The notes below the pieces were generated by a model. It ran no database searches. It was not told the origin of the DNA and was given only the letters and a program-made list of their open reading frames with translations. Below are positions 1-64,000 of a stretch of 64,000 bases of DNA, piece after piece; position 1 is the stretch's first letter; every line of letters begins with the position of its first letter. Made by a program: the position numbers and the translations under genes. The DNA is from Symbiodinium sp. CCMP2592 (Eukaryota; Sar; Dinophyceae; Suessiales; Symbiodiniaceae), in NCBI GenBank assembly GCA_905221615.1, contig CAJNDT010002902.1, positions 248,001 to 312,000 of the forward strand, in the 5' to 3' direction.

Positions 1-31
1 TTGACAGAGCGTCACTTCAAGGATACTTCTT

Positions 32-1179
32 CTACCACTGGGCATACAGCAACTGCTCCTGCTTCTGCTGCGCTGTCACGGACGCACGGAGATCGCAGAT
101 GCCGGTTCCGGCCCATGTTCCAGAAACGAGGCCGGCAAAGGACTTCTCGGCATCCAGAAGAGAGGACGAAAGGTCCGGGCCTGGCGGCTTTCCGCCAGTG
201 CTAGTCTGCCATTGCCAGTGCACTCGAGCGCCAGGCGACTGCGTGCTTCCAAGCTGCTACTGCGGACCAGGGCACTTTGCTGAGGAAAACGGAAGCTCCC
301 GCTTCTGGATTTCGGAGCTGGCACAGGCACAAGTCCCATCGCTGCCATTGCCAAAACCCAGAAATACAGACTGCAAGACGTCGGCTTTAGATGGGTCTTC
401 GGCCTTTGGTGTGCAGATTGGCGGACTTCGAACGTATTACTTTGCCAACAGCTTGAATTTCCAGACAAGGCCACGTCTGAACACAGAGCTTGCAGAAACT
501 GCTCGTCTGCCCGACCTAGTTCACAAGTACATCGGGCACAGGCCAAGCCTGACCGACGGCGCTCTCCGACAGACTGGTGCCTGCATGCGAATTTCTGAAA
601 GAGTTTCCCTTTGCCGAGCAACCTGGCCAGCCTGAACAGGAAGCTTGAACCTCGCTACCTCGATCAGGGCAAAGCAAGAGTTTGCAGTGCCTTTCCTTGG
701 TGACTTGGAAACGGCATATTGCAGCATGGCTGCATTTGATGATCCGAGCCATCCTGCCCGTTTGCTCCAGCTGCTCCGTGCTTTCGTTGGATGAGGCCTG
801 CCCAGTTGCAGAAGATCCACCGACACACTGACTTGACACAGCTTCCCGGAAAAGCCCTGACATGAAATATCAGGCATCTTTTCTCCACCATTCTCTACTC
901 GAGGGTCTGCACTTATGGCCGTCTGAAGTCGGTGGAGCTGGGCTGGACGGCGTCGAACGACCCTTTGACTTTATGCCAGGGAATGCGCAGACGAAAGACC
1001 AGGGCCGAAGGTGCAATTTGGCAGAGACGCACCGAGCTTCCCAGGGCATGCTTGTTCAGAGTCAAATGTCCCTGAGCCCTGAAACCCCCAAAGACGAAGT
1101 CTCCTGCAAGTTCACCGAAGGTAGTCCGAACATTTGCAAAACTGTCTTTCCTCAATCCATAGGCCATAGTCCCTTCCAC
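32..1179 (-). CDS. unrecognised host gene, several probable exons
   Basis: Minus-strand translations read like protein in blocks rather than over one long frame: 32-223 (ends near residues SVTAQQKQEQLLYAQW), about 521-700 (ALIEVARFKLPVQAGQVARQ region) and 913-1179 (GELAGDFVFGGFRAQGHL region). Frames change between blocks, as expected for introns. No domain is recognised. The plus-strand ORF at 99-635 covers the same bases and is cysteine/arginine/serine-rich, typical of a shadow. The gene may continue beyond the left edge. Exon boundaries are not resolved. Confidence 0.3.
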
Positions 1180-1290
1180 AGGTATCTCTTCAGGGTTTCA
1201 CAACCTCTTCAAACATTCCAAAAAGTTGAAACCTCAGGGAAAATCGAACGATTCGGATCGTCGCCGACTGCTGCGGTGAATCCAAAAGAC

Positions 1291-2957
1291 TGAGCCCGGG
1301 GGCCGAACAACAGCACAAGCTTTGAAGCTCAAATCATCCCCAAAACTCGAAAGGCCTCAACATCGAACGGCTGCCTCAAGGAATGAGAAGTCAGTAACAT
1401 ATGGGACAAAGACCAATCCGAGCCACTGGAGCAAGGAATGCCTAAAGGTAAAGGTAAAGGAAGAATGTCAGCGGTGACTGAAGGAAGGAAACCAAGAGGA
1501 ATGGAGTCAGGATATGGAATGGTATGGGGACGCATGGTCTTGGGATGATAAAACCGAAGCCGAAAGCACTTAGGCATGCCTTTCCGAAAGGCTAGTGGAA
1601 GCTGATTCTCGATCTTATGATGGCAACATGCAGTTGACTCGCCACAGAGCAGAACAGACAACTTTGAACCGTCGCACGAAATCTGGCGATAAGGGGAGAT
1701 GATCCAATATACATGAGCCAAACCGAAAAACACCAAGAACAACAGCCAAATGCTTCTTTATGAACATGCGAAAGAAAAATCAATAAGCGTTGAAAAACAT
1801 GAATAATCGCAACAAGTAGCAAAAACGGGAAGACAAATCATGAAACTGTAAGAAAATGTAAGAAACACGCCGAGACCTTGCGGGTGGATATAACAATATC
1901 AAAGAACTGACAATGCCGAACCAAATAGAAAACAATGGGTAAAAAATGCAAAACAAGAAAGCTGAAATCGAACGATTCAAAGTCGCCAAAACACACAAAT
2001 CAAAATCGCAACTGGATTTGGCACGCGCCAGCGCCCTTTTCAGGACCAAACTTTCTCACATGTGATCACTAACTGCAATACCCGAAAATAGAATCTCAGG
2101 CCCAGAAAACCAATTTGACACTTCGGGTTACTTCGATACACACGAACTAATTGAGAAACTTGACACACCATGCTGACATGACATCGACTAATCATCTTCC
2201 AGGAATCATTTATCATCATGCCATCATGTGTCATGCATGTTGCCATGCTGCTAACTTGTGACATACCAATCGTAAGACAGGGCAATGCATCTCACGGTCT
2301 GTCAAGTCTCACGACAAAAGAAGAGTACAGAGAGATTGCGTCACAATGCTCGCAGTGGATTCAGGAATTTTTGCCTCCCGCCTGGCTAGGACGAACCTAC
2401 GATGCAGGGTACAATCTTGGCATCACCAATGAGGGCTATACAATTAGGACAATACTGACAGACTCAAACATTGGCAGTCCGTAGCCACGAGAACATGTGT
2501 TGCACACGCCCCTGGCATCATGCACAACCTGCTTTTCACAACTATCACAGGCACTACTCACTCCGCACTCATCTGCTGCAGACTCATTTCGTGTACTCCC
2601 CCGAACTGCCGTGCACTCCCATTCCTCTCGCGCTTTGATCTTCCGCAGCGATTTATCTGCCACATTGATCATAACCGATCACCTGTCCCTTTGTCGATTC
2701 AGGAATGATATGCGATCTTTGGTGGGGATATTTGAAAAATACCATATGATTCGAACAATTTTTGACGTTTTGGGCATCGCGCTCGAACGCGTCAGGCGAG
2801 GTTGCTGAGGCGGAACTGGACATCTGTCGGTGGTAAAGATTTCCGACATTCTAACCCCGAACCCAGAAAATGCACCAGACGCAGCCAACGACGCGTGGCC
2901 TCTGCAGTTGCCCGCGTTTGAGAGCTGCCAGCGTAGGAGCTCTCTGACGCTCGCCCA
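1291..2957. other. mostly non-genic, AT-richer interval
   Basis: This stretch is visibly richer in A and T than its neighbours. It holds only short frames with no recognisable motif, apart from the small plus-strand frame at 2218-2484. I see no repeat, hairpin cluster or element boundary in it. Confidence 0.4.
2218..2484 (+). CDS. small hypothetical ORF, 88 aa
   Basis: An ATG-initiated frame of 88 codons with a mixed, protein-like composition, including the stretch LTTKEEYREIASQCSQWIQE and a tyrosine-bearing tail (GRTYDAGYNLGITNEGY). No family is recognised and there is no signal peptide that I can defend. It may be a single exon or a chance frame. The codon composition differs from the cysteine/arginine/serine-rich shadows elsewhere in the window, and that is its only positive support. 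Confidence 0.2.
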   Translation: MPSCVMHVAMLLTCDIPIVRQGNASHGLSSLTTKEEYREIASQCSQWIQEFLPPAWLGRTYDAGYNLGITNEGYTIRTILTDSNIGSP

Positions 2958-3777
2958 TCAGGGTGTACCTAGAATCGATGCAAAAAATGAGATAGCTGGG
3001 TCAAGGAGAGCGGGAGGGCGAGGTGCTCGAACGGAGGGTCGAGTTGAAAAGAGAAGGAAGGTCTCTGAGCAAAAATGCTTCTGAGCGACTCCCTCACGCA
3101 GCGCCGCTATGGCCTGCTCGCTGGTCAACATCATCTTGAGCCGCCTGATCAAGCAGACCAGCAGACCAGTATCACAAACATCGCCACCACCACAAGAACG
3201 AAGACCCTACAGCAATCGCAACTTTGCCTCAAGCGATGGAGGAGCTGCACAGCGAACGCGAAGAGGCCCAGGCCCGTCAGCGTGCAAACCACAAAAATGG
3301 GTGCTTCCACCAGGACCGTGAGAGCGACGCCTGAGAAACTGCCGATACACACGAAGCCAGCCAGAATATCCAGAATTATGTCAAGAGGCTAACATGATGT
3401 TGGTCATCGTCCTAGCAGCCATCACGGATCTCCCAACCACATGTATATTCAGACTAAGCCATTGAGCCCCGCTCTCCAGGAGTATAATTCGTTGGGGCGG
3501 CAGACGATCTGCGGCGTGGGGCCTTGGGCCTTGTCGAGCCATGTCGAGCCTACCTGTCCTACTGTGTCCTACCCGTACATGGGAGAGGTGGCAGCCCCCG
3601 AGTTTCGGAAGGAAACCACCAGCACCCGAGTGAAACTGCGCAGATGAGGATCTCAGAACTCGCCGTCCTGCGCATCGCTGAAGCTCATAAGATGCACTCT
3701 TCGCTCTTCGGACGCACCTGTTTGACCTCATCTGCCTCCAACACATTGTCAATCATCTGCACAACGCCTTAGAAGAA
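2958..3777 (-). CDS. host membrane-protein gene, exons downstream of the copia insertion
   Basis: Minus-strand pieces look like exons. At 3.77-3.71 kb, QMIDNVLEADEVKQ ends exactly at a GTGCGT donor-like site. At 3.33-3.20 kb a strongly hydrophobic exon (VALTVLVEAPIFVVCTLTGL, then further apolar residues and LLHRLRQ) follows a TTTCTCAG acceptor-like site and could span a membrane. At 3.14-3.07 kb there is RLKMMLTSEQAIAALREGVAQ. Matching exon-like sequence resumes on the same strand past the retrotransposon at 12.0-12.6 kb, so I infer one gene interrupted by the element. The family is not recognised. Confidence 0.3.
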
Positions 3778-3782
3778 TCCCG
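3778..3782. repeat. target-site duplication TCCCG (left)
   Basis: TCCCG immediately left of the left LTR. The same five bases follow the right LTR at 12006-12010. A 5-bp duplication is normal for copia integrases. Confidence 0.9.
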
Positions 3783-3926
3783 TGCGAGATTGCAAAGCTC
3801 CCTCGCACTGGCGCACACTTGCTTTTACGCTCGCTTGAGCCATCCAGTGCACGGTCAAGGTCGCTGTGATCGCTGTTGCGTCTCTGAGAAAACTGGCATG
3901 TACATGTAAGAGACTCTGCTTTCACA
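3783..3926 (-). repeat. 3' LTR of copia element 1
   Basis: 144 bp, identical as far as I can compare by eye to 11862-12005. Starts TG and ends CA on either strand. Its left end carries an inverted repeat (GTGCGAG at 3782-3788 with CTCGCAC about 13 bases on). Between the pol stop (3947) and the LTR there is no clear polypurine tract but a small perfect hairpin, GGTCTT/AAGACC with a TTT loop, at 3932-3946. Confidence 0.93.
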
Positions 3927-3946
3927 TCCATGGTCTTTTTAAGACC

Positions 3947-5815
3947 TTAGACCGGGCGATTGCCGGCCTTCTTGGAGGATCGATCTCGATCTATCTTCAT
4001 GTGCCCCGTTCTCATGAACAGGTTCAGCTGGTCACTCCGCATCTTCTTGGTGAGCGCGTCTGCCGGCATGGACTTGGTCTCGATCCACTCCACTTTCGTA
4101 GTAGAGTCCTTCGGGATGCCATCTGTTCCCAAAGGATCGCCGTAGGCTTCTCCCTTCTCTCGCCAGATCATCTGGCGAAGAGCACTCATGTCGATCGAGA
4201 GCCGCTTGTCACTCGTGGTGCCCATGCCGTTCTGCAACAAGTGCGTCTCCAAGCTGCGACAGTCGGTCAACATATGAATGGTGACCTCGTCCATGGCACG
4301 CACCTGCCATCCTTCAGTGAGCTCGCGGCGCATGCCATACATCACTGCACGCATGTGCTCTGCTTCCTCAAAGCCGGACACCATGCTCAAGGTCTCCGCT
4401 TGGAGGGTGCTCCGGCACACTCGACGCAACACATTGGAGTGGTGCTGCAGCAGGTACACCTCTCCTTCTCCGCTTTCCAGGAAGCTGGGGTCTGCCAAAC
4501 AAAGCAGTCTTCCACTCTGCGACCGGTTTCCAAGCGCCTTCCCGCTGCTGCTTGTGTCGAAGTCGGCGGCATAGGAGGCGTCGGTAATGGACAGCAGGAC
4601 AGCCCGGTCCATATCTACTGCCCCGTACCTATAGAACACTCCAGCTTCGGGGGTCTTCTGCACATAGTAGAGAAGCCGGTTGGCGTCGAGGAGGTCCTGC
4701 ACGGTAGCCTGCTTCTGGACAGCCTGCAAGGAGGAGAGCTCATAGGATATATCGGGCCGACACACTCGGCCAACCCATCCTAACGATCCAAGCACACTCC
4801 GTAGCTGGCTCGTCTCAGAGTCGGTTGCCGGGAGGTCTCGCTGCTTCCGGCGCTGAGGAGCCACATGTATGGCTCGAACCTTGGCTGCTGTGTTCGGACA
4901 GGTCACTCGGATCCCTTCGGCCTCTTGAGCTATCTTCCTGCCACAGTAGGTGAAGTCGCCCTCATCGAGCGATCCGAACTTCAGGTCCTCTTGAAACTTC
5001 TTCATCACCTCGCTCATTTCTTGCCCCCCAGTCCACAGAAGGTCGTCGACGTGGGAGACGACAATCCCGAGGAGCTCGCCCTTGGCATTGCTCAGGGAGT
5101 AGGCAGCCGGCTCAAAGGGAATCTCTCTGAAGCCGTGCTTCTTGGCCGTTTTCGCAAGCTTCTTCCAGAAGCCCCTCGGTGCATCACGCGTCCCATACAC
5201 CGGCTTGTTGGCGATCATGATGCTCCCCTCTTCGATGCCCTCCACGCCGTCCTTAGGGAGCGAGAGCACCAGTTGCCGCGTGATGTGCTCACCCTGCAGA
5301 AAGGCAGCTGTGACATCACCTCCAAAGACAGGCCATCTTTTCCCGGCAGCCAGGGAAAGGGTGAAGCATAACATCTGCTGGCTGCATGTTGGGCTGTCTG
5401 TGCGTAGGTCCCCGTCACGCTCAAGGTCCCCTCTTACCACCATCCTGGCCTTGTGGCGGTCTTCTTCCCATGGCTCCGACTTCAAGGTGTCCACCCAGCG
5501 CATGGGGATCACCTCCACATCGGGGTTCTCGGCCAGGAACTTGGCTGCTTCAGCTGGTGGTAGAACACGGGTGGCATCGAAGCTGGTCCAATTGGCCCAT
5601 TCCTTAGCTCTGGCGGCCATCATCTTCTCGCGCCTTTCAGGGGTAGCCTTGTTGAGGTGAAGCTCCTTGGCTCGAGCAGCATTTGTCTTCGCCTTGGTCC
5701 TTTTGGCCAGGAAGCCAACCAGGGCCGATCGCTCATGGACATCCGCTCTTGCACTCGGAACCGGCGACCTAGGACCTAGATCTCTCGGCTTGTCTTGTGG
5801 CACTTGGGACCCCAT
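3947..5815 (-). CDS. copia reverse transcriptase-RNase H
   Basis: About 622 codons. RT motifs in order: KARMVVRGD, the catalytic block GGDVTAAFLQGE, and SHVDDLLW as the YVDD-box equivalent with both aspartates present. RNase H follows with ITDASYAAD, STLQAETLSM and LTDCRSLETH supplying the acidic residues, and the DALTKK motif typical of copia C-termini. This frame overlaps the protease-integrase frame by 47 bp and is entered by a +1 shift, near a TCTAGGTCCTAGGTC duplication at about 5765-5785 that could have caused it. In an intact copy this would be the C-terminal part of one polyprotein. Confidence 0.93.
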   Translation of the reverse strand: MGSQVPQDKPRDLGPRSPVPSARADVHERSALVGFLAKRTKAKTNAARAKELHLNKATPERREKMMAARAKEWANWTSFDATRVLPPAEAAKFLAENPDVEVIPMRWVDTLKSEPWEEDRHKARMVVRGDLERDGDLRTDSPTCSQQMLCFTLSLAAGKRWPVFGGDVTAAFLQGEHITRQLVLSLPKDGVEGIEEGSIMIANKPVYGTRDAPRGFWKKLAKTAKKHGFREIPFEPAAYSLSNAKGELLGIVVSHVDDLLWTGGQEMSEVMKKFQEDLKFGSLDEGDFTYCGRKIAQEAEGIRVTCPNTAAKVRAIHVAPQRRKQRDLPATDSETSQLRSVLGSLGWVGRVCRPDISYELSSLQAVQKQATVQDLLDANRLLYYVQKTPEAGVFYRYGAVDMDRAVLLSITDASYAADFDTSSSGKALGNRSQSGRLLCLADPSFLESGEGEVYLLQHHSNVLRRVCRSTLQAETLSMVSGFEEAEHMRAVMYGMRRELTEGWQVRAMDEVTIHMLTDCRSLETHLLQNGMGTTSDKRLSIDMSALRQMIWREKGEAYGDPLGTDGIPKDSTTKVEWIETKSMPADALTKKMRSDQLNLFMRTGHMKIDRDRSSKKAGNRPV

Positions 5816-8800
5816 CTAACACATGCGGTGAACGACGAAGTGCTTGCTCTAAGACGCTAAGCGCAGGCCCCCCAGGTGAAGTAGATGTTGTCGGCTGTGT
5901 GTTGGAAGTCGGTGGGCCCTGGCCTTGCTCTGCTCCCCCAGGTGAAGTAGATGTCGTTGGCTGTGTGTTGGAAGTCCGTCGGCTTGGTGCCACCGAAGGT
6001 GGCAGAAGTTCTGCTTCAGGTTCTGCTCCAGTGCTGGGCCCATCTAGGTCTGAGTCGCTTTCCTCTGGCACACGTGGTAGTAGTTCCTGAGGTGGCCAAG
6101 CTGGAGCCGGTAGGCCCGGTGGTGGCCCTTGCACAGGAGAAGGTTCCTCAGGAAGCGGGCTCGGAGAGTAGTCTTCAAGATCCGGGTCGTCATTGTTGAA
6201 GAAAGGAATCTGTTGTGCTTCTCCTCCGCCAGCCTGAGCCGTAGGCGATCCAACCAGGTCGTCGCCAAAAGGGTACTCGAACTCCTCATCTGGGTCAACA
6301 AGCTCACGGCGGCGCTTCCTGGATGGGCGCAGCTCCAGATTCCTCTTTGCCACAATCTCACCTCCAGTGGCAAAGCGGAGGGACTCAAGACTTGCCGTAA
6401 TAGGCATCCCTCCGTGGATGAGCCATGCAAGGTTGCGCCCCTCCAGTCCGAGGATAGGGGCTGGTCCCATCCACCGGCCCTTTGTGATGTTTCCGCGTGT
6501 CTTGCGGAAGAAGCACACAAGGTCTCCGGGTGCGAAAGGTCCTCGTTGAGGGGTCATTTTGCGAAGCATTGCGGCTCGTACACGCTGAGCCCCGTCAATG
6601 TAGCTGAAGGCCTCCTTGGCTGCCATACGAAATTGCAGCTGGCGGCCAAACTCGGTCTCAGGCTCGAGGGCTTCTTGGTGTACTCCAGCTCGGTCGGTGG
6701 CTTCTTCGGCAACCAATGAGTCCACTTCAATCGGCAGTTTTCCCAGGGTCCACTGGGAAGGGGTAAAGCCGCCGTGGTGGATCCGGTTGTTCTTGACGAA
6801 GGTGGCCTCGGGGAGGAGAGTGGTGATCCCGTGGAAATGGTTGTCCACTTGGCGGGCTTCGATCACATGCTGGAGAATCTGCTTAAGGATTCCACCTTGC
6901 CGTTCTCCTCTGCCAAGCTGGTGTGGGGCCTCTACACCAATGTACCGCAGCTCGATCCCCATGGCATTGATGGTTTCAGAGAAGATGCCGCGGTTGTGGG
7001 TCCCACGGTCCAGCACAATACGCCGAGGAGGTCCGGCCCAATTCAGCCACATGTGACTGAAGGCTTCCAGGCATCGCTTCGAAGAAGGTACGCCACCATC
7101 CGGAGAGACCACCGCCGCAGTGTGGTAGAGCGTTCCCATGCACACGGCCGAGAGGATGGTATAGCGGTGCCGCGCCACGTCTCTAACCTCAAAGCAGTCC
7201 AGTGCCACCTCCACATTGAACCGGTAGTCGCTGGGCATCCTCGTAGCTGGCTGTGGCGCTGGCTGTTTTCTGGCAGCACACGCGGCACAGTGGAAATAGG
7301 GAAGTGCCTTGATGACCTCAGAGTCGCCCCCGGCCGTGCGAAGCAGTCGCTGCATAGAGGTAACAGAGGCGTGGCCCGTCATGGTGTGCAGCCGTCGCAC
7401 CGCTATGCGCGTAGATTGTGGTAGTTGACGCCAACGAGCCCGCAGTTGCCTCAGTGGCTCCCCCTCTTCCTTTTCCAAGTTGGGGTTCGCCGTCTCTTCT
7501 TCAATGACTGCCTGCTCGTCAATCTGTTGCCCTTGTGGTAGAAGTCGTGCCAGGTCACCGTCGTCGTAGACAGCGTCCAAGGTGGGTGGCATAAGGTCAT
7601 CCAGAGGTGACTCGGTCGCCTCTTCCTCCATAGCTTCCGCCGGAAAGGCAGTGCGAACCAGAATCCCATCGAGATCTCCAAGGTGGGCATCCATGACGGC
7701 CGTGCCGAACTCCAGGGTCCAGCCGTCACTTGCTTGGCATTCCTTGTTCCCCTGCAGCCGGCTGTGTTGGTGATCTCCGGGGCACCGGGCCTGGCGTAGT
7801 AGGTCCTTGAACCCAGGGCTCGCGGTCAGTGCCTGCATGGGCTTCCGAACGTAGTGTTGCCCTTGGCTGTCCAGCAGCCCAAAAGCACACAGGTCAAAAG
7901 GAACCTGTTCCAGGCGTTCGGTGGTTGCTGCTTCTCGGGCAGAAGGTTGCCAGATAAGGCCTTGGAGGTCCCACGTTCCCCACAAATCGGAACCAGCCGG
8001 GTGCAGAACCAGGACTTGCCGACCTCGCTGAAGTCGTTCTGCAATGGTCTCGGTCATCCAGCGGATGAAGGGCAGCCAGCTTTTCCTTTCGTTTTGGATT
8101 GCTTCCTTGGCCTCTTCACTTCTGGTGGCATTGACCCGTTGCCAGCTAGTCCACGGAGTGCTCGGCGGCGAGAACGTCATCAGGTAGGGGTCCTCCTTCT
8201 CAATGATCTCGGTGGCCTGCTGGCGCCCACTCACGGTCTTAAGGTCGATGTTGCCGAAGTGCCCGGTTCCCAAAGGGGTCGAAACTGGGTACCCGTAGCT
8301 CTGGTGGGCGATTCCTGTGAGCACCGCGCAGCCGAAGATCTCCAGAAGGAAAGTGCCACAGCCCCGCGGAAGGCATGGTCGCCGCCGGGAAGCATAAGGA
8401 CACACTTGGTTCCAGAGCAGGCGGTCGTGGCTTCGAATTCCCATGACCTGCTCCTTGTGCTTGGTGGCTTGTGTCCGGTTCATGGCGTGAGGCTTCATGG
8501 TGTCGAACGCCAGGAAGCCAACGCTCACGTCAACTTCTGAACCCCTTGTGGCATCATCACATATGGCTTCGCTCTGGTTTCCTCTGGTGTCTTCGTGGTT
8601 GTGGTGGTTCACGTTGCCGTCGGTGTCCTCACGGTTGTGGTGGTTCACGTTGCCGTTGGTGTCCTCACGGTTGTGGTGGTTCACGTTGCCGTTGGTGTCC
8701 TCACGGTTGTGGTGGTTCACGTCGTCCGGGTCTTCTGGGTCTTCCCGGTCGGGGTCCTCGCCGTCAATGCTATCGCGGTCGTTGTTGAGCATGTCGAAGT

Positions 8801-9254
8801 AGTAGGCAAAGTCGCCGGGAAGCAAGCGAAGCCCAAAAAGACCGTTATGGTGAACGAGCCGAAGGTCGTGGCCGAGAAGCTGGGAGTGAGCCACTTCTCG
8901 CGTCAGGTCCAGCACCAGGCCAAGCCGGCGTTGCGCTTCAAGGCTCACAAGAAGAGGGGCATCGCTATCCTCGATCTCGACGCTTCTCAGGCTCCCATTG
9001 GCGTACCCCGCGTTGGAGAGCTCCAGGCAGAGGTCCAGTTCTCGTGCCCCGGCGGTCCGAACCAAGCCGCCTATCCCTCGGAAGCCTCCGCCATGGTCTG
9101 GTTGCAGCTCGGGTGCCTCTTGCTTGGTGAGCCGGAGGTACCGTTCCAGCCAGCGGCTTCCATGGCACGTGGTGTTGCACCCTGTGTCCAAGACGCAAAC
9201 CAGGGAACTCTCGGGCCCCGTGGGTTCTTCGGCGGCGTCCTCTCCAAAGACCAT
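5769..9254 (-). CDS. copia protease-integrase
   Basis: The N-terminal protease has the active-site motif VCVLDTGCNTTCHGSRW. A 12-residue repeat block (VNHHNREDTNGN type) follows. The integrase zinc-binding part reads LHTMTGH...FHCAACAA (HHCC). The catalytic core has VALDCFEVRD (first D), IVLDRGTHN (second D) and LGRGERQGG (E), so the DDE triad is complete. A proline/serine-rich tail with a duplicated SNTQPTTSTSPGG unit leads into RT. The frame continues upstream of 9254 without a stop. It is joined to the zinc-knuckle frame by a -1 step at a CCCC run near 9288 that is one C short. Confidence 0.92.
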   Translation of the reverse strand: MVFGEDAAEEPTGPESSLVCVLDTGCNTTCHGSRWLERYLRLTKQEAPELQPDHGGGFRGIGGLVRTAGARELDLCLELSNAGYANGSLRSVEIEDSDAPLLVSLEAQRRLGLVLDLTREVAHSQLLGHDLRLVHHNGLFGLRLLPGDFAYYFDMLNNDRDSIDGEDPDREDPEDPDDVNHHNREDTNGNVNHHNREDTNGNVNHHNREDTDGNVNHHNHEDTRGNQSEAICDDATRGSEVDVSVGFLAFDTMKPHAMNRTQATKHKEQVMGIRSHDRLLWNQVCPYASRRRPCLPRGCGTFLLEIFGCAVLTGIAHQSYGYPVSTPLGTGHFGNIDLKTVSGRQQATEIIEKEDPYLMTFSPPSTPWTSWQRVNATRSEEAKEAIQNERKSWLPFIRWMTETIAERLQRGRQVLVLHPAGSDLWGTWDLQGLIWQPSAREAATTERLEQVPFDLCAFGLLDSQGQHYVRKPMQALTASPGFKDLLRQARCPGDHQHSRLQGNKECQASDGWTLEFGTAVMDAHLGDLDGILVRTAFPAEAMEEEATESPLDDLMPPTLDAVYDDGDLARLLPQGQQIDEQAVIEEETANPNLEKEEGEPLRQLRARWRQLPQSTRIAVRRLHTMTGHASVTSMQRLLRTAGGDSEVIKALPYFHCAACAARKQPAPQPATRMPSDYRFNVEVALDCFEVRDVARHRYTILSAVCMGTLYHTAAVVSPDGGVPSSKRCLEAFSHMWLNWAGPPRRIVLDRGTHNRGIFSETINAMGIELRYIGVEAPHQLGRGERQGGILKQILQHVIEARQVDNHFHGITTLLPEATFVKNNRIHHGGFTPSQWTLGKLPIEVDSLVAEEATDRAGVHQEALEPETEFGRQLQFRMAAKEAFSYIDGAQRVRAAMLRKMTPQRGPFAPGDLVCFFRKTRGNITKGRWMGPAPILGLEGRNLAWLIHGGMPITASLESLRFATGGEIVAKRNLELRPSRKRRRELVDPDEEFEYPFGDDLVGSPTAQAGGGEAQQIPFFNNDDPDLEDYSPSPLPEEPSPVQGPPPGLPAPAWPPQELLPRVPEESDSDLDGPSTGAEPEAELLPPSVAPSRRTSNTQPTTSTSPGGAEQGQGPPTSNTQPTTSTSPGGPALSVLEQALRRSPHVLDGVPSATRQAERSRS
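8587..8722 (-). repeat. 36-bp coding minisatellite inside copia protease-integrase
   Basis: About four tandem copies of a 36-bp unit encode the 12-residue repeat VNHHNREDTNGN with small variations. It lies between the protease and integrase domains. Frame is preserved across all copies. Confidence 0.85.
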
Positions 9255-10741
9255 GTGGCATGCCGAGCCGGATCCTGGAAAAGGGGTCCGCCAAGCTTCT
9301 CGTACTCTTCGATCTCCATGAAAATAAGCTTGAGCTGCTTCATGCCGCGGCCGCTGTGGTCATCGATGTTGGCGCGCACCCAGTTGCGGTAGCCATTGTC
9401 ACGGTAGGCATGGTATACAGGCTCATTCTTGTACTTGCCCTCGGTGGCCAGTTGGGAAGCACGCTCTCGGAGAGTGTCGGCCCGACGCTGATCGGCCTCA
9501 CAGGTGGCTGTCGGTAGCACCCGTTGTGGTAGAGGTCGTGGTTCGGGGACCGGGTCGTTGAAAACCGTCACCATGTGAAGCACCAAACGCAAGGACTCTC
9601 GCAAAGAGCTTCCCTTTATGTAGCTCTCCGGCCCGACGTGGTGGAGGCGTCGGTGCACTGCCTCCTGGAAAGTGGCCACGGCTCTCTCGGCTTCTTCCTT
9701 GGTCAAGTAGATCTCTTCCTCCTGGGCCGTGGGTGCCGGCGTCGTTGAGGTCGTTCCATGGGTCGTGGTTGTTGTCGCCGGCGTCGGTCGGGTGCTAGTC
9801 GGGCCGCTCTCTTGAAACCCACAGTCCAGGCAGGTGCGCTTCCATGAGAAAGCGTTGGTGCCGCGCCAAGTCACACGGTGGTGCGGACAGCCGGCCGTAG
9901 GAGTGCTTGTCGTCGCTGCCGTGGTGGTGGCTGTCACCTTGGAGCGCTCCAGAATGGCACCGCAGTCAAGGCACTTGACCTGTCTGTAAAAGGCGTTGCT
10001 CCCCTTGGTGGTTGTCTTGAAATGCTGACAGCCGGCTCTTGGCGGTGGTGCCGTCGAACTTCCCGGTACAGGCGTTCCAGTCGGAGTCGTGGTAGGCGGC
10101 GTCCGTGGCGGTGTCGCGGGCGGCGTCCGGGTAAGTGGGGTAGAACTCGTGCCGCCAATCGGTAAAGGTGCCGGTGCCGGAGTGTCCACCTCCATGGCAC
10201 CGAGAGCTTGCTGGAGCATAGCGTCCTCCAGCTCATTGGCCGTAGGGGCCGGCTGCTGTTCCGGCATCCATCTGGGATGTCGCTGGGCTTGTTCCAGGGC
10301 TCCTTGTTCCGGAAGGTCCGTCCATTGCGGCCGGTTTTCCGCGGGAACCAAACTCCAAGCCGAACCTCCCGGGCTGTCCTCCTGCTGCTCGGTCTCCAGG
10401 TCGATGACGCCGGACGGCATACGAAGATCACGTGGTGGAGGTACTGCCCGATAGTCTCGGCGGCCCGGGGTTCGATAGGCTAGGTTGGCGGTGCGCCCGT
10501 GCGGTGGCTCGCTCTCTCTGATGGCAAAGTACACTGGCCTCGGCTTTCCGTTCTTTCCAGGGTTGCCCTTGCCGTGCGACGGGGAAGACGCCGAGGTGCT
10601 CGAAGTGGAACTCGGAGAGGATCCCGGCCGTGTCTTTCCTGAGCGTCCTGCCCCTTTGGTCTGGGGACAGTGTGGGTCCCCTTGCCAGTGGCCACGCTGC
10701 CCGCATCGGCGGCAAGTCGTGCGGGCCTTCAGGTCGGCCAC
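9071..10741 (-). CDS. copia zinc-knuckle and linker region of Gag-Pol
   Basis: Starts with the nucleic-acid-binding knuckle TCRRCGQRGHWQGDPHCP, a C-x2-C-x4-H-x6-C variant rather than the usual x4 spacing to the last cysteine. The GHWxGDPxCP form is familiar from dinoflagellate copia elements. Further along are two internally similar cysteine motifs (CQHFKTTTKGSNAFYRQVKC.LDCG and CPHHRVTWRGTNAFSWKRTC.LDCG), with long Thr/Pro/Ala linkers. The frame is entered from gag by a -1 step near 10,800 next to short C/G runs. The C-terminal residues after about 9290 are out of frame with the protease and are probably not translated in an intact copy. Confidence 0.8.
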   Translation of the reverse strand: MADLKARTTCRRCGQRGHWQGDPHCPQTKGAGRSGKTRPGSSPSSTSSTSASSPSHGKGNPGKNGKPRPVYFAIRESEPPHGRTANLAYRTPGRRDYRAVPPPRDLRMPSGVIDLETEQQEDSPGGSAWSLVPAENRPQWTDLPEQGALEQAQRHPRWMPEQQPAPTANELEDAMLQQALGAMEVDTPAPAPLPIGGTSSTPLTRTPPATPPRTPPTTTPTGTPVPGSSTAPPPRAGCQHFKTTTKGSNAFYRQVKCLDCGAILERSKVTATTTAATTSTPTAGCPHHRVTWRGTNAFSWKRTCLDCGFQESGPTSTRPTPATTTTTHGTTSTTPAPTAQEEEIYLTKEEAERAVATFQEAVHRRLHHVGPESYIKGSSLRESLRLVLHMVTVFNDPVPEPRPLPQRVLPTATCEADQRRADTLRERASQLATEGKYKNEPVYHAYRDNGYRNWVRANIDDHSGRGMKQLKLIFMEIEEYEKLGGPLFQDPARHATWSLERTPPKNPRGPRVPWFASWTQGATPRAMEAAGWNGTSGSPSKRHPSCNQTMAEASEG

Positions 10742-11781
10742 TTTCTTTCGCCGCTCCTCAGGCTGAGGGAGCCAGTCACGGAAAACTGCCGAGCGGGCGG
10801 CGCTCGAAATCCTCCGCCCTTGTGTGCGGCACCCTTCCGTGCGAAGTGTGCCTCTTGCTCGACCTGCATCAAGTCAGCCGCGTGCTCGGCGACCTCGGGG
10901 TCCTCCAGGTCGACCCCATCATCGACCAGGTAGCCGATCTGCTCCTCCTCGAAGTCCAGCTCCTCTTCGCCGTAGAGGGCTAGCGGGTCCTCATAGTAGA
11001 GGTCGTCGTGCTCCGTGTGCTCGGTGCCCTCCTCGGTCTCGGCAATGTACCCCGTTGGCCTCCAGGATCGTGTAGAAGAGGTCGTCCAGGAGCAGTGGCC
11101 ATTGTCCTTGTGGCCGGGCCCCTTGTGCGGCGCTGGCGTGCGACGCTCCCTTTCATGCACTCTGCCGTGCTGAGCCACCAGCTCGTCGGCCACATTGTCA
11201 AAGGTGAGGTCCCCCTTGATCGCGGTCCGAATCAGCAACTGGCGGCCGCTCGAGAGGTTGGAGGCCGCAAGCAACTGCTCTGCCAGCACCATATCCGGTA
11301 GCTTCATCTCAGTGCTGCAGTCGGTAAGGCAGCGGTACCAGGTCCGACGCCGGAGCACAAAGGTAGAAACCGGCTCGCCAGGTTGCCTCGACAAAATTCC
11401 GTGGGAGGTGGCCCCGGCGGCATACAGCTCGCGGGCCTGTTGCATCCGCTTGGGCCGAAGGGTCTTCTCGAAGATCGCAAGGAGCTTCTCCGGGCCGTCG
11501 TCCTTTGCCAAATCGGCCATGTCCATGGTCTGCACCATGCGCAAGGCCGTTCCAGACACGCCCTCTATGAGACGCAGCCCCAAGGGTCCAAGCTTCTCCT
11601 TCTCCTCCTTGCTCATCGTCTTCTCTTTGGCAATCCTGGCCCGAACTCGGAAGGAGTACTCAGCAAGCCGGGTGGGCTCGCCGTTGTATCGGGGAATTCC
11701 AAACTTCCCCTCGGTGCCCTGGCCGACCTCGTCGTCATGAACAAAGTTCGGCCAGCGCAGCAATTCCAGCAAAGCAGCCAT
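10729..11781 (-). CDS. copia Gag (capsid region)
   Basis: I take the ATG at 11781 as start, about 80 bases inside the 5' LTR, giving 350 codons. The middle part (RIAKEKTMSKEEKEKLGPLG, EKLLAIFEKTLRP, FVLRRRTWYRCL) has the helical, charged character of copia capsid proteins. An acidic segment (DDLYYEDPLALYGEEELDFE) precedes the frame break. The zinc knuckle is not in this frame; it lies just downstream in the -1 frame. Gag assembles the cytoplasmic particle in which reverse transcription takes place. Confidence 0.8.
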   Translation of the reverse strand: MAALLELLRWPNFVHDDEVGQGTEGKFGIPRYNGEPTRLAEYSFRVRARIAKEKTMSKEEKEKLGPLGLRLIEGVSGTALRMVQTMDMADLAKDDGPEKLLAIFEKTLRPKRMQQARELYAAGATSHGILSRQPGEPVSTFVLRRRTWYRCLTDCSTEMKLPDMVLAEQLLAASNLSSGRQLLIRTAIKGDLTFDNVADELVAQHGRVHERERRTPAPHKGPGHKDNGHCSWTTSSTRSWRPTGYIAETEEGTEHTEHDDLYYEDPLALYGEEELDFEEEQIGYLVDDGVDLEDPEVAEHAADLMQVEQEAHFARKGAAHKGGGFRAPPARQFSVTGSLSLRSGERKWPT

Positions 11782-11848
11782 GGCTCTGCAAAAGGCGGTT
11801 GCGCAGAAGCGCAGGGTTCGGCCTTCCAAAAGGCCCCCAGGAGCCGTA

Positions 11849-11860
11849 GCTCCGCTACCA
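11849..11860 (-). promoter_or_regulatory. primer-binding site, initiator-tRNA-Met-like
   Basis: One base inside the 5' LTR the coding strand reads TGGTAGCGGAGC, complementary to a tRNA 3' end of the form GCTCCGCTACCA. This resembles the CUGCUACCA end of eukaryotic initiator methionine tRNAs, the usual copia primer. The match continues into a GC-rich stretch (CTACGGCTCC). Confidence 0.65.
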
Positions 11861-11861
11861 G

Positions 11862-12005
11862 TGCGAGATTGCAAAGCTCCCTCGCACTGGCGCACACTTG
11901 CTTTTACGCTCGCTTGAGCCATCCAGTGCACGGTCAAGGTCGCTGTGATCGCTGTTGCGTCTCTGAGAAAACTGGCATGTACATGTAAGAGACTCTGCTT
12001 TCACA
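11862..12005 (-). repeat. 5' LTR of copia element 1
   Basis: 144 bp, same sequence as 3783-3926. It carries the element's promoter by family logic. I see no TATA motif in it. Confidence 0.93.
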
Positions 12006-12010
12006 TCCCG
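12006..12010. repeat. target-site duplication TCCCG (right)
   Basis: Same five bases as 3778-3782, directly outside the 5' LTR. Confidence 0.9.
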
Positions 12011-12610
12011 CTTATATTCCGCAATTCGAGCCGTAGATGCCCCACTTGTCAAATTGAGGCCCTCGCGGTCTGCAATGTCCAAAGCCAACCACCCCTCCCC
12101 GCCTGTCTGCCAGAAAAGACTCCCGTCTGCAATTGGTCTGCCGTCTGGGCGGTCTGTACATCGGAGGAATCATCGCACCTTCTCGAGAGCTGTAGTCCAG
12201 GTCGACGATGTTGGGCTCATCTGCCGCCGCAGCACTTTTCGATGCAGTGCCTGCGAGGTTTCACTTCGCACGGAAAAAGTGGCGAAGGAGCCGTGCCTCG
12301 ACCAAAACAGAACACCTTCCACGCATGGAAGCCCTTGCAAAGGTGCGAATGCCGCCCTGCCGAGGTTCGAGAAGGAATGTGAAGAAATCTGAAGACTCGA
12401 GGTTGGGATCGCAATGGCAAGATACGGCAAAATATGGCAAGCATGGAGCGGCACGTTCTCGTCTGTAGCTTTCCTCAGCCTCCTCCTCCTCAACAGCAAG
12501 AAGCAATTAAACACAGCCCTCACAATGAAGGCCAGCTCCGCGGCAGCCTGCTGCAGAAAGAGACTCAGCTTCTCGATTGGGCTGCGCTCCTGGCAAGCTC
12601 TCTCGTTCAA
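12011..12610 (-). CDS. host membrane-protein gene, exons upstream of the copia insertion
   Basis: Exon-like minus-strand blocks: 12.60-12.45 kb (SPIEKLSLFLQQAAAELAFI followed by apolar residues, then RRRRLRKATDE; a probable membrane segment with a basic flank), 12.24-12.17 kb (SAAAADEPNIVDLDYSSRE) and 12.08-12.01 kb (GLNLTSGASTARIAEYKRD). The last runs directly into the retrotransposon end. Protein-like minus-strand sequence resumes on the other side of the element at 3.77 kb. Together they suggest one gene split by the insertion. No family is recognised. Confidence 0.3.
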
Positions 12611-12779
12611 AGCACCCTAGAGTTGTTGCCCAAACAGTGTGGCAACACGCGGTTCTTGTGTAGGAGAACGAGGGAGTGGTTATGGTCGCTGCGAGGCACG
12701 CCCGCCCGGCGGTTCCGCGGCTCGCACTAGCGGGACTGGCCAGGCCCTGCGCTGCGGCGCTCAAAATGCTCAGAGCGCG

Positions 12780-13070
12780 TTGGGTGGTGATGGTGGTAAT
12801 GGTGGTGGTCCTGGCGCTCCCGGTGGTCCCGGTGGTCCTGGTGGTCCTACTAGTCTCGCTCGTCCTGGTGGTCTTGATAGTGGGGTCGTGGTCGTCTTGA
12901 TCATCGCGGTGGGCATGGCCGTTGTGGCGTTCGCCGTCGTCTTCGTCGTGATCCTCGTGGTCGTGGTCGTCCTGGTCATCTTTATCATCGCGTTCGTGGA
13001 TGTCTTCGTCGTCGTCGCGATCATCGTCGTGGTCGTCCTGTTCCAGCTGGTGGGCCTGCACCTCCTGTTA
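12780..13070. repeat. imperfect GTGGTC/GTCGTC trinucleotide-type repeat
   Basis: A G/T/C-biased tract, first GGTGGTCC-type and then GTCGTC-type, that stays open in several frames. One frame is valine/isoleucine-rich, another collagen-like (GGPGG units), and the opposite strand is Asp/His-rich. This is simple-sequence behaviour, and I do not call a gene. Confidence 0.6.
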
Positions 13071-13079
13071 TCTTCCTAA

Positions 13080-15650
13080 GGGGGTGCACACCGTGCGATT
13101 CTTTCGCTGCTTGTGGATCTGCACTGGTATAGTCTTTAGATGTCTTTAGGCAGCTCCTCTTCGTCATCCCCCTGCACAGCTGAGAACCACTTGTGCATCT
13201 GCTCGAACATGGATGGAGCCTCGGAATCATGAGGTTGTTGTACTCAACGAGCCTGTCCATAATCGCACGGGGCTGCGGCCAGTGTTCCGGCAAGCTTCTG
13301 TCTCAAAGCTTTCGCTGCTTCCGGCGAAGTTGGGGAGGCGGGCTCCATCGAGACAGGTGCCGCATCCTGCACACGAACACATTCCGGCCATCCCCATCAG
13401 TGGAACGAGTAAGCAAGTAAGCAAGCGTGTGAGTGATGGAGTGAGCGACGGCTGATTGCATTGGGACGGAGCGAAGTGAGGCGTGGCGTCAGGTGATTGG
13501 GGGTGGGGTGAGGCGTGGGAAATCAGAGAGCAGGCGACCTCTTCGCTTCGGGGCTGGTAGGCGGAAAGGCGAGCGAATGACCGAATGAACGGCGCACCCT
13601 CGCCTGTATTGGAAGCTTTCACCGGCGAGCGGCCTTCATGAATTTCTGGTATTGCTGCAATGCCGCCCTCACTGGCACTCCTAGCTCATGCTAGCGGTGT
13701 GGACAACCCAACCATGAAGCGTGCAACGCTTCCGGATCTCACATGTTCATGGAATCCCGCACGAAGGAGAGGGCTCTCTCTTCCGCGATGTCTCTTTCAA
13801 GAAGTGATTTGCCAGAACAGTTAAATGCGCTTTTCCCATCCAGTGATCAGTTCGCTTTGCTTTTTGCGACCTTGCAGCTCGATTAGTTCAAATGCCGGGT
13901 GGGGTCACACCAAAAGTCCGCATGCAACGGCCATGCGCTGGCTCATCACTTACAGTATCGGTACGCAACACAGGGGAAAGAACACTGGAGATGCAAGCTG
14001 GCCAAAGCAACGACTGAAACGGAACCTGCCCGTCGTCATTCAGCTCCAGAGGACGAGGCCGTGCAGCGGAGCGACTGCCCTTGTCCTCGGGATGTTCGGA
14101 GCTCAACGTCCCTCCCGACACTGTGAACTTTGCAAGCATTGAAAGGACTCAGGCTGGCCTCCGTCGCAAGGCCTGCGATTGGCGTTGAGCTGCCCGACGG
14201 CGGGGGTCTGCGAACCGTTGACAAGTAAAGTACTGCGTTGACCAAAGTGCAGAAGAAGACGTCAACACCAGTTTCGCAGTGGCACATGCTGGGTCGGCTC
14301 CACGGAATGCACGTCTCGAGCCAGACGTTCCTGATGTGAGCAGATTCTACAAAGGCCCGGCGGCTGCGTTCTTAGACCTTCCGCCTCCCGTACAGCTTCT
14401 TGAACTTGCGCAACCTCATCACCGATGCAGGCATGGCCTGCCCAAGCACATGAGGTGATTGAGATTTCGCGCGTTTTGTCACTGCTACCCTTGCCTGACG
14501 CTGCGACTGTGCAGACCACGGTGTTCCTGGGCCCTTCTCCGGGGGGCGATAGCCCTGGAGCGGAGGCAGCGGCACCAACGGCTCAAACTCGTCACCTCGC
14601 CGGCAAAAAGGATTGTGCCAGCTCGACTTTAACACTAGTGTCACTAGTGTCAGTAGCGCCGAGGTCAACACCGGGTGCTTGTTGGTTTCTGAGAGTGGTT
14701 CTCTTCAGCTTTACATACCTTCGTGCGCAACAAGCTGCCGGACAGAATCTGTTTCGGCGCTCACACTCGGGCAATCCAGGCGAGGCATATGGTTCGGAGT
14801 CTGACGATGTGAAACGTGCTAAAAGGGACAGTCTGATGACCAATCTCAAGCAACAAACTCAGAACAGATAAATTAACTGTGTCCCATAGACTGAGCCCTC
14901 TCTAAGAGCCTATCAAGTAAAGCGCAGAGGAAACAATGGGAGTTTAAAGGATACAGAGCTGCAGATCACTTTCTGGGGGTCTGGGGTGTAAAAACTGCCT
15001 AGATCATAATAGAAACTGTTTAAGTGGGTGTGGTTGCTGCTGCAGCTGTGGCACGTTGCTTCCTCAAGCGCTGCACGCCGTTGTTTTACCCATTTAACAC
15101 CACTCCGGTAGCCGGGAAGTCGCCGCACCTGCTGCATGATTTGGCAGAACTGGTTCACGTGCTGACACCTCGAAGGCCTGATGGGTGTCTTCCGGCTGTA
15201 GCAGGACGCCCTCGCCTCAGTGCCACGACTCTCAGGTCATGTCAAGTCATGCCATGCTTGCAAAGGAAGTCACCGGTGAGACTTCGAGAGGATCGTCGCT
15301 CCTCGTTCTTCTGGAATGCCGCAACAACACTCACAGCCTGACTCAAAAGGGGTGTCCCTTTGCTGGATTCTCCCATCGTTTGGGGGAAGGCAGAGAGGCA
15401 GTGAGAGGCACCTTGAGGAGATCTGGTCGACCAAACAAACCTCGTGAACTCCGCCTCCGCCCAACATTGGCCTCCCAGACTCCAAGCATCATGCAGGACC
15501 ATGCAGTGCAGTGCAGTGCAGCGCGGTGCGGCTTCAGTTGCGCTGCTCTGTGCTGTCGCGTATCTGTGCATAGGTGCCTGTATGCGCTGCCGGGCGAGCT
15601 CCAAAAGCTTCTGCTTCTCCTTTCAAGCTCCGGAGAACCATCGCACTGTC
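13080..15650. other. no clear gene
   Basis: Only short frames. One minus-strand patch near 14.60-14.50 kb (GDEFEPLVPLPPLQGYRPPE) looks exon-like, but nothing around it supports a gene model. A GCAGT-type short repeat lies at 15,500-15,530. Confidence 0.4.
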
Positions 15651-15661
15651 GCGAGCACTTC

Positions 15662-16010
15662 ATTTCTGCGCTGCGTCCTCCGGAAATTCGTCCACCAGCT
15701 CCCGGAACGCATCGTTATTTATGGCGAACGCCAGCACCCTGCAGCTCGGAATTGCATGTTGGAATCCCTTTTGCTGACGTCTTCAAGCATGGTCCTTTCT
15801 TCGGCTCGAATGGTTTGAGAAGCAGCAGTGGCAAATCCCAAAGCCACGAGCTCACCTATGAACCTCAGCACAGCCATTACAGTGAACCCAGCACCACCTC
15901 CGCAACAGTCACTGCATCCAAGATTCTCTCCCGCACCGATCTTGGCCACGACCTTGCCTTGATGCACAAGCCCGTCACGCAAGAAATCGGCCGGAAAGCG
16001 ATGCTGCAAC
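15662..16010 (-). CDS. unrecognised host gene, two probable exons
   Basis: At 15.93-15.77 kb a frame includes an apolar helix (FTVMAVLRFIGELVALGFAT) and a charged stretch (IRAEERTMLEDVSKRDSN). After a CTGCAG acceptor-like site near 15.75 kb a second frame reads AFAINNDAFRELVDEFPEDA and then stops, giving a plausible last exon. No family is recognised. The apolar segment hints at a membrane protein. Confidence 0.3.
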
Positions 16011-16449
16011 AGTGCAACCTAGGGGTCCAGCCTGCCTTCTCCACGCATGCCACGCCTACAAGATGAAGGCTTAAAGGAAGATGCTGAGCCACGCTGCACA
16101 GAGATGCCAGCATCTTCCGCCTTGTTGGATAAGCAGGCAGAAGCCTGCATCAACATCCTCTTCAAGCAAAGGTTGTCCAGCCATGAACACCTCACAAGAA
16201 GTCCAGCGTCCAGCTGAGTTCATGCACTAGGCGACCCAAGGCCTGTTTCTCCAAATGCTGCGCCATGCGTGTAAGGAAGGACGGGTCACAGTTCTTCAGG
16301 AAGCTTGTGTTCTGCCTCAAGCTGATACAAGCATGTCGTTCCGCAGCAGGTGTCACCACGCAAGTGCCCGGCTGCGCTTGTGGTAAATTCGAACCCTGCA
16401 AAGCAACTCTTTGCAGGAGCACAAAGCGAATTCAAGCAGCCAAATTGTG

Positions 16450-17310
16450 TTAGCAGGCCTTCTGAGACAAGGTTTGAACGGTTGACTGCATTTTTTTCTG
16501 GAGCATGCGCTCCAACTTCCTCAGAGCAGGCGTTTGCTTCCTGGTGCTAACGATGCTCCAATCGCTCCGTCTCAAATCTCTCGAATGATTGATTGCCTGT
16601 GGGGTCACCCTTGCACTTGCAAGGCAAAGGAGGCTGCTCCCGAATCCCACAGACGGCTTTTTGTTCGCAGGCGCCGGCACTGGTTGCTCGTCGCGCAGCA
16701 GATTGCAGGATCCGCCGTCTAACGTCTGCGCTTTTTGGGACTCGGTCCACACTTGGACCCCAAACACCTTGCACAGCAGCGCAAATCTGCCAGTTTTCCA
16801 TATCCTTGAAGCAGGCATGTGATCAACATCTTCAACGGGTGGGAAGCGGCGTGCGGGGCGCTGAAGACTCACTTGGCGGCCCCTGCACGGAGCCGAAGGT
16901 CCCTGTGCCGCTTGAGAACTTCTTCTGCCTCCTGGTTCAGCGCATCCCGCTCTGCCTTCTGCGACTCGCTGAGGACTTCCTCTCGACTTGGACCTAGCAG
17001 AGTCTTCCGCGCATCATGCCGACCCAATGCATCATCCCTCTCTGTCGCCACGTCTGTGGCGGATGCGCCCTCCTCGGCATGCCCAGACACTTCGGGATTG
17101 ACCAACTGGACTCAACCCTTGGGGTGCAAGCAAGTCTCGGCACGGCGTTTCAATGCAGCCCGGATCTCCTGCGCGATTCCCGCGTCAAGGGCCTTGGGGG
17201 CTTTGGCCTTCAGCGCCTGCAAGCGAATCAAATGGCAAAGGCTTGTAAGCTGAGAAAAAGCAGAGCCTCGTGCGAGCAAGCTGACGAACTGCTGCTGTCA
17301 TCTTTGTAGG
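16450..17310 (-). CDS. unrecognised host exons, coiled-coil-like
   Basis: Minus-strand blocks: 17.30-17.24 kb (acceptor-like CCAG before AYKDDSSSSS), 17.22-17.11 kb (ALKAKAPKALDAGIAQEIRA), 17.03-16.87 kb (REEVLSESQKAERDALNQEA, EVLKRHRDLRLRAGAAK, a heptad-like charged helix) and 16.53-16.45 kb (LRKLERMLQKKMQSTVQTLS). All are charged helices with frame changes between them, as for a spliced coiled-coil protein. It may belong with the lysine-rich ORF at 17355-17480. Function unknown. Confidence 0.3.
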
Positions 17311-17354
17311 CCTGGACAGGGCCAATATTCATACCATCGCCAAAACCAGCCCGG

Positions 17355-17480
17355 TCAGAAACCCAGCAAACCCAGACAGGAGGACGCCTTCTTGGACTTG
17401 TGCTTTTCTTTCTTCTTGGCTTTTGACTTCTTCCTGCCTGAAGCCTTCTTGTCTTTGGATTTCTCTTTCTTGGTGCCCAT
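17355..17480 (-). CDS. short lysine-rich ORF, 41 aa
   Basis: ATG to TGA with 41 codons. The first 33 residues are dominated by Lys, Ser and Glu (KKEKSKDKKASGRKKSKAKK, then KEKHKSKK), followed by a small apolar tail (CLGLLGF). This could be the first exon of the coiled-coil gene below it, or a free-standing basic, nucleic-acid-binding type peptide. The composition is too regular in the lysine codons (AAG/AAA alternating) to exclude a simple-sequence origin. Confidence 0.3.
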   Translation of the reverse strand: MGTKKEKSKDKKASGRKKSKAKKKEKHKSKKASSCLGLLGF

Positions 17481-18055
17481 CTGGCTTCATGCCCACTAGG
17501 CCCCCTCAATCGTAAACACGCTTGACTTGAGCCAGTGCAGCAGCTTGGAAGGCTGAGGGCAAAAGCACAAAACCGACTAATCACGCCAAGCGTCTGGATG
17601 TCCGCCTGGTACAGTTGCCGGATCACCTAGTCACAGTGTTGTTCAGTCGATGCGGAGTCGATAATCTGCGAGAGATTTGCAGTCGCTCCCGCGTCTACTG
17701 ATGAAGCCAATCACTAGGCCTTCTGGAACTTGATGCCACTTAGTGCTACTTGCTGCTAGGTTCCCTCAAGTGCTTGGAATCCTTCGCAGGAATTAACGAC
17801 GCATGAAACAACGAACAGGAGGTTCCCCGGTCTGCAGCCAGAGCCCATAAAATTGGAAAACAAAATAGATGAACATGACAGTGTACCGTGGGTTCACACG
17901 CACATCTCGCGAGACACTTTGGCCTTTGTTGACTTCTCCAAAGGAGTGCTAGCTAGTCTAGAAACAGAAGGCATGCTTCTCGCAAGCCATCTGCTTTCCG
18001 CAAGCCTCTTGCTTCCCATTCTTTTTTTACTGTTGGGCATAGTACCTTCTCTCTT

Positions 18056-18170
18056 TGCTTTGCTCCGGGCTTCTTTTCTCTCTCTTCTTCAGCACGGCAA
18101 CGGGAGCGTCACTCGCGATCGCCCCCCGCGCGAGTTCGCACACCGGGGAATTACGTGCTGAGACGACAGT
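18056..18170 (+). repeat. CT-tract hairpin module, cruciform variant (copy 1)
   Basis: Head CTTTGCTTTGCTCCGGGCTTC and a TC tract, then an outer inverted repeat CAGCACG (18090-18096) / CGTGCTG (18154-18160). Inside it are a GCGA/TCGC stem and a CCCCG/CGGGG pairing. The conserved tail is CACCGGGGAATTACGTGCTG. A homologous copy lies at 22500-22670. Confidence 0.65.
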
Positions 18171-18267
18171 TGGGCCCCCGAGGTGCCCCCCCACAACCCC
18201 CCAGTAACACTAAACCCCAACCCGCCTCGAAGGCTGAGCTTCCAACTCCCCTCTAGTATCCCTCCTT

Positions 18268-18380
18268 CCTCTCTCTCTCTCTCTCTCTTTCTTGGGCATG
18301 GGGATGGGTCAGCATCCCCGGGCCGAATGGCCCACCCATCATTTTTAATTGGGCACAACGGGGAGTGAAGAACGAGTGCC
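18268..18380 (+). repeat. CT-tract triple-hairpin module (copy A)
   Basis: (CT)n, then GGGCATG, then three adjoining hairpins: GGGGATG/CATCCCC (18300-18306, 18313-18319), GGGCC/GGCCC with GAAT loop (18320-18333) and CCCA/TGGG (18335-18353). The tail is CGGGGAGTGAAGAACGAGTG. Compare 20461-20545 and 39634-39731. Confidence 0.75.
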
Positions 18381-18659
18381 TTGTTCATGTTTTCCGCTAA
18401 AGCTGCCATTAATAAGTGAAGTTCAACATGAACCGTTGCACTCTCACTACTTTTGCTTCCAGAAGGATCGAAGATCTCCCCCAATATAAGGCCATGGATT
18501 TATAAATGAACAAGTCGCCTGGAAGATCTTCTTTCCCCCGCTTGTACGAATCTGCTGTGACGTTTAACAAATCTTTATAGAGTCACAAGCCAGCGGCACG
18601 GAAGACTGTAGCACTATACACTCCCTTCTGTTTGCATCCCCTTGGACATCGCACCTTTT

Positions 18660-18785
18660 TCTCTGTCTCTCTCGCTCCCTCTCTCTCTCTCTCTCTCTTT
18701 CTGCCTCTCTCGCTCTCTACTTGCTCTGCTCGGGGTTTGAGGCAGGAGCAGTCCTCCCGCCCTGCGCAGGCGCACGACCCCATCC
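18660..18785 (+). repeat. CT-tract hairpin module
   Basis: TCTCTCTCGCTC tract, TTGCTCTGCTCGGGGTTTGAGG head, then GGAG/CTCC and palindromic CCTGCGCAGG stems, closed by GGGGT...ACCCC. Same design as its neighbours, with different stem sequences. Confidence 0.5.
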
Positions 18786-19299
18786 ACTATGTTGTGTGGA
18801 TGGGCTCAGTCTGTACAAAGTCGAGTGCATCCTGTTGTTCAGGAGCAGTGGGCGGTTTCCCTCTTTAGGAAAACAGTGCTAGCGTGAACCGAACAATGGG
18901 TTCCCCACACCACTTCAAGGTTGCGTACTCTGAGCTCCCGATTTGTTTCCAGTATGTAAGCAGGCAAGCCCATGCAGAGAGCAATGGGTGTTTGTTCATC
19001 GGGTGCCCCTCCTGTTTTGGTCCCCTGCCTTGGCCTGAAACCCACCTGGGCCTTATGTCACTGCCTGAAACCTGCCTTCCACTCAACCCCGAAACCTCTG
19101 CACTGGTGCCCCCGCTCTAAGCTCCTCGGAAACAATGCTGCAAGAGTTCACTGCAGAGGGAGAGGGTTCTGGGTTGGTATTCCGTCAGCTCTCCAGCAGT
19201 GCACTGGAGCCATTGCTGCTACAATGCATAAGTAGTACTTGTTAAGGTTTGTGCCCTCCTGGTTTGGTACCGCTGACGCTTTCTGTGCTACTTGTAACC

Positions 19300-19420
19300 C
19301 TCTCTTGCTTGCTTGCGAAGGGGTGTGGGTGCGAGCACCCCGGCCCGAAGGCCAACCCCCCCACGGCTCGAACAGTCCGAAGTCTGTCAGGCCCCTTCCG
19401 GGATGAGAGATTGGCTCGTT
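19300..19420 (+). repeat. CT-tract hairpin module (copy D)
   Basis: GGGTG-CGAG-CACCC hairpin, then GGCC-CGAA-GGCC, then a C7 run and ACGGCTCG. About 100 bp are homologous to 21520-21620. Confidence 0.65.
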
Positions 19421-19559
19421 CCCCCACCTGTGCTTGTGTACCCCTCCCCCGAAAACACCCCCTTCTAAGACCATTACCACTGCGAACCTGTAAGCACCAG
19501 GTGGGTCATCCAAGGTCTCTCCGGATACAGCTACGCGAAAGTGGCCTGTTGCCGGGACA

Positions 19560-19660
19560 GTTGCTGGTAACCCTCTCTCTCTCTGTCTCTTTGCTTCGCT
19601 CAGGGGCTTGGAGGGTATGCAGTCCCTACCCCCCGCTCCGGGGAGCCGCCCCTCTGCTGC
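19560..19660 (+). repeat. CT-tract hairpin module
   Basis: CTCTCTCTCTGTCTC, then TTTGCTTCGCTCAGGGGCTTGG and a CCCCG-CTC-CGGGG hairpin. Confidence 0.45.
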
Positions 19661-20439
19661 ACTGGAATTGTGGCTGGCGAAGCGGGTGCCCATTCCCGTG
19701 TAACAACCAAACAAACAGCTCACTTACTCGCTTTGTGGAGTTTCTGGGCTTCCCTCTCTCTCTCTGCCAGGTAGGAAAGCCCTTCCGCACGCGAACGTGC
19801 ACCTGCAGTCCGCAGGATTTGGTCCCCCCCCTTTTGACTTGGCCAAAGAGGGCTCAGCTGTACTTCCAACTCAACTTCCTGCTCGAGGCTGAACGATCTG
19901 CCCCCACCGGACAATCAACATGAGCAACCGAAACAAAGCACAAGCCCGCTCGTTCAGCATCCAACCTGAAAAGAGCCCCCGTTTTTGTTGGAGCGCTCTC
20001 CGTGACCGGTCCCCCTTGTGCACTCTGCATCGGTCCGGCAAACAGGGATCCTGGCTGGCTCCCCCTTCCTCAGTGGTTTGTGTATCCACCAAGATCGGGT
20101 TCTCGAGGATGGCCGTGATCATCCCACCACTGCTCGAACTGTGTCCCCCTCTGTGCTGGTCTTGCAGCACTTTCTGCAGCTGTTCCTCTGGACTGCGTTG
20201 TCGTCGCGGCGGCTGCTTGACGGCCAAAGTTCAGGGTCTCCAGCTCTGTGAGGAGGTCCTCCGCCTCTTGTAGTAGCAGTCCGAGGGTCTGCCCCCAGCT
20301 GGGGGCCATCCAGTCGAACTCTCCAGCGACGGCTTCCCCATGGCTGTGTCGATCGCTTGCTGCACTTGCTGCACCCCTTCAAAGCTGGCACTCACTGGGG
20401 CCCCCCATTGCTGGGCCGTCATGCTTTCCTCTTCTTCTT

Positions 20440-20545
20440 CAGGCTTTCCTCCTCTTTCTCTCTCTTCTTCTGCCGGGCATGAGGGGTTGTTGAGACCCCT
20501 CGGCCACTAGGGCCCCCCCATATTTTGTGGGGACTTTGGAGGAGT
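20440..20545 (+). repeat. CT-tract triple-hairpin module (copy C)
   Basis: TTTCTCTCTCTTCTTCTGCC then GGGCATG. The hairpins are GAGGGGT/ACCCCTC (20481-20487, 20495-20501), GGCC/GGCC (20502-20514) and CCCCA/TGGGG (20516-20532), with tail GGAGGAGTGTGAA. The order is the same as in copies A and B, and every stem is different but paired. Confidence 0.72.
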
Positions 20546-20654
20546 GTGAAAGGGTTTTGTAGTTGATTGCCCCCAGTGGGATCATGTTTTAATCGATGTC
20601 ACTGCTATAATAATGAATATCATATGATCCCCCTGGGTACCTGTGACTACATTC

Positions 20655-20740
20655 CGTCTTTGCTCTTTCTTTCACAAGGCTTGAGGGCACGCCCCCACCC
20701 GGAGGGCTGCCCCTTGTTGGTGGCACGCAAGGTATTACGT
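20655..20740 (+). repeat. CT-tract hairpin module, weaker copy
   Basis: TTTCTTTCACAAGGCTTGAGG head, then GGGC-AC-GCCC and AGGG-CTG-CCCCT stems. Confidence 0.4.
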
Positions 20741-21519
20741 GCTCTGGGCTACGATTACCGACAACTGTCAACCAGGTACACAAGCTACATGACTGTTTGA
20801 GTACATTGTGTCGGTAACTCAAGAGGATGCTCTAGCGGGTATTCCGCCCCGATGGCCCCAGGTATGTGTACACTTTGCCGTGTTGGTCACAGTGCAAACT
20901 AGGTATCACCTGGTACCTCGGTTGAGCATGTCTCTTCACATGTGTCTCCGAGTGTCAACTGGCACGACAAGCAGGCTGCATGGCTACTAATAGCGACTAT
21001 GGTTTGGCGTCCCGGAGACTTTGGTGGACTGGGGACTTTCGCCCCGGAGGTAGGTTGTAGCCTCACCCTGTGCTAGGTACAGACTGTGGGCCCCGGGCTG
21101 TCGCAGCAAACCAAACACGAGAAAGTAGCTTGCAGCGTGTACATGGTGGTGTTGTCCACGTGCCGATGCCCCGGTGAGGAAACACAACGGGGGCCTAGCA
21201 ACCTGTGCAGATCACAGTATGGGGTCATCGGCTGTGGATGTCGTCACCCCTGGGCCTCGCCTGTCACCTGCTACGTCACCTTCAGTCGCTACTGTCCGGT
21301 TCAGGTGAACTCACTGGTGTTGGCCGGTCAGTGGGGCTGGAAGTCGTTCTACGTCTCCCGTCTGATACTGCGTACTCCGCTGGGGCCTCCAGCTCGTCCT
21401 CCTCTCTTGTCGCCCCGGCTTGCGTTGCTGAACCCCGTTCTTGTTGAGCTGCCATCTCCTGGTACGTGGCTGCCCCGAAGTCTTGGGTGCCCGCTTCACC
21501 TTCGCCCCAGTGCGCTGCG

Positions 21520-21625
21520 AGCGCCTGCGGTCTGGGTGCACGCACCCCGGCCCGAAGGCCAACCCCCCCACGGCTCGCAACTGTCCGATGTCTTCGCGGC
21601 CCCTCTCGGGGTGGGTTGACTGGCA
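21520..21625 (+). repeat. CT-tract hairpin module (copy E)
   Basis: GGTGC-AC-GCACC, GGCC-CGAA-GGCC, C7 run, ACGGCTCGC. Homologous to 19300-19420 but with a changed first stem loop and a diverged 3' part. The CT head is poor here. Confidence 0.6.
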
Positions 21626-22499
21626 CGTTCCCTCGAGTGACCCTGTGTACCCCGTCCCCAACCGAACCTTCAGAACCATATCAGGTATCACTCGAGTCAT
21701 CCGTAGTCTCCCCAAACTGATCAGCTGCAAGGGTCTGGCTTCTGCACCGACTGCAACTCTACTAGTATAAGCTCAAACAAGCGACTGCAACTAAGGCGAC
21801 TTACCTTTCAGACTTGTTAGCCATTCCCTTGAGGTACAAGGTGTTGGGGGGTCCAGGCCCTCTTGCCGTAAAGGGCTGTAGCTCCTACAGTACAGTAAGC
21901 AGTGCTCGTCCCCGGCGTTCCTGGACCCCTTACCTGCCTCCCCACCTTATTCCGAACTGAACCTCGCGCAACTGCACTGCCTGACCTTCCCACCCCCCCT
22001 AAAGCCTGGTTTGGTTGTCCCCCCGGACCTCGGCTGCTCAAACACACACGATACTATAGAGAAGCAACACTCTGACGGGCCGTCTGGCAGGTACACGACA
22101 GCTTTTGCGTGGCTCCAGTGGTGGACTTCCATTCCCTGCTCCCCGGTACCTTGTTGAGCCCCTTACTGGCGACGTAACAGTTCCCTCTCTCTCTCTCTCT
22201 CTCTGGCTTGCAAACCCCCAAACCCTGCGCGCTAGCGCTATGCTGAGTGTCCACGTCTTGTTTGTTGGTGAGACCCGGAGGCGGAGTGGTGGAGCTGGAC
22301 CAGCATGCTTGCGTGTCCCCCATACATGGGTAGCCCCCTATGAAAGCATCCCTGTATGCTGCAATGAGTCCCCGCCTAGTCCAGCTCGCCTGCTCCGACC
22401 CCCACTCGTTTTGTGACACCATTTCCCGGTTTGTCTCGTGCCCTTGGACTTTGTTCTTGTTGGCTGCTGCCAGAGCTGTGGGGCTTTCTCAGGAAAGGA

Positions 22500-22672
22500 A
22501 ACAAATAGAACACACAGCTCTCTCTCTTTGCTTTGCTTGCTTTGCTCGGGGCTTGACACGGGCGCAGACCCCCCCCCTTCCCTCCTCAGCACCGTCAGGG
22601 GAGTCTGCGTGCGCCGACACCCCGCGCGATTTCGCGCACCGGGGAATTAACGTGCTGAGAGGCGCAGTCGGA
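22500..22672 (+). repeat. CT-tract hairpin module, cruciform variant (copy 2)
   Basis: CTCTCTCTTTGCTTTGC head and GCTCGGGGCTTG, then outer stem CTCAGCAC (22585-22592) / GTGCTGAG (22652-22659) enclosing GCGCGA-TT-TCGCGC and CCCC...GGGG. The tail matches copy 1 (CACCGGGGAATTAACGTGCT). Confidence 0.65.
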
Positions 22673-23226
22673 CACAAGAGACCGGGCCTGTACTGCCAAC
22701 CACAACACCCGAACACTAGTACCGCCTTGAAGACCAGGGCTCAAACACACCAACGGCAGGGACCTGGGTCTCTAACTTTTCAGCCCGAGGGCCCGACCAA
22801 ATCGGTCTTCCCCCACAAGAAATCCGACCCCACTACCGGCGTTCCAACGCGAGTGAGGCTCCAGGTTCGAGGCAAAAACACGCAAATGCCCCCCCCACAC
22901 TGTTGTTGGCGAGAGAGACGTTCTCCGACTCCAGGTTCCTAACTCCAGTGTCTCACCAGAATTAATTAATTATAGCCTCTCCCCCGCATTCAATCTCAAA
23001 GTAGCAGGAGCTTGGCTCCCACTTCAAGTTTTTCTGTGGCTTTCGAGGTGCGAACGCCCAAAAAGCAAGACTCAAACTGAAGGTTTAGGATCGGGCCCAC
23101 CAAGTAGGGTGGTGTGTTGTGAAGGACGTCTTACTTCAATGTGGGATGAACCCCACCGCTCACATGCAACTCATATTGTGGCCGCTCAATACCTCCATCT
23201 TCGAGGGCGGAGATGCCAGTCTTGAT

Positions 23227-23345
23227 GGACTCGAAGTAGTGCTCCCTCTTTCTCTCTGTCTCTATCTCTTTCTCTCTTGTTTTTTGCTTGAGGGAAAGTG
23301 CACGTTAAGCATCATCCCTCGCAGGCACTTGCGCTGCCAAAGTGG
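23227..23345 (+). repeat. CT-tract hairpin module, weak copy
   Basis: Long TTTCTCTCTGTCTC-type tract, TTGCTTGAGGG head and a GAGGGA...TCCCTC inverted repeat. Assigned to the family by layout only. Confidence 0.4.
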
Positions 23346-23927
23346 CAGCCAGTCTCCGACTACTTCTCACTGAAATGACAAGTCACTGGTTCTTGCGATC
23401 TCGGCTTTGGGGCATCCTACCACTAGCAAGAAGAAGCGTTCGACACCGGAACAGATACTATGCAGACCACATTTTTGAGTCAAGCGTGTACTGAGCTCCT
23501 GCCATCGTGTATTCCTACATCACGATTGGCAACTGAACGACCTCGGGGAATCTTGGAGTGACGACGAGATTGGGAGAAAATGAAAATTCCAAGCACCTTC
23601 AAAAAAATTTTTGCATATCACATGCCCAAACGCAGTCTGGAAATGAGAAACACAAATCCATCGAACCGTTGGCGACAACACTGGGACGTGGAACCAAAAG
23701 CGATCAAATCTGAAGACAGAAGCGACACAAACAAGCTAAAAGAAAGTACCGCGTAATGCGGGGGTCGGCTTAGGAATATAGGCCTCTTTAATGCGTCGGC
23801 TCGGGGGCTAATTCCGAATCTGACCAAAAATTTGGGGGTACTAATTAATGCGTTTTTTTTTTGGCTGGGGTGATTTTTTGGTGGCGGGGCTGTGCTATTT
23901 GCTGATGGTCAATCTTAAGGCAGCCAC

Positions 23928-23966
23928 GACCTAAACCCCACCCAAACCCCCACCCAACCCTAAAAC
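23928..23966 (-). repeat. CCCTAAA-like telomeric remnant
   Basis: C-rich string with CCTAAACCCC, CCCAAACCCC and CCCTAAAACC units, i.e. degenerate TTTAGGG on the minus strand. It lies about 280 bp before the G-rich array in opposite orientation. Confidence 0.5.
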
Positions 23967-24032
23967 CTTGGCCCTGAAGCCCGAAAATCTCTTGCAGAAT
24001 TGTTTCGCTTATTGGGGCGTCAGGAATGAGAC

Positions 24033-24101
24033 TCTGTACTACTACTGTACTACTACTGTACTACTACTGTACTACTACTGTACTATTGTACTGCCACTGT
24101 A
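24033..24101 (+). repeat. short TAC/ACTGT satellite block
   Basis: TGTACTACTAC units, followed by TATGCCTTGCTTATTGGGGG, a phrase that recurs before the large block at 24,405. Confidence 0.8.
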
Positions 24102-24243
24102 TGCCTTGCTTATTGGGGGGGGCTGCTAGGGTGAACCGCCGAATTGGGAATTGGACCCTTGCTCGACAAAGGCCTCTCCAGTACTAAAGTTTGTATAAAA
24201 AATTCAATTTTGGGTCCAATCTGGACCGACCCCCCTTTGGGAA

Positions 24244-24392
24244 GGGTTTAGGGCTTAGGGTTTAGGGTTTGTTAGGGTTTAGGAGTTTAGGATTCGTTAG
24301 GGTTTAGGGTTTGTTAGGGTTTAGGGTTCAGGGTTTCGACGCTCACACTCGCACGCAGCAGGCAAGGCTCCGGGTTTAGGGTTTAGGGTTTC
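24244..24392 (+). repeat. interstitial TTTAGGG telomere-like array
   Basis: Many TTTAGGG and GTTAGGG units in two groups (24244-24337 and 24371-24391) separated by a short unique stretch. TTTAGGG is the telomere unit known for dinoflagellates and plants. The units are imperfect, so this is an internal relic, not a live chromosome end. Confidence 0.8.
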
Positions 24393-24447
24393 AGGCGCTG
24401 GCTTTATGCTTTGCTTATTGGGGGAATGTGCTCACTGGCTTTATTTT

Positions 24448-25053
24448 CTGTACTATTACTGTATTACTACTGTACTACTAGTGTACTACTATTGTACTAC
24501 TACTGTACTATTACTGTACTACTATTGTACTACTGTACCATTATCGTACTACTACTGTACTACTATTGTACTACCACTGTACTACTGTTGTATTACTATT
24601 GTACTACTGCACTATTATTGTACTACTACGGTACTACTATTGTACTACGGTACTATAATCGTACTACTACTGTACTACTACTGAACTACTATTGTGCTAT
24701 TATTGTACTACTGTACTATTATTGTACTACTACTGTACTACTATTGTACTACCACTGTACTACTGTTGTATTACTATTGTACTACTGCACTATTATTGTA
24801 CTACTACTGTACTACTACTGTACTACTATTGTACTACGGTACTATATCGTACTACTACTGTACTACTACTGTACTACTATTTGCTACTACTATGTACTAC
24901 TGTACTATTATTGTACTACTACTGTACTACTATTGTACTACCACTGTACTACTGTTGTATTACTATTGTACTACTGCACTATTATTGTACTACTATTGTA
25001 TTACTGTATTATTTCTACTGTACTACTATTGTACTACTGTACTATTATTGTAC
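24448..25053 (+). repeat. TAC/ACTGT satellite with higher-order repeat
   Basis: 600 bp of TACTACTACTG / TACTATTATTG units. A higher-order unit is visible: the phrase CCACTGTACTACTGTTGTAT begins at 24574, 24752 and 24941, a period of about 180-190 bp. The tyrosine/leucine-rich open frames across it are by-products of the repeat. Confidence 0.9.
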
Positions 25054-25358
25054 CGCACCAAGCTTCAGACGTGGTCGATTGTGGGTGGGAGTGTGGGAGT
25101 GTAGGTTACGGAGGCAAAAGTGTTCAAAATGAAGGGTTTTTAGTCTTGGTAGTAATCTTGGAGTGATCGGGGCTTGGTTTCCAGCATTTGGTGATCCCCA
25201 GACCCCCCCGACCCCCGACCGCGCATTCGCGCAGAACCGCAGACCCTGCACCCAAGCCAGCCCCCAAACCCCGGCACCTCCCAATTCCCTGCCACTCAGA
25301 CCCCTGACCCCTGTCCGGCGTCACCGGCGCCATACTAAAGTGAATTCTTTTTTTGGTC

Positions 25359-25373
25359 GGGGGGGGGGGGGGG
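25359..25373 (+). repeat. G15 homopolymer
   Basis: Run of 15 G flanked by TTTTTTTGGTC and ACCC. Possible G-quadruplex, and also a likely place for sequencing error. Confidence 0.85.
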
Positions 25374-25374
25374 A

Positions 25375-26640
25375 CCCGTCAATTAAACCGATTAAACCGA
25401 CACCCACATTACAAACGAAATCATGCTGGAACGAACACCAGGAAAGTGGTGACTTCGTAAAAATCATTCTATGTGCACATGCTGCAGCTCCGACTCGTGT
25501 GTGCCTCCGCAGCTCACGTTTGCCCCGGACTCTTGTCTCCGGGACTCCGCAGCTTTAGGCTTCGGCCCCGGAAACTCAAGTTCAGCATTTACGCTCTTTC
25601 AACTCAGACAAGCCAGGCGAGGTTCTGTTTACGATCTCACAACTCAGACCGCAAGTTCATTTTCGAGGTTGTTGCATCCGTCCTCTGACGTCTTCAGGAT
25701 TGCTCCGAGTAAGGACTCTGTGGCAGGTCACTGGCGTGGATGGGCCATCCACAGGAAGCATCATGCACTCGGCCACGGTGGTGCATCTCACCGTTGCTCC
25801 ACCTCACAAAGGAGGAAACACTCACGGCACACGCCCCAGCAAAGGTTGTGGAGTCTGCGTGCCGCTTGGGGGCTTCGACTGCCGGATACCAGGAAGCCAC
25901 GCTCGCCGAAGATGCCTGGAGCACTCCTCAGCAACTGCAAACGCACTCCTCATTGAACGGTTTCCTGCATCTCCTGTCTTTGGACATTCCTGATGTGAGC
26001 TCTCCATGCTTCCAAGCATCACGGTCGCGACTACCATTCCATTCGCTTCAATCTCCACAATTCCATGCACCAGTACCACGAAATGGGTGCCTTGCCCAGC
26101 TAGCATGTGTTCCGGACATCAGACAAAGTCGTGGGACTAGCTAGGCCTGGCATTCCCTGCTGCAGGATGACCTGGTTCACCATGTAGGGTTGTTCATACC
26201 TGAGCACTCATCGGCTTGCAACATTTACCACGAGGGAACTGCTCGCATGCCGCAGCTGGCGGCTACAAATACGAGGAATCGACTCCAGCGCAGGATTGTG
26301 GACTTACAGGGGCTGGGCTCGATGCTGAGTTGGCGGGCGGGGAGTCCGAAATGTGTCAATAATCTCGGCCGGCTTCAGAAGGTAGATCGCTGGAGCATGC
26401 GTGACTTGATCAATCGCCGGAGGGTGTACTGGTCACATATCCGTTCCAGAGGCATCCTCGACTGTTCCGCCGCATTCTTGGACGGGCCAAACCATGCCAG
26501 CGGGGAGTAGCGACTTGCTGTGGCTCGGAGTACTTGGGCACATGAATAACAAGCAGAACATAGACTTCCGTCGCCTGACTCGGGAAAGTTTCTTCAGATA
26601 GCAGTCGCGCACATCGCGAGTTCTTCATTGATTAGGGTGC
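25375..26640. other. no clear gene
   Basis: Short frames only. I see nothing in this stretch that I would defend as an exon or a repeat. Confidence 0.35.
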
Positions 26641-26699
26641 GGCTTCTCGCTGATCTAGATCCGACTGGGCATACAAGCAGCGTTAGCAGCATGCTGGCT

Positions 26700-26900
26700 T
26701 GCTCTGCTTCCGGACGGCTCTGCTGGTTCTGCTAACGTGCAGCTTGGTCCAAGTTGCATGTTGTCCACCAGCATTCGAATAAAATCCTGACCCAGGGCCG
26801 TTCGAATGCAAGGATCCCGGTTCAGCCAGAAGCTCTCAGCAATCAGCTCAAGGGCTGGAAGTCCTGACTGAAGCCTCCCTCGCCCGCACTGGCTTGCTCC
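26700..26900 (-). CDS. probable exon, unrecognised
   Basis: The frame reads SGLPALELIAESFWLNRDPC followed by IRTALGQDFIRMLVDNMQLG, a protein-like amphipathic segment. It lies just downstream, on the same strand, of the cyclic-nucleotide-binding-like exons and may be a later exon of that gene. No family is recognised. Confidence 0.25.
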
Positions 26901-27064
26901 AATGCCAGAGAGGCCGCCTACAGCTGTGACTGTGAGTTGCACTCTTGTGCCAAGTCTGCCTCGCCTTCCTGCTTTGGCTGTGCGCCTCCACAATTGCCAT
27001 CATTCGCCTCAAAGGAGGGTGCATGAGAATGGGCCATGCCATGCATGCTTCCCCTGCTATTCAG

Positions 27065-27640
27065 CTAAGTGAGTGGCTCCTCCTCTTCCGGGAATTTATC
27101 GAGAACGGCCAAGAGCGCTTTGCGGCTTAGCGCCCGGATATCACAGACGGTGTCAGCCTTGTTTGCAGAGCCAGTCCCACATAAAATTTCGGCGGACGAC
27201 GGACGTCGGCTCCCATGGGTCCGAGTCGCCATGACGGTCTCTTTTCGCGTCTTGGAAATTCCCAGAGCCGCGAGGCCTCCAAAGCAGCTTCCTGGATGTA
27301 GCCGACTGAACCTAAGGAGCACCGTGACTCTGAAGCCAAGAGCCAGAGCAGTCCGGCGCAATATAACCAGGAGGCCGGTCGCTGCCACCTGGCCGGGCCC
27401 TAGTCAGAAGGCGCAACGACGAGCCGAGGGCTGAGACTGAGAGCCGCTCTTCGAAGAACTTTGCACTTGCCAAGCACCAGCACCTCTCACTTCACTTCAC
27501 GCTGTCCGCACGCGAAGGCCGGCGGCCGGCGGAGGCCAGATTTTCTCTTGTAGGCTTCGGACAAACATTTCCTCTCCAAAATCTCCTTCCTGCACGACAA
27601 CCTCATCTCGGGAGCAGATCCTGCGAGTACAAACTTCGGC
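27065..27640 (-). CDS. cyclic-nucleotide-binding domain exons
   Basis: Three pieces in the order expected for one CNBD. 27640-27560 has RRICSRDEVVVQEGDFGEEM, matching the first beta strands and the EGDxGxxM phosphate-cassette approach. About 27297-27229 has PGSCFGGLAALGISKTRKET, matching the GxxFGExALL...R block, though the usual Glu is Gly here, which would weaken nucleotide contact. 27161-27065 has ADTVCDIRALSRKALLAVLD and FPEEEE before a stop, matching the C-helix entry seen in EAG/CNG-type channels and PKA/PKG regulators. Frames change between pieces, consistent with introns. Gene boundaries are unresolved. Confidence 0.55.
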
Positions 27641-28500
27641 TTCTCTCGGGCGCGAGGGATCGGCCAGTCCTCTGCACGAAGTTGCCTCAGCTATGCGCGC
27701 ACCCTCTAGCACCACATGTTGTCACTATCACGCAGGTTTCCGCCAGGCTGCTGCTCAGCATCTCCTGGAACTCTTGACCGCAGTCAGCGAACATTGCAAT
27801 GCTTCGCCTGGCTCTGCTATGGGTGCGGCATCAATAAATGCCGAATGATGCTGGATGCTGGAAAGCTGCATGCCATCCATGTGTGGGCTAAGAAGCTGCA
27901 GGTGCCTGAGGCAGGGAGGCACTGCATCCAACGCAGCCGTACTTGAAGCTGGACCGCAAAACCCTCTGTTTTCGGGTGAGATCCATGAGACTTAGTCCCA
28001 TGTCAAGTTTACATGCCTGCGGCTGGATGTACACATGCCACTTCTTGACATGGACTGCCCTGGCTAAGGCTCTCGGAGATGTGTGAAACGCTGAACAAGG
28101 CGGACGCAGCCTCCGACTCCTTGATACTCGAAAGACAGAGCAGTTGTTACCGGTGTGGCTTACATGACGCATGTGCTTACATAGCGGGACATAGAGTGAC
28201 AGTTGATAGACTTATGCACGTGTCAACGCCAGGAATGGCCAAGGGCGAAATTCTAGGTGTCGGCTGGGAGAGCCTTCCGCTCTCCCAGAAGAAGCATCTT
28301 TTGACAATTCAATTGATTGCTGGTGCTAGGCCCGCATGTGTCAATGGAAAATCTTAAAGGGGGCCTGTCTTTGTACACTTCAGCCACGGCTCGGGCTGTG
28401 AATTAAGAGCACTATGTAGCTCGCAGGGCTGGGTGTGTTGACAGATGGAAAACTCCTGTGCGATATTTGCCCGATCGAACTCGACATGTCGTTCATAGCT

Positions 28501-29095
28501 TCACATGCCTAGGTTGAGGACATTGCAGAATGCAGTCTGCCTCGGCTGCTCTTGGTTGCCATCCCATCTCTCGCCCGACTGTGGCTTCGTGATTGGCAGT
28601 GGCTTGGAAAGCTCAAGGCACGGAAGCACGGAATCTTGTGAAGGAAAGGCCGCAACAGCTACTCCACGAGCCCCGTAAGGGCCGCCGACGATCAGCCGCA
28701 CACACTCAGCACAACTCAACGACACATCCACCGACCGCTCTTTACAAAGCACGGTGGTGTTGTACTGGGTCTGTCCGTGGTACGGCAGGAACCCTTGCGG
28801 CTTCACGTTTCGAACGTTCAGGAAGGCCTGATAGTCTGTGGCATGCTCCTTTCGGAAAACCCAGTTCTCCATCCGTCTACAACCCTCGGTATCACATTCC
28901 TCGATGATGCACTCTGCCCAAGCCGATGCATCCTGCTGCGTAGGCTCGGCTGTCTCTGGGGGTGCATTGCGTGTGGGAGGTTCCATGACCGCCAGCATGC
29001 CAATTCTGGAACCTCTGCTCCTTGACGTCGTGCGAGGTCTTGAGCTGGTGTGCATGTTGGACTGGACTTGCAGAGAATGGGTTACGAACTGCATG
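28501..29095 (-). CDS. hypothetical minus-strand ORF or exons
   Basis: An open frame of about 200 codons with a mixed composition, including SAWAECIIEECDTEGCRRME, NWVFRKEHATDYQAFLNVRN and IVGGPYGARGVAVAAF. The last recalls a nucleotide-binding glycine loop, but no family can be claimed. The overlapping plus-strand frame starting at 29180 (NAQKTRSPKKSPKGSHKK region) is an alternative for the upstream part. The same-strand CNBD-like exons lie on both sides, so part of this may be intron. Confidence 0.25.
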
Positions 29096-29179
29096 TTGTA
29101 GCGGCTGGCAAATGCGACGCAAACCAGTGACACACAAGCTGCTCCTGGAATGCACTGATATGACTTTTGGCGCTCTTTC

Positions 29180-29660
29180 TTGCCGGACGGCATGGCAGCG
29201 AATGGCCGAGTGGCCGAGCTCACATCCAAACCTTGTGAGCCAGAGTTCTGCAGGCGCTCTGCGGCTGAGCTCACGTCCAAACCTCCCTCAAATACCGAAC
29301 AGGGCCAGGGCTTTGTCAGCAAAAGAAAAGGAGGCTTGGGCTTGGAGTGGCCTGATGGAGATTCGATCGAAGAGGCTGCTCTCGCGCGGGAACTTGACGC
29401 GGAGCTCCTTCGAAATGCACAAAAAACGAGGAGCCCAAAGAAGAGCCCAAAGGGATCTCACAAAAAAGCGCTCCCCAGGGCCTCCGAGTCCTTGATCTGC
29501 AAGACCCAGGCCACGCAGTCGCTCTCGGCCTCGGTGGACTCGGTGGACGCAGAGATCCAGCGGGCCTTGCCGGCCTTGGGCGAAGCCTTGTCACAGAAAG
29601 GAAGGAACGAACAACTCCCTGAGACTCCCACAACCACGGTGCAAGTCCTGAGTAGCCAGG
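29180..29660 (+). CDS. hypothetical plus-strand ORF (possible exon)
   Basis: The open frame holds GLGLEWPDGDSIEEAALARE, a lysine/serine stretch (KTRSPKKSPKGSHKK) and SVDSVDAEIQRALPALGEAL. It contains a short direct duplication encoding AELTSKP twice (about 29217 and 29271). Composition is protein-like, but there is no known domain. It overlaps a minus-strand candidate, and the two cannot both be right over 29180-29322. Confidence 0.25.
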
Positions 29661-30559
29661 CTTTGGGAGACCGTTGCTGTCGCGGCCGCCTGATGCCGCC
29701 GAGAGTCTGCTCGACACATGTTGCACCAACCTCCACACATGCGAGGGTGGGATTGCCACAAGACGTTGAAAAACCGCTTGTAAACCTGCCTCTCTTGCAT
29801 TTACCGACTGGGCAGGGGTTAGTTCATTTTTTGCCACTTCCTGCTTTGGGGGTGGCCCCGCCAAATACTTGAAGCGGTGTGCGACAGTCATCTGTTGTGT
29901 CTTCTCTGGTGTGTTCAGGTGTGCCTAGCAGTATATGGTGGTTTGTGCATGTTCTCTTGCAGGCTGCCATGCACAACAGGTTGCTTGTTGCAAACTGCGT
30001 GGCTTGAAGGGGTGCTGCCAGTGCTGATTTGGTGGTCTGCAGAGCCATAGCTTGTCTCTTCTTGTCAGCCTTCGCAATGGGATGATTGTCGCCTCGTCTT
30101 CGGCGGGTAACAACACTGTAACAGCATGTCGCTGGATGTGAGCCGCGAGCCTTCTGTCTGTTTTTGCACGAGCACAACCGTTGGGACTATGCGAAGCAGG
30201 CTTCATTTCCCTCGGCACGGAACTCGAGGTTCGGGAGCGCCTCCAGCATTCCCCACCAACTCTTCCAAGCACCGTCTTGCTCTCGAGACCTGGGAGAAGA
30301 AGCTTTCCGAGTTGCGGGACTGCGGGGGACTGACAGGCCCGTGTCCGGCCGATGGCTCTGAGGCAGAAGCAATCTGATGATGGAAGTGCTGCCCCGACAG
30401 ACCAAGGCGCGTCCTGCCATACACTCTGCTCTTGTGCTGTGCCCTGTATGCCGTTGAACTGTTGGCTTCGGCACCTGAGTGGAGGTAGAAGCCTCGGCTG
30501 GGACACCCTCGCCCAAGACTCGAGACACGCATGGGCCAAGAGGTGGCAAGATGTGGCAA

Positions 30560-31523
30560 GAAACCGAAATTGCCAGGATCGCCCTCGGCGCAAATCGTCT
30601 GCCCGGCTGCATGGACTCTTACTTGCATCAAATCCGCGAAGGTGGACATGAATTCCTGCAAGCTGTTGAGAATCGATATGCGGCACCGCTCCTAAATCGT
30701 TTGGGTCCTGGGAAACATTGCAAAAAAGCTTGGGATAGCAGCGCATGTGGAACCTGGGTTGCCCAAACACAGACAGCAACTGCAAGCAAACCCGAGCTTC
30801 GGCGAGGCTTTGCCGGCCGAGAAACTTTCGAGCCCATGCCCTGATAAGGCTGCACGTCATCTTGCGTGCACGTTGATGCAGCTTCTGATAATCCTCGGCA
30901 TACCTCGCAACCCAAATAAGTGTTTCCACTGGTGCTGAGACTTGTATCAGGCCTCTGTGACAGGCGCTCCAGGTCGTCCGCACGAAGCAGGCAAAGATCC
31001 GCCGAAGGACGCTTCCTGCAGCCAGGGAGGAGGCACGCCGCTCTTGGCCGAGGCAACTGGGGCTCCCACTGTACACGGAATAAGCTCTGCTCCACTAGCT
31101 GAAACGCAACATCCTGGAACGGATGTACTTGTCAAGTGACGCACCATGCCGACCATAGCCACCTTTCCCATTTCCCGTGGAACCTGGCCGGCAACTCCCG
31201 GGATGAAGCTGTCGTGCAAGTCGGAGCTGAGCGTTGTCTGATGGTACAAAACCTGGCTTTCAGCACAAACGGCACTGTGCCAGTCTCTGCGATGGAAGCT
31301 TGCCTGCAAGTCTTGATGGTCACCAAGGGCCAAGACAATGCCTTTCCTGATCCAGCGTTAGAATCTCCAGGGCTGCCATCTCATGCCTATTCACTGCTTC
31401 CACTGCAATGCGAAAAAAAATGGGCGTGGATCCGCTCGTCAGGAACACGACAGCCCGGCTGCATGATGACCTCTGCGCCGTCACGATCCGAGTGCCAGGA
31501 TGAAAGGGCTGGCGCCTGGTTGG
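30560..31523 (-). CDS. further CNBD-like exons (possible tandem domains)
   Basis: 31523-31412 reads RQPFHPGTRIVTAQRSSCSR then AVVFLTSGSTPIFF, resembling the PGxxIxxxG...FIxxG opening of a CNBD. 31014-30954 reads KRPSADLCLLRADDLERLSQ after a CTGCAG acceptor-like site, resembling the closing ADVxALxxDDLxxL part. 30661-30560 reads FADLMQVRVHAAGQTICAEG then DPGNFGF, a clear second opening motif ending at a GTTTCT donor-like site. With the pieces at 27.6-27.07 kb this suggests at least three CNBD-like units in series on the minus strand. The first two are weaker calls. Confidence 0.35.
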
Positions 31524-33149
31524 TGACGATCGCCGGCAGTGGATCGAAGAGCGCATCAGAGAGGGAGTCCGCCTGAGAAGACAACGCGGTCCCCGCGGTG
31601 TGGGCAGAGCATTGCAAAGCATTGCAGAGCTCTGCCTTTCTGGAGATCCCGGGCTCGATCGCATCTACATTGTAGGGCCTCACCGCCTGCACCACCCTGA
31701 GACATCGGCCAGGTTCGATAAGGGCTCTCCGACCACAGCATGCAAAGGAAAGCCGAGTGCGAGAGAGGGTCTCTTCGCGGAAGTCTTTGGAAGTGTCGGC
31801 AAAAAATGGATGTCTGCGAATGAGCCGTGCTTCACGACCTGAAGTGAACTAAGTGCCAGTGTGGGAAGGCTCATGGTACTTGGCAGTGTCTGGAAATCCT
31901 TGAAGGGCTCTTTGGTCTAGGCACCGCTTGAGCTCTCGCTTGCTTCGTTGGTCTTTGCACTCGTAGCCAGGTGCCTCCGATGGACAGCTGCAGAGTTCAG
32001 ATTGCAGAATATTGCAGACCGTCCCATATCTGTTTCTGCCATGCCTGAACCGAACTGCCGCCCTCGCAGCGGTAGAAACTGACTTGAGCCCTGCCCTTCC
32101 CGGCTTCTCCTTGTCAGACAAACAGAACAATCTGCCGACCGAAGCATGACAATCAGGGAAACAAATTCTCCAAAGCCACTGAGCCAGCAGAATCGGGCTC
32201 TGACCTGCAGCACGTTAGACATTAGTTGGATCCATGCCCCAGGTGCACATGTGTCGCGCCTGGGCAAACTGCGGGGACTCAAGTCAGCACTTTCGGAACC
32301 TGCGGGAGGCAGCGACCGGCCAGTCTGCTCCCCGGCACCCGCTCCGCCTGCTCCGCCTGCTGCTCCGTTCCAGCTGTCAGTGGGGCTGCTTCGAGCGTTC
32401 TGCGAGGGCAGCTGCGGCATGGCTCATCCGTAAAGGTGCTGCGCTGGAGTTTGCACTGCTCCCTTCAAGGGTTATCAAGGGTTCCATGCCAGCAGATGTC
32501 TACAATGCAAGGATTGAAAAAATGCTATGGTGACACATAGAAGCTTGGTACCCGCAGCCTTGACATGTCCAAATAAAATTCTCTTGTCAATCTAAGAAGA
32601 ACCGCCACTGAAATTGCGGCGACGGAAACGGGACCGCATGCTGGTTGTGTCGCCTGAACAGCCCCCTGGCTGCGATATTTGCAGCAAACTCACCGCACGC
32701 TCCTTGACCAAAAGTGTGGCCACCTTGGGACAACTTGTGCTCCACCTTCGACCAAGCTCTTAGTGGAGATGCGAAGGCTCAGCATGGAACATAGCCCACC
32801 ATGAAGAGCACCTGGTCGGCCAGTAAGGACTGCAGCGCTGTGCTGCACTGCAGCCCCATCATGGACGAGGCACCCATAATGAAATTGCTGTCGTGACCAT
32901 GAAGCAGCCGAAATACGTAAGGAAAGCCTTTCCCCTGCACCTTTCGCGATGCTTCGTGCCATGCCGAGGCAACGCTCCTGCAGCAGTGCCTCGCACAAAG
33001 ACCGCGCGCGACCACCTGGTCCGCAAAGGAGCGCTCCATGGACCCGAGGCCCACGGCCACAGACCGGCAGTAGGCCTCCTGTTCACAGGAGCGACGCGTG
33101 CAAAAGCGACTGCCGCCGCATGGCCGCCGCCTCGAGGCTCTCTTTGGCC

Positions 33150-33240
33150 AGGCTGATGGAATGGAGGACACAGGTGAGATGATAAAGGAGCACCAGGAAG
33201 ATCGTGAGGAAAACGATGACAGGACCTTCAAAACAGCAGC
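33150..33240 (-). CDS. possible transmembrane exon upstream of the CNBD exons
   Basis: The frame contains VIVFLTIFLVLLYHLTCVLH followed by charged helix residues (SISLAKESLEAAAMRR). The H..C spacing within an apolar helix is reminiscent of channel S5 segments. I looked for a GYGD-type pore motif between here and 32.8 kb on the minus strand and did not find one, so a channel assignment is speculative. Confidence 0.2.
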
Positions 33241-34379
33241 TGGCCGCGACATCGCACAGAGGCCCCTGGCTCTTGCCTGTCGAGAGCAGGTTGTACATCC
33301 ATCTCTGTGATCCTGCTGCCACGAGCCTGCGACAACGAAAACTTCCCAACATCAAGTCATGGGTGCAGGCGGAATTCAAATACGGAAGGCCTCCCGTCAC
33401 CTTAGAGGCAGGCCAGCTACGCGAATGCAGGCGATGCGTCAATACTTCCAGCATCCCGCGACACAACACTGCTTGCAAGCTTGAGAGCCAAGTTCCCAAA
33501 GGTCGCTCACGATTCGAACAATGAAAAGTAGTAGCCTCGGGAAACGGACACCCTCCAGCGTCGCTTCTACTGACTACTTGCCCTACCAGGCTACAATGTC
33601 TGAGAGCAGCACAAGAGCAACAAGAACAGTGCGTGACGCGGGTTGAAAGGAAGCCCGTAGAATCGCGCAGTAAGCAGCCTGCCAGCACGAAGGCTTTTCA
33701 AAGCTTCGACACTTGCATCAGCTCGGCCTGGCGATCATCGTTAGAACGCACAGGACGGCCACTGAAGTGTAGACCTTGCCCGTTGGCTCAGACATGTACA
33801 GGAACCCGGGTCTGTGAAGACAGCACGTCTCAATTCGCAAGGCCACCAAGACTTCTGTGGAAGCACTGCGTTGGGCTTTCTGGAAGAGAGCTTATGTGGC
33901 TTATGTGCCTTCAGCGGCTAGGCCCTGGGCTAGGGCCGCTACAATAGGGTGGGAAAGTTCAAGAAGGAGAGAAAGGACAAGAAAACACAAGCAGCTGCTT
34001 GAAGTCACACTCCATACTCCCGTGCATTGTGTCAGATTGCTTTTTGCTGACAGGAGGCTACGGCCAGGGCTTTGCCAGCATGTGCGACTTTCGCACTGTC
34101 ATCTCCGGCCTGCACATAGCTCCAGCTGGTCGAAAGGCTCGCCATCTGCTCCGCATTGCGACGGCCCGCGATGGCTCACGCGTAAACCCTTGTTGCATCC
34201 GCTCTGCCGGTTCGCTGCAAGACAGTCATGGGTAGCATCACAAGTCTAGCGAAGAGACATTTTGCTCTGCTATGGCTGAGCGATACTCTTGTTCTGTAGC
34301 CTCGGGGTAGCTCGTTTGCTTTGCCTACTCTCGTGCTGGTTTGCGGCAGAGTCCAGCTCTGTTCGAGCACGTTTTCCGA

Positions 34380-34672
34380 GGGAGTGGTGCATGCGACAAG
34401 GGCCAAGGTATGAACGAAGCGTGGCCGAAGCCCAGGAAGTCTTTGCCAATTGGGAGGCCGTGGACTTCGTGATTTGCAGCCTGAGCGGTCCGGCCCAGGC
34501 GCAGGACTGTCGAAGGCACCGTCGCGGTCTCCGAGTCTCCGAGTCGCAGTCTGAGAAGATTCGACCAGAGACTTTGGCAGCGGCTCGGACCTCGGCTTCT
34601 GATCCCTTCGAACGACTAACAAAACCAAGAGAAGGCGGTAGGGAAGCGCACAATAAACGTGGCCTCTTGTGA
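34380..34672 (+). CDS. hypothetical ORF or exon, unrecognised
   Basis: The plus frame reads YERSVAEAQEVFANWEAVDF and then VICSLSGPAQAQDCRRHRRG, ending EGGREAHNKRGLL stop. The composition is protein-like and charged. No domain is known to me. The minus strand of the same interval is arginine/serine-rich and looks like the shadow. Confidence 0.25.
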
Positions 34673-35110
34673 GGAATTCTCGATTCTGTCTCTTAGGGTT
34701 TGGCTGGAGAGGTTGGGAGCTTGGAGCAAGAACCCTGAGTGGAGGACCCAAGCTTCGGCTTGCCAGAACATCGGCCCGCCTGGGAGCGCGTATGCAAATT
34801 CCTCCGGCTCTTTTCTTCGCGCCATGGCCTTCCCTGTTCGCATACGGGGCTCGGGTCTCACTTTTGCACAGCTTGGCAATAGCTCAGCGAATCATGCTAC
34901 TCAGCCCCGTTGATGACCGTACGTGCCCAATCAGCCTGTAGCGATTGCTCACGAATATCTGCAGGAAACACAAGCTGCTCATCCTTTCCCATCGATGGTG
35001 TCCCTACGTCTATGGTGTTGAAGCTCCCCGCAAGCTGCTCAATCTGGCTTTTCCAAAGGCTCGCCGCTGTCACCAAGCGCCACTCGCTAGTGGTAAGAAT
35101 CTCTCTCTTC

Positions 35111-37699
35111 TCATCCTGGCTTTGGGATGTTTGCTCCGGTTCGGAGCGGCTTTTTGAAGAAGGCCGGAGCCAACGGCAAGCGAGCGATCCGTGGGTTCCA
35201 AAGCTCGAGGCCCATGTTCCAACAAGCGGCCTTAGCGGCCTGATTGAGGCAAACAGCTTCCAGTCTTGTCGCCCCGATGTCCATCGCCCAGCGTTCTGCG
35301 AAGTCAACCAAAATCTTGGCTGCTCCCTGGTTCCGTGCTACTGGGACTAGCGCGGCATGCCATAAAGATGCCACTCTGGTCACGGTAGGTCGTTTTCTCC
35401 CAAACCAAAACGGCCAGCATTCCCCTGATGTATCACGGTTCATGCCTGCACGCACGCACACAACCCCAAGCACCTCGGCTCCGTCGGCTCCCGAGGTGCC
35501 ATCGAGCTGGAGCTGTTCCACCAAAACCACGGCCGCCGCCTTCGAATCCTTCCTCGCATTCTTCCATCCTTTTGGCGCCAACTCGCCGTGGCGGAGGTCC
35601 CAAGAGAGCAGTGCTCGGGCCAGCAGCGCGTGCAGGAAGTGCTGGAGCAGGACGAGCACTGCGTAGCACACCGAGGCCCTGAAGCAAACGTCTTTCTGCA
35701 GGCTTTCCAAACTCTCACCTGCAGGGTCCATGAACGCAATTTTCGTAAAGCACCAAGCACTGGCCACGAGGCTTACGGCAGGTGGTGCTCCAGGAGCATC
35801 TCTAGCTCTTAGAGTCGTGCAGTCACATGAACGCTTTCTCTTAGGTCTACAGGTCGGGCAACCACAGGCACCTGAATGCAAAGCGGTTGGCGAACTCCAA
35901 TCCAATCTCAGGAGGCTCAGCAGGAAAGCACAAGTTGCAAGCCAAGCCGGCGGCCCTGTGAGCAATAGCCCAGTCGTTTGCGGTACCATTTCTAGCAAAT
36001 GATGATGCTGAGTCCATATACTGGCCAAAGCTTGCCAGTCTTCATCCTCAGCCAATCGAGCTTGAAGCTTCCTACCTCTTGCCAGCTTCCCGTCATTGCA
36101 AGGGTCGCCAAGCCCGGCCGCCGAAGATAGCTGCATCGTTGATTTTTGAGCTATCAGCCACGCCGGTAGCACAAGCCCGAAAACCTCTGAAAGGCGACCC
36201 TGTAGAAAGACGGCGGACACCGAGTCCAAACCCAGGCTCTCCAAAGGCAGGTCGTCGCAAATAGCCTCATGCGGCAGAGCTGCAGCGACAACTGCTCTCA
36301 TGCCAGTCAGGGAATCCAGGGCACCGCCTGTCGAGTCTTCTTGGAGAGAGGCCTCGGCATTTGAAAGATGAAAGGTCTTCGTCGTCATAGAGGCCGCCCC
36401 GACGTGGGCGCCGCCTCTCACAAGATCTTTCAACTGTCGCATGAGGTGCTGCAGAGTGCTGGCAGAGATGATCTCAGGCCGGTAGACGAAGCTGACGTCG
36501 GTATCGCCACGACCACCAGGGCCGTCAGCCAAGAGCAGAATCTCCAAGTCGGCAAAACTGCTCCTGAACGCCGAACCCAAGGCCTCGGTGACCACAGCCC
36601 GGTCCAACTGGGGACGTCGTCGCCAGTCGTAGAAGACGTCGTAAAGAACCGACCGCTCCTCCCGCTCACAGAAGGCCTTCGCGATCTCCACGATTGGGGC
36701 GGCCCCATCGCGCCTTGCAGACTGCAGCTCAGCATGGACGTGATGGGCTGCCTGGAGCAACGAAGTGTCGGAAGGCGTTTTCAGACAGGCAAGAAGAGTG
36801 TTGGTGCAGGAGCCCACAATGTCCAAACCCTGTCTGTAAGACTGCGGCAAGCCAAAGACCAATCCGTGTCGCCAGCTTCGAAGTGAGAGTACGAACATGG
36901 CCAAGAAAAGCTCCAGTTCTGTCACATGCAACTCTGTAGCCGCACACCGCAGCGGAAGATGAAGGTGCTCCAGCAGGTGCTCGCTCTGTTTGCTTCCGGT
37001 AAAGCGCTTTCTTGGTTCGTCCCTGGGAGTTTGAATGGCAAACTCGCGGAGTGCTTTGACCCGGCGCAGAACAGCCGAGCTCCAAAGCCCCGAAGCCTCT
37101 GCACACCTCTGCCAATGGGCGAAGTCAGCCCTGTCCAATCTGTCCCTCACAGGGAGCCTGGACTTCTCGAAGGATGCATTGAACAGTTCGCAGAACTCAC
37201 AGACCAGGGCTTCCATGGACCGAACGTCCAGTAGAACTGGGTGCGCAGCAATACCGACCGTCAGCTTGGAATCAAGATGGGCACCAATCCTCACCGGTGG
37301 ATCGCCCAATGCGCCCACAGGTTCCCGGAGCTTTGCCAGGAAATCCCGCAGACACGTCTGAGGTCTCAGAAGACAAACTGCCGGGTTTGCGGTGTAAGCG
37401 GCCTCAAAAGTTGAAGAACACGAAGGCTTCGTGAAACAGGTCCTGCAAGCGATGTGTCCCTGCACAAGATCTCGCAATACGTCTTGGCATCCTGGCCATC
37501 CGCTGCCCCGTCCGCTGGCGGCCCGTGCAGCCAGCGGCGAAACTTCGGCCACCCAGCAGTGAAGGGGTTGCTCATCGCAGCACACTAGGAAGCCTTCTTC
37601 CAGGCATGAGATAGCAGTAGGAGCTGGAACCCAGAGAGGTCGGAGAATAAGTTGTGGCCAGTCCGACCAGCACTCCGGTGACTCCTCCTCCCTTTGCAT
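35111..37699 (-). CDS. NRPS condensation-carrier-GNAT fusion protein, 862 aa
   Basis: Uninterrupted frame. Residues about 100-430 follow a condensation domain: GIAAHPVLLDVRSMEAL at 149-165 stands where HHxxxDG is expected, with the second His kept and DG changed to DV. FGLPQSYRQGLDIVGSCTNT (282-301) matches the R...IGxxxNT motif, and DVSFVYRPEIISASTLQHLM (401-420) the C-terminal region. Residues 465-525 are a carrier domain with ESLGLDSVSAVFLQGRLSE, Ser493 being the expected phosphopantetheine site. Two apolar segments (577-599, 676-698) flank a cysteine cluster (CGCPTCRPKRKRSCDC). Residues 720-840 are GNAT-like (LVPVARNQGAAKILVDFAER, motif A). There is no adenylation domain. The degenerate C motif suggests a structural or altered catalytic role. 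The start at 37699 is not an ATG I can prove, and an upstream exon is possible. Confidence 0.7.
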   Translation of the reverse strand: MQREEESPECWSDWPQLILRPLWVPAPTAISCLEEGFLVCCDEQPLHCWVAEVSPLAARAASGRGSGWPGCQDVLRDLVQGHIACRTCFTKPSCSSTFEAAYTANPAVCLLRPQTCLRDFLAKLREPVGALGDPPVRIGAHLDSKLTVGIAAHPVLLDVRSMEALVCEFCELFNASFEKSRLPVRDRLDRADFAHWQRCAEASGLWSSAVLRRVKALREFAIQTPRDEPRKRFTGSKQSEHLLEHLHLPLRCAATELHVTELELFLAMFVLSLRSWRHGLVFGLPQSYRQGLDIVGSCTNTLLACLKTPSDTSLLQAAHHVHAELQSARRDGAAPIVEIAKAFCEREERSVLYDVFYDWRRRPQLDRAVVTEALGSAFRSSFADLEILLLADGPGGRGDTDVSFVYRPEIISASTLQHLMRQLKDLVRGGAHVGAASMTTKTFHLSNAEASLQEDSTGGALDSLTGMRAVVAAALPHEAICDDLPLESLGLDSVSAVFLQGRLSEVFGLVLPAWLIAQKSTMQLSSAAGLGDPCNDGKLARGRKLQARLAEDEDWQALASIWTQHHHLLEMVPQTTGLLLTGPPAWLATCAFLLSLLRLDWSSPTALHSGACGCPTCRPKRKRSCDCTTLRARDAPGAPPAVSLVASAWCFTKIAFMDPAGESLESLQKDVCFRASVCYAVLVLLQHFLHALLARALLSWDLRHGELAPKGWKNARKDSKAAAVVLVEQLQLDGTSGADGAEVLGVVCVRAGMNRDTSGECWPFWFGRKRPTVTRVASLWHAALVPVARNQGAAKILVDFAERWAMDIGATRLEAVCLNQAAKAACWNMGLELWNPRIARLPLAPAFFKKPLRTGANIPKPG

Positions 37700-38232
37700 G
37701 CTGTGTGCATGTCACCGCACCTGCTCAGTTCCAAGCAGCAAGTTCTGCACCATGGTTGCCTAACGCCTCAGTTCTCCGGCACCTTGCAACATGGAAGACA
37801 CACTGATGCTGCAGGCTTGCAGGCTTGCACGTTGCAGAGCGAGCCATCGCCAAACTACATCGCGACACGTGCGTGGCACGCCCGACTCGGGAGCCTCAAC
37901 AGCCATGGGAAGCTTGCAAACCTGCTTATATCTCTCAAAACCAAGTCCGCCTCTGAGTAAAAGAAGACTCACCCGAATTCATCGGTTTTTATTCATTAGC
38001 ACCGAGTATTCGACAGCATTGGCTCCTTGCACTACAGTTCTGGAGTTCCATGCCTCTCGCGATAAGACGAAACAAAGCTGCAGTGATGGAGCCAGTGAGT
38101 CGCACCTACCATTGACTTGACAGTGTGAAACGATGTGAAACAATCTCCTGCCGGCAACTGTACCTCTGCCACACGTCAGAGTGGAGCGCATGCCAGGTCT
38201 GAACGACAGGCTAGAAGGTGGAGATGCTTGGC

Positions 38233-39470
38233 TCAAAGGGCATCCACTGACCCATCCCTCTGCCACAGCTGCAGAGTGCCATTCTCTGCTCCTAGCACGT
38301 AGATGCCATCATGGCCAGCACAGCACAGGGTCTGAACCTGCAGGAGCATCGATTCAAAGCTGCGGGATTCTACAACCGAATGCTCCGGCCTTGCACCTTT
38401 CCAATGCATGCCAATACTTCTTGAGGACGAAGTCGGGTAAGGATATGGAGCTGATTTGACCTTTCGCGTGACCACAAAGAACTCGTGGACCCGACTCCAA
38501 GCCGGCCTCAGATGGAACCAACACGATAGAACAGCATTCCGACCACGATTCCGGCAGCAATGAGGCTGTGAAGCCGGGAGTCTATGCACAGCACCGGTCC
38601 AGCAGGCAATGCTGGCTGCTTGTGCTTCATAGCACCCAGACCGTCGAAAATGCACATGCTACCGTCGGCATACACCACAATCCTGGGTTCATCATGTGGT
38701 CTCGCCTCGCACCTGCTCTGTCCATTCGATGCGACAGTCCGCATGAAGGCCAAGCTTCATATGGCCGTCGAACTGCAAGAGGCCTGGTTCATCGGCATTG
38801 GCAGCTTGAATGCAAGGACCACATGCCAAAGCACGATCAGACAGCCTGAGACAAACCTTCGCGGCTCCAGGTGCTTCACAACCTTTAGAGTTGCCAACTC
38901 AACCTCAGGTGCGACACCAGATCGGCCTTCTTTTCCGGGCCGTCAACATCTCGAGTCGACGATATGGCGGAGGGAAGGGCCGTGAGGCTTCCAATCAAGA
39001 CGAGGCTCCAGCGCCACTCCGGAGGTTCCTCCCACCCAGAGTCCTTCGCCAAGAACCGAGAGCGATGTGACAGCACCGGAGATCCCCTCGTCTATTGCAT
39101 GAGTGCCTTAGTGAAGCAACTTTCTCTCTCAGTCGGTGCGTGAGTCAAGCTCTGCGCCAAGTTGCATTCAAAGGTCTGCGTGTGTACATTCATCTGCCAG
39201 CATCTCACAGAACCATCAGAGGCCCCCGAAAGGAGCACATGCTGATGCGTCATGAGACAGCCAACACGCTTCGTGTGGCCCTTGAGTACCGTCTCGGTGC
39301 CCGACTTCATGAAGCCCTGCAAGGCCGCAAGCTTGGCCAAGTTCACACTCTAGCGCACACATGTTTCGAAGGGCGAGATACCTTGATGTTCCCATCTCCA
39401 AGGCCACAGAATAGCCAATCTCCAGCGCTGATGAGACACCAACAAACATCTCCAAGCGGTACTTCGAGTT
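38233..39470 (-). CDS. WD40-repeat protein, zfwd (CCCH-WD40)-like, spliced
   Basis: Four exon-like blocks give successive WD blades. About 39470-39382 has ELEVPLGDVCWCLISAGDWL then FCGLGDGNIK, ending at a GTATCT donor. 39316-39188 is 43 codons in phase 0 after a TTGCAG acceptor, with LKGHTKRVGCLMTHQHVLLS and SDGSVRCWQM. 38682 to about 38535 has RIVVYADGSMCIFDGLGAMK. 38337-38233 is 34 codons plus stop after CTGCAG, with VQTLCCAGHDGIYVLGAENG and TLQLWQRDG. Blade order and sequence resemble plant zfwd proteins (CCCH finger plus WD40), which are abundant in dinoflagellates. At least one blade between 39188 and 38682 is not located. It is probably a cytosolic or nuclear scaffold. Confidence 0.65.
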
Positions 39471-39629
39471 CAACAGAAAGCTCGTACTTGCCAGATGTGC
39501 CTCTGTTGACCTTCCACCTGAATGCGGCAAAATGCTTCGACGTCGTAACTCGCTGTCTCATCGTGTGAACATCCGGCCGCTGCTTAGACTTATGCATATG
39601 CAGGCTAACACGAAACCGAAGCTGAAAGG

Positions 39630-39760
39630 TGATTCTCTCTCTCTCTCTCCCGGGCATGAGGGCCGATCAAAGCCCCCGGGCATCATGCCCACCCGATGTG
39701 TTATCGGGTAAAGGGGAGTGAAGATCGAGTGTAGGTGATTCCTCTCTCTCTCTCTGCCGA
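39630..39760 (+). repeat. CT-tract triple-hairpin module (copy B)
   Basis: (CT)n, CCC, GGGCATG, then GGGC/GCCC (39660-39675), GGGCA/TGCCC (39678-39690) and ACCCGAT/ATCGGGT with GTGTT loop (39691-39709). The tail AAAGGGGAGTGAAGATCGAG matches copy A. A second CT tract follows at about 39742. It lies next to the WD40 gene, 16 kb or more from the main cluster. Confidence 0.75.
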
Positions 39761-39949
39761 GCCATCATCAAGAAGGTGATTGGGTATCTACAACAGGGCC
39801 TGACAAGGCCCGCAAAAAGGATCCTGCCTTTTCAACGTCTTGTCACGCGATGCTGTGTAAATGCAGTCAGCTGCCATGACAATCGACATCACCGCATCTC
39901 CATGTGCTTTCTCCACTTCAGAGTGCCGAAACATCCCATCTTCTCCTCA

Positions 39950-40450
39950 CGAATGGTGCAGCATCCGGGGCCAACCGGCACAGTTCTTGCAAGGACTGGC
40001 CATCCAAACAACACGCATCGGAATTCCGTCCAAGGCACTGACTTCCGTCTGCACAGAGGCCGGTAAAGGGCCCGCGTTCGTTCTCCCAGCATTCCGCCTC
40101 CTAGCACCACCCTTGTTTCCTCGTCCGCTTCCTCGTCCTCGGGAGGGCTTCTCCTTCTGTCGTCTGACGACGCCTCTCCGCACAATCACGCAGGGTCTCA
40201 GGCGACAGCAGGGCATCAAGGTGACAGGATATCCTGGCCTGGAGCAGGATGGCCGTGTGGATGGCGCCCATCTTGTTGCTGACCTCTTCCGCCTCTTCCT
40301 GCCCCTGGCAAGACATCTAAACAAAACAACCACACACTGACAAAGTTCACAGCTTTCCCCAGGCTTCTGTTTGCGAACGGTCGCCTTTACCTCGCCCTTG
40401 AGAGTTGCCGCCCCTGCGGCGGCTGTTTCGGGCCATGGCAGCCTGCTTGA
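39950..40450 (-). CDS. possible N-terminal exons of the zfwd-like gene
   Basis: The minus frame near 40.18-40.06 kb has KEKPSRGRGSGRGNKGGARR, an Arg/Gly-rich stretch often seen before the CCCH finger in zfwd-type proteins, and near 40.0 kb MASPCKNCAGWPRMLHHS. I could not find an intact C-x8-C-x5-C-x3-H finger. Orientation and position fit the WD40 gene downstream, but splicing is not resolved. Confidence 0.25.
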
Positions 40451-41099
40451 ACCATCCTGGCTGACAGCCCTGCGCGAGAACAGCAAGTGTGTAACACATC
40501 ACTGATAAGTGCCTCTGGCACCAAGCAAGTTCAGGCATCACACCTACAGGGCCCGGATTCTCCACGACGTCATTTTCACCGCCGTGCTTTGCTACACAAC
40601 GTAGTGTGAAAGGGTGAAACAGTCATGACCACAACAACCCGTGAGGCTGCTATGAGCTTCCTTGAGATGCCAGAGACTTGGCAGACTGCTCCAAGTTCCC
40701 AAGCTGCACCTGGCAAGTCTGTGGATCAGTGGTGCTGCTGATACCCGTTCAACAGATGTGGCAGAGGGGCCTTCTGCTGCGGCAGAGGATCCCTTGTGGT
40801 GGGCTCTTTTAAAACACGGACTGCTTTTAGATGCTTCAGCTCTGGACTTCCCAAGTGCTCTCGGCGACTCTTGCTCGCTCCACATCCCCCCCCCAGCGGA
40901 AGATCCCGTCCCAACCCCAAGCGGAGCGGAGGAATGCATTTTTGCATTACATCGATGCTCCGGCAATTCACGACACTCGGGCCCTGAACTCTCAGAGTCA
41001 GAGGGGATGGCGAGTGTGCGAGCGCGACCGACAGTCTCCGCTGAGCACGGCTCTCATATCGAATTATTGAGCCCAGAAGCAGATCCCGGCAGGCCTTAT

Positions 41100-43235
41100 C
41101 GCGAAACCATCCCATCGTGGACCGGCAAGCAGCTCTTCGACCAGCACGGCCTCTAAGAAGGCAACACCGCCACCTCCCCCGCAGCCCCCCAAGCAAAGCA
41201 GCGGCCGACTCCGACACCTACGGCATCCCCTCCACCTTCGAAGGCAGCCCCAGCCCCAGCTCCTCCGGCTTCCTCTTCTACGGCGACACCGCCCAAGCCC
41301 ATGCAGACGAAAGCCCCACCATGAGGTTCTGCTGCCAATGCGGCGAGGCCAACCGGCTCAGCTATGGTTGCAATGGCTGCGGTGCTGGACAATGGTCGCA
41401 ACGAGTGCAGGAGCAAAGGAGCGGAGTTGGTGAACCACGGGCAGCCGGTGGAGGAGATTGTGGGATGCCCCCGAGCCCGAGCATGAAGCGGACTCTGGCC
41501 AAGGAGAACCAAACCAGACGCCCACTTCAGAAGCTCCCACCGACGATCCACATGGAAGCGCACCTGGTGCTGGCGATGCTGGAGGAATTGGAGCCGATTC
41601 TGGATCAGGCGTTCCGCCCAGCAGCGACTTCGTGGTGGGCCCACCTGAAACTGGGGTTTCTGCTGGCGGATGCTCTACCCCCTCGGTCCCCACTTCCTTC
41701 GCACCGGGCAACTACAACCAGGAGCCAGGGACGGAGCCATGGGATCTCCCGAAGCGATCCCCAAAGAAGGCAGGGCCGAATTCCGCCCAACGTACCACAC
41801 CGATGGCAATTACGGTTCCCAACGGAGAGGCACTGTGGTTCACAACCCGAGGTGTGGACTCAGAGGCGCTCCGCCTGGTCATCAGCACCTCCTCATGTCA
41901 ACCCGTGCGTTGAGCAGCTTTCAATCCTGGGGTCGTGTGGCGTGGTGTATATCCTCCGGGTCGCCAGGGATATCATCTTCCTTTGCTGGGAGAAGGGCTT
42001 ACTGGCGAGGCTCAAGGCTGCCAACCATGGTGTTCCACCCATAGTGGATCTGGATGCGGAGATCGTGGAGCTCCAGGACGATACGCCCTTGCCTAGCGCA
42101 CTGGCGAGCCAATTCCGCTCTTCAACTTCAAGCCAACCGGAGCCTGGGCTCTCACTTCCAGCTGTTCGACGGTCCTCCTCGCCCTGGTCGACTGCCGGGC
42201 CGAGCACCACCGGAACCCGATGGGAAGGTGGACTATGTCGGCTTTGGGCTCGGAACCAACGGTCGAGCCCGATGATGGTCCCACGGAGCTGCGGACCCAG
42301 GCGCACCGCCAAGTCCTAGTGCTGAGGCTGATGCAGCTCCGCACCGAGATCCCCGAGGATCGACCCGGGAACCCGGACGACGAGTACGACGACGAGCTGT
42401 CGGCGGAGGAGAAGGCGGAGATCAAACGCATCGAGAAGGAGTGTGCCGACCTGGAGAAGAAGCTCAGAGGCCTGAATGCAACACAGCAGCGCTCTTTGCT
42501 GGAGAGGATGGCGGACTCCAGCAATGCTGTGGTGGGCTTCTTGCTGACACCTTGCGGCCTACCGCCAATCTTCGCAACCGCCGCGGCGCCACTCAGGAGT
42601 TGCCCAAGCAGGCGGTGAAGGCAACGCAGTCGACTGCTGATGCCGACCCGCAGTACCTTGTGGACCTGGCGCTGGTGGGACACGTGGTGGCTTTCCGGAG
42701 ACATCGGTCACGGCTGCGGGCAATCCAGCACCAACTTAGCCTGGGGACGGTGACTCCACAACCCTCAACGGCAAGGAAGACAGCGAGGGCACTGCCGCCC
42801 ATGATGTCACCTGGCCGGAGCCACCGCCTCTATACCTACTAAGGAGGCTCCATGCTTTCGAGAGGCGAGGAATAGTGGACGCAAGAGGCGGTGGAGTCTT
42901 GCACGACGATGGAGCAGTTTCTCGGCGAGGCCGAGAACCCCACCACGGCGTCCAAGGCAGCAGCTCCGGAGGCGCACCGCCCAACAGAGGAGGCGGCCCG
43001 AACCAAGGCTCCAGCCTACGGCCAAACGCTTTGGCAGCAGGTCAAAGGCTCAAAGCCCACCACCCAGATCTACTTCGACAGCACCATGGGGACATCCACT
43101 TCACCGATGACTACGACCGCTGCTGGGCCTGCTGTACACCCTCCTGACAGCGATCCTCCGCGAGGGTGTCCAACAGCGGCTACTGAGGAAGTGCCCGAGA
43201 CGCCTTCCCCAACAGCTGTAAAGGCAGTGCCCTAA
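41100..43235 (+). pseudogene. broken plus-strand coding region, possible retroelement remnant
   Basis: Protein-like sequence hops between plus-strand frames: a Pro/Ala-rich linker (about 41.17-41.32 kb), PEPEHEADSGQGEPNQTPTS (41.47 kb), ITVPNGEALWFTTRGVDSEA (41.81 kb), IVDLDAEIVELQDDTPLPSA (42.04 kb), a charged helix LSAEEKAEIKRIEKECADLE (42.40 kb) and an Ala/Thr-rich end (TEEAARTKAPAYGQTLWQQV, 42.99 kb) with a stop at 43233. Frame changes lack convincing splice sites, so decay is more likely than splicing. The hairpin cluster right after the stop and the linker style suggest a retroelement, but no RT, integrase or zinc knuckle is present. Confidence 0.3.
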
Positions 43236-43257
43236 ACCTCAGTGTCTGGGGATTTTG

Positions 43258-43319
43258 GTCGAGTGGAACTCGACGGAGGTTTCCTCCAAAACGCCTAAGA
43301 GGCGGAACCTTCAGGTTCC
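43258..43319 (+). repeat. four tandem perfect hairpins
   Basis: GTCGAG-TGGAA-CTCGAC (43258-43274), GGAGG-TTT-CCTCC (43275-43287), CGCCT-AAG-AGGCG (43292-43304) and GGAACC-TTCA-GGTTCC (43304-43319). All are perfectly paired with short loops, within 62 bp, starting 23 bases after the stop of the broken plus-strand frame. Confidence 0.9.
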
Positions 43320-43710
43320 AACCACTTGTGCCACAGGCCTACAAAAAGTTGTGACGCGAGCCAACTGGTTTTTTTCTTTACGGCTTTTGGGTTGTGCGAT
43401 GTTTTGCGGCATCCCCCTTAGAGGCGCTTTGTTCTTGGCTGGTTGGTGTTTAGTGTTGTTTGTTTGTGTTGGTTGTGTGTATAGCGGCGAAGGCAATGCC
43501 CGAGGAAGGCGATCCGCCATCTTTGATGACGGGTCCACAAGAGTTCTGTAACGACTCTGGTGACTGCCAAGCACTCTACCGCCCGTCGCAGCAAAATGAA
43601 GGTGCCTCTTTTGGGTTGCACGCACCCTTTCGGAACAGTATAGAGCGTGAACTAGCAGAACTCGACCCTGCATGTTCAGGCTTTGATCTTCGTTGTGCAC
43701 ACGCGCCCGT

Positions 43711-45448
43711 TTACGGGAAGAATCTTTTGGAACCCTGCCGCTCCGATGCGATCAGCCGACACGTGGCGATGCTTAAGTCCCGAGTTAGTTTTCTAGCAGA
43801 AGGAGGCGCCTGACACACGGTCGCAATTTCGTGGCGCGGTGCACTATCCAACTCAGCTCCGCTCGCCTTCTGTTGGTCGTTGAGCTTCGACTTCTGTTCG
43901 GCGCTGAGCTCTTGGCCTGGCCAGTCTCGTGTCTGGCTAACGGCCAACGGCCGACAGATTGAGCGTTGCCGCCAGAACTCAGAACTTCTTCCTTGCATAT
44001 TGCATCTCTCTTCTACTTTGAGACGTGCGACCCACCACGGTCTCTTGCAAGCTGATCATGTCCTGCGAGGGACGACAAGCCACACAGTCCATACATCCTC
44101 AGCACCGTCTTGCCAAGCTGCCACATAGGACTTCCACTCTCGCAGAAACATCTGGCGCTGCGAGTCCGTGACCTGTGAGACCAAGTCAGTTGATGCCAAG
44201 TCCGACTTCAGCATCGCATGGTACGTCGGTAAGAAGAGCATCGGCCTGGGGCTTGGTATGAAGCCTGAACTCCTTCCTTGCGTAAGTGTCCCCCAGGCTG
44301 CGCATCTGCGGGTCAAGCTTCAAACGATGAAGCCTCATGATGCTCCTGAGCTGTAACTTCGAGCAACAACTCAGCTACTTTCCGGTCTGCTTGCGCTGAC
44401 AATAAACTTTGCAAACTTTGCCAAAAACATGCCACAGCGCCGATACAAGGTCATGCTCTCCCCTATGAGCTTGGCACTCATGGCAAGTCCTCCAACACAG
44501 GTCTCTCGAAGAGGGCTGTTGCACTCTGGAAAATGACACGCGCAAGCAGAAGAGGCACTCAAGCTGTCCAGCAGCGCGAGGCTCTGAATGCAGGAAAATT
44601 GCTACCCTCGAACCAAGCCGAGACTGCCAGAAGCAACCAGCATCTCACGCATGCGCTTTTGAGCCGTGCCTAGCACCCAGGACCCAAGGAGCAACCTCTG
44701 CAACCAACTCGCTGTTGAAGAACCCTAGTTTGGGCTCCAACGTTGGCCAAACCCTGTGCTGTAAACTCTGGAATAGCCTGCACTCAGGATCGCTATGAAG
44801 TCCACAGGTGGCTGGCTTCTGATTGCCACAGGCCTCGTGCACCCTGTCCAGGAGCTCTTCAAATCGCCTCAGCACCCGCTGTCTGGCAAATGTGAGGGAT
44901 CCAGCTTGCTGTGCAGCACCTGCACTGCCACACACTGCAAGTGCAAGAAGCAGGAAGCAACAGAAGTGCTTCCGTGGTTTTCAATGAGCTTTGTGGGCAA
45001 GGTAACATTTCCAGTGCACAGCCATTGCAAGTTGCTGCACTGTCGGCACGGCTCTCTCGCAGAAACATAAACATGAACAGCTCCATCAACATCTATGCCC
45101 ATTCCTCTGAGGCAGCAACTTGCACACAACGAAAACTCACAAATGCTATTTGCTGCTGATCTGATATGTTACACATCACTTCAGGCTGCTTCCAGCGTGG
45201 AGCTCTACATCCTCGACTGCGATTGGGACCTCTTGCCCGCCTGGCTTGAGTATGCGGGCCAATCTGCGCTCGGCGTCGGCTGTGAGGCTGAGGCCCTGAG
45301 GCCCCAGCACCGCAGAATCCAGTCTATGGTCTGCAAAGAGAGCAACCGGTGAGGGAGAAGACTGCATGACTGCTGGCGTGTTGCAACCTCGCCTCCAAGC
45401 CAAGACCTTCAACGTTACCTCGGGACCTGCATTTCGGACCTTCGTCAT
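43711..45448 (-). CDS. unrecognised spliced gene, several probable exons
   Basis: Minus-strand blocks with protein-like composition: 45.30-45.18 kb (LSLTADAERRLARILKPGGQ, EVPIAVEDVELHAG), 44.88-44.66 kb (QRVLRRFEELLDRVHEACGN and VWPTLEPKLGFFNSELVAEV), 44.51-44.37 kb (AMSAKLIGESMTLYRRCGMF), 44.24-44.06 kb (TDSQRQMFLREWKSYVAAWQ) and 43.92-43.80 kb (GQELSAEQKSKLNDQQKASG). Helical and charged with no known motif. Frame changes fit introns. They may represent more than one gene. Confidence 0.3.
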
Positions 45449-46314
45449 TCATTGCTCCCATATTTAACACTCCGCTGCATCTTCCGCATGTTGCCTTGTC
45501 CATGAGTGCTGCTCCAACTCCTTCAAAGCCATCTACACCCACGATTCGGTCCGACTGCTGGATCTGCTGCCTTAGTTGCACGCCCGCCGGAGGCTCAGCA
45601 CAAAATCCTGCTTAGCCGGCACCTGCCCAATCTCACCGACAGCCCGCCGCGCTGGCGGCATGCTGGAGGTACAATGTAATGCCTAGGCACTCAGCAGGCA
45701 CCGTCTTGTTGAAGTCCTGGGGCAAAGCACGGCATTATGTAATCATGATTATGAAGCTCTCAAAGCAACCAAGGGAGCGTACGACTGCGTCCTTGACAAC
45801 CCCATCATCGACACCGAGCACGAGAAGGAAATGGGGGCCGTCTTTCAAATGCATGCCCAAGTTTAGGGCACCTCGCTGAATCTTGACCTGCAAACGCCAA
45901 CGTGGGCTGCAGATGCACTCTGCGGTGCAGACCTAACCTCGCTCACGACCGCTCTCTGGAAGGTGAGCACCATCTTGTTGTGCGTCGATTTCAGCAGATC
46001 CAAGATCTCCTGCACAGCGCGAGCTCATCAGGCTCGCATTGGACTGCGGACTGTGATTCAAAGTCACCTGAGCTGTTTCAACTTACAGGGACATGTCACG
46101 TGTCCTTGCTTTTCTCGCTTGCTTGACCGTTCACTGCATACAGTCTGTCGTACTTCTGCACCTGGCAGGTCCATATTCCAGCTGCAAGCAAGCTCGGGCA
46201 AGCGGCGTGCCAATCTGCCTTCGTTTCTTCGCTACACTTGGAGTTCCAATCCGCGATGAGGCCGTCGGTGGTGACACTGGTGACAACACATGCCTCACGA
46301 GAACTTAGGGTCAA

Positions 46315-48108
46315 GTGGTTCCTGGAGTCAAGTCGAAGCAGTGTGCATCCAGAAACATCCTTGGGGACACAACCACAAAGTCAAGAATCACAAAGACACC
46401 GGCCCAGCACGCGACGAAGTTAAGGCTTCAAACAATGCATGACGAAAAACAAAATGCGGGAGGGCCTTTCCCGCACTGGAAAGGTCAACACCGAAGTAGG
46501 TGCCGGGGGCACGGTCAAGGAAGATGTCCTTATTTGGCAGGGCTTCATTGCAGGTCCCAAGCCTGTGAAAACCAAGAAGGACAGCAAACAGCCTGCAGCC
46601 TTGTTTCGAACGTCACGGGAGCAGTTGGCGAGGCCGCGCCCTGCACAAGTGGAGCTCTTTTGACTCCACCCTCATCACACCAGAACACAACCTCGACTCG
46701 ACTCTGGACTGGGCCAGGGCCTGCCTTTCCCTCTGGGAAGGCACTGTCCATTTGTAACTCCACAAAATCAGCAGGCCTGAGCACATCGATAGCAAGCTTC
46801 TCGAAGCCAAAGAGGTATGCGAACCATCGCAAAACATCGATTCCGCGTTGTGGCTTGATGCAGGCTCTCTGCAAGCCAAGCGTCTTTTCATCTACGCAAC
46901 AGCAGGTAAACATCCCGAGCCTCGGATGTTCACGCCCCGCTGAAGCGGAAAAGCCGCTATCTTCCAGGTTCCCGGCCGGAGGCCTAAGGCACAACACCCT
47001 TCTAATAAGGGAGAACTCCAGTCTTGAGCCAATGTCTGCGAAGCCAAGCGCCGTCCCAAGCACCACAATAACCAGCTTCAGCTCGGGAAAACCAGCTGTG
47101 CGACCAGTGCCTCGGAACCTTAAGTTTAAGGAACTTTCCGAGCTGTGCGCGGATCATCTCTTCTCGCTTCCCGCGACTTGGCGAGCTGCTGAAGCCTTCG
47201 CCAACTGCTGCTTCCACGAAACTCTATGGGCAGCTGTGTGCCTTTGGTGTTTCTTGGCTGGCGGCGCAGTGGACAAATTGATTCGGTCGAACAGGTGGAA
47301 GCTTCTCGCACAGAGCTGCAGAACCTTCACGCCGGGGGTGCTGTCACAAGAACATTGGAGGACCCTAAGTTATAGTGCTGCGCTTCAGCATTTGCCGAGT
47401 CTTGCGCATCTTCTGGTCCACGACACAACACTAACCTGGAATCTGTGCAGTGGGATCGTATATGCAACCGGCGTTTTGGGTCTGAGGCGATTTGTTGAGT
47501 TCGAGGGGTGTGGCCTGGCCAGGCCACGTGTGGCAAGAGAGAATGGTGACATGCAGTTGTACTCTGCACATGAAGGAGCCTTGCGGCAGGCCCTCGTCTG
47601 TTCGTTCTTGACAACTCTTCGCACAAATGCCGCTCAGAGACCTAAGAGTCTGCAGGAAGAAGACGAACAAATTAAAGCCATTGAGTCTCGGAGTGCCCGA
47701 CCAACAAGAAGGCCTGGAATGGAATATTGCAATCCGCCTCCTGGGTCAGTTCATGCGAGGCAGATCTTGGAGCTTCTCCTCCGTTGCCTGTGCCGCGTGG
47801 AGGGTACCACAAATGTCGGATCTTGTCTTCGCCTCAACCGCTGCGACGTGGCACTGCGAGGCACCAAAGAACACCAAAGCCATTGGGGAGCCAAGCTTGG
47901 AAGAAACTGGTTGGGAAAGACACGCAGCAACAACGGACTGCAATTTTCTGCCGTGGAAGCACGTGCAAAGCATCAGTTAGGCTCTCTTGCTGCTGTTCGC
48001 CTCGGTGACAACGTACGAGCCTTCGATTCTTTTGCTTCATGCTGTTGGTTTGAGGCAACTGCAGGTCTTGTGAAACCACGCCCTGGAAGGGGTCCAGGGT
48101 TCGAGTGA
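46315..48108 (+). CDS. long open frame of doubtful coding status, 597 codons
   Basis: Open for 1.8 kb, unusually long for this DNA, but the translation is rich in Cys, Arg, Ser and Thr, lacks any motif, and looks like an antisense shadow. The opposite strand holds more protein-like patches, e.g. GIDVLRWFAYLFGFEKLAID near 46.8 kb and NERNRCRLVQAVRHMKRASN near 48.2 kb. I list it because of its length and would favour minus-strand exons as the real content. Confidence 0.2.
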   Translation: MVPGVKSKQCASRNILGDTTTKSRITKTPAQHATKLRLQTMHDEKQNAGGPFPHWKGQHRSRCRGHGQGRCPYLAGLHCRSQACENQEGQQTACSLVSNVTGAVGEAAPCTSGALLTPPSSHQNTTSTRLWTGPGPAFPSGKALSICNSTKSAGLSTSIASFSKPKRYANHRKTSIPRCGLMQALCKPSVFSSTQQQVNIPSLGCSRPAEAEKPLSSRFPAGGLRHNTLLIRENSSLEPMSAKPSAVPSTTITSFSSGKPAVRPVPRNLKFKELSELCADHLFSLPATWRAAEAFANCCFHETLWAAVCLWCFLAGGAVDKLIRSNRWKLLAQSCRTFTPGVLSQEHWRTLSYSAALQHLPSLAHLLVHDTTLTWNLCSGIVYATGVLGLRRFVEFEGCGLARPRVARENGDMQLYSAHEGALRQALVCSFLTTLRTNAAQRPKSLQEEDEQIKAIESRSARPTRRPGMEYCNPPPGSVHARQILELLLRCLCRVEGTTNVGSCLRLNRCDVALRGTKEHQSHWGAKLGRNWLGKTRSNNGLQFSAVEARAKHQLGSLAAVRLGDNVRAFDSFASCCWFEATAGLVKPRPGRGPGFE

Positions 48109-48689
48109 AACAGAACGGCATGCAAGATGCTGAAGTTCAGCACGTTAGAAGCCCTCTTCATGTGGCGCACTGCCTGCACGAGTCTGCATCTGTTTCGCTC
48201 GTTGAAAGGCCGAGTCGACTCTTTTGATACATGACCCGTGGTTCGCAAGCTATGCAAACTATGCAAACTGTCCGCTGTTTCGCGACTAGGCGCCTGGCCA
48301 ATATCAGGACGCCTGGAAGTCGTCATCAAGCTCTTCCAAGGCAGGCCCCTCGTACTCCTGTGAAGGCCCATTGCTTCAAGGGCGTCGCCGCCCATCCCAC
48401 GTATCATGACTTGCGTGCACGACACACACCCACACACGCATAGACCTCGCCCGCTTCTTCCTTCTGCTTATTGAACTCCGCCTCTTGGCCACCAGAAAAG
48501 CCGGAACAGCACACGTTGCAAAGCAAAGTCTTTTCACTGACGGGATCTCGCAACTCGGCCTTTCGTAGCTCCAGGTCAGCTGTGCGGTAGGCGCACCCGG
48601 CCTAGGGCCACCCGAACTGAGGCTCTGAGGCTAAGAGTCTCAGAGCTCTGCAACCCACCTGAAGCACATTGAAGAGCAGGAAGAACGCG

Positions 48690-49430
48690 GGCGCAATCTC
48701 CTGCGAACATCGAAGCTGCAACCCACACAGCTAAACTTGTAGAGACGAGCTTCAGGGAGTCCTTCGCCTTCTCGGCATCCATTTCTGCCGGGGATCCAAG
48801 CTGCGTGATGTAGGCATGCAGGTGCTCCGGAAGAACACCCTTCCTGCGACTCACAGAGGAAGTCAAGAGATCACATCGGAGTCCGAATTGGTCCGCAAAC
48901 TCTCCCGCCTGGGACCCTCGACTTCAACCGTGCCAACCTTTTCCAGCAACTGAACCGGATTCTGCAGAATCTGCTTCAGGCGCTGCCAGTTTAGCGTCGT
49001 CTTTCTCCTGCCACGAGATGTAGGAATGTAGTGACCGGGCCACTGCAAACGAAGGTGCTCTCCTGGGATAGATGTCTGCTTTCGTGTAGCCGGCGAAATG
49101 TGCAAGTGCCTCGGCTGCAAAAACATCTTCACCAGGCCACCAACCGACCGCGCAAGGTGCAGGTCGAGCCATGCGGCTGCCACAACGTTCAAAAGCTCTG
49201 GCGTGGCGTACACCCAGCTCGTCAAATCACAAATCATCGAGGAGAGTTCCTTGGCCACCTCATACACAAAACGCTACAGTTTAAAGCAAGGTAACTGACA
49301 GAAGCTCATGCTCGCAAAATCCCAGCACGCCACCTCCAAAGCGCGCAAGAAGGCAAACTTTTTCTGAATGACTTCCTGGAAAGTCGAGATGAGGATGTCT
49401 GAAGCGACTGTCGGCAAAGGTTGCTGCCAC
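48690..49430 (-). CDS. dynein heavy-chain stalk-like exons
   Basis: Three blocks occur in the order seen around the dynein stalk. About 49.25 kb: LTSWVYATPELLNVVAAAWL, resembling the PPELVxxVxxAVxxL segment. About 49.0 kb: NWQRLKQILQNPVQLLEKV, resembling WxxxKxLLxDPxFLxxL. 48.85-48.72 kb: VLPEHLHAYITQLGSPAEMD then SLKLVSTSLAVWVAASMF, resembling IxPYIxxPxF...VSxAxxSLxxWVxAM. An upstream exon at 49.41-49.30 kb (LISTFQEVIQKKFAFLRALE) is unassigned. No AAA+ Walker motifs lie nearby, so this is either part of a very large gene or an isolated fragment. The match is by motif pattern from memory and needs a profile search. Confidence 0.4.
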
Positions 49431-49639
49431 ACTCGACGGTTTGGCCGGTCCTTTCTGGCCTCGTCCGTGGCTTCAGCCTCCTCAGCCTCTATCTGCTCTG
49501 CATGCATTTGCTCGACGTTCGCGTCAATTTCGGTGATCTGGCAGGGGCGCAGCGCAAACTTCTTCGGATGCTGGCTCCTACAGTAGAAGCTGGACTGCAC
49601 GCTCCCTCCGTCTTTCGACTTGTTCGAAGGGCACCAAAT

Positions 49640-49675
49640 CAAGATCCACACACAGACACACACACTCACACTGAT
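49640..49675 (+). repeat. CA-rich microsatellite
   Basis: CACACACAGACACACACACT tract. A shorter CA run lies at 50035-50048. Confidence 0.8.
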
Positions 49676-49877
49676 GGATTCGGCCAAGAGTACGAGTGCA
49701 AGAGGAAAAAGAGAGGCATGTTGTTCATGTTGCAAAAGTTTGTCAGATTGTGGCAACCGTACAACTTGTTTGTATAATCTGGACACCACAGGGGGCCTGT
49801 CCTCAAACTAATCTTGGCACCACAGGGGGCTGCCGAAAATTGCGCAGGTACATGACTGAGCGTCCTCAATCACTTCC

Positions 49878-49929
49878 CTTCCAGTGACCTAGCTTCGTTG
49901 GATCAGGTCAGTCACTGGAAGCCTGATCC
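49878..49929. other. interlocked inverted repeats (pseudoknot-capable)
   Basis: CTTCCAGTGAC (49878-49888) pairs perfectly with GTCACTGGAAG (49911-49921). GGATCAGG in its loop (49900-49907) pairs perfectly with CCTGATCC just outside (49922-49929). The two helices cross, the layout of an H-type pseudoknot. It lies about 200 bp beyond the last small ORF of the Penelope-like unit. Confidence 0.75.
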
Positions 49930-50131
49930 CCCTGCAACAGTTGATTTGGTAAATGTCCAATGCCGGATTATGTTGAAAAGTGAAATTGCAAACAGTGTAG
50001 GAGTGACCCTCTGCTCCCATGTGCTAGGGAGGTTCACACACACACACAGCCCCAATGGGGCGTACATGCTTCAAGTAGAGTGAAAGGTCTGATGCACGGC
50101 AATAGGAGTGAATGGCGCACTTTTCTCGCTG

Positions 50132-50482
50132 TCAATAGCGATCGGGTGATTGTCGTATTTCCTGATCCGAACAGGTTCTAACAAAAAGCACCGGCGCCAA
50201 CGTGGCTAAAGTGGTGACTGAATCCCAATCATGTAGTCGTCGACGGTTTTGTTCGAAGAAGAAAGCTGGGATTTTAGGAGTTCTGCCGGTGATCTCCTTG
50301 ATGCGGTAGGAGAAGATCTTGCGAGCTTGGAGAACGTTGTCACCCAGACAAAGCACCACGTGTAAGAAAATGTGCTTGTCTCTGGTGATGCGGTCGGGTG
50401 GAATTTCAACAGTCATCCGAAAACATTGTCCTGCCATGGAGTACCATGGAAGGCCGACCTCGGCAGCCTTTCGCTTTGTCAT
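50132..50482 (-). CDS. small ORF 6, ubiquitin-like fold candidate, 116 aa
   Basis: I take the ATG at 50482 (MTKRKAAEVGLPWYSMAG) over the longer non-ATG frame starting at 50566. The C-terminal 75 residues run LHVVLCLGDNVLQARKIFSY, RIKEITGRTPKIPAFFFEQN, then RRRLHDWDSVTTL and APVLFVRT. This resembles a beta-grasp ubiquitin-like domain (strand, helix, strand carrying FxxNxRxL, then DWDSVTTL like the LxD-x-TL turn). It lacks a terminal di-glycine, so conjugation is unlikely. Possible roles are adaptor or accessory protein of the element, or a captured host exon. Confidence 0.45.
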   Translation of the reverse strand: MTKRKAAEVGLPWYSMAGQCFRMTVEIPPDRITRDKHIFLHVVLCLGDNVLQARKIFSYRIKEITGRTPKIPAFFFEQNRRRLHDWDSVTTLATLAPVLFVRTCSDQEIRQSPDRY

Positions 50483-50646
50483 ATTTTTGCTGCTACCAAC
50501 CGACAAAAGCTTGAACAAGGAATGCAAATCAACATGGACATGATGTGTGCTCTGGCAAAACAACAAAGTGGTGTCGTCCTGACACTCGCATGTGCAGGCT
50601 TTTTGTCACGCTTAGCGGATCTTGCAGCCCTAATCCGTCCTGAGAA

Positions 50647-51171
50647 TTAGGGTCCAACAGCGAGTTTGTTGGGACAGTCACTCATGATCTTGAAATGGCA
50701 TCGACACCTAAATCCTGCACGTACCAGCATTTTTGCACAAGCGGTTTTGGACCGCTTGTGCTGAATAGTAGGATGCACAATATCGTAAGGGGCAATCGAG
50801 TCAGAAGACCAAGGATCTCGAGATGGAGACCGGTGTGCGTCCTCAGCCATGTGTGACGTTGCCGTAGGTGACGCTGATGATGTTGAATGCGAAGAGCGTG
50901 TCCTCTTTCGTCTTGTAGTATGTGGATGTTGGCGTCGTTGCTGTGTTGTGGATTGGGATGGTGGTGATATGTTGCGTGTTTTCTTTGTTTTCATGACTGT
51001 TTTGTCCTTTTTGTCTTTGTTGTCTTTCTTCTTTTTTGTCCTCGTTGTGTGCTTTGTTTTTTGCTTGTGTGTGTGACTGACTGCATGGGAGGATGTGGTG
51101 GTGTCATCCTTCCTCAAGAAGGCATCAATCTCTTCGGATCCCCATAGGCTGCTGTCGTCGTCCTCGTCCAT
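50647..51171 (-). CDS. small ORF 5, acidic-basic low-complexity protein, 174 aa
   Basis: ATG start. Acidic N-terminus (MDEDDDSSLWGSEEIDAFLR), then a Lys/Thr-rich segment (HKQKTKHTTRTKKKKDNKDK), a Ser/Thr/His/Arg middle, and a conserved-looking C-terminus with clustered cysteines (CAKMLVRAGFRCRCHFKIMS, then DCP). The tail could bind metal or nucleic acid, but no family is recognised. The basic tract would serve nuclear targeting. Same strand and A/C-rich composition as the RT gene. Confidence 0.5.
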   Translation of the reverse strand: MDEDDDSSLWGSEEIDAFLRKDDTTTSSHAVSHTHKQKTKHTTRTKKKKDNKDKKDKTVMKTKKTRNISPPSQSTTQQRRQHPHTTRRKRTRSSHSTSSASPTATSHMAEDAHRSPSRDPWSSDSIAPYDIVHPTIQHKRSKTACAKMLVRAGFRCRCHFKIMSDCPNKLAVGP

Positions 51172-51453
51172 CTGTGTGCGATACTAATGTGTTTCAGCAA
51201 CTGTAGTTCTGAGAAATGGCTGCGGAGTCACAACTGCATTGAGGCATGTGCATACGCTGATCTTCAGAAGAGAGAGAAAGGTACACAGAGACATCAATTG
51301 ATTAACCGCGCAGACCTGTATGACCTTTCGACATGATGCTCTTAATGTTGAACCTCATCAGATATGATGGAGTTCGTAGCACAGCTTTGCTGTGTGGTTG
51401 TTGGCTGCCGGGGGCAGCAAATGTGCATCTAATTGTCAACTCAGCAATGCTGC

Positions 51454-51687
51454 TTACGGAGTTCTTGATCGCTTTCGCTTGTTGGATGTAGGAGTTGATG
51501 TAGTAGATACTGTCTCCTTTTGGGTAGGAGTCGTTGATGTCGGACGCTGATCAGGTTGCTCCGAATGCTTTCGTATCCACTCTTGAGATGCGATAAAGTC
51601 CTCACGCCACCATGAAGAGCCGTTAGTGGCCCAATGCCATCTCCATTGTGATGCCGTCGGAGATCGCGATCTGGTGCGTTGTTCCAT
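51454..51687 (-). CDS. small ORF 4, 77 aa
   Basis: ATG start. Aromatic N-terminal half (ASQWRWHWATNGSSWWREDF) and a Thr/Ser/Pro tail ending in a nuclear-signal-like KRKRSRTP. A longer overlapping frame (51441-51794) is less protein-like and I prefer this one. Function unknown. The tryptophan-rich start with a basic tail is what one sees in small nuclear or nucleic-acid-binding accessory proteins. Confidence 0.4.
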   Translation of the reverse strand: MEQRTRSRSPTASQWRWHWATNGSSWWREDFIASQEWIRKHSEQPDQRPTSTTPTQKETVSTTSTPTSNKRKRSRTP

Positions 51688-51862
51688 GGTGCTAACACAA
51701 CTGGTTGTTTTTCAAAATGCTGCGGGAAAGAGTGCATCAATCGCTGCATACCTAAAATATGTGAAGAGAATGCACTGACTGTAACAATTGGCAAAAACGA
51801 CTATCATTGTTTTCACCGTCCGCTGCAAAGCGCCCGATGATGGTATGCACATGGTTAACCAC

Positions 51863-52123
51863 CTATTGTTGCGAAGCTTCGAGTCTTTCCACTCGTTGCT
51901 TTAGCTCTGTGATCTGCCTGGTTGTTTGCAGAATAAACTCGGCTAATTGGTCGCGTAGAGCCCCGTCACTGAATGTGGAAGGTTCACTTCCAGTTTCTGA
52001 ATCATAGTCCCGATGTTGTGTCAAAATCTCCATGAGGGCCTCGGAGAGAGCTTCACGTCGTGCCTCATCGACGGGTGGTGAATCTGTAGTCGCTGTGTTT
52101 GTCGGAAGAGATGCTTCGCTCAT
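51863..52123 (-). CDS. small ORF 3, acidic coiled-coil protein, 86 aa
   Basis: I choose the ATG at 52123 (MSEASLPTNTATTDSPPVDE) because the upstream start of the open frame is TTG. An acidic, Ser/Thr-rich first half is followed by a heptad-patterned helix (LAEFILQTTRQITELKQRVE, then RLEASQQ stop), a likely coiled coil for oligomerisation. A TATA-like box lies 120 bp upstream of the ATG. Confidence 0.5.
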   Translation of the reverse strand: MSEASLPTNTATTDSPPVDEARREALSEALMEILTQHRDYDSETGSEPSTFSDGALRDQLAEFILQTTRQITELKQRVERLEASQQ

Positions 52124-52242
52124 GGCTCGATGTCGGGATTCCAATAGGTGTCACTCTGAGGCAAAAACTTCAGAAGGCAAAGTTATGGTGTGTGTCTGAA
52201 AGCAACATGTGTTGAAATGCGAGAAGTATGCACTACCTGGCC

Positions 52243-52251
52243 CTTTTTATA
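52243..52251 (-). promoter_or_regulatory. TATA-like box upstream of small ORF 3
   Basis: The coding strand reads GGTATAAAAAGGGCC. Metazoan/plant-type TATA boxes are not usual at dinoflagellate genes, where a TTTT box is reported. Confidence 0.4.
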
Positions 52252-52273
52252 CCGGCGTAGCTTAGCAGCATAT

Positions 52274-52765
52274 TCACGACCAGTCAGGCGCGTTTTGCCT
52301 GATGAGGCTTTCGAGTACGTCGAGCTGCTGTTTGCACGAGGCGAGGATCGCCGTGGTAGCCTCGTGTTGAGTGGTCAACACCGTTGTAGCCTGTTGTATC
52401 AGGCGCTCGAGTTTGGCATTCGATGCAAGCAACGAATTGTGAAACTGCGTTATTGCTGCCATAATCTCAGTCGATGAATCCGGATCAGAATGATGCGGAG
52501 GTGGAAATGGCGGGGTCGCTGGTGCAGCCACTGCTGCGTCCTGCTGTTCTTCCGGATCTTGGTGTTGCTCTTGGTAATCTTGGAAATCTTCGTCTTCTGC
52601 AACACGTAGGAACTGAGAGCGCAAAAGCGCCGGCTGTTGATTGTGGCTGCCAACCGCAGGTTGCTCGTTGCGGCTTCTGCTATGCTTGGAGATGGATGGC
52701 CGAGGACGGCCGCTCAGCGCTTTGTGGCTCGGCTGCAATCTGCCAGTCATGGCACTTTTATACAT
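52274..52765 (-). CDS. small ORF 2, proline/acidic then coiled-coil protein, up to 163 aa
   Basis: Begins MYKSAMTGRLQPSHKALSGR, with a basic Arg/Ser segment, an acidic Asp/Glu/Gln stretch (EDEDFQDYQEQHQDPEEQQD), Pro/His-rich PPFPPPHH, then a helix with heptad character (NSLLASNAKLERLIQQATTV, CKQQLDVLESLIRQ). The last part resembles the coiled coil of ORF 3 in size and place, so the two may interact or be duplicated. A TATAAAAG string overlaps the first codons. If it is a promoter, translation would start further in, e.g. at MAAITQFHN. Confidence 0.5.
   Translation of the reverse strand: MYKSAMTGRLQPSHKALSGRPRPSISKHSRSRNEQPAVGSHNQQPALLRSQFLRVAEDEDFQDYQEQHQDPEEQQDAAVAAPATPPFPPPHHSDPDSSTEIMAAITQFHNSLLASNAKLERLIQQATTVLTTQHEATTAILASCKQQLDVLESLIRQNAPDWS
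52755..52762 (-). promoter_or_regulatory. TATA-like box at small ORF 2
   Basis: TATAAAAG on the coding strand, directly after the first ATG of ORF 2. It is the second such string among the small ORFs, but it could be coincidental since it is also coding. Confidence 0.3.
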
Positions 52766-52889
52766 GATGATGCCTCAGTTAAACCCTGTAAATGGCTGCG
52801 GGAGGCACTGTGTTCATACAAGGCGGCTCTCATGTTGCAAAGTTGCATGGCTCTGGACACACGCACGGCAACTTGGCACAGTGTTTTGC

Positions 52890-53597
52890 TTACAGCTGTT
52901 GATCAGTATAGCCGGCAGCGATGTAGAGATCGCGCATGGCTCGGATGGCTGATGTGGCCTCGCTGCATGGTGTTGTCACTCTGCGTACCATGCGTGTGCG
53001 GGCCTGAAAACTGCTGCGAAGTGTTGCAACAGAGGTGGCTGACTGTGGGTGTAAAATATCCGCCTTGTGCAAAGTGCATTGATGCGTGAGGCTGCTGTGC
53101 TGAGGGTTTATTGCGAAACCCAGGAAAATGTTGGCAGGTTCAGTTTCAAGCTGAACCGGTGGTTTGTAAAAAGATGCATCAGTGAGCTGTGCAAAAGGAG
53201 GCAGTCGGGTCAGCTGTGCAGGTAAAAGAAGGACGCGGTTGTCGACGTATCTGGTAGCAAAAAAGTAAGCTTGATCCTGCTTGTTGTGGTCTGGAAAATG
53301 CTTGTGGTTCGTGAAAAGTTGTTTGTATGTGTGGTGCCAGCACTGTTCTTCTACAGCAACCACGATGTTGCATAGGGCTGGGCTGCAGGGCGAGCCCATA
53401 GGTGCTCCGCGAAATTGCTCAATGAGTGATGTACCGACAGTGAAATAGTTGAGTCGGAGCACTGCAATGATGAGTTGTGGTATGTGTTGTAAGTTGTAAT
53501 TGTATGCAAAGTTTGTTGCCGGAGGAGGCTTCTTGCTGCTTTTGTCTGCTTTTACCCCTGTGGACTCGATGTGTGGGGTCTTTCTGTGAGTGGTCAA
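52890..53597 (-). CDS. Penelope-like RT, C-terminal part (motifs B-E)
   Basis: Contains EQFRGAPMGSPCSPALCNIV, the RT motif B with MGSPxSP, then AYFFATRYVDNRVLLLP as motif C, where the usual second Asp of YxDD is Asn, then NIFLGFAINP like the motif D/E FLGF of Penelope RTs. The frame is +1 relative to the upstream half, with the join near 53,580. The protein ends SAIRAMRDLYIAAGYTDQQL. The Asn could mean a dead enzyme or a lineage-specific active site. Confidence 0.75.
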   Translation of the reverse strand: MTTHRKTPHIESTGVKADKSSKKPPPATNFAYNYNLQHIPQLIIAVLRLNYFTVGTSLIEQFRGAPMGSPCSPALCNIVVAVEEQCWHHTYKQLFTNHKHFPDHNKQDQAYFFATRYVDNRVLLLPAQLTRLPPFAQLTDASFYKPPVQLETEPANIFLGFAINPQHSSLTHQCTLHKADILHPQSATSVATLRSSFQARTRMVRRVTTPCSEATSAIRAMRDLYIAAGYTDQQL

Positions 53598-55674
53598 TGA
53601 AGAATTTGGAAGAGTGTAGTGGGTTCTTCTCTCTGTACCATCGAACCATGATGCTGTATGCTGAAAGAAACCGGCTCTGATCGACCGATGTAAAGAAGCC
53701 AGCCAAATCCTGATTGTACAGGATGTAATCTGTTGAGTCGTGTAGTTTCCTGCGCTGATGCAAGAAGAGTGCTGTTTGTTTGAGCTGTGTTATCCCGTCT
53801 CCTTGGTGAAAGGAGTTTGGGCATGCTTGAAGGGTCATCAGCTGCAGTACGTCTGCTAAGGCTTCCCATAATTTCCTGCCCATGGTGTCGATGAACGCCA
53901 CTATAGGACGTCCTTTCGTGAATTGCTTCTTTCTTTTCGGTAAAATGTAGGCACGTGGGATGCGTCCCCATTGTGGAAACGCCCATGTGTAAGCTGGTAG
54001 AAGACTGCGGATGTCTGTGTAGACATCGAAGTGGTGTTGTAGAGGTTGGCGCTGCGAGATCCGAAAGATCTCTTTGTCTAAAAAAGTGTTGTGTATGGCA
54101 GTGTGGTATAGTGCTGGGCAGTACCACGTGAGTCGGTTCGGGAAGTGATCTTCGCAATGGATGATGCCTGTTGGTATTTTGTGTTGGACTTGCTTGATCA
54201 TCTTGACCTGTAGTATGTTGTTTTGACTGCAGTGTGTATTGTGTTGTGGTATTTGTTCAGAGACAAAGTGCTTTGCAGTTTGATGGTTGTAAGGGAGTCC
54301 ATAGTGTCGATGCCATGTGCGTATGGCTCGGCATAATTGTGAGGCCAACTGTGTGGGCTTCTGAAGGCAATTGCTTTTGCCGGAGTATGCCAAAAATTGA
54401 TGTTGTGGTTGTAGTTCTGCAAGTTGGATAGCAATGTGATTGTGGAAGATGTGCTCCTGGGGTACTTGTGAGTGTAATGGTGAGCATGTACAGGGTGGTG
54501 GTGCATCAGGTTGCCATGTGGTGTGGGCATCGCGCCAATTGTGTAGAAGTTGTTGCATGGGTGGGTGCTTCTTGTAGACAGGTTTTGTGCTGGGAAGGTG
54601 GAATGGTGGAATGTGTTGTTTGTTGCTTGTTAAACGAGAGCGCAAATATTGTCGTAGTTGTTGGGTGAAGGTGGGGTGTAAGAGTGGCTGTAGGTAAATG
54701 GGTTTTGTGACAGGAGGTGGTTTTAGTCGTCGCTTCTTAAAGACGGTGTTGAGAGCTTTGTGAGCGTGTCTTCGGTCGCGTCGTGGTAAGTTGTTTGAGA
54801 GTTTGTGTAAAGCGTAAACTGTGGCTGCTGGTGTGTCTGAGCGAAGCAGTTGTTTTGTTGTGTCGAATCTGGTGCGAGTGTTGGAAGTAAGATGTGAGAC
54901 TGTGGTCCATGCCTGTTTTCTGGTGTTGAATAAGGTGGAATTGGTGAAGCTCCGAATGGAGTGGTGTAATTTGCCTCGGCGCTGCTTCGCCCATAAGGTG
55001 GCTGTGCCGTTGTGCTTGTTGTTGGCTGCTTTTGTGAAGCCGGAAAAAGCTCCTTTCATGTGTGATGTGATGTAAGGAAAGTTGAGCTTGGATTGGTGGT
55101 GCTGTATGAGAGTGTTCTCCGTGGCTTCCAATTGCTCTGTGGGTATGTTGGCTTGTAGTACAATTGGTGTGTATTGGTGGTAGCATTTGTGTTTACGCCA
55201 CCATCGTAAGGCAAGTTCGGCTTGTACAATCTTGTGTTGTTGAAGTTGCTTGAATTTTCGATTGCGTGTGCCCTCTCGTTGTGTGAGAGAGTGACTTGTG
55301 CTGCCGATGTAGACGTAGCCACGAAAAGGTTGTTGTGTGGTGACTCTGCAGTATACCACCTGTGGCTGACGAAAGAAAGAGAGTGTGTACGATGGAAAAG
55401 AAATGTTTGAATGTGCAAACAGTCTCTGCAGGTTGGAGAAATGTCCTTCCTCATGTTTGAGGTAGAAATGCTGTGTACGAAGTAACAAAGTCAGGCCTTG
55501 AAGCCAGAGTATGATTTGATGGAATTGTGTGGAGACTGGTTCTGCCAATGGTGCGACGAATTGTAAGATGGATCTGCCTTGATCCAGAATGCGTATGATG
55601 TTCTTGAATTGTTTTTGTCGGAAAATTGTTGTGTGATCTAGTGTCTGCCGGTGTTGAATCAAGTACTGTCTGAG
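53419..55674 (-). CDS. Penelope-like element: GIY-YIG-like domain and RT N-terminal part
   Basis: Residues about 112-197 of the frame that starts at 55662 hold FRGYVYIGSTSHSLTQREGT, NRKFKQL, LALRWWRKH and IPTEQLEATENTLIQHHQSK, a GIY-YIG nuclease pattern with the expected Arg and late Glu. RT follows: RAYILPKRKKQFTKGRPIVA, LWEALADVLQLM, then motif A NQDLAGFFTSVDQSRF. The N-terminal nuclease placement is that of the permuted Penelope clades (Naiad/Chlamys type), not classical Penelope. A TGA at 55675-55677 interrupts the same frame just upstream. The real C-terminus is in the frame at 53597-52890; the last ~60 codons here are out-of-frame. Confidence 0.75.
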   Translation of the reverse strand, partial: LRQYLIQHRQTLDHTTIFRQKQFKNIIRILDQGRSILQFVAPLAEPVSTQFHQIILWLQGLTLLLRTQHFYLKHEEGHFSNLQRLFAHSNISFPSYTLSFFRQPQVVYCRVTTQQPFRGYVYIGSTSHSLTQREGTRNRKFKQLQQHKIVQAELALRWWRKHKCYHQYTPIVLQANIPTEQLEATENTLIQHHQSKLNFPYITSHMKGAFSGFTKAANNKHNGTATLWAKQRRGKLHHSIRSFTNSTLFNTRKQAWTTVSHLTSNTRTRFDTTKQLLRSDTPAATVYALHKLSNNLPRRDRRHAHKALNTVFKKRRLKPPPVTKPIYLQPLLHPTFTQQLRQYLRSRLTSNKQHIPPFHLPSTKPVYKKHPPMQQLLHNWRDAHTTWQPDAPPPCTCSPLHSQVPQEHIFHNHIAIQLAELQPQHQFLAYSGKSNCLQKPTQLASQLCRAIRTWHRHYGLPYNHQTAKHFVSEQIPQHNTHCSQNNILQVKMIKQVQHKIPTGIIHCEDHFPNRLTWYCPALYHTAIHNTFLDKEIFRISQRQPLQHHFDVYTDIRSLLPAYTWAFPQWGRIPRAYILPKRKKQFTKGRPIVAFIDTMGRKLWEALADVLQLMTLQACPNSFHQGDGITQLKQTALFLHQRRKLHDSTDYILYNQDLAGFFTSVDQSRFLSAYSIMVRWYREKNPLHSSKFFIDHSQKDPTHRVHRGKSRQKQQEASSGNKLCIQLQLTTHTTTHHCSAPTQLFHCRYITH

Positions 55675-55677
55675 TCA

Positions 55678-55905
55678 CTCTGTCATCTGACTGATGATAG
55701 CGACAAGTTTGATCAGTGCTGGGGAGCCAAATTTGTCGATGGCTTTGGGTGGGACACCCCAGGCGACTGCAGCGGTCTGCAGTGTCTGCTCTTGTGAGTT
55801 GCTGAGTGAAGGGAATTCCGAAGCAACAATGTCCAGGTACTTTTTTACCTGTGTTTTTTGTTTGTCGCTGATGCCTTTGATGGCACCAAACCATCTGGTA
55901 ATGTG
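55678..55905 (-). CDS. N-terminal extension of the Penelope-like protein, cut by a TGA
   Basis: In the same frame as the GIY-YIG/RT part and separated from it by one TGA (55675-55677). It reads WFGAIKGISDKQKTQVKKYL, DIVASEFPSLSNSQEQTLQT and AAVAWGVPPKAIDKFGSPAL, a compact helical domain. There is no ATG near its start; a TTACCAG acceptor-like site just before WFGAIK suggests a lost or spliced upstream exon, or truncation where copia element 2 begins. Confidence 0.5.
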
Positions 55906-56375
55906 TTAAAGAACGGGCTTCACTAAGCTTCCTACTCTCAAACTTAAGCGGTCACTTTTCCTTGTGGGTCACTGTGTCCGCTGGTCTCGAGCCTTGCACG
56001 TCGCGTGTGCGTGACGGCTGTTCCTGTACATTAACTGCACTGCACTAACTGTGTTACTGTTCCTGGCAAGATGTTTAACACCCCGCCTTCGGAGTTAGCG
56101 AAAGTTCCTCGACTGAGGTGACTCCGACTTTTCCTGTCAACAGTAAACACACTGCAGTTCCTTTTCACTTGCAAAACAAACACTCTGCCTCATCGCAAAC
56201 ATATGTTCCTATGTTCACTCGCAATCCTCTCCAAGGTTGCTCGACTGTACAAAAGACGTTCCTTTACTATACTTAGATCACCACAGAAACAAAAAGGGGC
56301 TGTGCCACGGTTCCTGTGTCCTGCTGCTTCTTTCCTCGGCTCTCTGGCCTCAGTACTGCTCGCTGTTCCTTTGCT

Positions 56376-57860
56376 TCACTGGAAGGTCACTTCGCCGTCG
56401 TCGACCTTGTAGACTTTTACTCCTTCTTCTTCGTTGCTGACTTCTTTCTGTTCCTTGAGTTCTTGCTCTAGCCACTCTGCACGCTGCCTTGCTTGTGCTA
56501 TGCACTTCTCTTTTCCTTGCTTGTCTCTTGATCCTGCTTTCCAACCTGTTTCCTTTGATCCGGAATACCAGTACCACTGCGTCTTGGCTTCGTTCCACTT
56601 CCACTGGTAGTTCTTGTTCTGGAAACCGTAGACTGCAAACCAGTTTCCTTCAAGCTCTCCTTTTCCTTTTCCTTTCATGAACGATTCTTCGTTCACTGGT
56701 CCTTTGGCGGAAAGTTCTGGGTCGTCCTTTCCTCCTTTCCTTTGCTGCTGCTGTGTGACACTCGGTGGCTCCTTTCCTGTTCCTTGTGCTTCTGGCTTCT
56801 CCTCTTCCTTTGCTGGTGTTGTGTCTGGTTCCGTGGGTGCCTGCGACCCGGCTGCTGATCCTCTGCTCTCAAGCTCCTGTGTAAGGCTTGCAATTCTTTC
56901 TTTATCCTCTTTGCTTTCCTTCATCATCTCCTTCATCATTTCTTCAAGCTTCTGGATCCTGTCTGCTTCTCCTGATCCTGTTGCTGTTGATGCTGCTGCC
57001 TTCTTCTCTGCTTCCTTCTTGGCAATGTACGCTGACGATGCCTTTTGATCTTCCTCTCTCTTCTTCCTGGCTTCCTTCTCTTTTCTTTTCTTCTCCTGTT
57101 CCTTTCTTTCCTTTTCCTCTTTGGCTGCTGCGGCTGCTGCTTTTTCCTCTTCTTCTTTTGCTGCCGCTGCTTCGGTCTCCTCCTTTTCCTTTGCTTCTCT
57201 CTCTGCTTTTGCTTTGGCTGCTGCTTCTACCTCTCGCCTTCTCTCGGCGGCTGCGGCTGCTTCCTGTCTTGCTGCTTCCTTGTCTCTCTTCTCCTGCTCT
57301 TCTGCTGCCTCTTCCAAAATCCTTCTTGCTTTGGCAATCTGCTCCTCCTTTGCCTTCTTCTCCTCTTCTGCTTTGGCTTTTGCTTCCTTCTGCTCCTTTG
57401 AGATCTTGTCCTGTTCATCCCAATATTTGCGATCATCTTCATCTCGAGGTCGAAATCCTGTGCTTTCTGCTCTTGCCTTTGGCTTTCCTTTTCCTTTTCC
57501 TTCCTTCTTTCCTTTTGTTCCCTTCTCGTGCTTGTACGTGTAGTCCTTGTCGATGTGGATCTTTTCTCCTGTGACTCTGTGCTGCTTGTAGATCTCGCCG
57601 TTCTCGGAGTATTCCTTCCATTCGCTGCTGTAGTCGTAGGGGTACGGAAACTGCTTCTTTTCCTCTTCTTTCTCCTTTAGCCTTTGCTTGCTTTTGGCGT
57701 TGATCTCCGCGATCTTCTTCTTCCTTCTTTCTTCCTTTGCTTCCTCGCTTTCTTCTTCCTCTGCTGCTGCTGTTCCTTCTTCTGCTTTGGCTTCTTCGGG
57801 GTACTCCCCGGGATCTTCTCCTCCAACGTAGCTGTCCACGTAGGCCTCGTTCTCGTTCTC
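56376..57860 (-). CDS. element 2 extra region, part 2: charged coiled coil with W-rich ends
   Basis: About 490 codons. Begins (in frame before 57839) with acidic DSYVGGEDPGEYPEEAKAEE, then PYPYDYSSEWKEYSENGEIY, a WW-domain-like tryptophan/tyrosine block, and a Lys/Gly tract (KGTKGKKEGKGKGKPKA). A long Glu/Lys/Ala helix follows (EEKAAAAAAKEEKERKEQEK and similar), then RIQKLEEMMKEMMKESKEDK. The C-terminal part is aromatic (NWFAVYGFQNKNYQWKWNEA, TQWYWYSGSKETGW) and ends KVYKVDDGEVTFQ. No catalytic motif. Joined to part 1 by a -1 step near 57,865. Likely structural or RNA-binding, an inference from composition only. Confidence 0.7.
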   Translation of the reverse strand, partial: ENENEAYVDSYVGGEDPGEYPEEAKAEEGTAAAEEEESEEAKEERRKKKIAEINAKSKQRLKEKEEEKKQFPYPYDYSSEWKEYSENGEIYKQHRVTGEKIHIDKDYTYKHEKGTKGKKEGKGKGKPKARAESTGFRPRDEDDRKYWDEQDKISKEQKEAKAKAEEEKKAKEEQIAKARRILEEAAEEQEKRDKEAARQEAAAAAERRREVEAAAKAKAEREAKEKEETEAAAAKEEEEKAAAAAAKEEKERKEQEKKRKEKEARKKREEDQKASSAYIAKKEAEKKAAASTATGSGEADRIQKLEEMMKEMMKESKEDKERIASLTQELESRGSAAGSQAPTEPDTTPAKEEEKPEAQGTGKEPPSVTQQQQRKGGKDDPELSAKGPVNEESFMKGKGKGELEGNWFAVYGFQNKNYQWKWNEAKTQWYWYSGSKETGWKAGSRDKQGKEKCIAQARQRAEWLEQELKEQKEVSNEEEGVKVYKVDDGEVTFQ

Positions 57861-58717
57861 GCGAAGTAGTCCTGGCTTTCTTCCTGTTCTTGGAGTCCTT
57901 CGAAGTAGCTCCTGTCTGACCAGTTCCTTATATCGTCTTCTCCTTTGTGTTCCTGGGAGGTAGGTGACGTAGCTCTCGAAGGTGCTGTTCCTTGTCCGTG
58001 TCCTTCACGACGTAGTTCACCTTCTAGTTCTCGGTCCTTGGCTTCTCTTTTCCTTTGTTCCTCTTCGTCTTCTTCTTCTTCTTCTTGTTCCTCTTGCTGT
58101 TGCTCGTAGAAGTCCTGCATCATCTGGTTCAGCTGTTCCTTCACGGCATCACATGTACCTAGGACGAAGTTCATGTGTTCCTTGACCTGCTTCCGGTCTC
58201 TTTCGTTCTCTTCGGCCATTTCCTGAACCTGGTGCTTCACGCTGTAGATTTGGGATGTCAAACTTTCCACACATCCTGCAACGTGTTCCTGACTTTTGCG
58301 CAAACGCGCAGCTTCCTCTGTGTTCTTCCTGATCGACTCCGCGATCAAGTTCCTTTCTTCTGTAGCAGTCTTCAACGTGACTGCCGCTTCTTTCAAGGTC
58401 TGAAGTTCCTTGACGATCTCTTCTGAGCTTTTGCTTGAACTCGCGCTCGCTTCCATGGCTGCTGAGGTTCCTGGTAAGGTGCCTTGACCTGCTACTGGGC
58501 GTACTAGTTCCTGGATACCTGAGCGTTCCGCGAGTGTTCCGCAGAGTTCCTTGAGCTGTGAAAGCATCTCACTACATGTTGTTCCATGCGCTGTTCCTGC
58601 AAACGTTCCTAGCTCACATGCACTCGTGTCACTGCATATGCCGTCCTGCTCGCATGCACTTGCACAGCAGAAAACATGTTCCTGAAAGTCTGCCTGAAAC
58701 TCTTTTCTTGAACACAA
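57677..58717 (-). CDS. element 2 extra region, part 1: coiled-coil protein after RNase H
   Basis: Overlaps the end of RT-RNase H by about 109 bp in the -1 frame. A natural ATG start is at about 58,568 (MLSQLKELCGTLAERSGIQE). It continues with a heptad-rich segment (EEIVKELQTLKEAAVTLKTA, TEERNLIAESIRKNTEEAAR, SLTSQIYSVKHQVQEMAEEN) and an acidic run (QQQEEQEEEEEDEEEQRKRE). The last ~50 residues, Lys/Arg-rich, are out-of-frame readings. In plant Sirevirus copia elements a coiled-coil-bearing env-like ORF sits in the same place after RNase H. This is a positional analogy, not proven homology. Confidence 0.65.
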   Translation of the reverse strand: MCSRKEFQADFQEHVFCCASACEQDGICSDTSACELGTFAGTAHGTTCSEMLSQLKELCGTLAERSGIQELVRPVAGQGTLPGTSAAMEASASSSKSSEEIVKELQTLKEAAVTLKTATEERNLIAESIRKNTEEAARLRKSQEHVAGCVESLTSQIYSVKHQVQEMAEENERDRKQVKEHMNFVLGTCDAVKEQLNQMMQDFYEQQQEEQEEEEEDEEEQRKREAKDRELEGELRREGHGQGTAPSRATSPTSQEHKGEDDIRNWSDRSYFEGLQEQEESQDYFARTRTRPTWTATLEEKIPGSTPKKPKQKKEQQQQRKKKARKQRKKEGRRRSRRSTPKASKG

Positions 58718-60780
58718 CTCTCAAAACACTGTTCCTTGAAACTCTGAATCTGAAGACTGTCCGAAATACCTGAAATTCCTGCAAACAACAAAGCTGCAAA
58801 AGACAAAGTTCCTGGGCTCTTGATCATCCTTACAACTGCTTTAGCTTGTGTTTGGGCCTTGTGTTCCTTGAGCTCTTCTCTACCTACTGGTTCGTTCTCG
58901 CTGGTCTGAAAACCTAGCCAGTGTAACAACAGTCTGATACGCTTCGCTGAAAGGGGCTTGGTTCCTATATCAGCTGTGTTTTCCTTGGTTCCTACTGGGT
59001 GAACACTAATTGTTCCTTCTTTGTGGAGGTCTTGAAGAAAAAGGGTCCTGATCTGCAAATGCTTGACTCTACCTACACCTTGCCTTGTAATAATTCCTCT
59101 AGCTGCAGAAGAATCCATATACAAGTGTACCTTGCATTGTTTCCTGGTCAAGAATTCCACTGCTTCCTTCAACAAGATAGAATCTGACGCTGCTGACGCT
59201 CCTGCGTAGTACTCTGCTTCACCACTGCTCAAGCTAACCGACTTCTGGTTCCTAGAAAAAGAGTAAATGCACTGACCGTCTAAGCAAACAATTCCTGAAG
59301 ATGTTGAGCGCCTTGTGTCCTTCTTTCCTGCCCAATCTGAATCACTGAAGACTTCCAAAAGGTGGTGTTCCTTGGGCCTTGTTCCTGTAAAGTCGTAGTT
59401 ACCATTCCTAATGGATTCATTGAGATTACTGAGTCCTCTGGGTGTCTTCCTGTACACTAGATGGTATCCTTCAGTTCTCGACATGTACTGCACTAGGTGG
59501 ACTAAGTGCTTCCAAGAACCATGTGTTGGTTCCGACATCTTGGAGGCTAAACCTCTCACGGCAAACTGCACGTCAGGGCGGTCCTGACTGACATACAAGA
59601 GTATGCCAACGCTCTTCCTGAACGATGCTGCTTGTTCCTGGTTCAAGGTCTGAGTGTTGTCCTGTTCCTGCGACTCTTGGGTGCACGGAGTTGGCTTTGA
59701 GGCTTTGCTGGTAAGCTTCAGTTCTTCCTTAAGCTTCACAAGATACTTCGGGTCACTCGTGATGTGGAGCTCGTGATTGTGGTAGCTGAATTTCCTTTTA
59801 AGGAATCGGATTGTCTGGTGTGACTCTCCTACTTCAAGTTCCTGCTCTGTCAAGAAGGGGCCTTCAACCTTTAGCTCGTAGGTTTCTCTTAGCTTTCCTA
59901 GCTTGGGCTCTAGGTGCCTTGTTTTCCCTGCTGCCTGAATGTCATCTACATGCACAACAAGTATGCTGTTCCTGTCGTCACGAAACAAAGTAGGGCATGC
60001 TTTGCTCCTATCAAATTTCTGCTCTTTGAGGGTTCCTGCAAAATGATCACTCCATAGTAGTGCTGCATCTCGCTGTCCTGGAAGTACTCTTAGCAGTAAC
60101 AAACCTTCGTTCCTACAACTAGGGTCCTGGTCGCCAAACAGATCCACATATTCCTTTGGGAATTGACATGCACATCGTGTCCTTTGTGGTACCTGCAAGA
60201 ATGCGTCCTTGACATCAATGGAGTACAAGGCGTGTTCCTGTTGTAGTCCCAAAATAGGGATAAGTCTCACCAACGATGCGCTTGTTGCTGGGCTGAATGT
60301 GTCATTCCTTACTTCTGCTGCTTTGAACTCTCTCGCGACTAGCCTAGCTCTCCTTGTCCATCGGCCGTTCCTGAATCGCCAATCGAAGACGAATTTCGTC
60401 GTCAACCACTTTGTTCCTTGGTTGCTCTCTTCTTCTTCTGTCTCTCTCTCCTCTTCTCTCTCGAGTTCTTGCAAGGGTTTCCTTGCCAATGCCTTCATCT
60501 CGGTGAGTCTGTTGATCTCTGTGAGCATTGCCTCACGATCCAGTTCCTGCAACTGGGCTTCTGCAACTTCTGGAGGTCCAGAATCTTCGCTCTTGAAGAT
60601 GTCTTGTTCCTCGTCGGAATCGCCAATGTCCGAATACGAATCTTCCCAGAAAATGTCCTCTGTACCTGGTTCTGCTTCAGGTAATTCTTCATCATTGTGC
60701 TCAAATACTCTTCCTACGTTGAACGGAGGGTACTTCTTCTTGGGAGAATCAATCTTTGGGATCTTGGAACCTGTTCCTAC
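58609..60780 (-). CDS. element 2 copia reverse transcriptase-RNase H
   Basis: The frame is open from the integrase end (about 60,790), so the leading acidic linker (about 60,780-60,560, FWEDSYSDIGDSDEEQDIFK) belongs to it. RT blocks: ARLVAREFKAAEVRNDTFSP, YSIDVKDAFLQVPQRT with the first Asp, and ILVVHVDDIQA with both Asp of the box. RNase H blocks: LLEVFSDSDWAGKKDTRRST, VSLSSGEAEYYAGASAAS, HLYMDSSAARGI and VKHLQIRTLFLQ, a full set. The C-terminus carries an apolar stretch (LSFAALLFAGISGI) absent from ordinary copia ends. Confidence 0.93.
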   Translation of the reverse strand, partial: VGTGSKIPKIDSPKKKYPPFNVGRVFEHNDEELPEAEPGTEDIFWEDSYSDIGDSDEEQDIFKSEDSGPPEVAEAQLQELDREAMLTEINRLTEMKALARKPLQELEREEERETEEEESNQGTKWLTTKFVFDWRFRNGRWTRRARLVAREFKAAEVRNDTFSPATSASLVRLIPILGLQQEHALYSIDVKDAFLQVPQRTRCACQFPKEYVDLFGDQDPSCRNEGLLLLRVLPGQRDAALLWSDHFAGTLKEQKFDRSKACPTLFRDDRNSILVVHVDDIQAAGKTRHLEPKLGKLRETYELKVEGPFLTEQELEVGESHQTIRFLKRKFSYHNHELHITSDPKYLVKLKEELKLTSKASKPTPCTQESQEQDNTQTLNQEQAASFRKSVGILLYVSQDRPDVQFAVRGLASKMSEPTHGSWKHLVHLVQYMSRTEGYHLVYRKTPRGLSNLNESIRNGNYDFTGTRPKEHHLLEVFSDSDWAGKKDTRRSTSSGIVCLDGQCIYSFSRNQKSVSLSSGEAEYYAGASAASDSILLKEAVEFLTRKQCKVHLYMDSSAARGIITRQGVGRVKHLQIRTLFLQDLHKEGTISVHPVGTKENTADIGTKPLSAKRIRLLLHWLGFQTSENEPVGREELKEHKAQTQAKAVVRMIKSPGTLSFAALLFAGISGISDSLQIQSFKEQCFESCVQEKSFRQTFRNMFSAVQVHASRTAYAVTRVHVS

Positions 60781-63700
60781 ATCATCAAATCCATTTTCCT
60801 AAGAGGTGCTGGTCCTCTAGCTGAAAGAAGTTCACTTGCCATTGCACTGTCTGGAATGAGTTCTTCTTCTGAGGCTGCGTCCATTTCCTTACTGCTGCTA
60901 CTAGAAGACGTTGGGTCTGAAGCTGCTTCGTCGTGTTTGTTTTGGTCGTCGTATTCCTGCTCAAGTTCTTCTTCTGCCTTTCTCTTGCTCTGTGCCTGCT
61001 TCGCTTTGCTCTCTAGGTAGGTTGTCCTAGTAGGTCCTGACTTCCCTGCAGAGTCCCCGCCTTGGATGACAATCGGTCCTGCGATCGGTCCTGAAGGTGC
61101 TGAAGGTGCCGAGTCCTCAACCGACTGTTCCTGAGTTGTTCCATCCACGACAGGTGGCGCCTCTGCAATTGGTCCTGGAATGTTCTTCCTGGGAATGTTC
61201 CTTGTTGCCAGTGTAGTGTGCTTCACTTCCCAAGTATGAATTCCTACACTGCTGATTCCTTTCACGTCGAAGTGTTCCACACAACGTTTTGCGCTACGGC
61301 TCGTCTTGATGCCGTCCATGTGCCACGTAATGAAAAGGTTGTTGTCTGTTTTTCCTAAAAACACTCCTCTCAACCAAATAGGGTCACCTTTCCTATTGCC
61401 ACGAGTTCCTGAACGATTGGTCAAAACCAAAAGTGATTCGCCAAATTCGGCGAGCTGGCCCTCGTAAGGCCTTCCTGCCATGAACTCATACGGAGTCATT
61501 CCTGTGGAGGAATGGCGATGGTACCTGTTCAAGGTCCATGCCGAGTGCCTGAAAGCCCAACTGAAGATTGGATGTGTATGAGCAATATATGTTCCTGTTC
61601 TGTGTTCAAGGTGCCTAATCAAGGTTGTTCCTTGTCTCCTAATGGTTTGGATTGCTCTCTCTGCCATGCCGTTGGTTTCCTTCTGGCCACTGACTGCGTC
61701 CTGCAAGACTGTTCCTAGACCTAAAGCTGCTCTCTGCTTCTGGATGACTTGCTTCAGCTTCATCATTGTTCCTTCGTTGTCTGCCTTCAAGTTGATAGTT
61801 CCGTATCCAAGTTGAGTACTCAAGTAGGTCACTCCTTCGCAAAGGTGCTCTACAAGATCTTTTCCTTTAGATGCTGTCGGGATACAGACCATGTTCCTAC
61901 TCCAAGAATCAACACACACAAGACATACTGCCGCTGGTGCCTCATCATGACTTGTTCCTGTAAAACAGAAATCCATACAGAAAGTTGGTCTCGAAGATCT
62001 TTCCTTCTCTGGGTTCTCACGAAGGTGTGGAGACTCTTTTCCTTTGCATGCTACACACGTCGGACACCAAGATGCATAAGGTAAGTGTGTGAGATTATGC
62101 ACTGCAACTTCCTCCGGCTTTGGCTGTTTGGGTACCTTCAGAGGTTCAGCTTCTAGAAACTCCTTGTACTTCTTCTGGCCTGAAACAAGTTCCATGTGCC
62201 TTTCTGCTTCCATGATGGATCTACTGAGCCTTCTGAGGATCTCTTGCTTAGATCCAGCTTTTGAAACTCCTAGTTCCTTGCACAGTTCTCTCAGGGCCTT
62301 GAGGCTGTTCTGCTGGTTGTACTCATGACCATTGAATGTAAACGACAGTTCTCCTGCAAGTTCGTGCCTGTGCGCTGGTGCTTGGGCCTCTGAGGTCTCT
62401 TCCTGTTCTTCTTCCTGTTCTGGAATCGTGTCCAGTTGGTGAACCTTCTGTTTTGGTCTTCTGGCCTTGGGGTTCACTGGTTCGATGAGTTCGAATACAC
62501 TGCGTCCTGTCCAAGATAAACCTCCTAGTGGTTCTGGGTCTCTGTGAGGCTCATCCAAAGTCCAGAACTTGTCATCCTCAAAGAAATCCTTGTTGATCGG
62601 TTCTTCTCCATATGTGTACCTGTCTGGTCTGAGGTTTCCTATGTCCACTGGAATGTCATTGGTATCTCGAGGATTGAACAAAGTCTTCCTCAACGAGTTA
62701 TGGTACCTCGTGAGTGTGGTGCCATCCATGCTGATTGACCATGCATCCTCAGTGTACTCTTCAAACATCTTTCGATCTTCATCTTCCTTGGGGGTGCCTA
62801 TGAGGTTCAGCGGAAATTCCTTGAGCGATACTAGCGTAAGTGTGCGATACTCCTTGCTACCATCGAAGATTGTTCCAAACGGTTCTTCAAGTTCCTCAAA
62901 CATGATGCTGTGATGCAACAAATACCACTGATCATCATCCTCAATAAGCACTGCTCGATATGCGAACTTTCCTGGTGGAAACATCAAGTAAGTATCAACG
63001 TGTTCTGAGGTTCCTAGGCTGAAGTGGACTTGGTAAGGGTCTCGCCAGTTGGTCCAACCAACACGCTGTTCTTCAATGAGTTCCTTCAAGTTCTCGCACA
63101 AGTACATAGGGATAGGTTTTGCTTCTGCTTCCCAGTTGACTGCTCTCACAAAGGCTTTTGTTGTAAGTGAGTTGTTGTTGTAGTTCACTGCGATCTTGGT
63201 TGTTCCTTCTGTTAGGAAAGTGCCTGTTGCTGTTCCATCTCTGAACTCCCAGCCTTTCTTCAACAGTTTACCTACTGCCAAAAGAGGGTGCACAACCGAT
63301 GAAATCAAGAACACTTCTTCAACCTTCACAATGTTTCCTTGAATATCCCGAAACTCAACTTCAATAATCCTTTGGTCTGAAACCTTAATTCGGGATCCTT
63401 GCGCATCTCGCAAAACTACCTTGGTAGTGTTGGGTGCTTTCCTTCCGTACTTCTTCATCCACATTGGTGCCAACGAAATGTCGGCTCCTGAATCCAGCAC
63501 AACCTCGATCTCTCGAGTTCTCGTGTTCCTCGCTGCACGCGCAAACCTAGTAATGGTCCTTGAGGGTGCTGTTCTCTCTACTCTGTTCCTTCTAGGAGGA
63601 TGGTGACATCCGTTCTCACATTCCTGCATGTCTGGGTGCCACGGTGTTTCATGACATCCATTGGGACACTCAAAGTAGTATCCACGGTCCTGAGTTCCTA

Positions 63701-64000
63701 TCGGAGTTCCTTCTAGGTGCCATTGCAACCATGCATCATCACTCACCTCATCACAGTCCTGAAACTCATCATCTTCATCACCAATCCAAAACTCTTCTGT
63801 CTCACTTCTCTCTTCCTGAACTTCTTCACCAACAACCCGCAAAACTCTTCCGAAGTACTCAATCTCTATCTCATCAGAGTTCTCACTCATCTCGAATTCC
63901 TCCGGAAAGCTTGTGGGCTCGTCTCCCATGTGGTACATGGAGACCATCCTAATCACTGGTCTTTGGGTTCCTTGGCTTGCTTGGCTTTGGCTTGTTGAGG
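60777..64000 (-). CDS. element 2 copia protease-integrase with SAP-like motif (5' partial)
   Basis: The frame has no stop up to the window edge, so the apparent start at 63956 (a GTG) is not real. A cysteine/histidine-containing stretch (GYYFECPNGCHETPWHPDMQ, then ECENGCHH) precedes the protease REIEVVLDSGADISLAP (about 63.5 kb). A SAP-like helix pair lies at about 62.31-62.22 kb (LKALRELCKELGVSKAGSKQ, EILRRL). The integrase zinc site is VHNLTHLPYASWCPTCVACK (about 62.1 kb); its core has TFCMDFCFTGT, LKADNEGTM and NGMAERAIQTI for D, D and E. It ends in an acidic Ser-rich tail. The step into RT is -1 at an A4 run (60794-60797 on the plus strand as TTTT). Confidence 0.93.
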   Translation of the reverse strand, partial: STSQSQASQGTQRPVIRMVSMYHMGDEPTSFPEEFEMSENSDEIEIEYFGRVLRVVGEEVQEERSETEEFWIGDEDDEFQDCDEVSDDAWLQWHLEGTPIGTQDRGYYFECPNGCHETPWHPDMQECENGCHHPPRRNRVERTAPSRTITRFARAARNTRTREIEVVLDSGADISLAPMWMKKYGRKAPNTTKVVLRDAQGSRIKVSDQRIIEVEFRDIQGNIVKVEEVFLISSVVHPLLAVGKLLKKGWEFRDGTATGTFLTEGTTKIAVNYNNNSLTTKAFVRAVNWEAEAKPIPMYLCENLKELIEEQRVGWTNWRDPYQVHFSLGTSEHVDTYLMFPPGKFAYRAVLIEDDDQWYLLHHSIMFEELEEPFGTIFDGSKEYRTLTLVSLKEFPLNLIGTPKEDEDRKMFEEYTEDAWSISMDGTTLTRYHNSLRKTLFNPRDTNDIPVDIGNLRPDRYTYGEEPINKDFFEDDKFWTLDEPHRDPEPLGGLSWTGRSVFELIEPVNPKARRPKQKVHQLDTIPEQEEEQEETSEAQAPAHRHELAGELSFTFNGHEYNQQNSLKALRELCKELGVSKAGSKQEILRRLSRSIMEAERHMELVSGQKKYKEFLEAEPLKVPKQPKPEEVAVHNLTHLPYASWCPTCVACKGKESPHLRENPEKERSSRPTFCMDFCFTGTSHDEAPAAVCLVCVDSWSRNMVCIPTASKGKDLVEHLCEGVTYLSTQLGYGTINLKADNEGTMMKLKQVIQKQRAALGLGTVLQDAVSGQKETNGMAERAIQTIRRQGTTLIRHLEHRTGTYIAHTHPIFSWAFRHSAWTLNRYHRHSSTGMTPYEFMAGRPYEGQLAEFGESLLVLTNRSGTRGNRKGDPIWLRGVFLGKTDNNLFITWHMDGIKTSRSAKRCVEHFDVKGISSVGIHTWEVKHTTLATRNIPRKNIPGPIAEAPPVVDGTTQEQSVEDSAPSAPSGPIAGPIVIQGGDSAGKSGPTRTTYLESKAKQAQSKRKAEEELEQEYDDQNKHDEAASDPTSSSSSSKEMDAASEEELIPDSAMASELLSARGPAPLRKMDLMM

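Follow-up and report, generated by a model that had tools for sequence, protein, structure and literature searches.

AGGAAC, a hexamer dispersed along the sense strand of a dinoflagellate-type copia retrotransposon, as a possible word under selection

Results

A copia-type retrotransposon at the end of the window (the whole stretch of 64,000 nucleotides analysed) carries the hexamer AGGAAC in large excess on its sense strand, in every reading frame and in its non-coding 3′ end. Selection on the word itself is the best reading of the codon-shuffle results and of the relatives' peptide signature taken together, because the three-frame signature recurs in the 30 close relatives, including at positions that do not align with those of the window copy. 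This lends partial support to the first-pass annotation, which had interpreted the pattern as selection on the RNA.

The plus strand of 56019–63975 holds 68 GTTCCT and, as noted earlier, no AGGAAC, whereas a first-order model of the element gives an expectation of 6.0 GTTCCT and a maximum of 17 (500 simulations). The first-pass hand count of about 75 was thus too high, but the strong excess stands, and since the window ends within the element, 68 is a lower bound for its full length. The remaining 56 kb contain 10 GTTCCT, the 'handful' first seen there, and 8 AGGAAC, where the first-order expectations are 16.9 and 12.8; no comparable word stands out in the neighbouring element at 50–56 kb. The sharp onset described at 56,019 is borne out, with 8 copies in 56019–56375 and none in 55690–56018. 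Use of several frames is likewise confirmed (Arg-Asn 11, [KQE]-Glu-[QHLPR] 25 and x-Gly-Thr 23), the sum of 59 exceeding the 57 of 68 copies in non-overlapping coding segments by two sites that fall in overlapping ORF ends. Copies had been described as scattered about every 100 bp; they are indeed dispersed, but almost absent from the greater part of ORF D, with only two in the interval bounded by the copies at 56450 and 57772. Their density climbs towards the 3′ end, and the copies stop close to a putative terminal polypurine tract; the word often has an A directly after it.

By sequence the element is of the Ty1/copia type (Pseudoviridae), dinoflagellate-type, its reverse transcriptase matching RVT_2 (Pfam PF07727) with 41.8 bits against a cut-off of 31.6, while the DSGAD protease motif and the integrase were recognised by eye, with no profile. 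Proteins of relatives align to 63998–57279 (tblastn); P0125 is 80% identical across the entire protease-integrase frame, and some relatives, P0011 and P0025 among them, have orfC and RT-RNase H in a single frame. One further AGGAAC spans the stop codon of the protease-integrase frame (60773–60778), and its density reaches 18.2 per kb in the non-overlapping part of orfC. The window holds no second LTR for comparison with the putative tract and LTR start. Rfam gave no matches.

Table 1. Features of the element and positions in the window
Feature	Position	Strand	Remarks
AGGAAC (GTTCCT on the plus strand)	56020..63972	-	68 copies, direct count
Copia-type retrotransposon, incomplete	56019..64000	- (sense strand)	5′ part beyond the window end
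Protease-integrase reading frame, 1059 aa	60777..63956	-	18 AGGAAC
RT-RNase H reading frame, 647 aa	58609..60552	-	20 AGGAAC; RT by Pfam, RNase H by eye
orfC, linker and coiled-coil part of C-terminal extension	57677..58717	-	17 AGGAAC
ORF D, Lys/Glu/Ala-rich end of C-terminal extension	56376..57839	-	4 AGGAAC, 18 AGGAAA, 13 AGGAAG
Non-coding 3′ end, 357 nt	56019..56375	-	8 AGGAAC
Possible terminal polypurine tract AAGGAAAAG, then TG as LTR start	55955..55963	-	guess, read from the sequence

In codon-preserving shuffles of the coding segments AGGAAC is the top hexamer by z, the 57 copies comparing with 24.3 ± 3.9 and a maximum of 38 (n = 2,000). The presence of copies in the non-coding 3′ end, also reported at first pass, is equally marked: its 8 copies compare with a shuffle mean of 0.18 and a maximum of 4 (n = 5,000), and they are accompanied by 2 AGGAAA, 0 AGGAAG and 0 AGGAAT. 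Protein sequence and codon use as the sole cause are ruled out by the codon shuffles in three of the four ORFs and by the non-coding cluster. ORF D alone shows no excess (4 observed, 4.1 expected), so the earlier statement that protein sequence does not account for the word holds overall and fails for this ORF; similarly, the codon shuffle that had been proposed as a check does not reproduce the overall count, but does so for ORF D. Other words also depart from the shuffles: AGGAAA (38 against 19), GAGAAC (15 against 4.7) and AGGA (220 against 153) are in excess, and AGGG (4 against 43) and GGGA (12 against 45) are depleted. The excess of AGGAAA and GAGAAC and the depletion of AGGG and GGGA imply a bias wider than one word, which counts against the explanation we prefer.

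Relatives were compared as proteins only; 30 close ones, 75–87% identical, are found among the matches listed (the best 120 of 259 and the best 120 of 269). Groups were set by hand from identity, giving 27 close (30 with P0125–P0127), 16 mid and 75 far proteins among these matches; P0037 and P0042 were inadvertently omitted from all three (whole-protein ratios 2.6 and 1.15), and P0071 and P0083, counted as far, look close, P0071 being 73% identical over 25% of the query and P0083 78% over 24%. In a blind scan by three-frame peptide signature AGGAAC ranks first of 4,096 hexamers in the 30 close relatives among the matches listed, and likewise in four representatives; ranks alone are used, as the relatives are not independent and z-scores are inflated. 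With the residues homologous to window sites masked, AGGAAC still leads the 30 relatives when scores are summed and comes fourth when hexamers are ranked by their weakest frame; in the four representatives it leads on both measures. The three signatures reach 3.4, 3.3 and 2.7 times expectation in the 27 close relatives, against 1.2, 0.7 and 1.3 in reversed controls. AGGAAC is not the top hexamer in the 16 mid or the 75 far relatives among the matches listed.

The residues coded by AGGAAC are less conserved than others in two of the three ORFs tested, RT and protease-integrase. New positions exceed reversed controls in orfC (GT 17 against 5, RN 12 against 0, xE 66 against 35) and in protease-integrase (GT 7 against 2, RN 2 against 0, xE 18 against 9); in RT they are barely above them for GT (24 against 20) and RN (15 against 10), and more clearly so for xE (59 against 38). 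This suggests that close relatives keep AGGAAC while its positions turn over, a pattern that selection on the sense RNA would give; such turnover, seen at the protein level, would mean that selection acts on the presence of the word and not on fixed sites. An RT tree of 79 of the 173 qualifying rows (identity of at least 38%, plus every fourth of the others by list order) places the window copy and 16 relatives in one clade (100/100), with signature ratios of 2.0–4.5. Ratios are also raised in P0031, P0052, P0070 and P0073 (3.0, 2.8, 1.7 and 1.8), in whose cluster AGGAAC ranks only 77th and 56th, and in P0153 (3.0), P0037 (2.8), P0136 (2.5), P0046 (2.4) and P0146 (2.2); raised values in proteins that are not close, such as P0031, P0153 and P0037, argue against the uniqueness and strength of the signature. 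Nine clusters of 3–11 proteins gave no comparable signature of another word, small clusters having low power, and no DNA relatives of the element were found in the viral-contig or genome-contig collections searched.

In the non-coding 3′ end, successive copies are separated in the sense direction by 55, 52, 53, 48, 53, 45 and 39 nt, an evenness equalled by none of 5,000 random placements. Tandem duplication was rejected as the source of this array, no direct-repeat family being found there at the repeat-search settings used. Gaps of 35–75 nt make up 29 of the 67 across the element where 15–18 are expected, the bins (this one and under 25 nt) having been picked after the gaps had been seen. Even spacing is limited to the 3′ part: all 67 gaps together show none (CV 1.06 against 0.97 for random placement), and short gaps are not avoided in 59000–63990 (2 against 2.7 expected). 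AGGAAC is unpaired more often than hexamers are on average (p = 2.6e-5), yet not when set against its own permutations (unpaired probability 0.197 against 0.205, p = 0.72), and the 3′ end folds like its shuffles (z = 0.32). Display of the word in hairpins or loops is thus supported by neither the permuted-word nor the 3′ end folding test. A few of the 3′ sites can be drawn by eye as small hairpins.

Discussion

Our leading explanation, which we hold tentatively and at somewhat less than an even chance, is that AGGAAC is a lineage-specific cis-acting word of a dinoflagellate-type copia element, kept by selection and read on the sense RNA as a mark of self. Selection would maintain the word, scattered wherever the protein permits, over a span that starts no later than the protease region and runs through the whole non-coding 3′ part. 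Its sequence, rather than its fold, would be the main feature recognised, and many weak sites could together identify full-length element RNA as self, to be packaged or handled under protection. A more specific form, which is possible but doubtful, is a self-recognition code in which the exact hexamer recurs about every 50–100 nt regardless of frame and also in the non-coding end, is read by the element's own Gag or extension and shapes the polyprotein while its positions turn over. We found no report in the open-licence literature of AGGAAC in connection with a retrotransposon, or as a motif of an RNA-binding protein. Recognition of self RNA by retroelements has usually been sought in a single structured signal near the 5′ end. 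If the proposal is true, this linear hexamer with its 68 or more copies, which a clade retains as a word but not at fixed sites, would offer a self tag that is simple and open to testing, and would plainly illustrate how a code in RNA can shape the encoded protein. The blind three-frame scan can seek such words from protein databases alone and might be extended to other elements.

Short exact words dispersed through coding sequence are familiar from bacterial DNA uptake sequences and from Chi and KOPS, which mark self or orientation on DNA; here the host is a eukaryotic retroelement and the word apparently acts on RNA. There is also a likeness to single-stranded RNA viruses, MS2 among them, for which PMC6281560 describes multiple dispersed packaging signals whose spacing matters: in both, many copies of one motif lie along the sense RNA within coding sequence. 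The viral motifs sit in stem-loops, vary around a core and are bound by coat protein (PMC6281560), whereas the element has an exact hexamer outside any stem-loop context, whose binding by a particle protein would be hypothetical.

An alternative, unlikely though the strongest of those considered, is that AGGAAC serves host RNA processing, being bound on the sense RNA by host factors of SR type or resembling U1, the dispersed sites curbing cryptic splicing or premature 3′-end formation, or aiding export of unspliced RNA, under relaxed splice-site rules. Exonic splicing enhancers bound by SR proteins are purine-rich, as a rule degenerate, and widespread among host exons. AGGAAC resembles them as a short, purine-rich, frame-independent sense-strand word of the GGA/GAA type in coding sequence; the excess of GAGAAC and AGGAAA fits a degenerate splicing-factor site, as do the AGGAC- and GAAGAAC-like winners reportedly obtained in SR-protein selection experiments, for which we found no confirmation in the open-licence literature. 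The sites also end where the 3′ end of the element RNA would fall, and dinoflagellate splice donors include GC and GA besides GT (PMC11453091). However, the element has mostly one word, in one copia clade, where a host factor should serve others too; the non-coding end is dominated by one exact hexamer, and the other 56 kb, exons and non-exons pooled, lie below expectation for GTTCCT and AGGAAC.

It is considerably less probable that a mutational or codon-context bias, for AGGA and against AGGG and GGGA, makes a functionless AGGAAC common. The purine-rich coding strand and the departures of these tetramers from the codon shuffles are in keeping with such a bias, but against it stand the evenly spaced non-coding array, in which AGGAAC outnumbers AGGAAA, AGGAAG and AGGAAT, the predominance of AGGAAC over AGGAAA and AGGAAG outside ORF D, and the full hexamer at the top of the three-frame signature in relatives. 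G-to-A hypermutation was also weighed, by argument only, and not adopted.

A role in reverse transcription is improbable. The copies would then allow many plus-strand starts, acting either as primers, short and rich in purines, or as landmarks for RNase H. This would be an extreme version of what Sireviruses, a plant Ty1/copia genus, show with their multiple polypurine tracts: each element has on average four copies of AGGGGGAG, located in the linker that precedes the 3′ LTR and rare elsewhere (PMC2829016). The likeness lies in a copia element with a repeated, purine-rich word, on the sense strand only, that becomes denser near the 3′ end (PMC2829016) and here ends near the possible terminal tract; nor would this role require accessible RNA, in line with the lack of support for loop display. 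Identity with the Sirevirus tracts was rejected on the description in PMC2829016, where the word is an octamer confined to the linker; here it is AGGAAC, and most copies lie in coding segments. At six letters, the last a C, it is also shorter than known tracts and unlike them, and the possible terminal tract is AAGGAAAAG, not AGGAAC. Least probable of all is an anti-silencing tag that would exempt the element from host surveillance by small RNAs or chromatin: a strand-specific word dispersed through coding and non-coding sequence of one clade would suit it, but none of the present results speak for it more than for protein binding.

For selection on a self mark, the reader would be an RNA-binding protein, encoded more probably by the element than by the host, with Gag and the extension behind RNase H as candidates. 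In the relative P0126 a Gag part lies upstream of the first residues in the window and contains a CCHC knuckle and a GKGKGK stretch. This part (285 aa) is almost without the signature (1 GT, 1 RN, 0 xE), which speaks against our explanation, as sites are expected near a 5′ packaging region. A search of the C-terminal extension for a reader domain gave no match in Pfam or the PDB. A low-confidence model of its ORF D part (mean pLDDT 63.3, pTM 0.30) predicts a pair of three-stranded sheets together with a helix some 150 residues long, and in our own reading the predicted sheets recall WW domains.

Results

A strand-biased excess of AGGAAC in the copia stretch is confirmed. The sense strand of the copia element is the minus strand, and direct counting across 56019-63975 gives 68 copies of GTTCCT and, as the first-pass annotation had reported, none of AGGAAC on the plus strand. 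The excess described there stands, although its figure of about 75 copies does not, and its chance expectation of about 2 becomes 6.0 (maximum 17 of 500) under a first-order model of this region, still far below 68. The plus strand of the remaining 56 kb holds 10 GTTCCT, in keeping with the handful noted earlier, and 8 AGGAAC, word counts that fall below first-order expectation. Among sense-strand hexamers occurring at least eight times in 56019-63975, AGGAAC departs most from the first-order model (z 23.8). The sharp onset claimed at 56,019 is borne out by the densities at the 3' end (Table).

Table. Features of the window and density of AGGAAC
Feature	Position	Strand	Basis	AGGAAC per kb
Protease-integrase frame	60777-63956	minus	protease and integrase named by eye	5.9
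RT-RNase H frame	58609-60552	minus	RVT_2 match; RNase H named by eye	10.4 (RT)
C-terminal extension, orfC	57677-58717	minus	reading frame	
C-terminal extension, ORF D	56376-57839	minus	reading frame	2.7
Linker part				18.2
3' non-coding end				22.4
329 nt beyond 3' non-coding end				0
Downstream retroelement	52890-55900	minus	motifs by eye	
Weak copia RT match	4628-5458	minus	protein match to P0022	
862-aa ORF	35111-37699	minus	domain matches	
Apparent repeat array	24001-28000		hexamer counts	

Of the relatives from the protein search, mostly proteins from ENA contigs, several carry fused parts: P0011 and P0025 run from RNase H to the end of the extension in a single frame, P0005 spans RT, RNase H and most of the extension, and P0006 joins the integrase end to RT. 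It follows that the window copy has breaks near 60780, 58610-58720 and 57680-57840. P0126 supplies a 5' part absent from the window, a Gag-like region in which a CCHC knuckle and a GKGKGK stretch can be recognised by eye. The named relatives among the matches listed are Symbiodinium RE1 and TNT 1-94 proteins (39% identity) and, for the relative P0021, Polarella proteins, which marks the element as one of dinoflagellate type. The C-terminal extension is without a Pfam or PDB match; a low-confidence model gives it a helix of about 150 residues flanked by two three-stranded sheets.

Protein sequence and codon use were rejected as the cause. When synonymous codons were shuffled within each ORF (2,000 shuffles), the counts in protease-integrase (18 against a mean of 6.4), RT-RNase H (20 against 7.8) and orfC (17 against 6.8) exceeded every shuffle, and all non-overlapping coding segments together held 57 against 24.3 +/- 3.9 (maximum 38); the observed number was reproduced in ORF D alone (4 against 4.1). 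The word also occurs 8 times in the 357 nt of the non-coding 3' end (shuffle mean 0.18, maximum 4 of 5,000), alongside two AGGAAA and no AGGAAG or AGGAAT. Both results agree with the earlier view that protein sequence is insufficient. The word is used in 59 of the 97 peptide contexts able to hold it (GT, RN, [KQE]E[QHLPR]; overlapping ORF ends counted twice). In relatives, residues coded by AGGAAC show lower conservation than the remaining ones in RT (0.665 versus 0.784, p 0.05) and protease-integrase (0.679 versus 0.805, p 0.036, three relatives), with no significant difference in orfC (0.264 versus 0.292, p 0.29).

The clearest flanking bias is an A after the hexamer (40 of 68 copies), preferences just upstream being weak. 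Among single-letter variants AGGAAA (40) and AGGAAG (29) are commonest, the Lys/Glu-rich ORF D carrying 18 and 13 of them respectively, and all others number at most 14. In bins picked after the data had been seen, gaps below 25 nt are rare (4 of 67 versus 12.5 expected, or 8-10.7 with sites sampled from those of AGGA, GGAA, AGGAA or GAAC, p 0.003-0.05) and gaps of 35-75 nt frequent (29 of 67 versus 15-18, p at most 0.0006). Even spacing is a feature of the 3' part: the gap CV is 0.24 versus 0.84 in 56000-56460 (as even in none of 5,000 random placements), 0.55 versus 0.94 in 57760-59020 (p 0.003) and 0.58 versus 0.91 in 59000-61000 (p 0.02), against 0.91 versus 0.92 in 61000-64000 and 1.06 versus 0.97 for all 67 gaps together.

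Searches of viral and prokaryote contigs yielded no DNA of relatives, which were therefore compared as proteins through the peptide signature of each frame, with reversed peptides as controls. Among the matches listed (best 120 of 259), 27 close relatives show GT, RN and [KQE]E[QHLPR] at 3.4, 3.3 and 2.7 times shuffled expectation, and the reversed peptides at 1.2, 0.7 and 1.3 times; the corresponding signature values are 1.55, 1.16 and 1.64 in 16 mid relatives and 1.5, 1.14 and 1.27 in 75 far relatives. In a blind scan of all 4,096 hexamers AGGAAC takes first place on both measures, weakest frame and sum, in 30 close relatives (75-87% identity; the 27 plus P0125-P0127) and in the representatives P0005, P0016, P0030 and P0126; in the listed mid and far groups it ranks 174 and 100 by weakest frame and 133 by sum in each. 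Residues aligned to the window copy's sites were then masked to rule out plain inheritance of those sites, and AGGAAC then kept first place by sum in those 30 close relatives but dropped to fourth by weakest frame; in the four representatives it stayed first by both. Some results weaken the case or make it uncertain: gains at new positions are modest in RT, though stronger in orfC and protease-integrase, and the Gag part of P0126 is almost devoid of the signature.

In the RT tree (79 of 173 qualifying rows) one clade unites the window copy and 16 relatives (100/100) with signature ratios of 2.0-4.5; its sisters, P0021 and P0043, stand at 1.7 and 1.4. Also unfavourable or uncertain are a cluster at 39-46% identity that reaches 1.7-3.0, although AGGAAC ranks only 77th and 56th there, and the raised ratios of isolated proteins, P0153 and P0037 among others. 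The C-terminal linkers of P0030 and P0041 contain short, Gly-Thr-rich in-frame peptide repeats like ADTSACALGTCVGTV, whose copy number varies between relatives; local duplication of such repeats may spread the word.

Discussion

The word keeps to one strand but not to one frame, is also found in non-coding sequence, is regularly spaced in the 3' part, and is shared across a clade while its positions shift; the best explanation of this combination is selection on the sense RNA. The first-pass annotation had proposed as much, and the proteins of relatives lend it independent support. The candidate reader of AGGAAC would be an RNA-binding protein with sequence specificity, and the element is a likelier source of it than the host, since the signature belongs to one clade; reading by host SR/U1-like factors is accordingly a less probable, though not negligible, alternative.

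Codon-preserving shuffles also reveal a wider bias. AGGA is in excess (220 versus 153), AGGAAA (38 versus 19) and GAGAAC (15 versus 4.7) are raised, and on the minus strand of 56376-63956 AGGG (4 versus 43) and GGGA (12 versus 45) are strongly depleted, an avoidance for which reading of AGGAAC alone does not account. That a sequence-context bias of unexplained origin yields the word itself seems improbable to us. Plus-strand priming by the word, slightly less probable again, has a partial parallel in Sireviruses, where AGGGGGAG is repeated in the linker, on average in four copies (PMC2829016).

If selection on the sense RNA concerned packaging, the likeness would be to the dispersed packaging signals of RNA viruses, which are displayed in stem-loops (PMC6281560); the AGGAAC of the copia element differs in this feature, RNA folding giving no support for its display in loops. 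Searches of open-licence papers brought up no description of AGGAAC in retrotransposons.

Elsewhere in the window, scanned in 4 kb windows, comparable hexamer counts occur only in simple repeats. An AT-richer stretch with 58 TACTAC and 50 GTACTA is apparently a simple-repeat or minisatellite array. The segment that weakly resembles the copia RT of the related protein P0022 (21% identity, E 7.6e-6) is perhaps the copia element 1 of the first-pass annotation, and its strand has no AGGAAC excess. Directly downstream of the AGGAAC-rich copia element lies a separate retroelement, without a Pfam match, in which GYVYIGST resembles, by eye, a GIY-YIG endonuclease ahead of a reverse-transcriptase-like part (ATRYVDN); by analogy, this putative domain arrangement is reminiscent of those Penelope-like elements that carry an endonuclease at the N terminus. 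The 862-aa ORF matches Condensation and acetyltransferase (GNAT) domains and, at the borderline, PP-binding; it looks like a fragment of the non-ribosomal peptide synthesis type.
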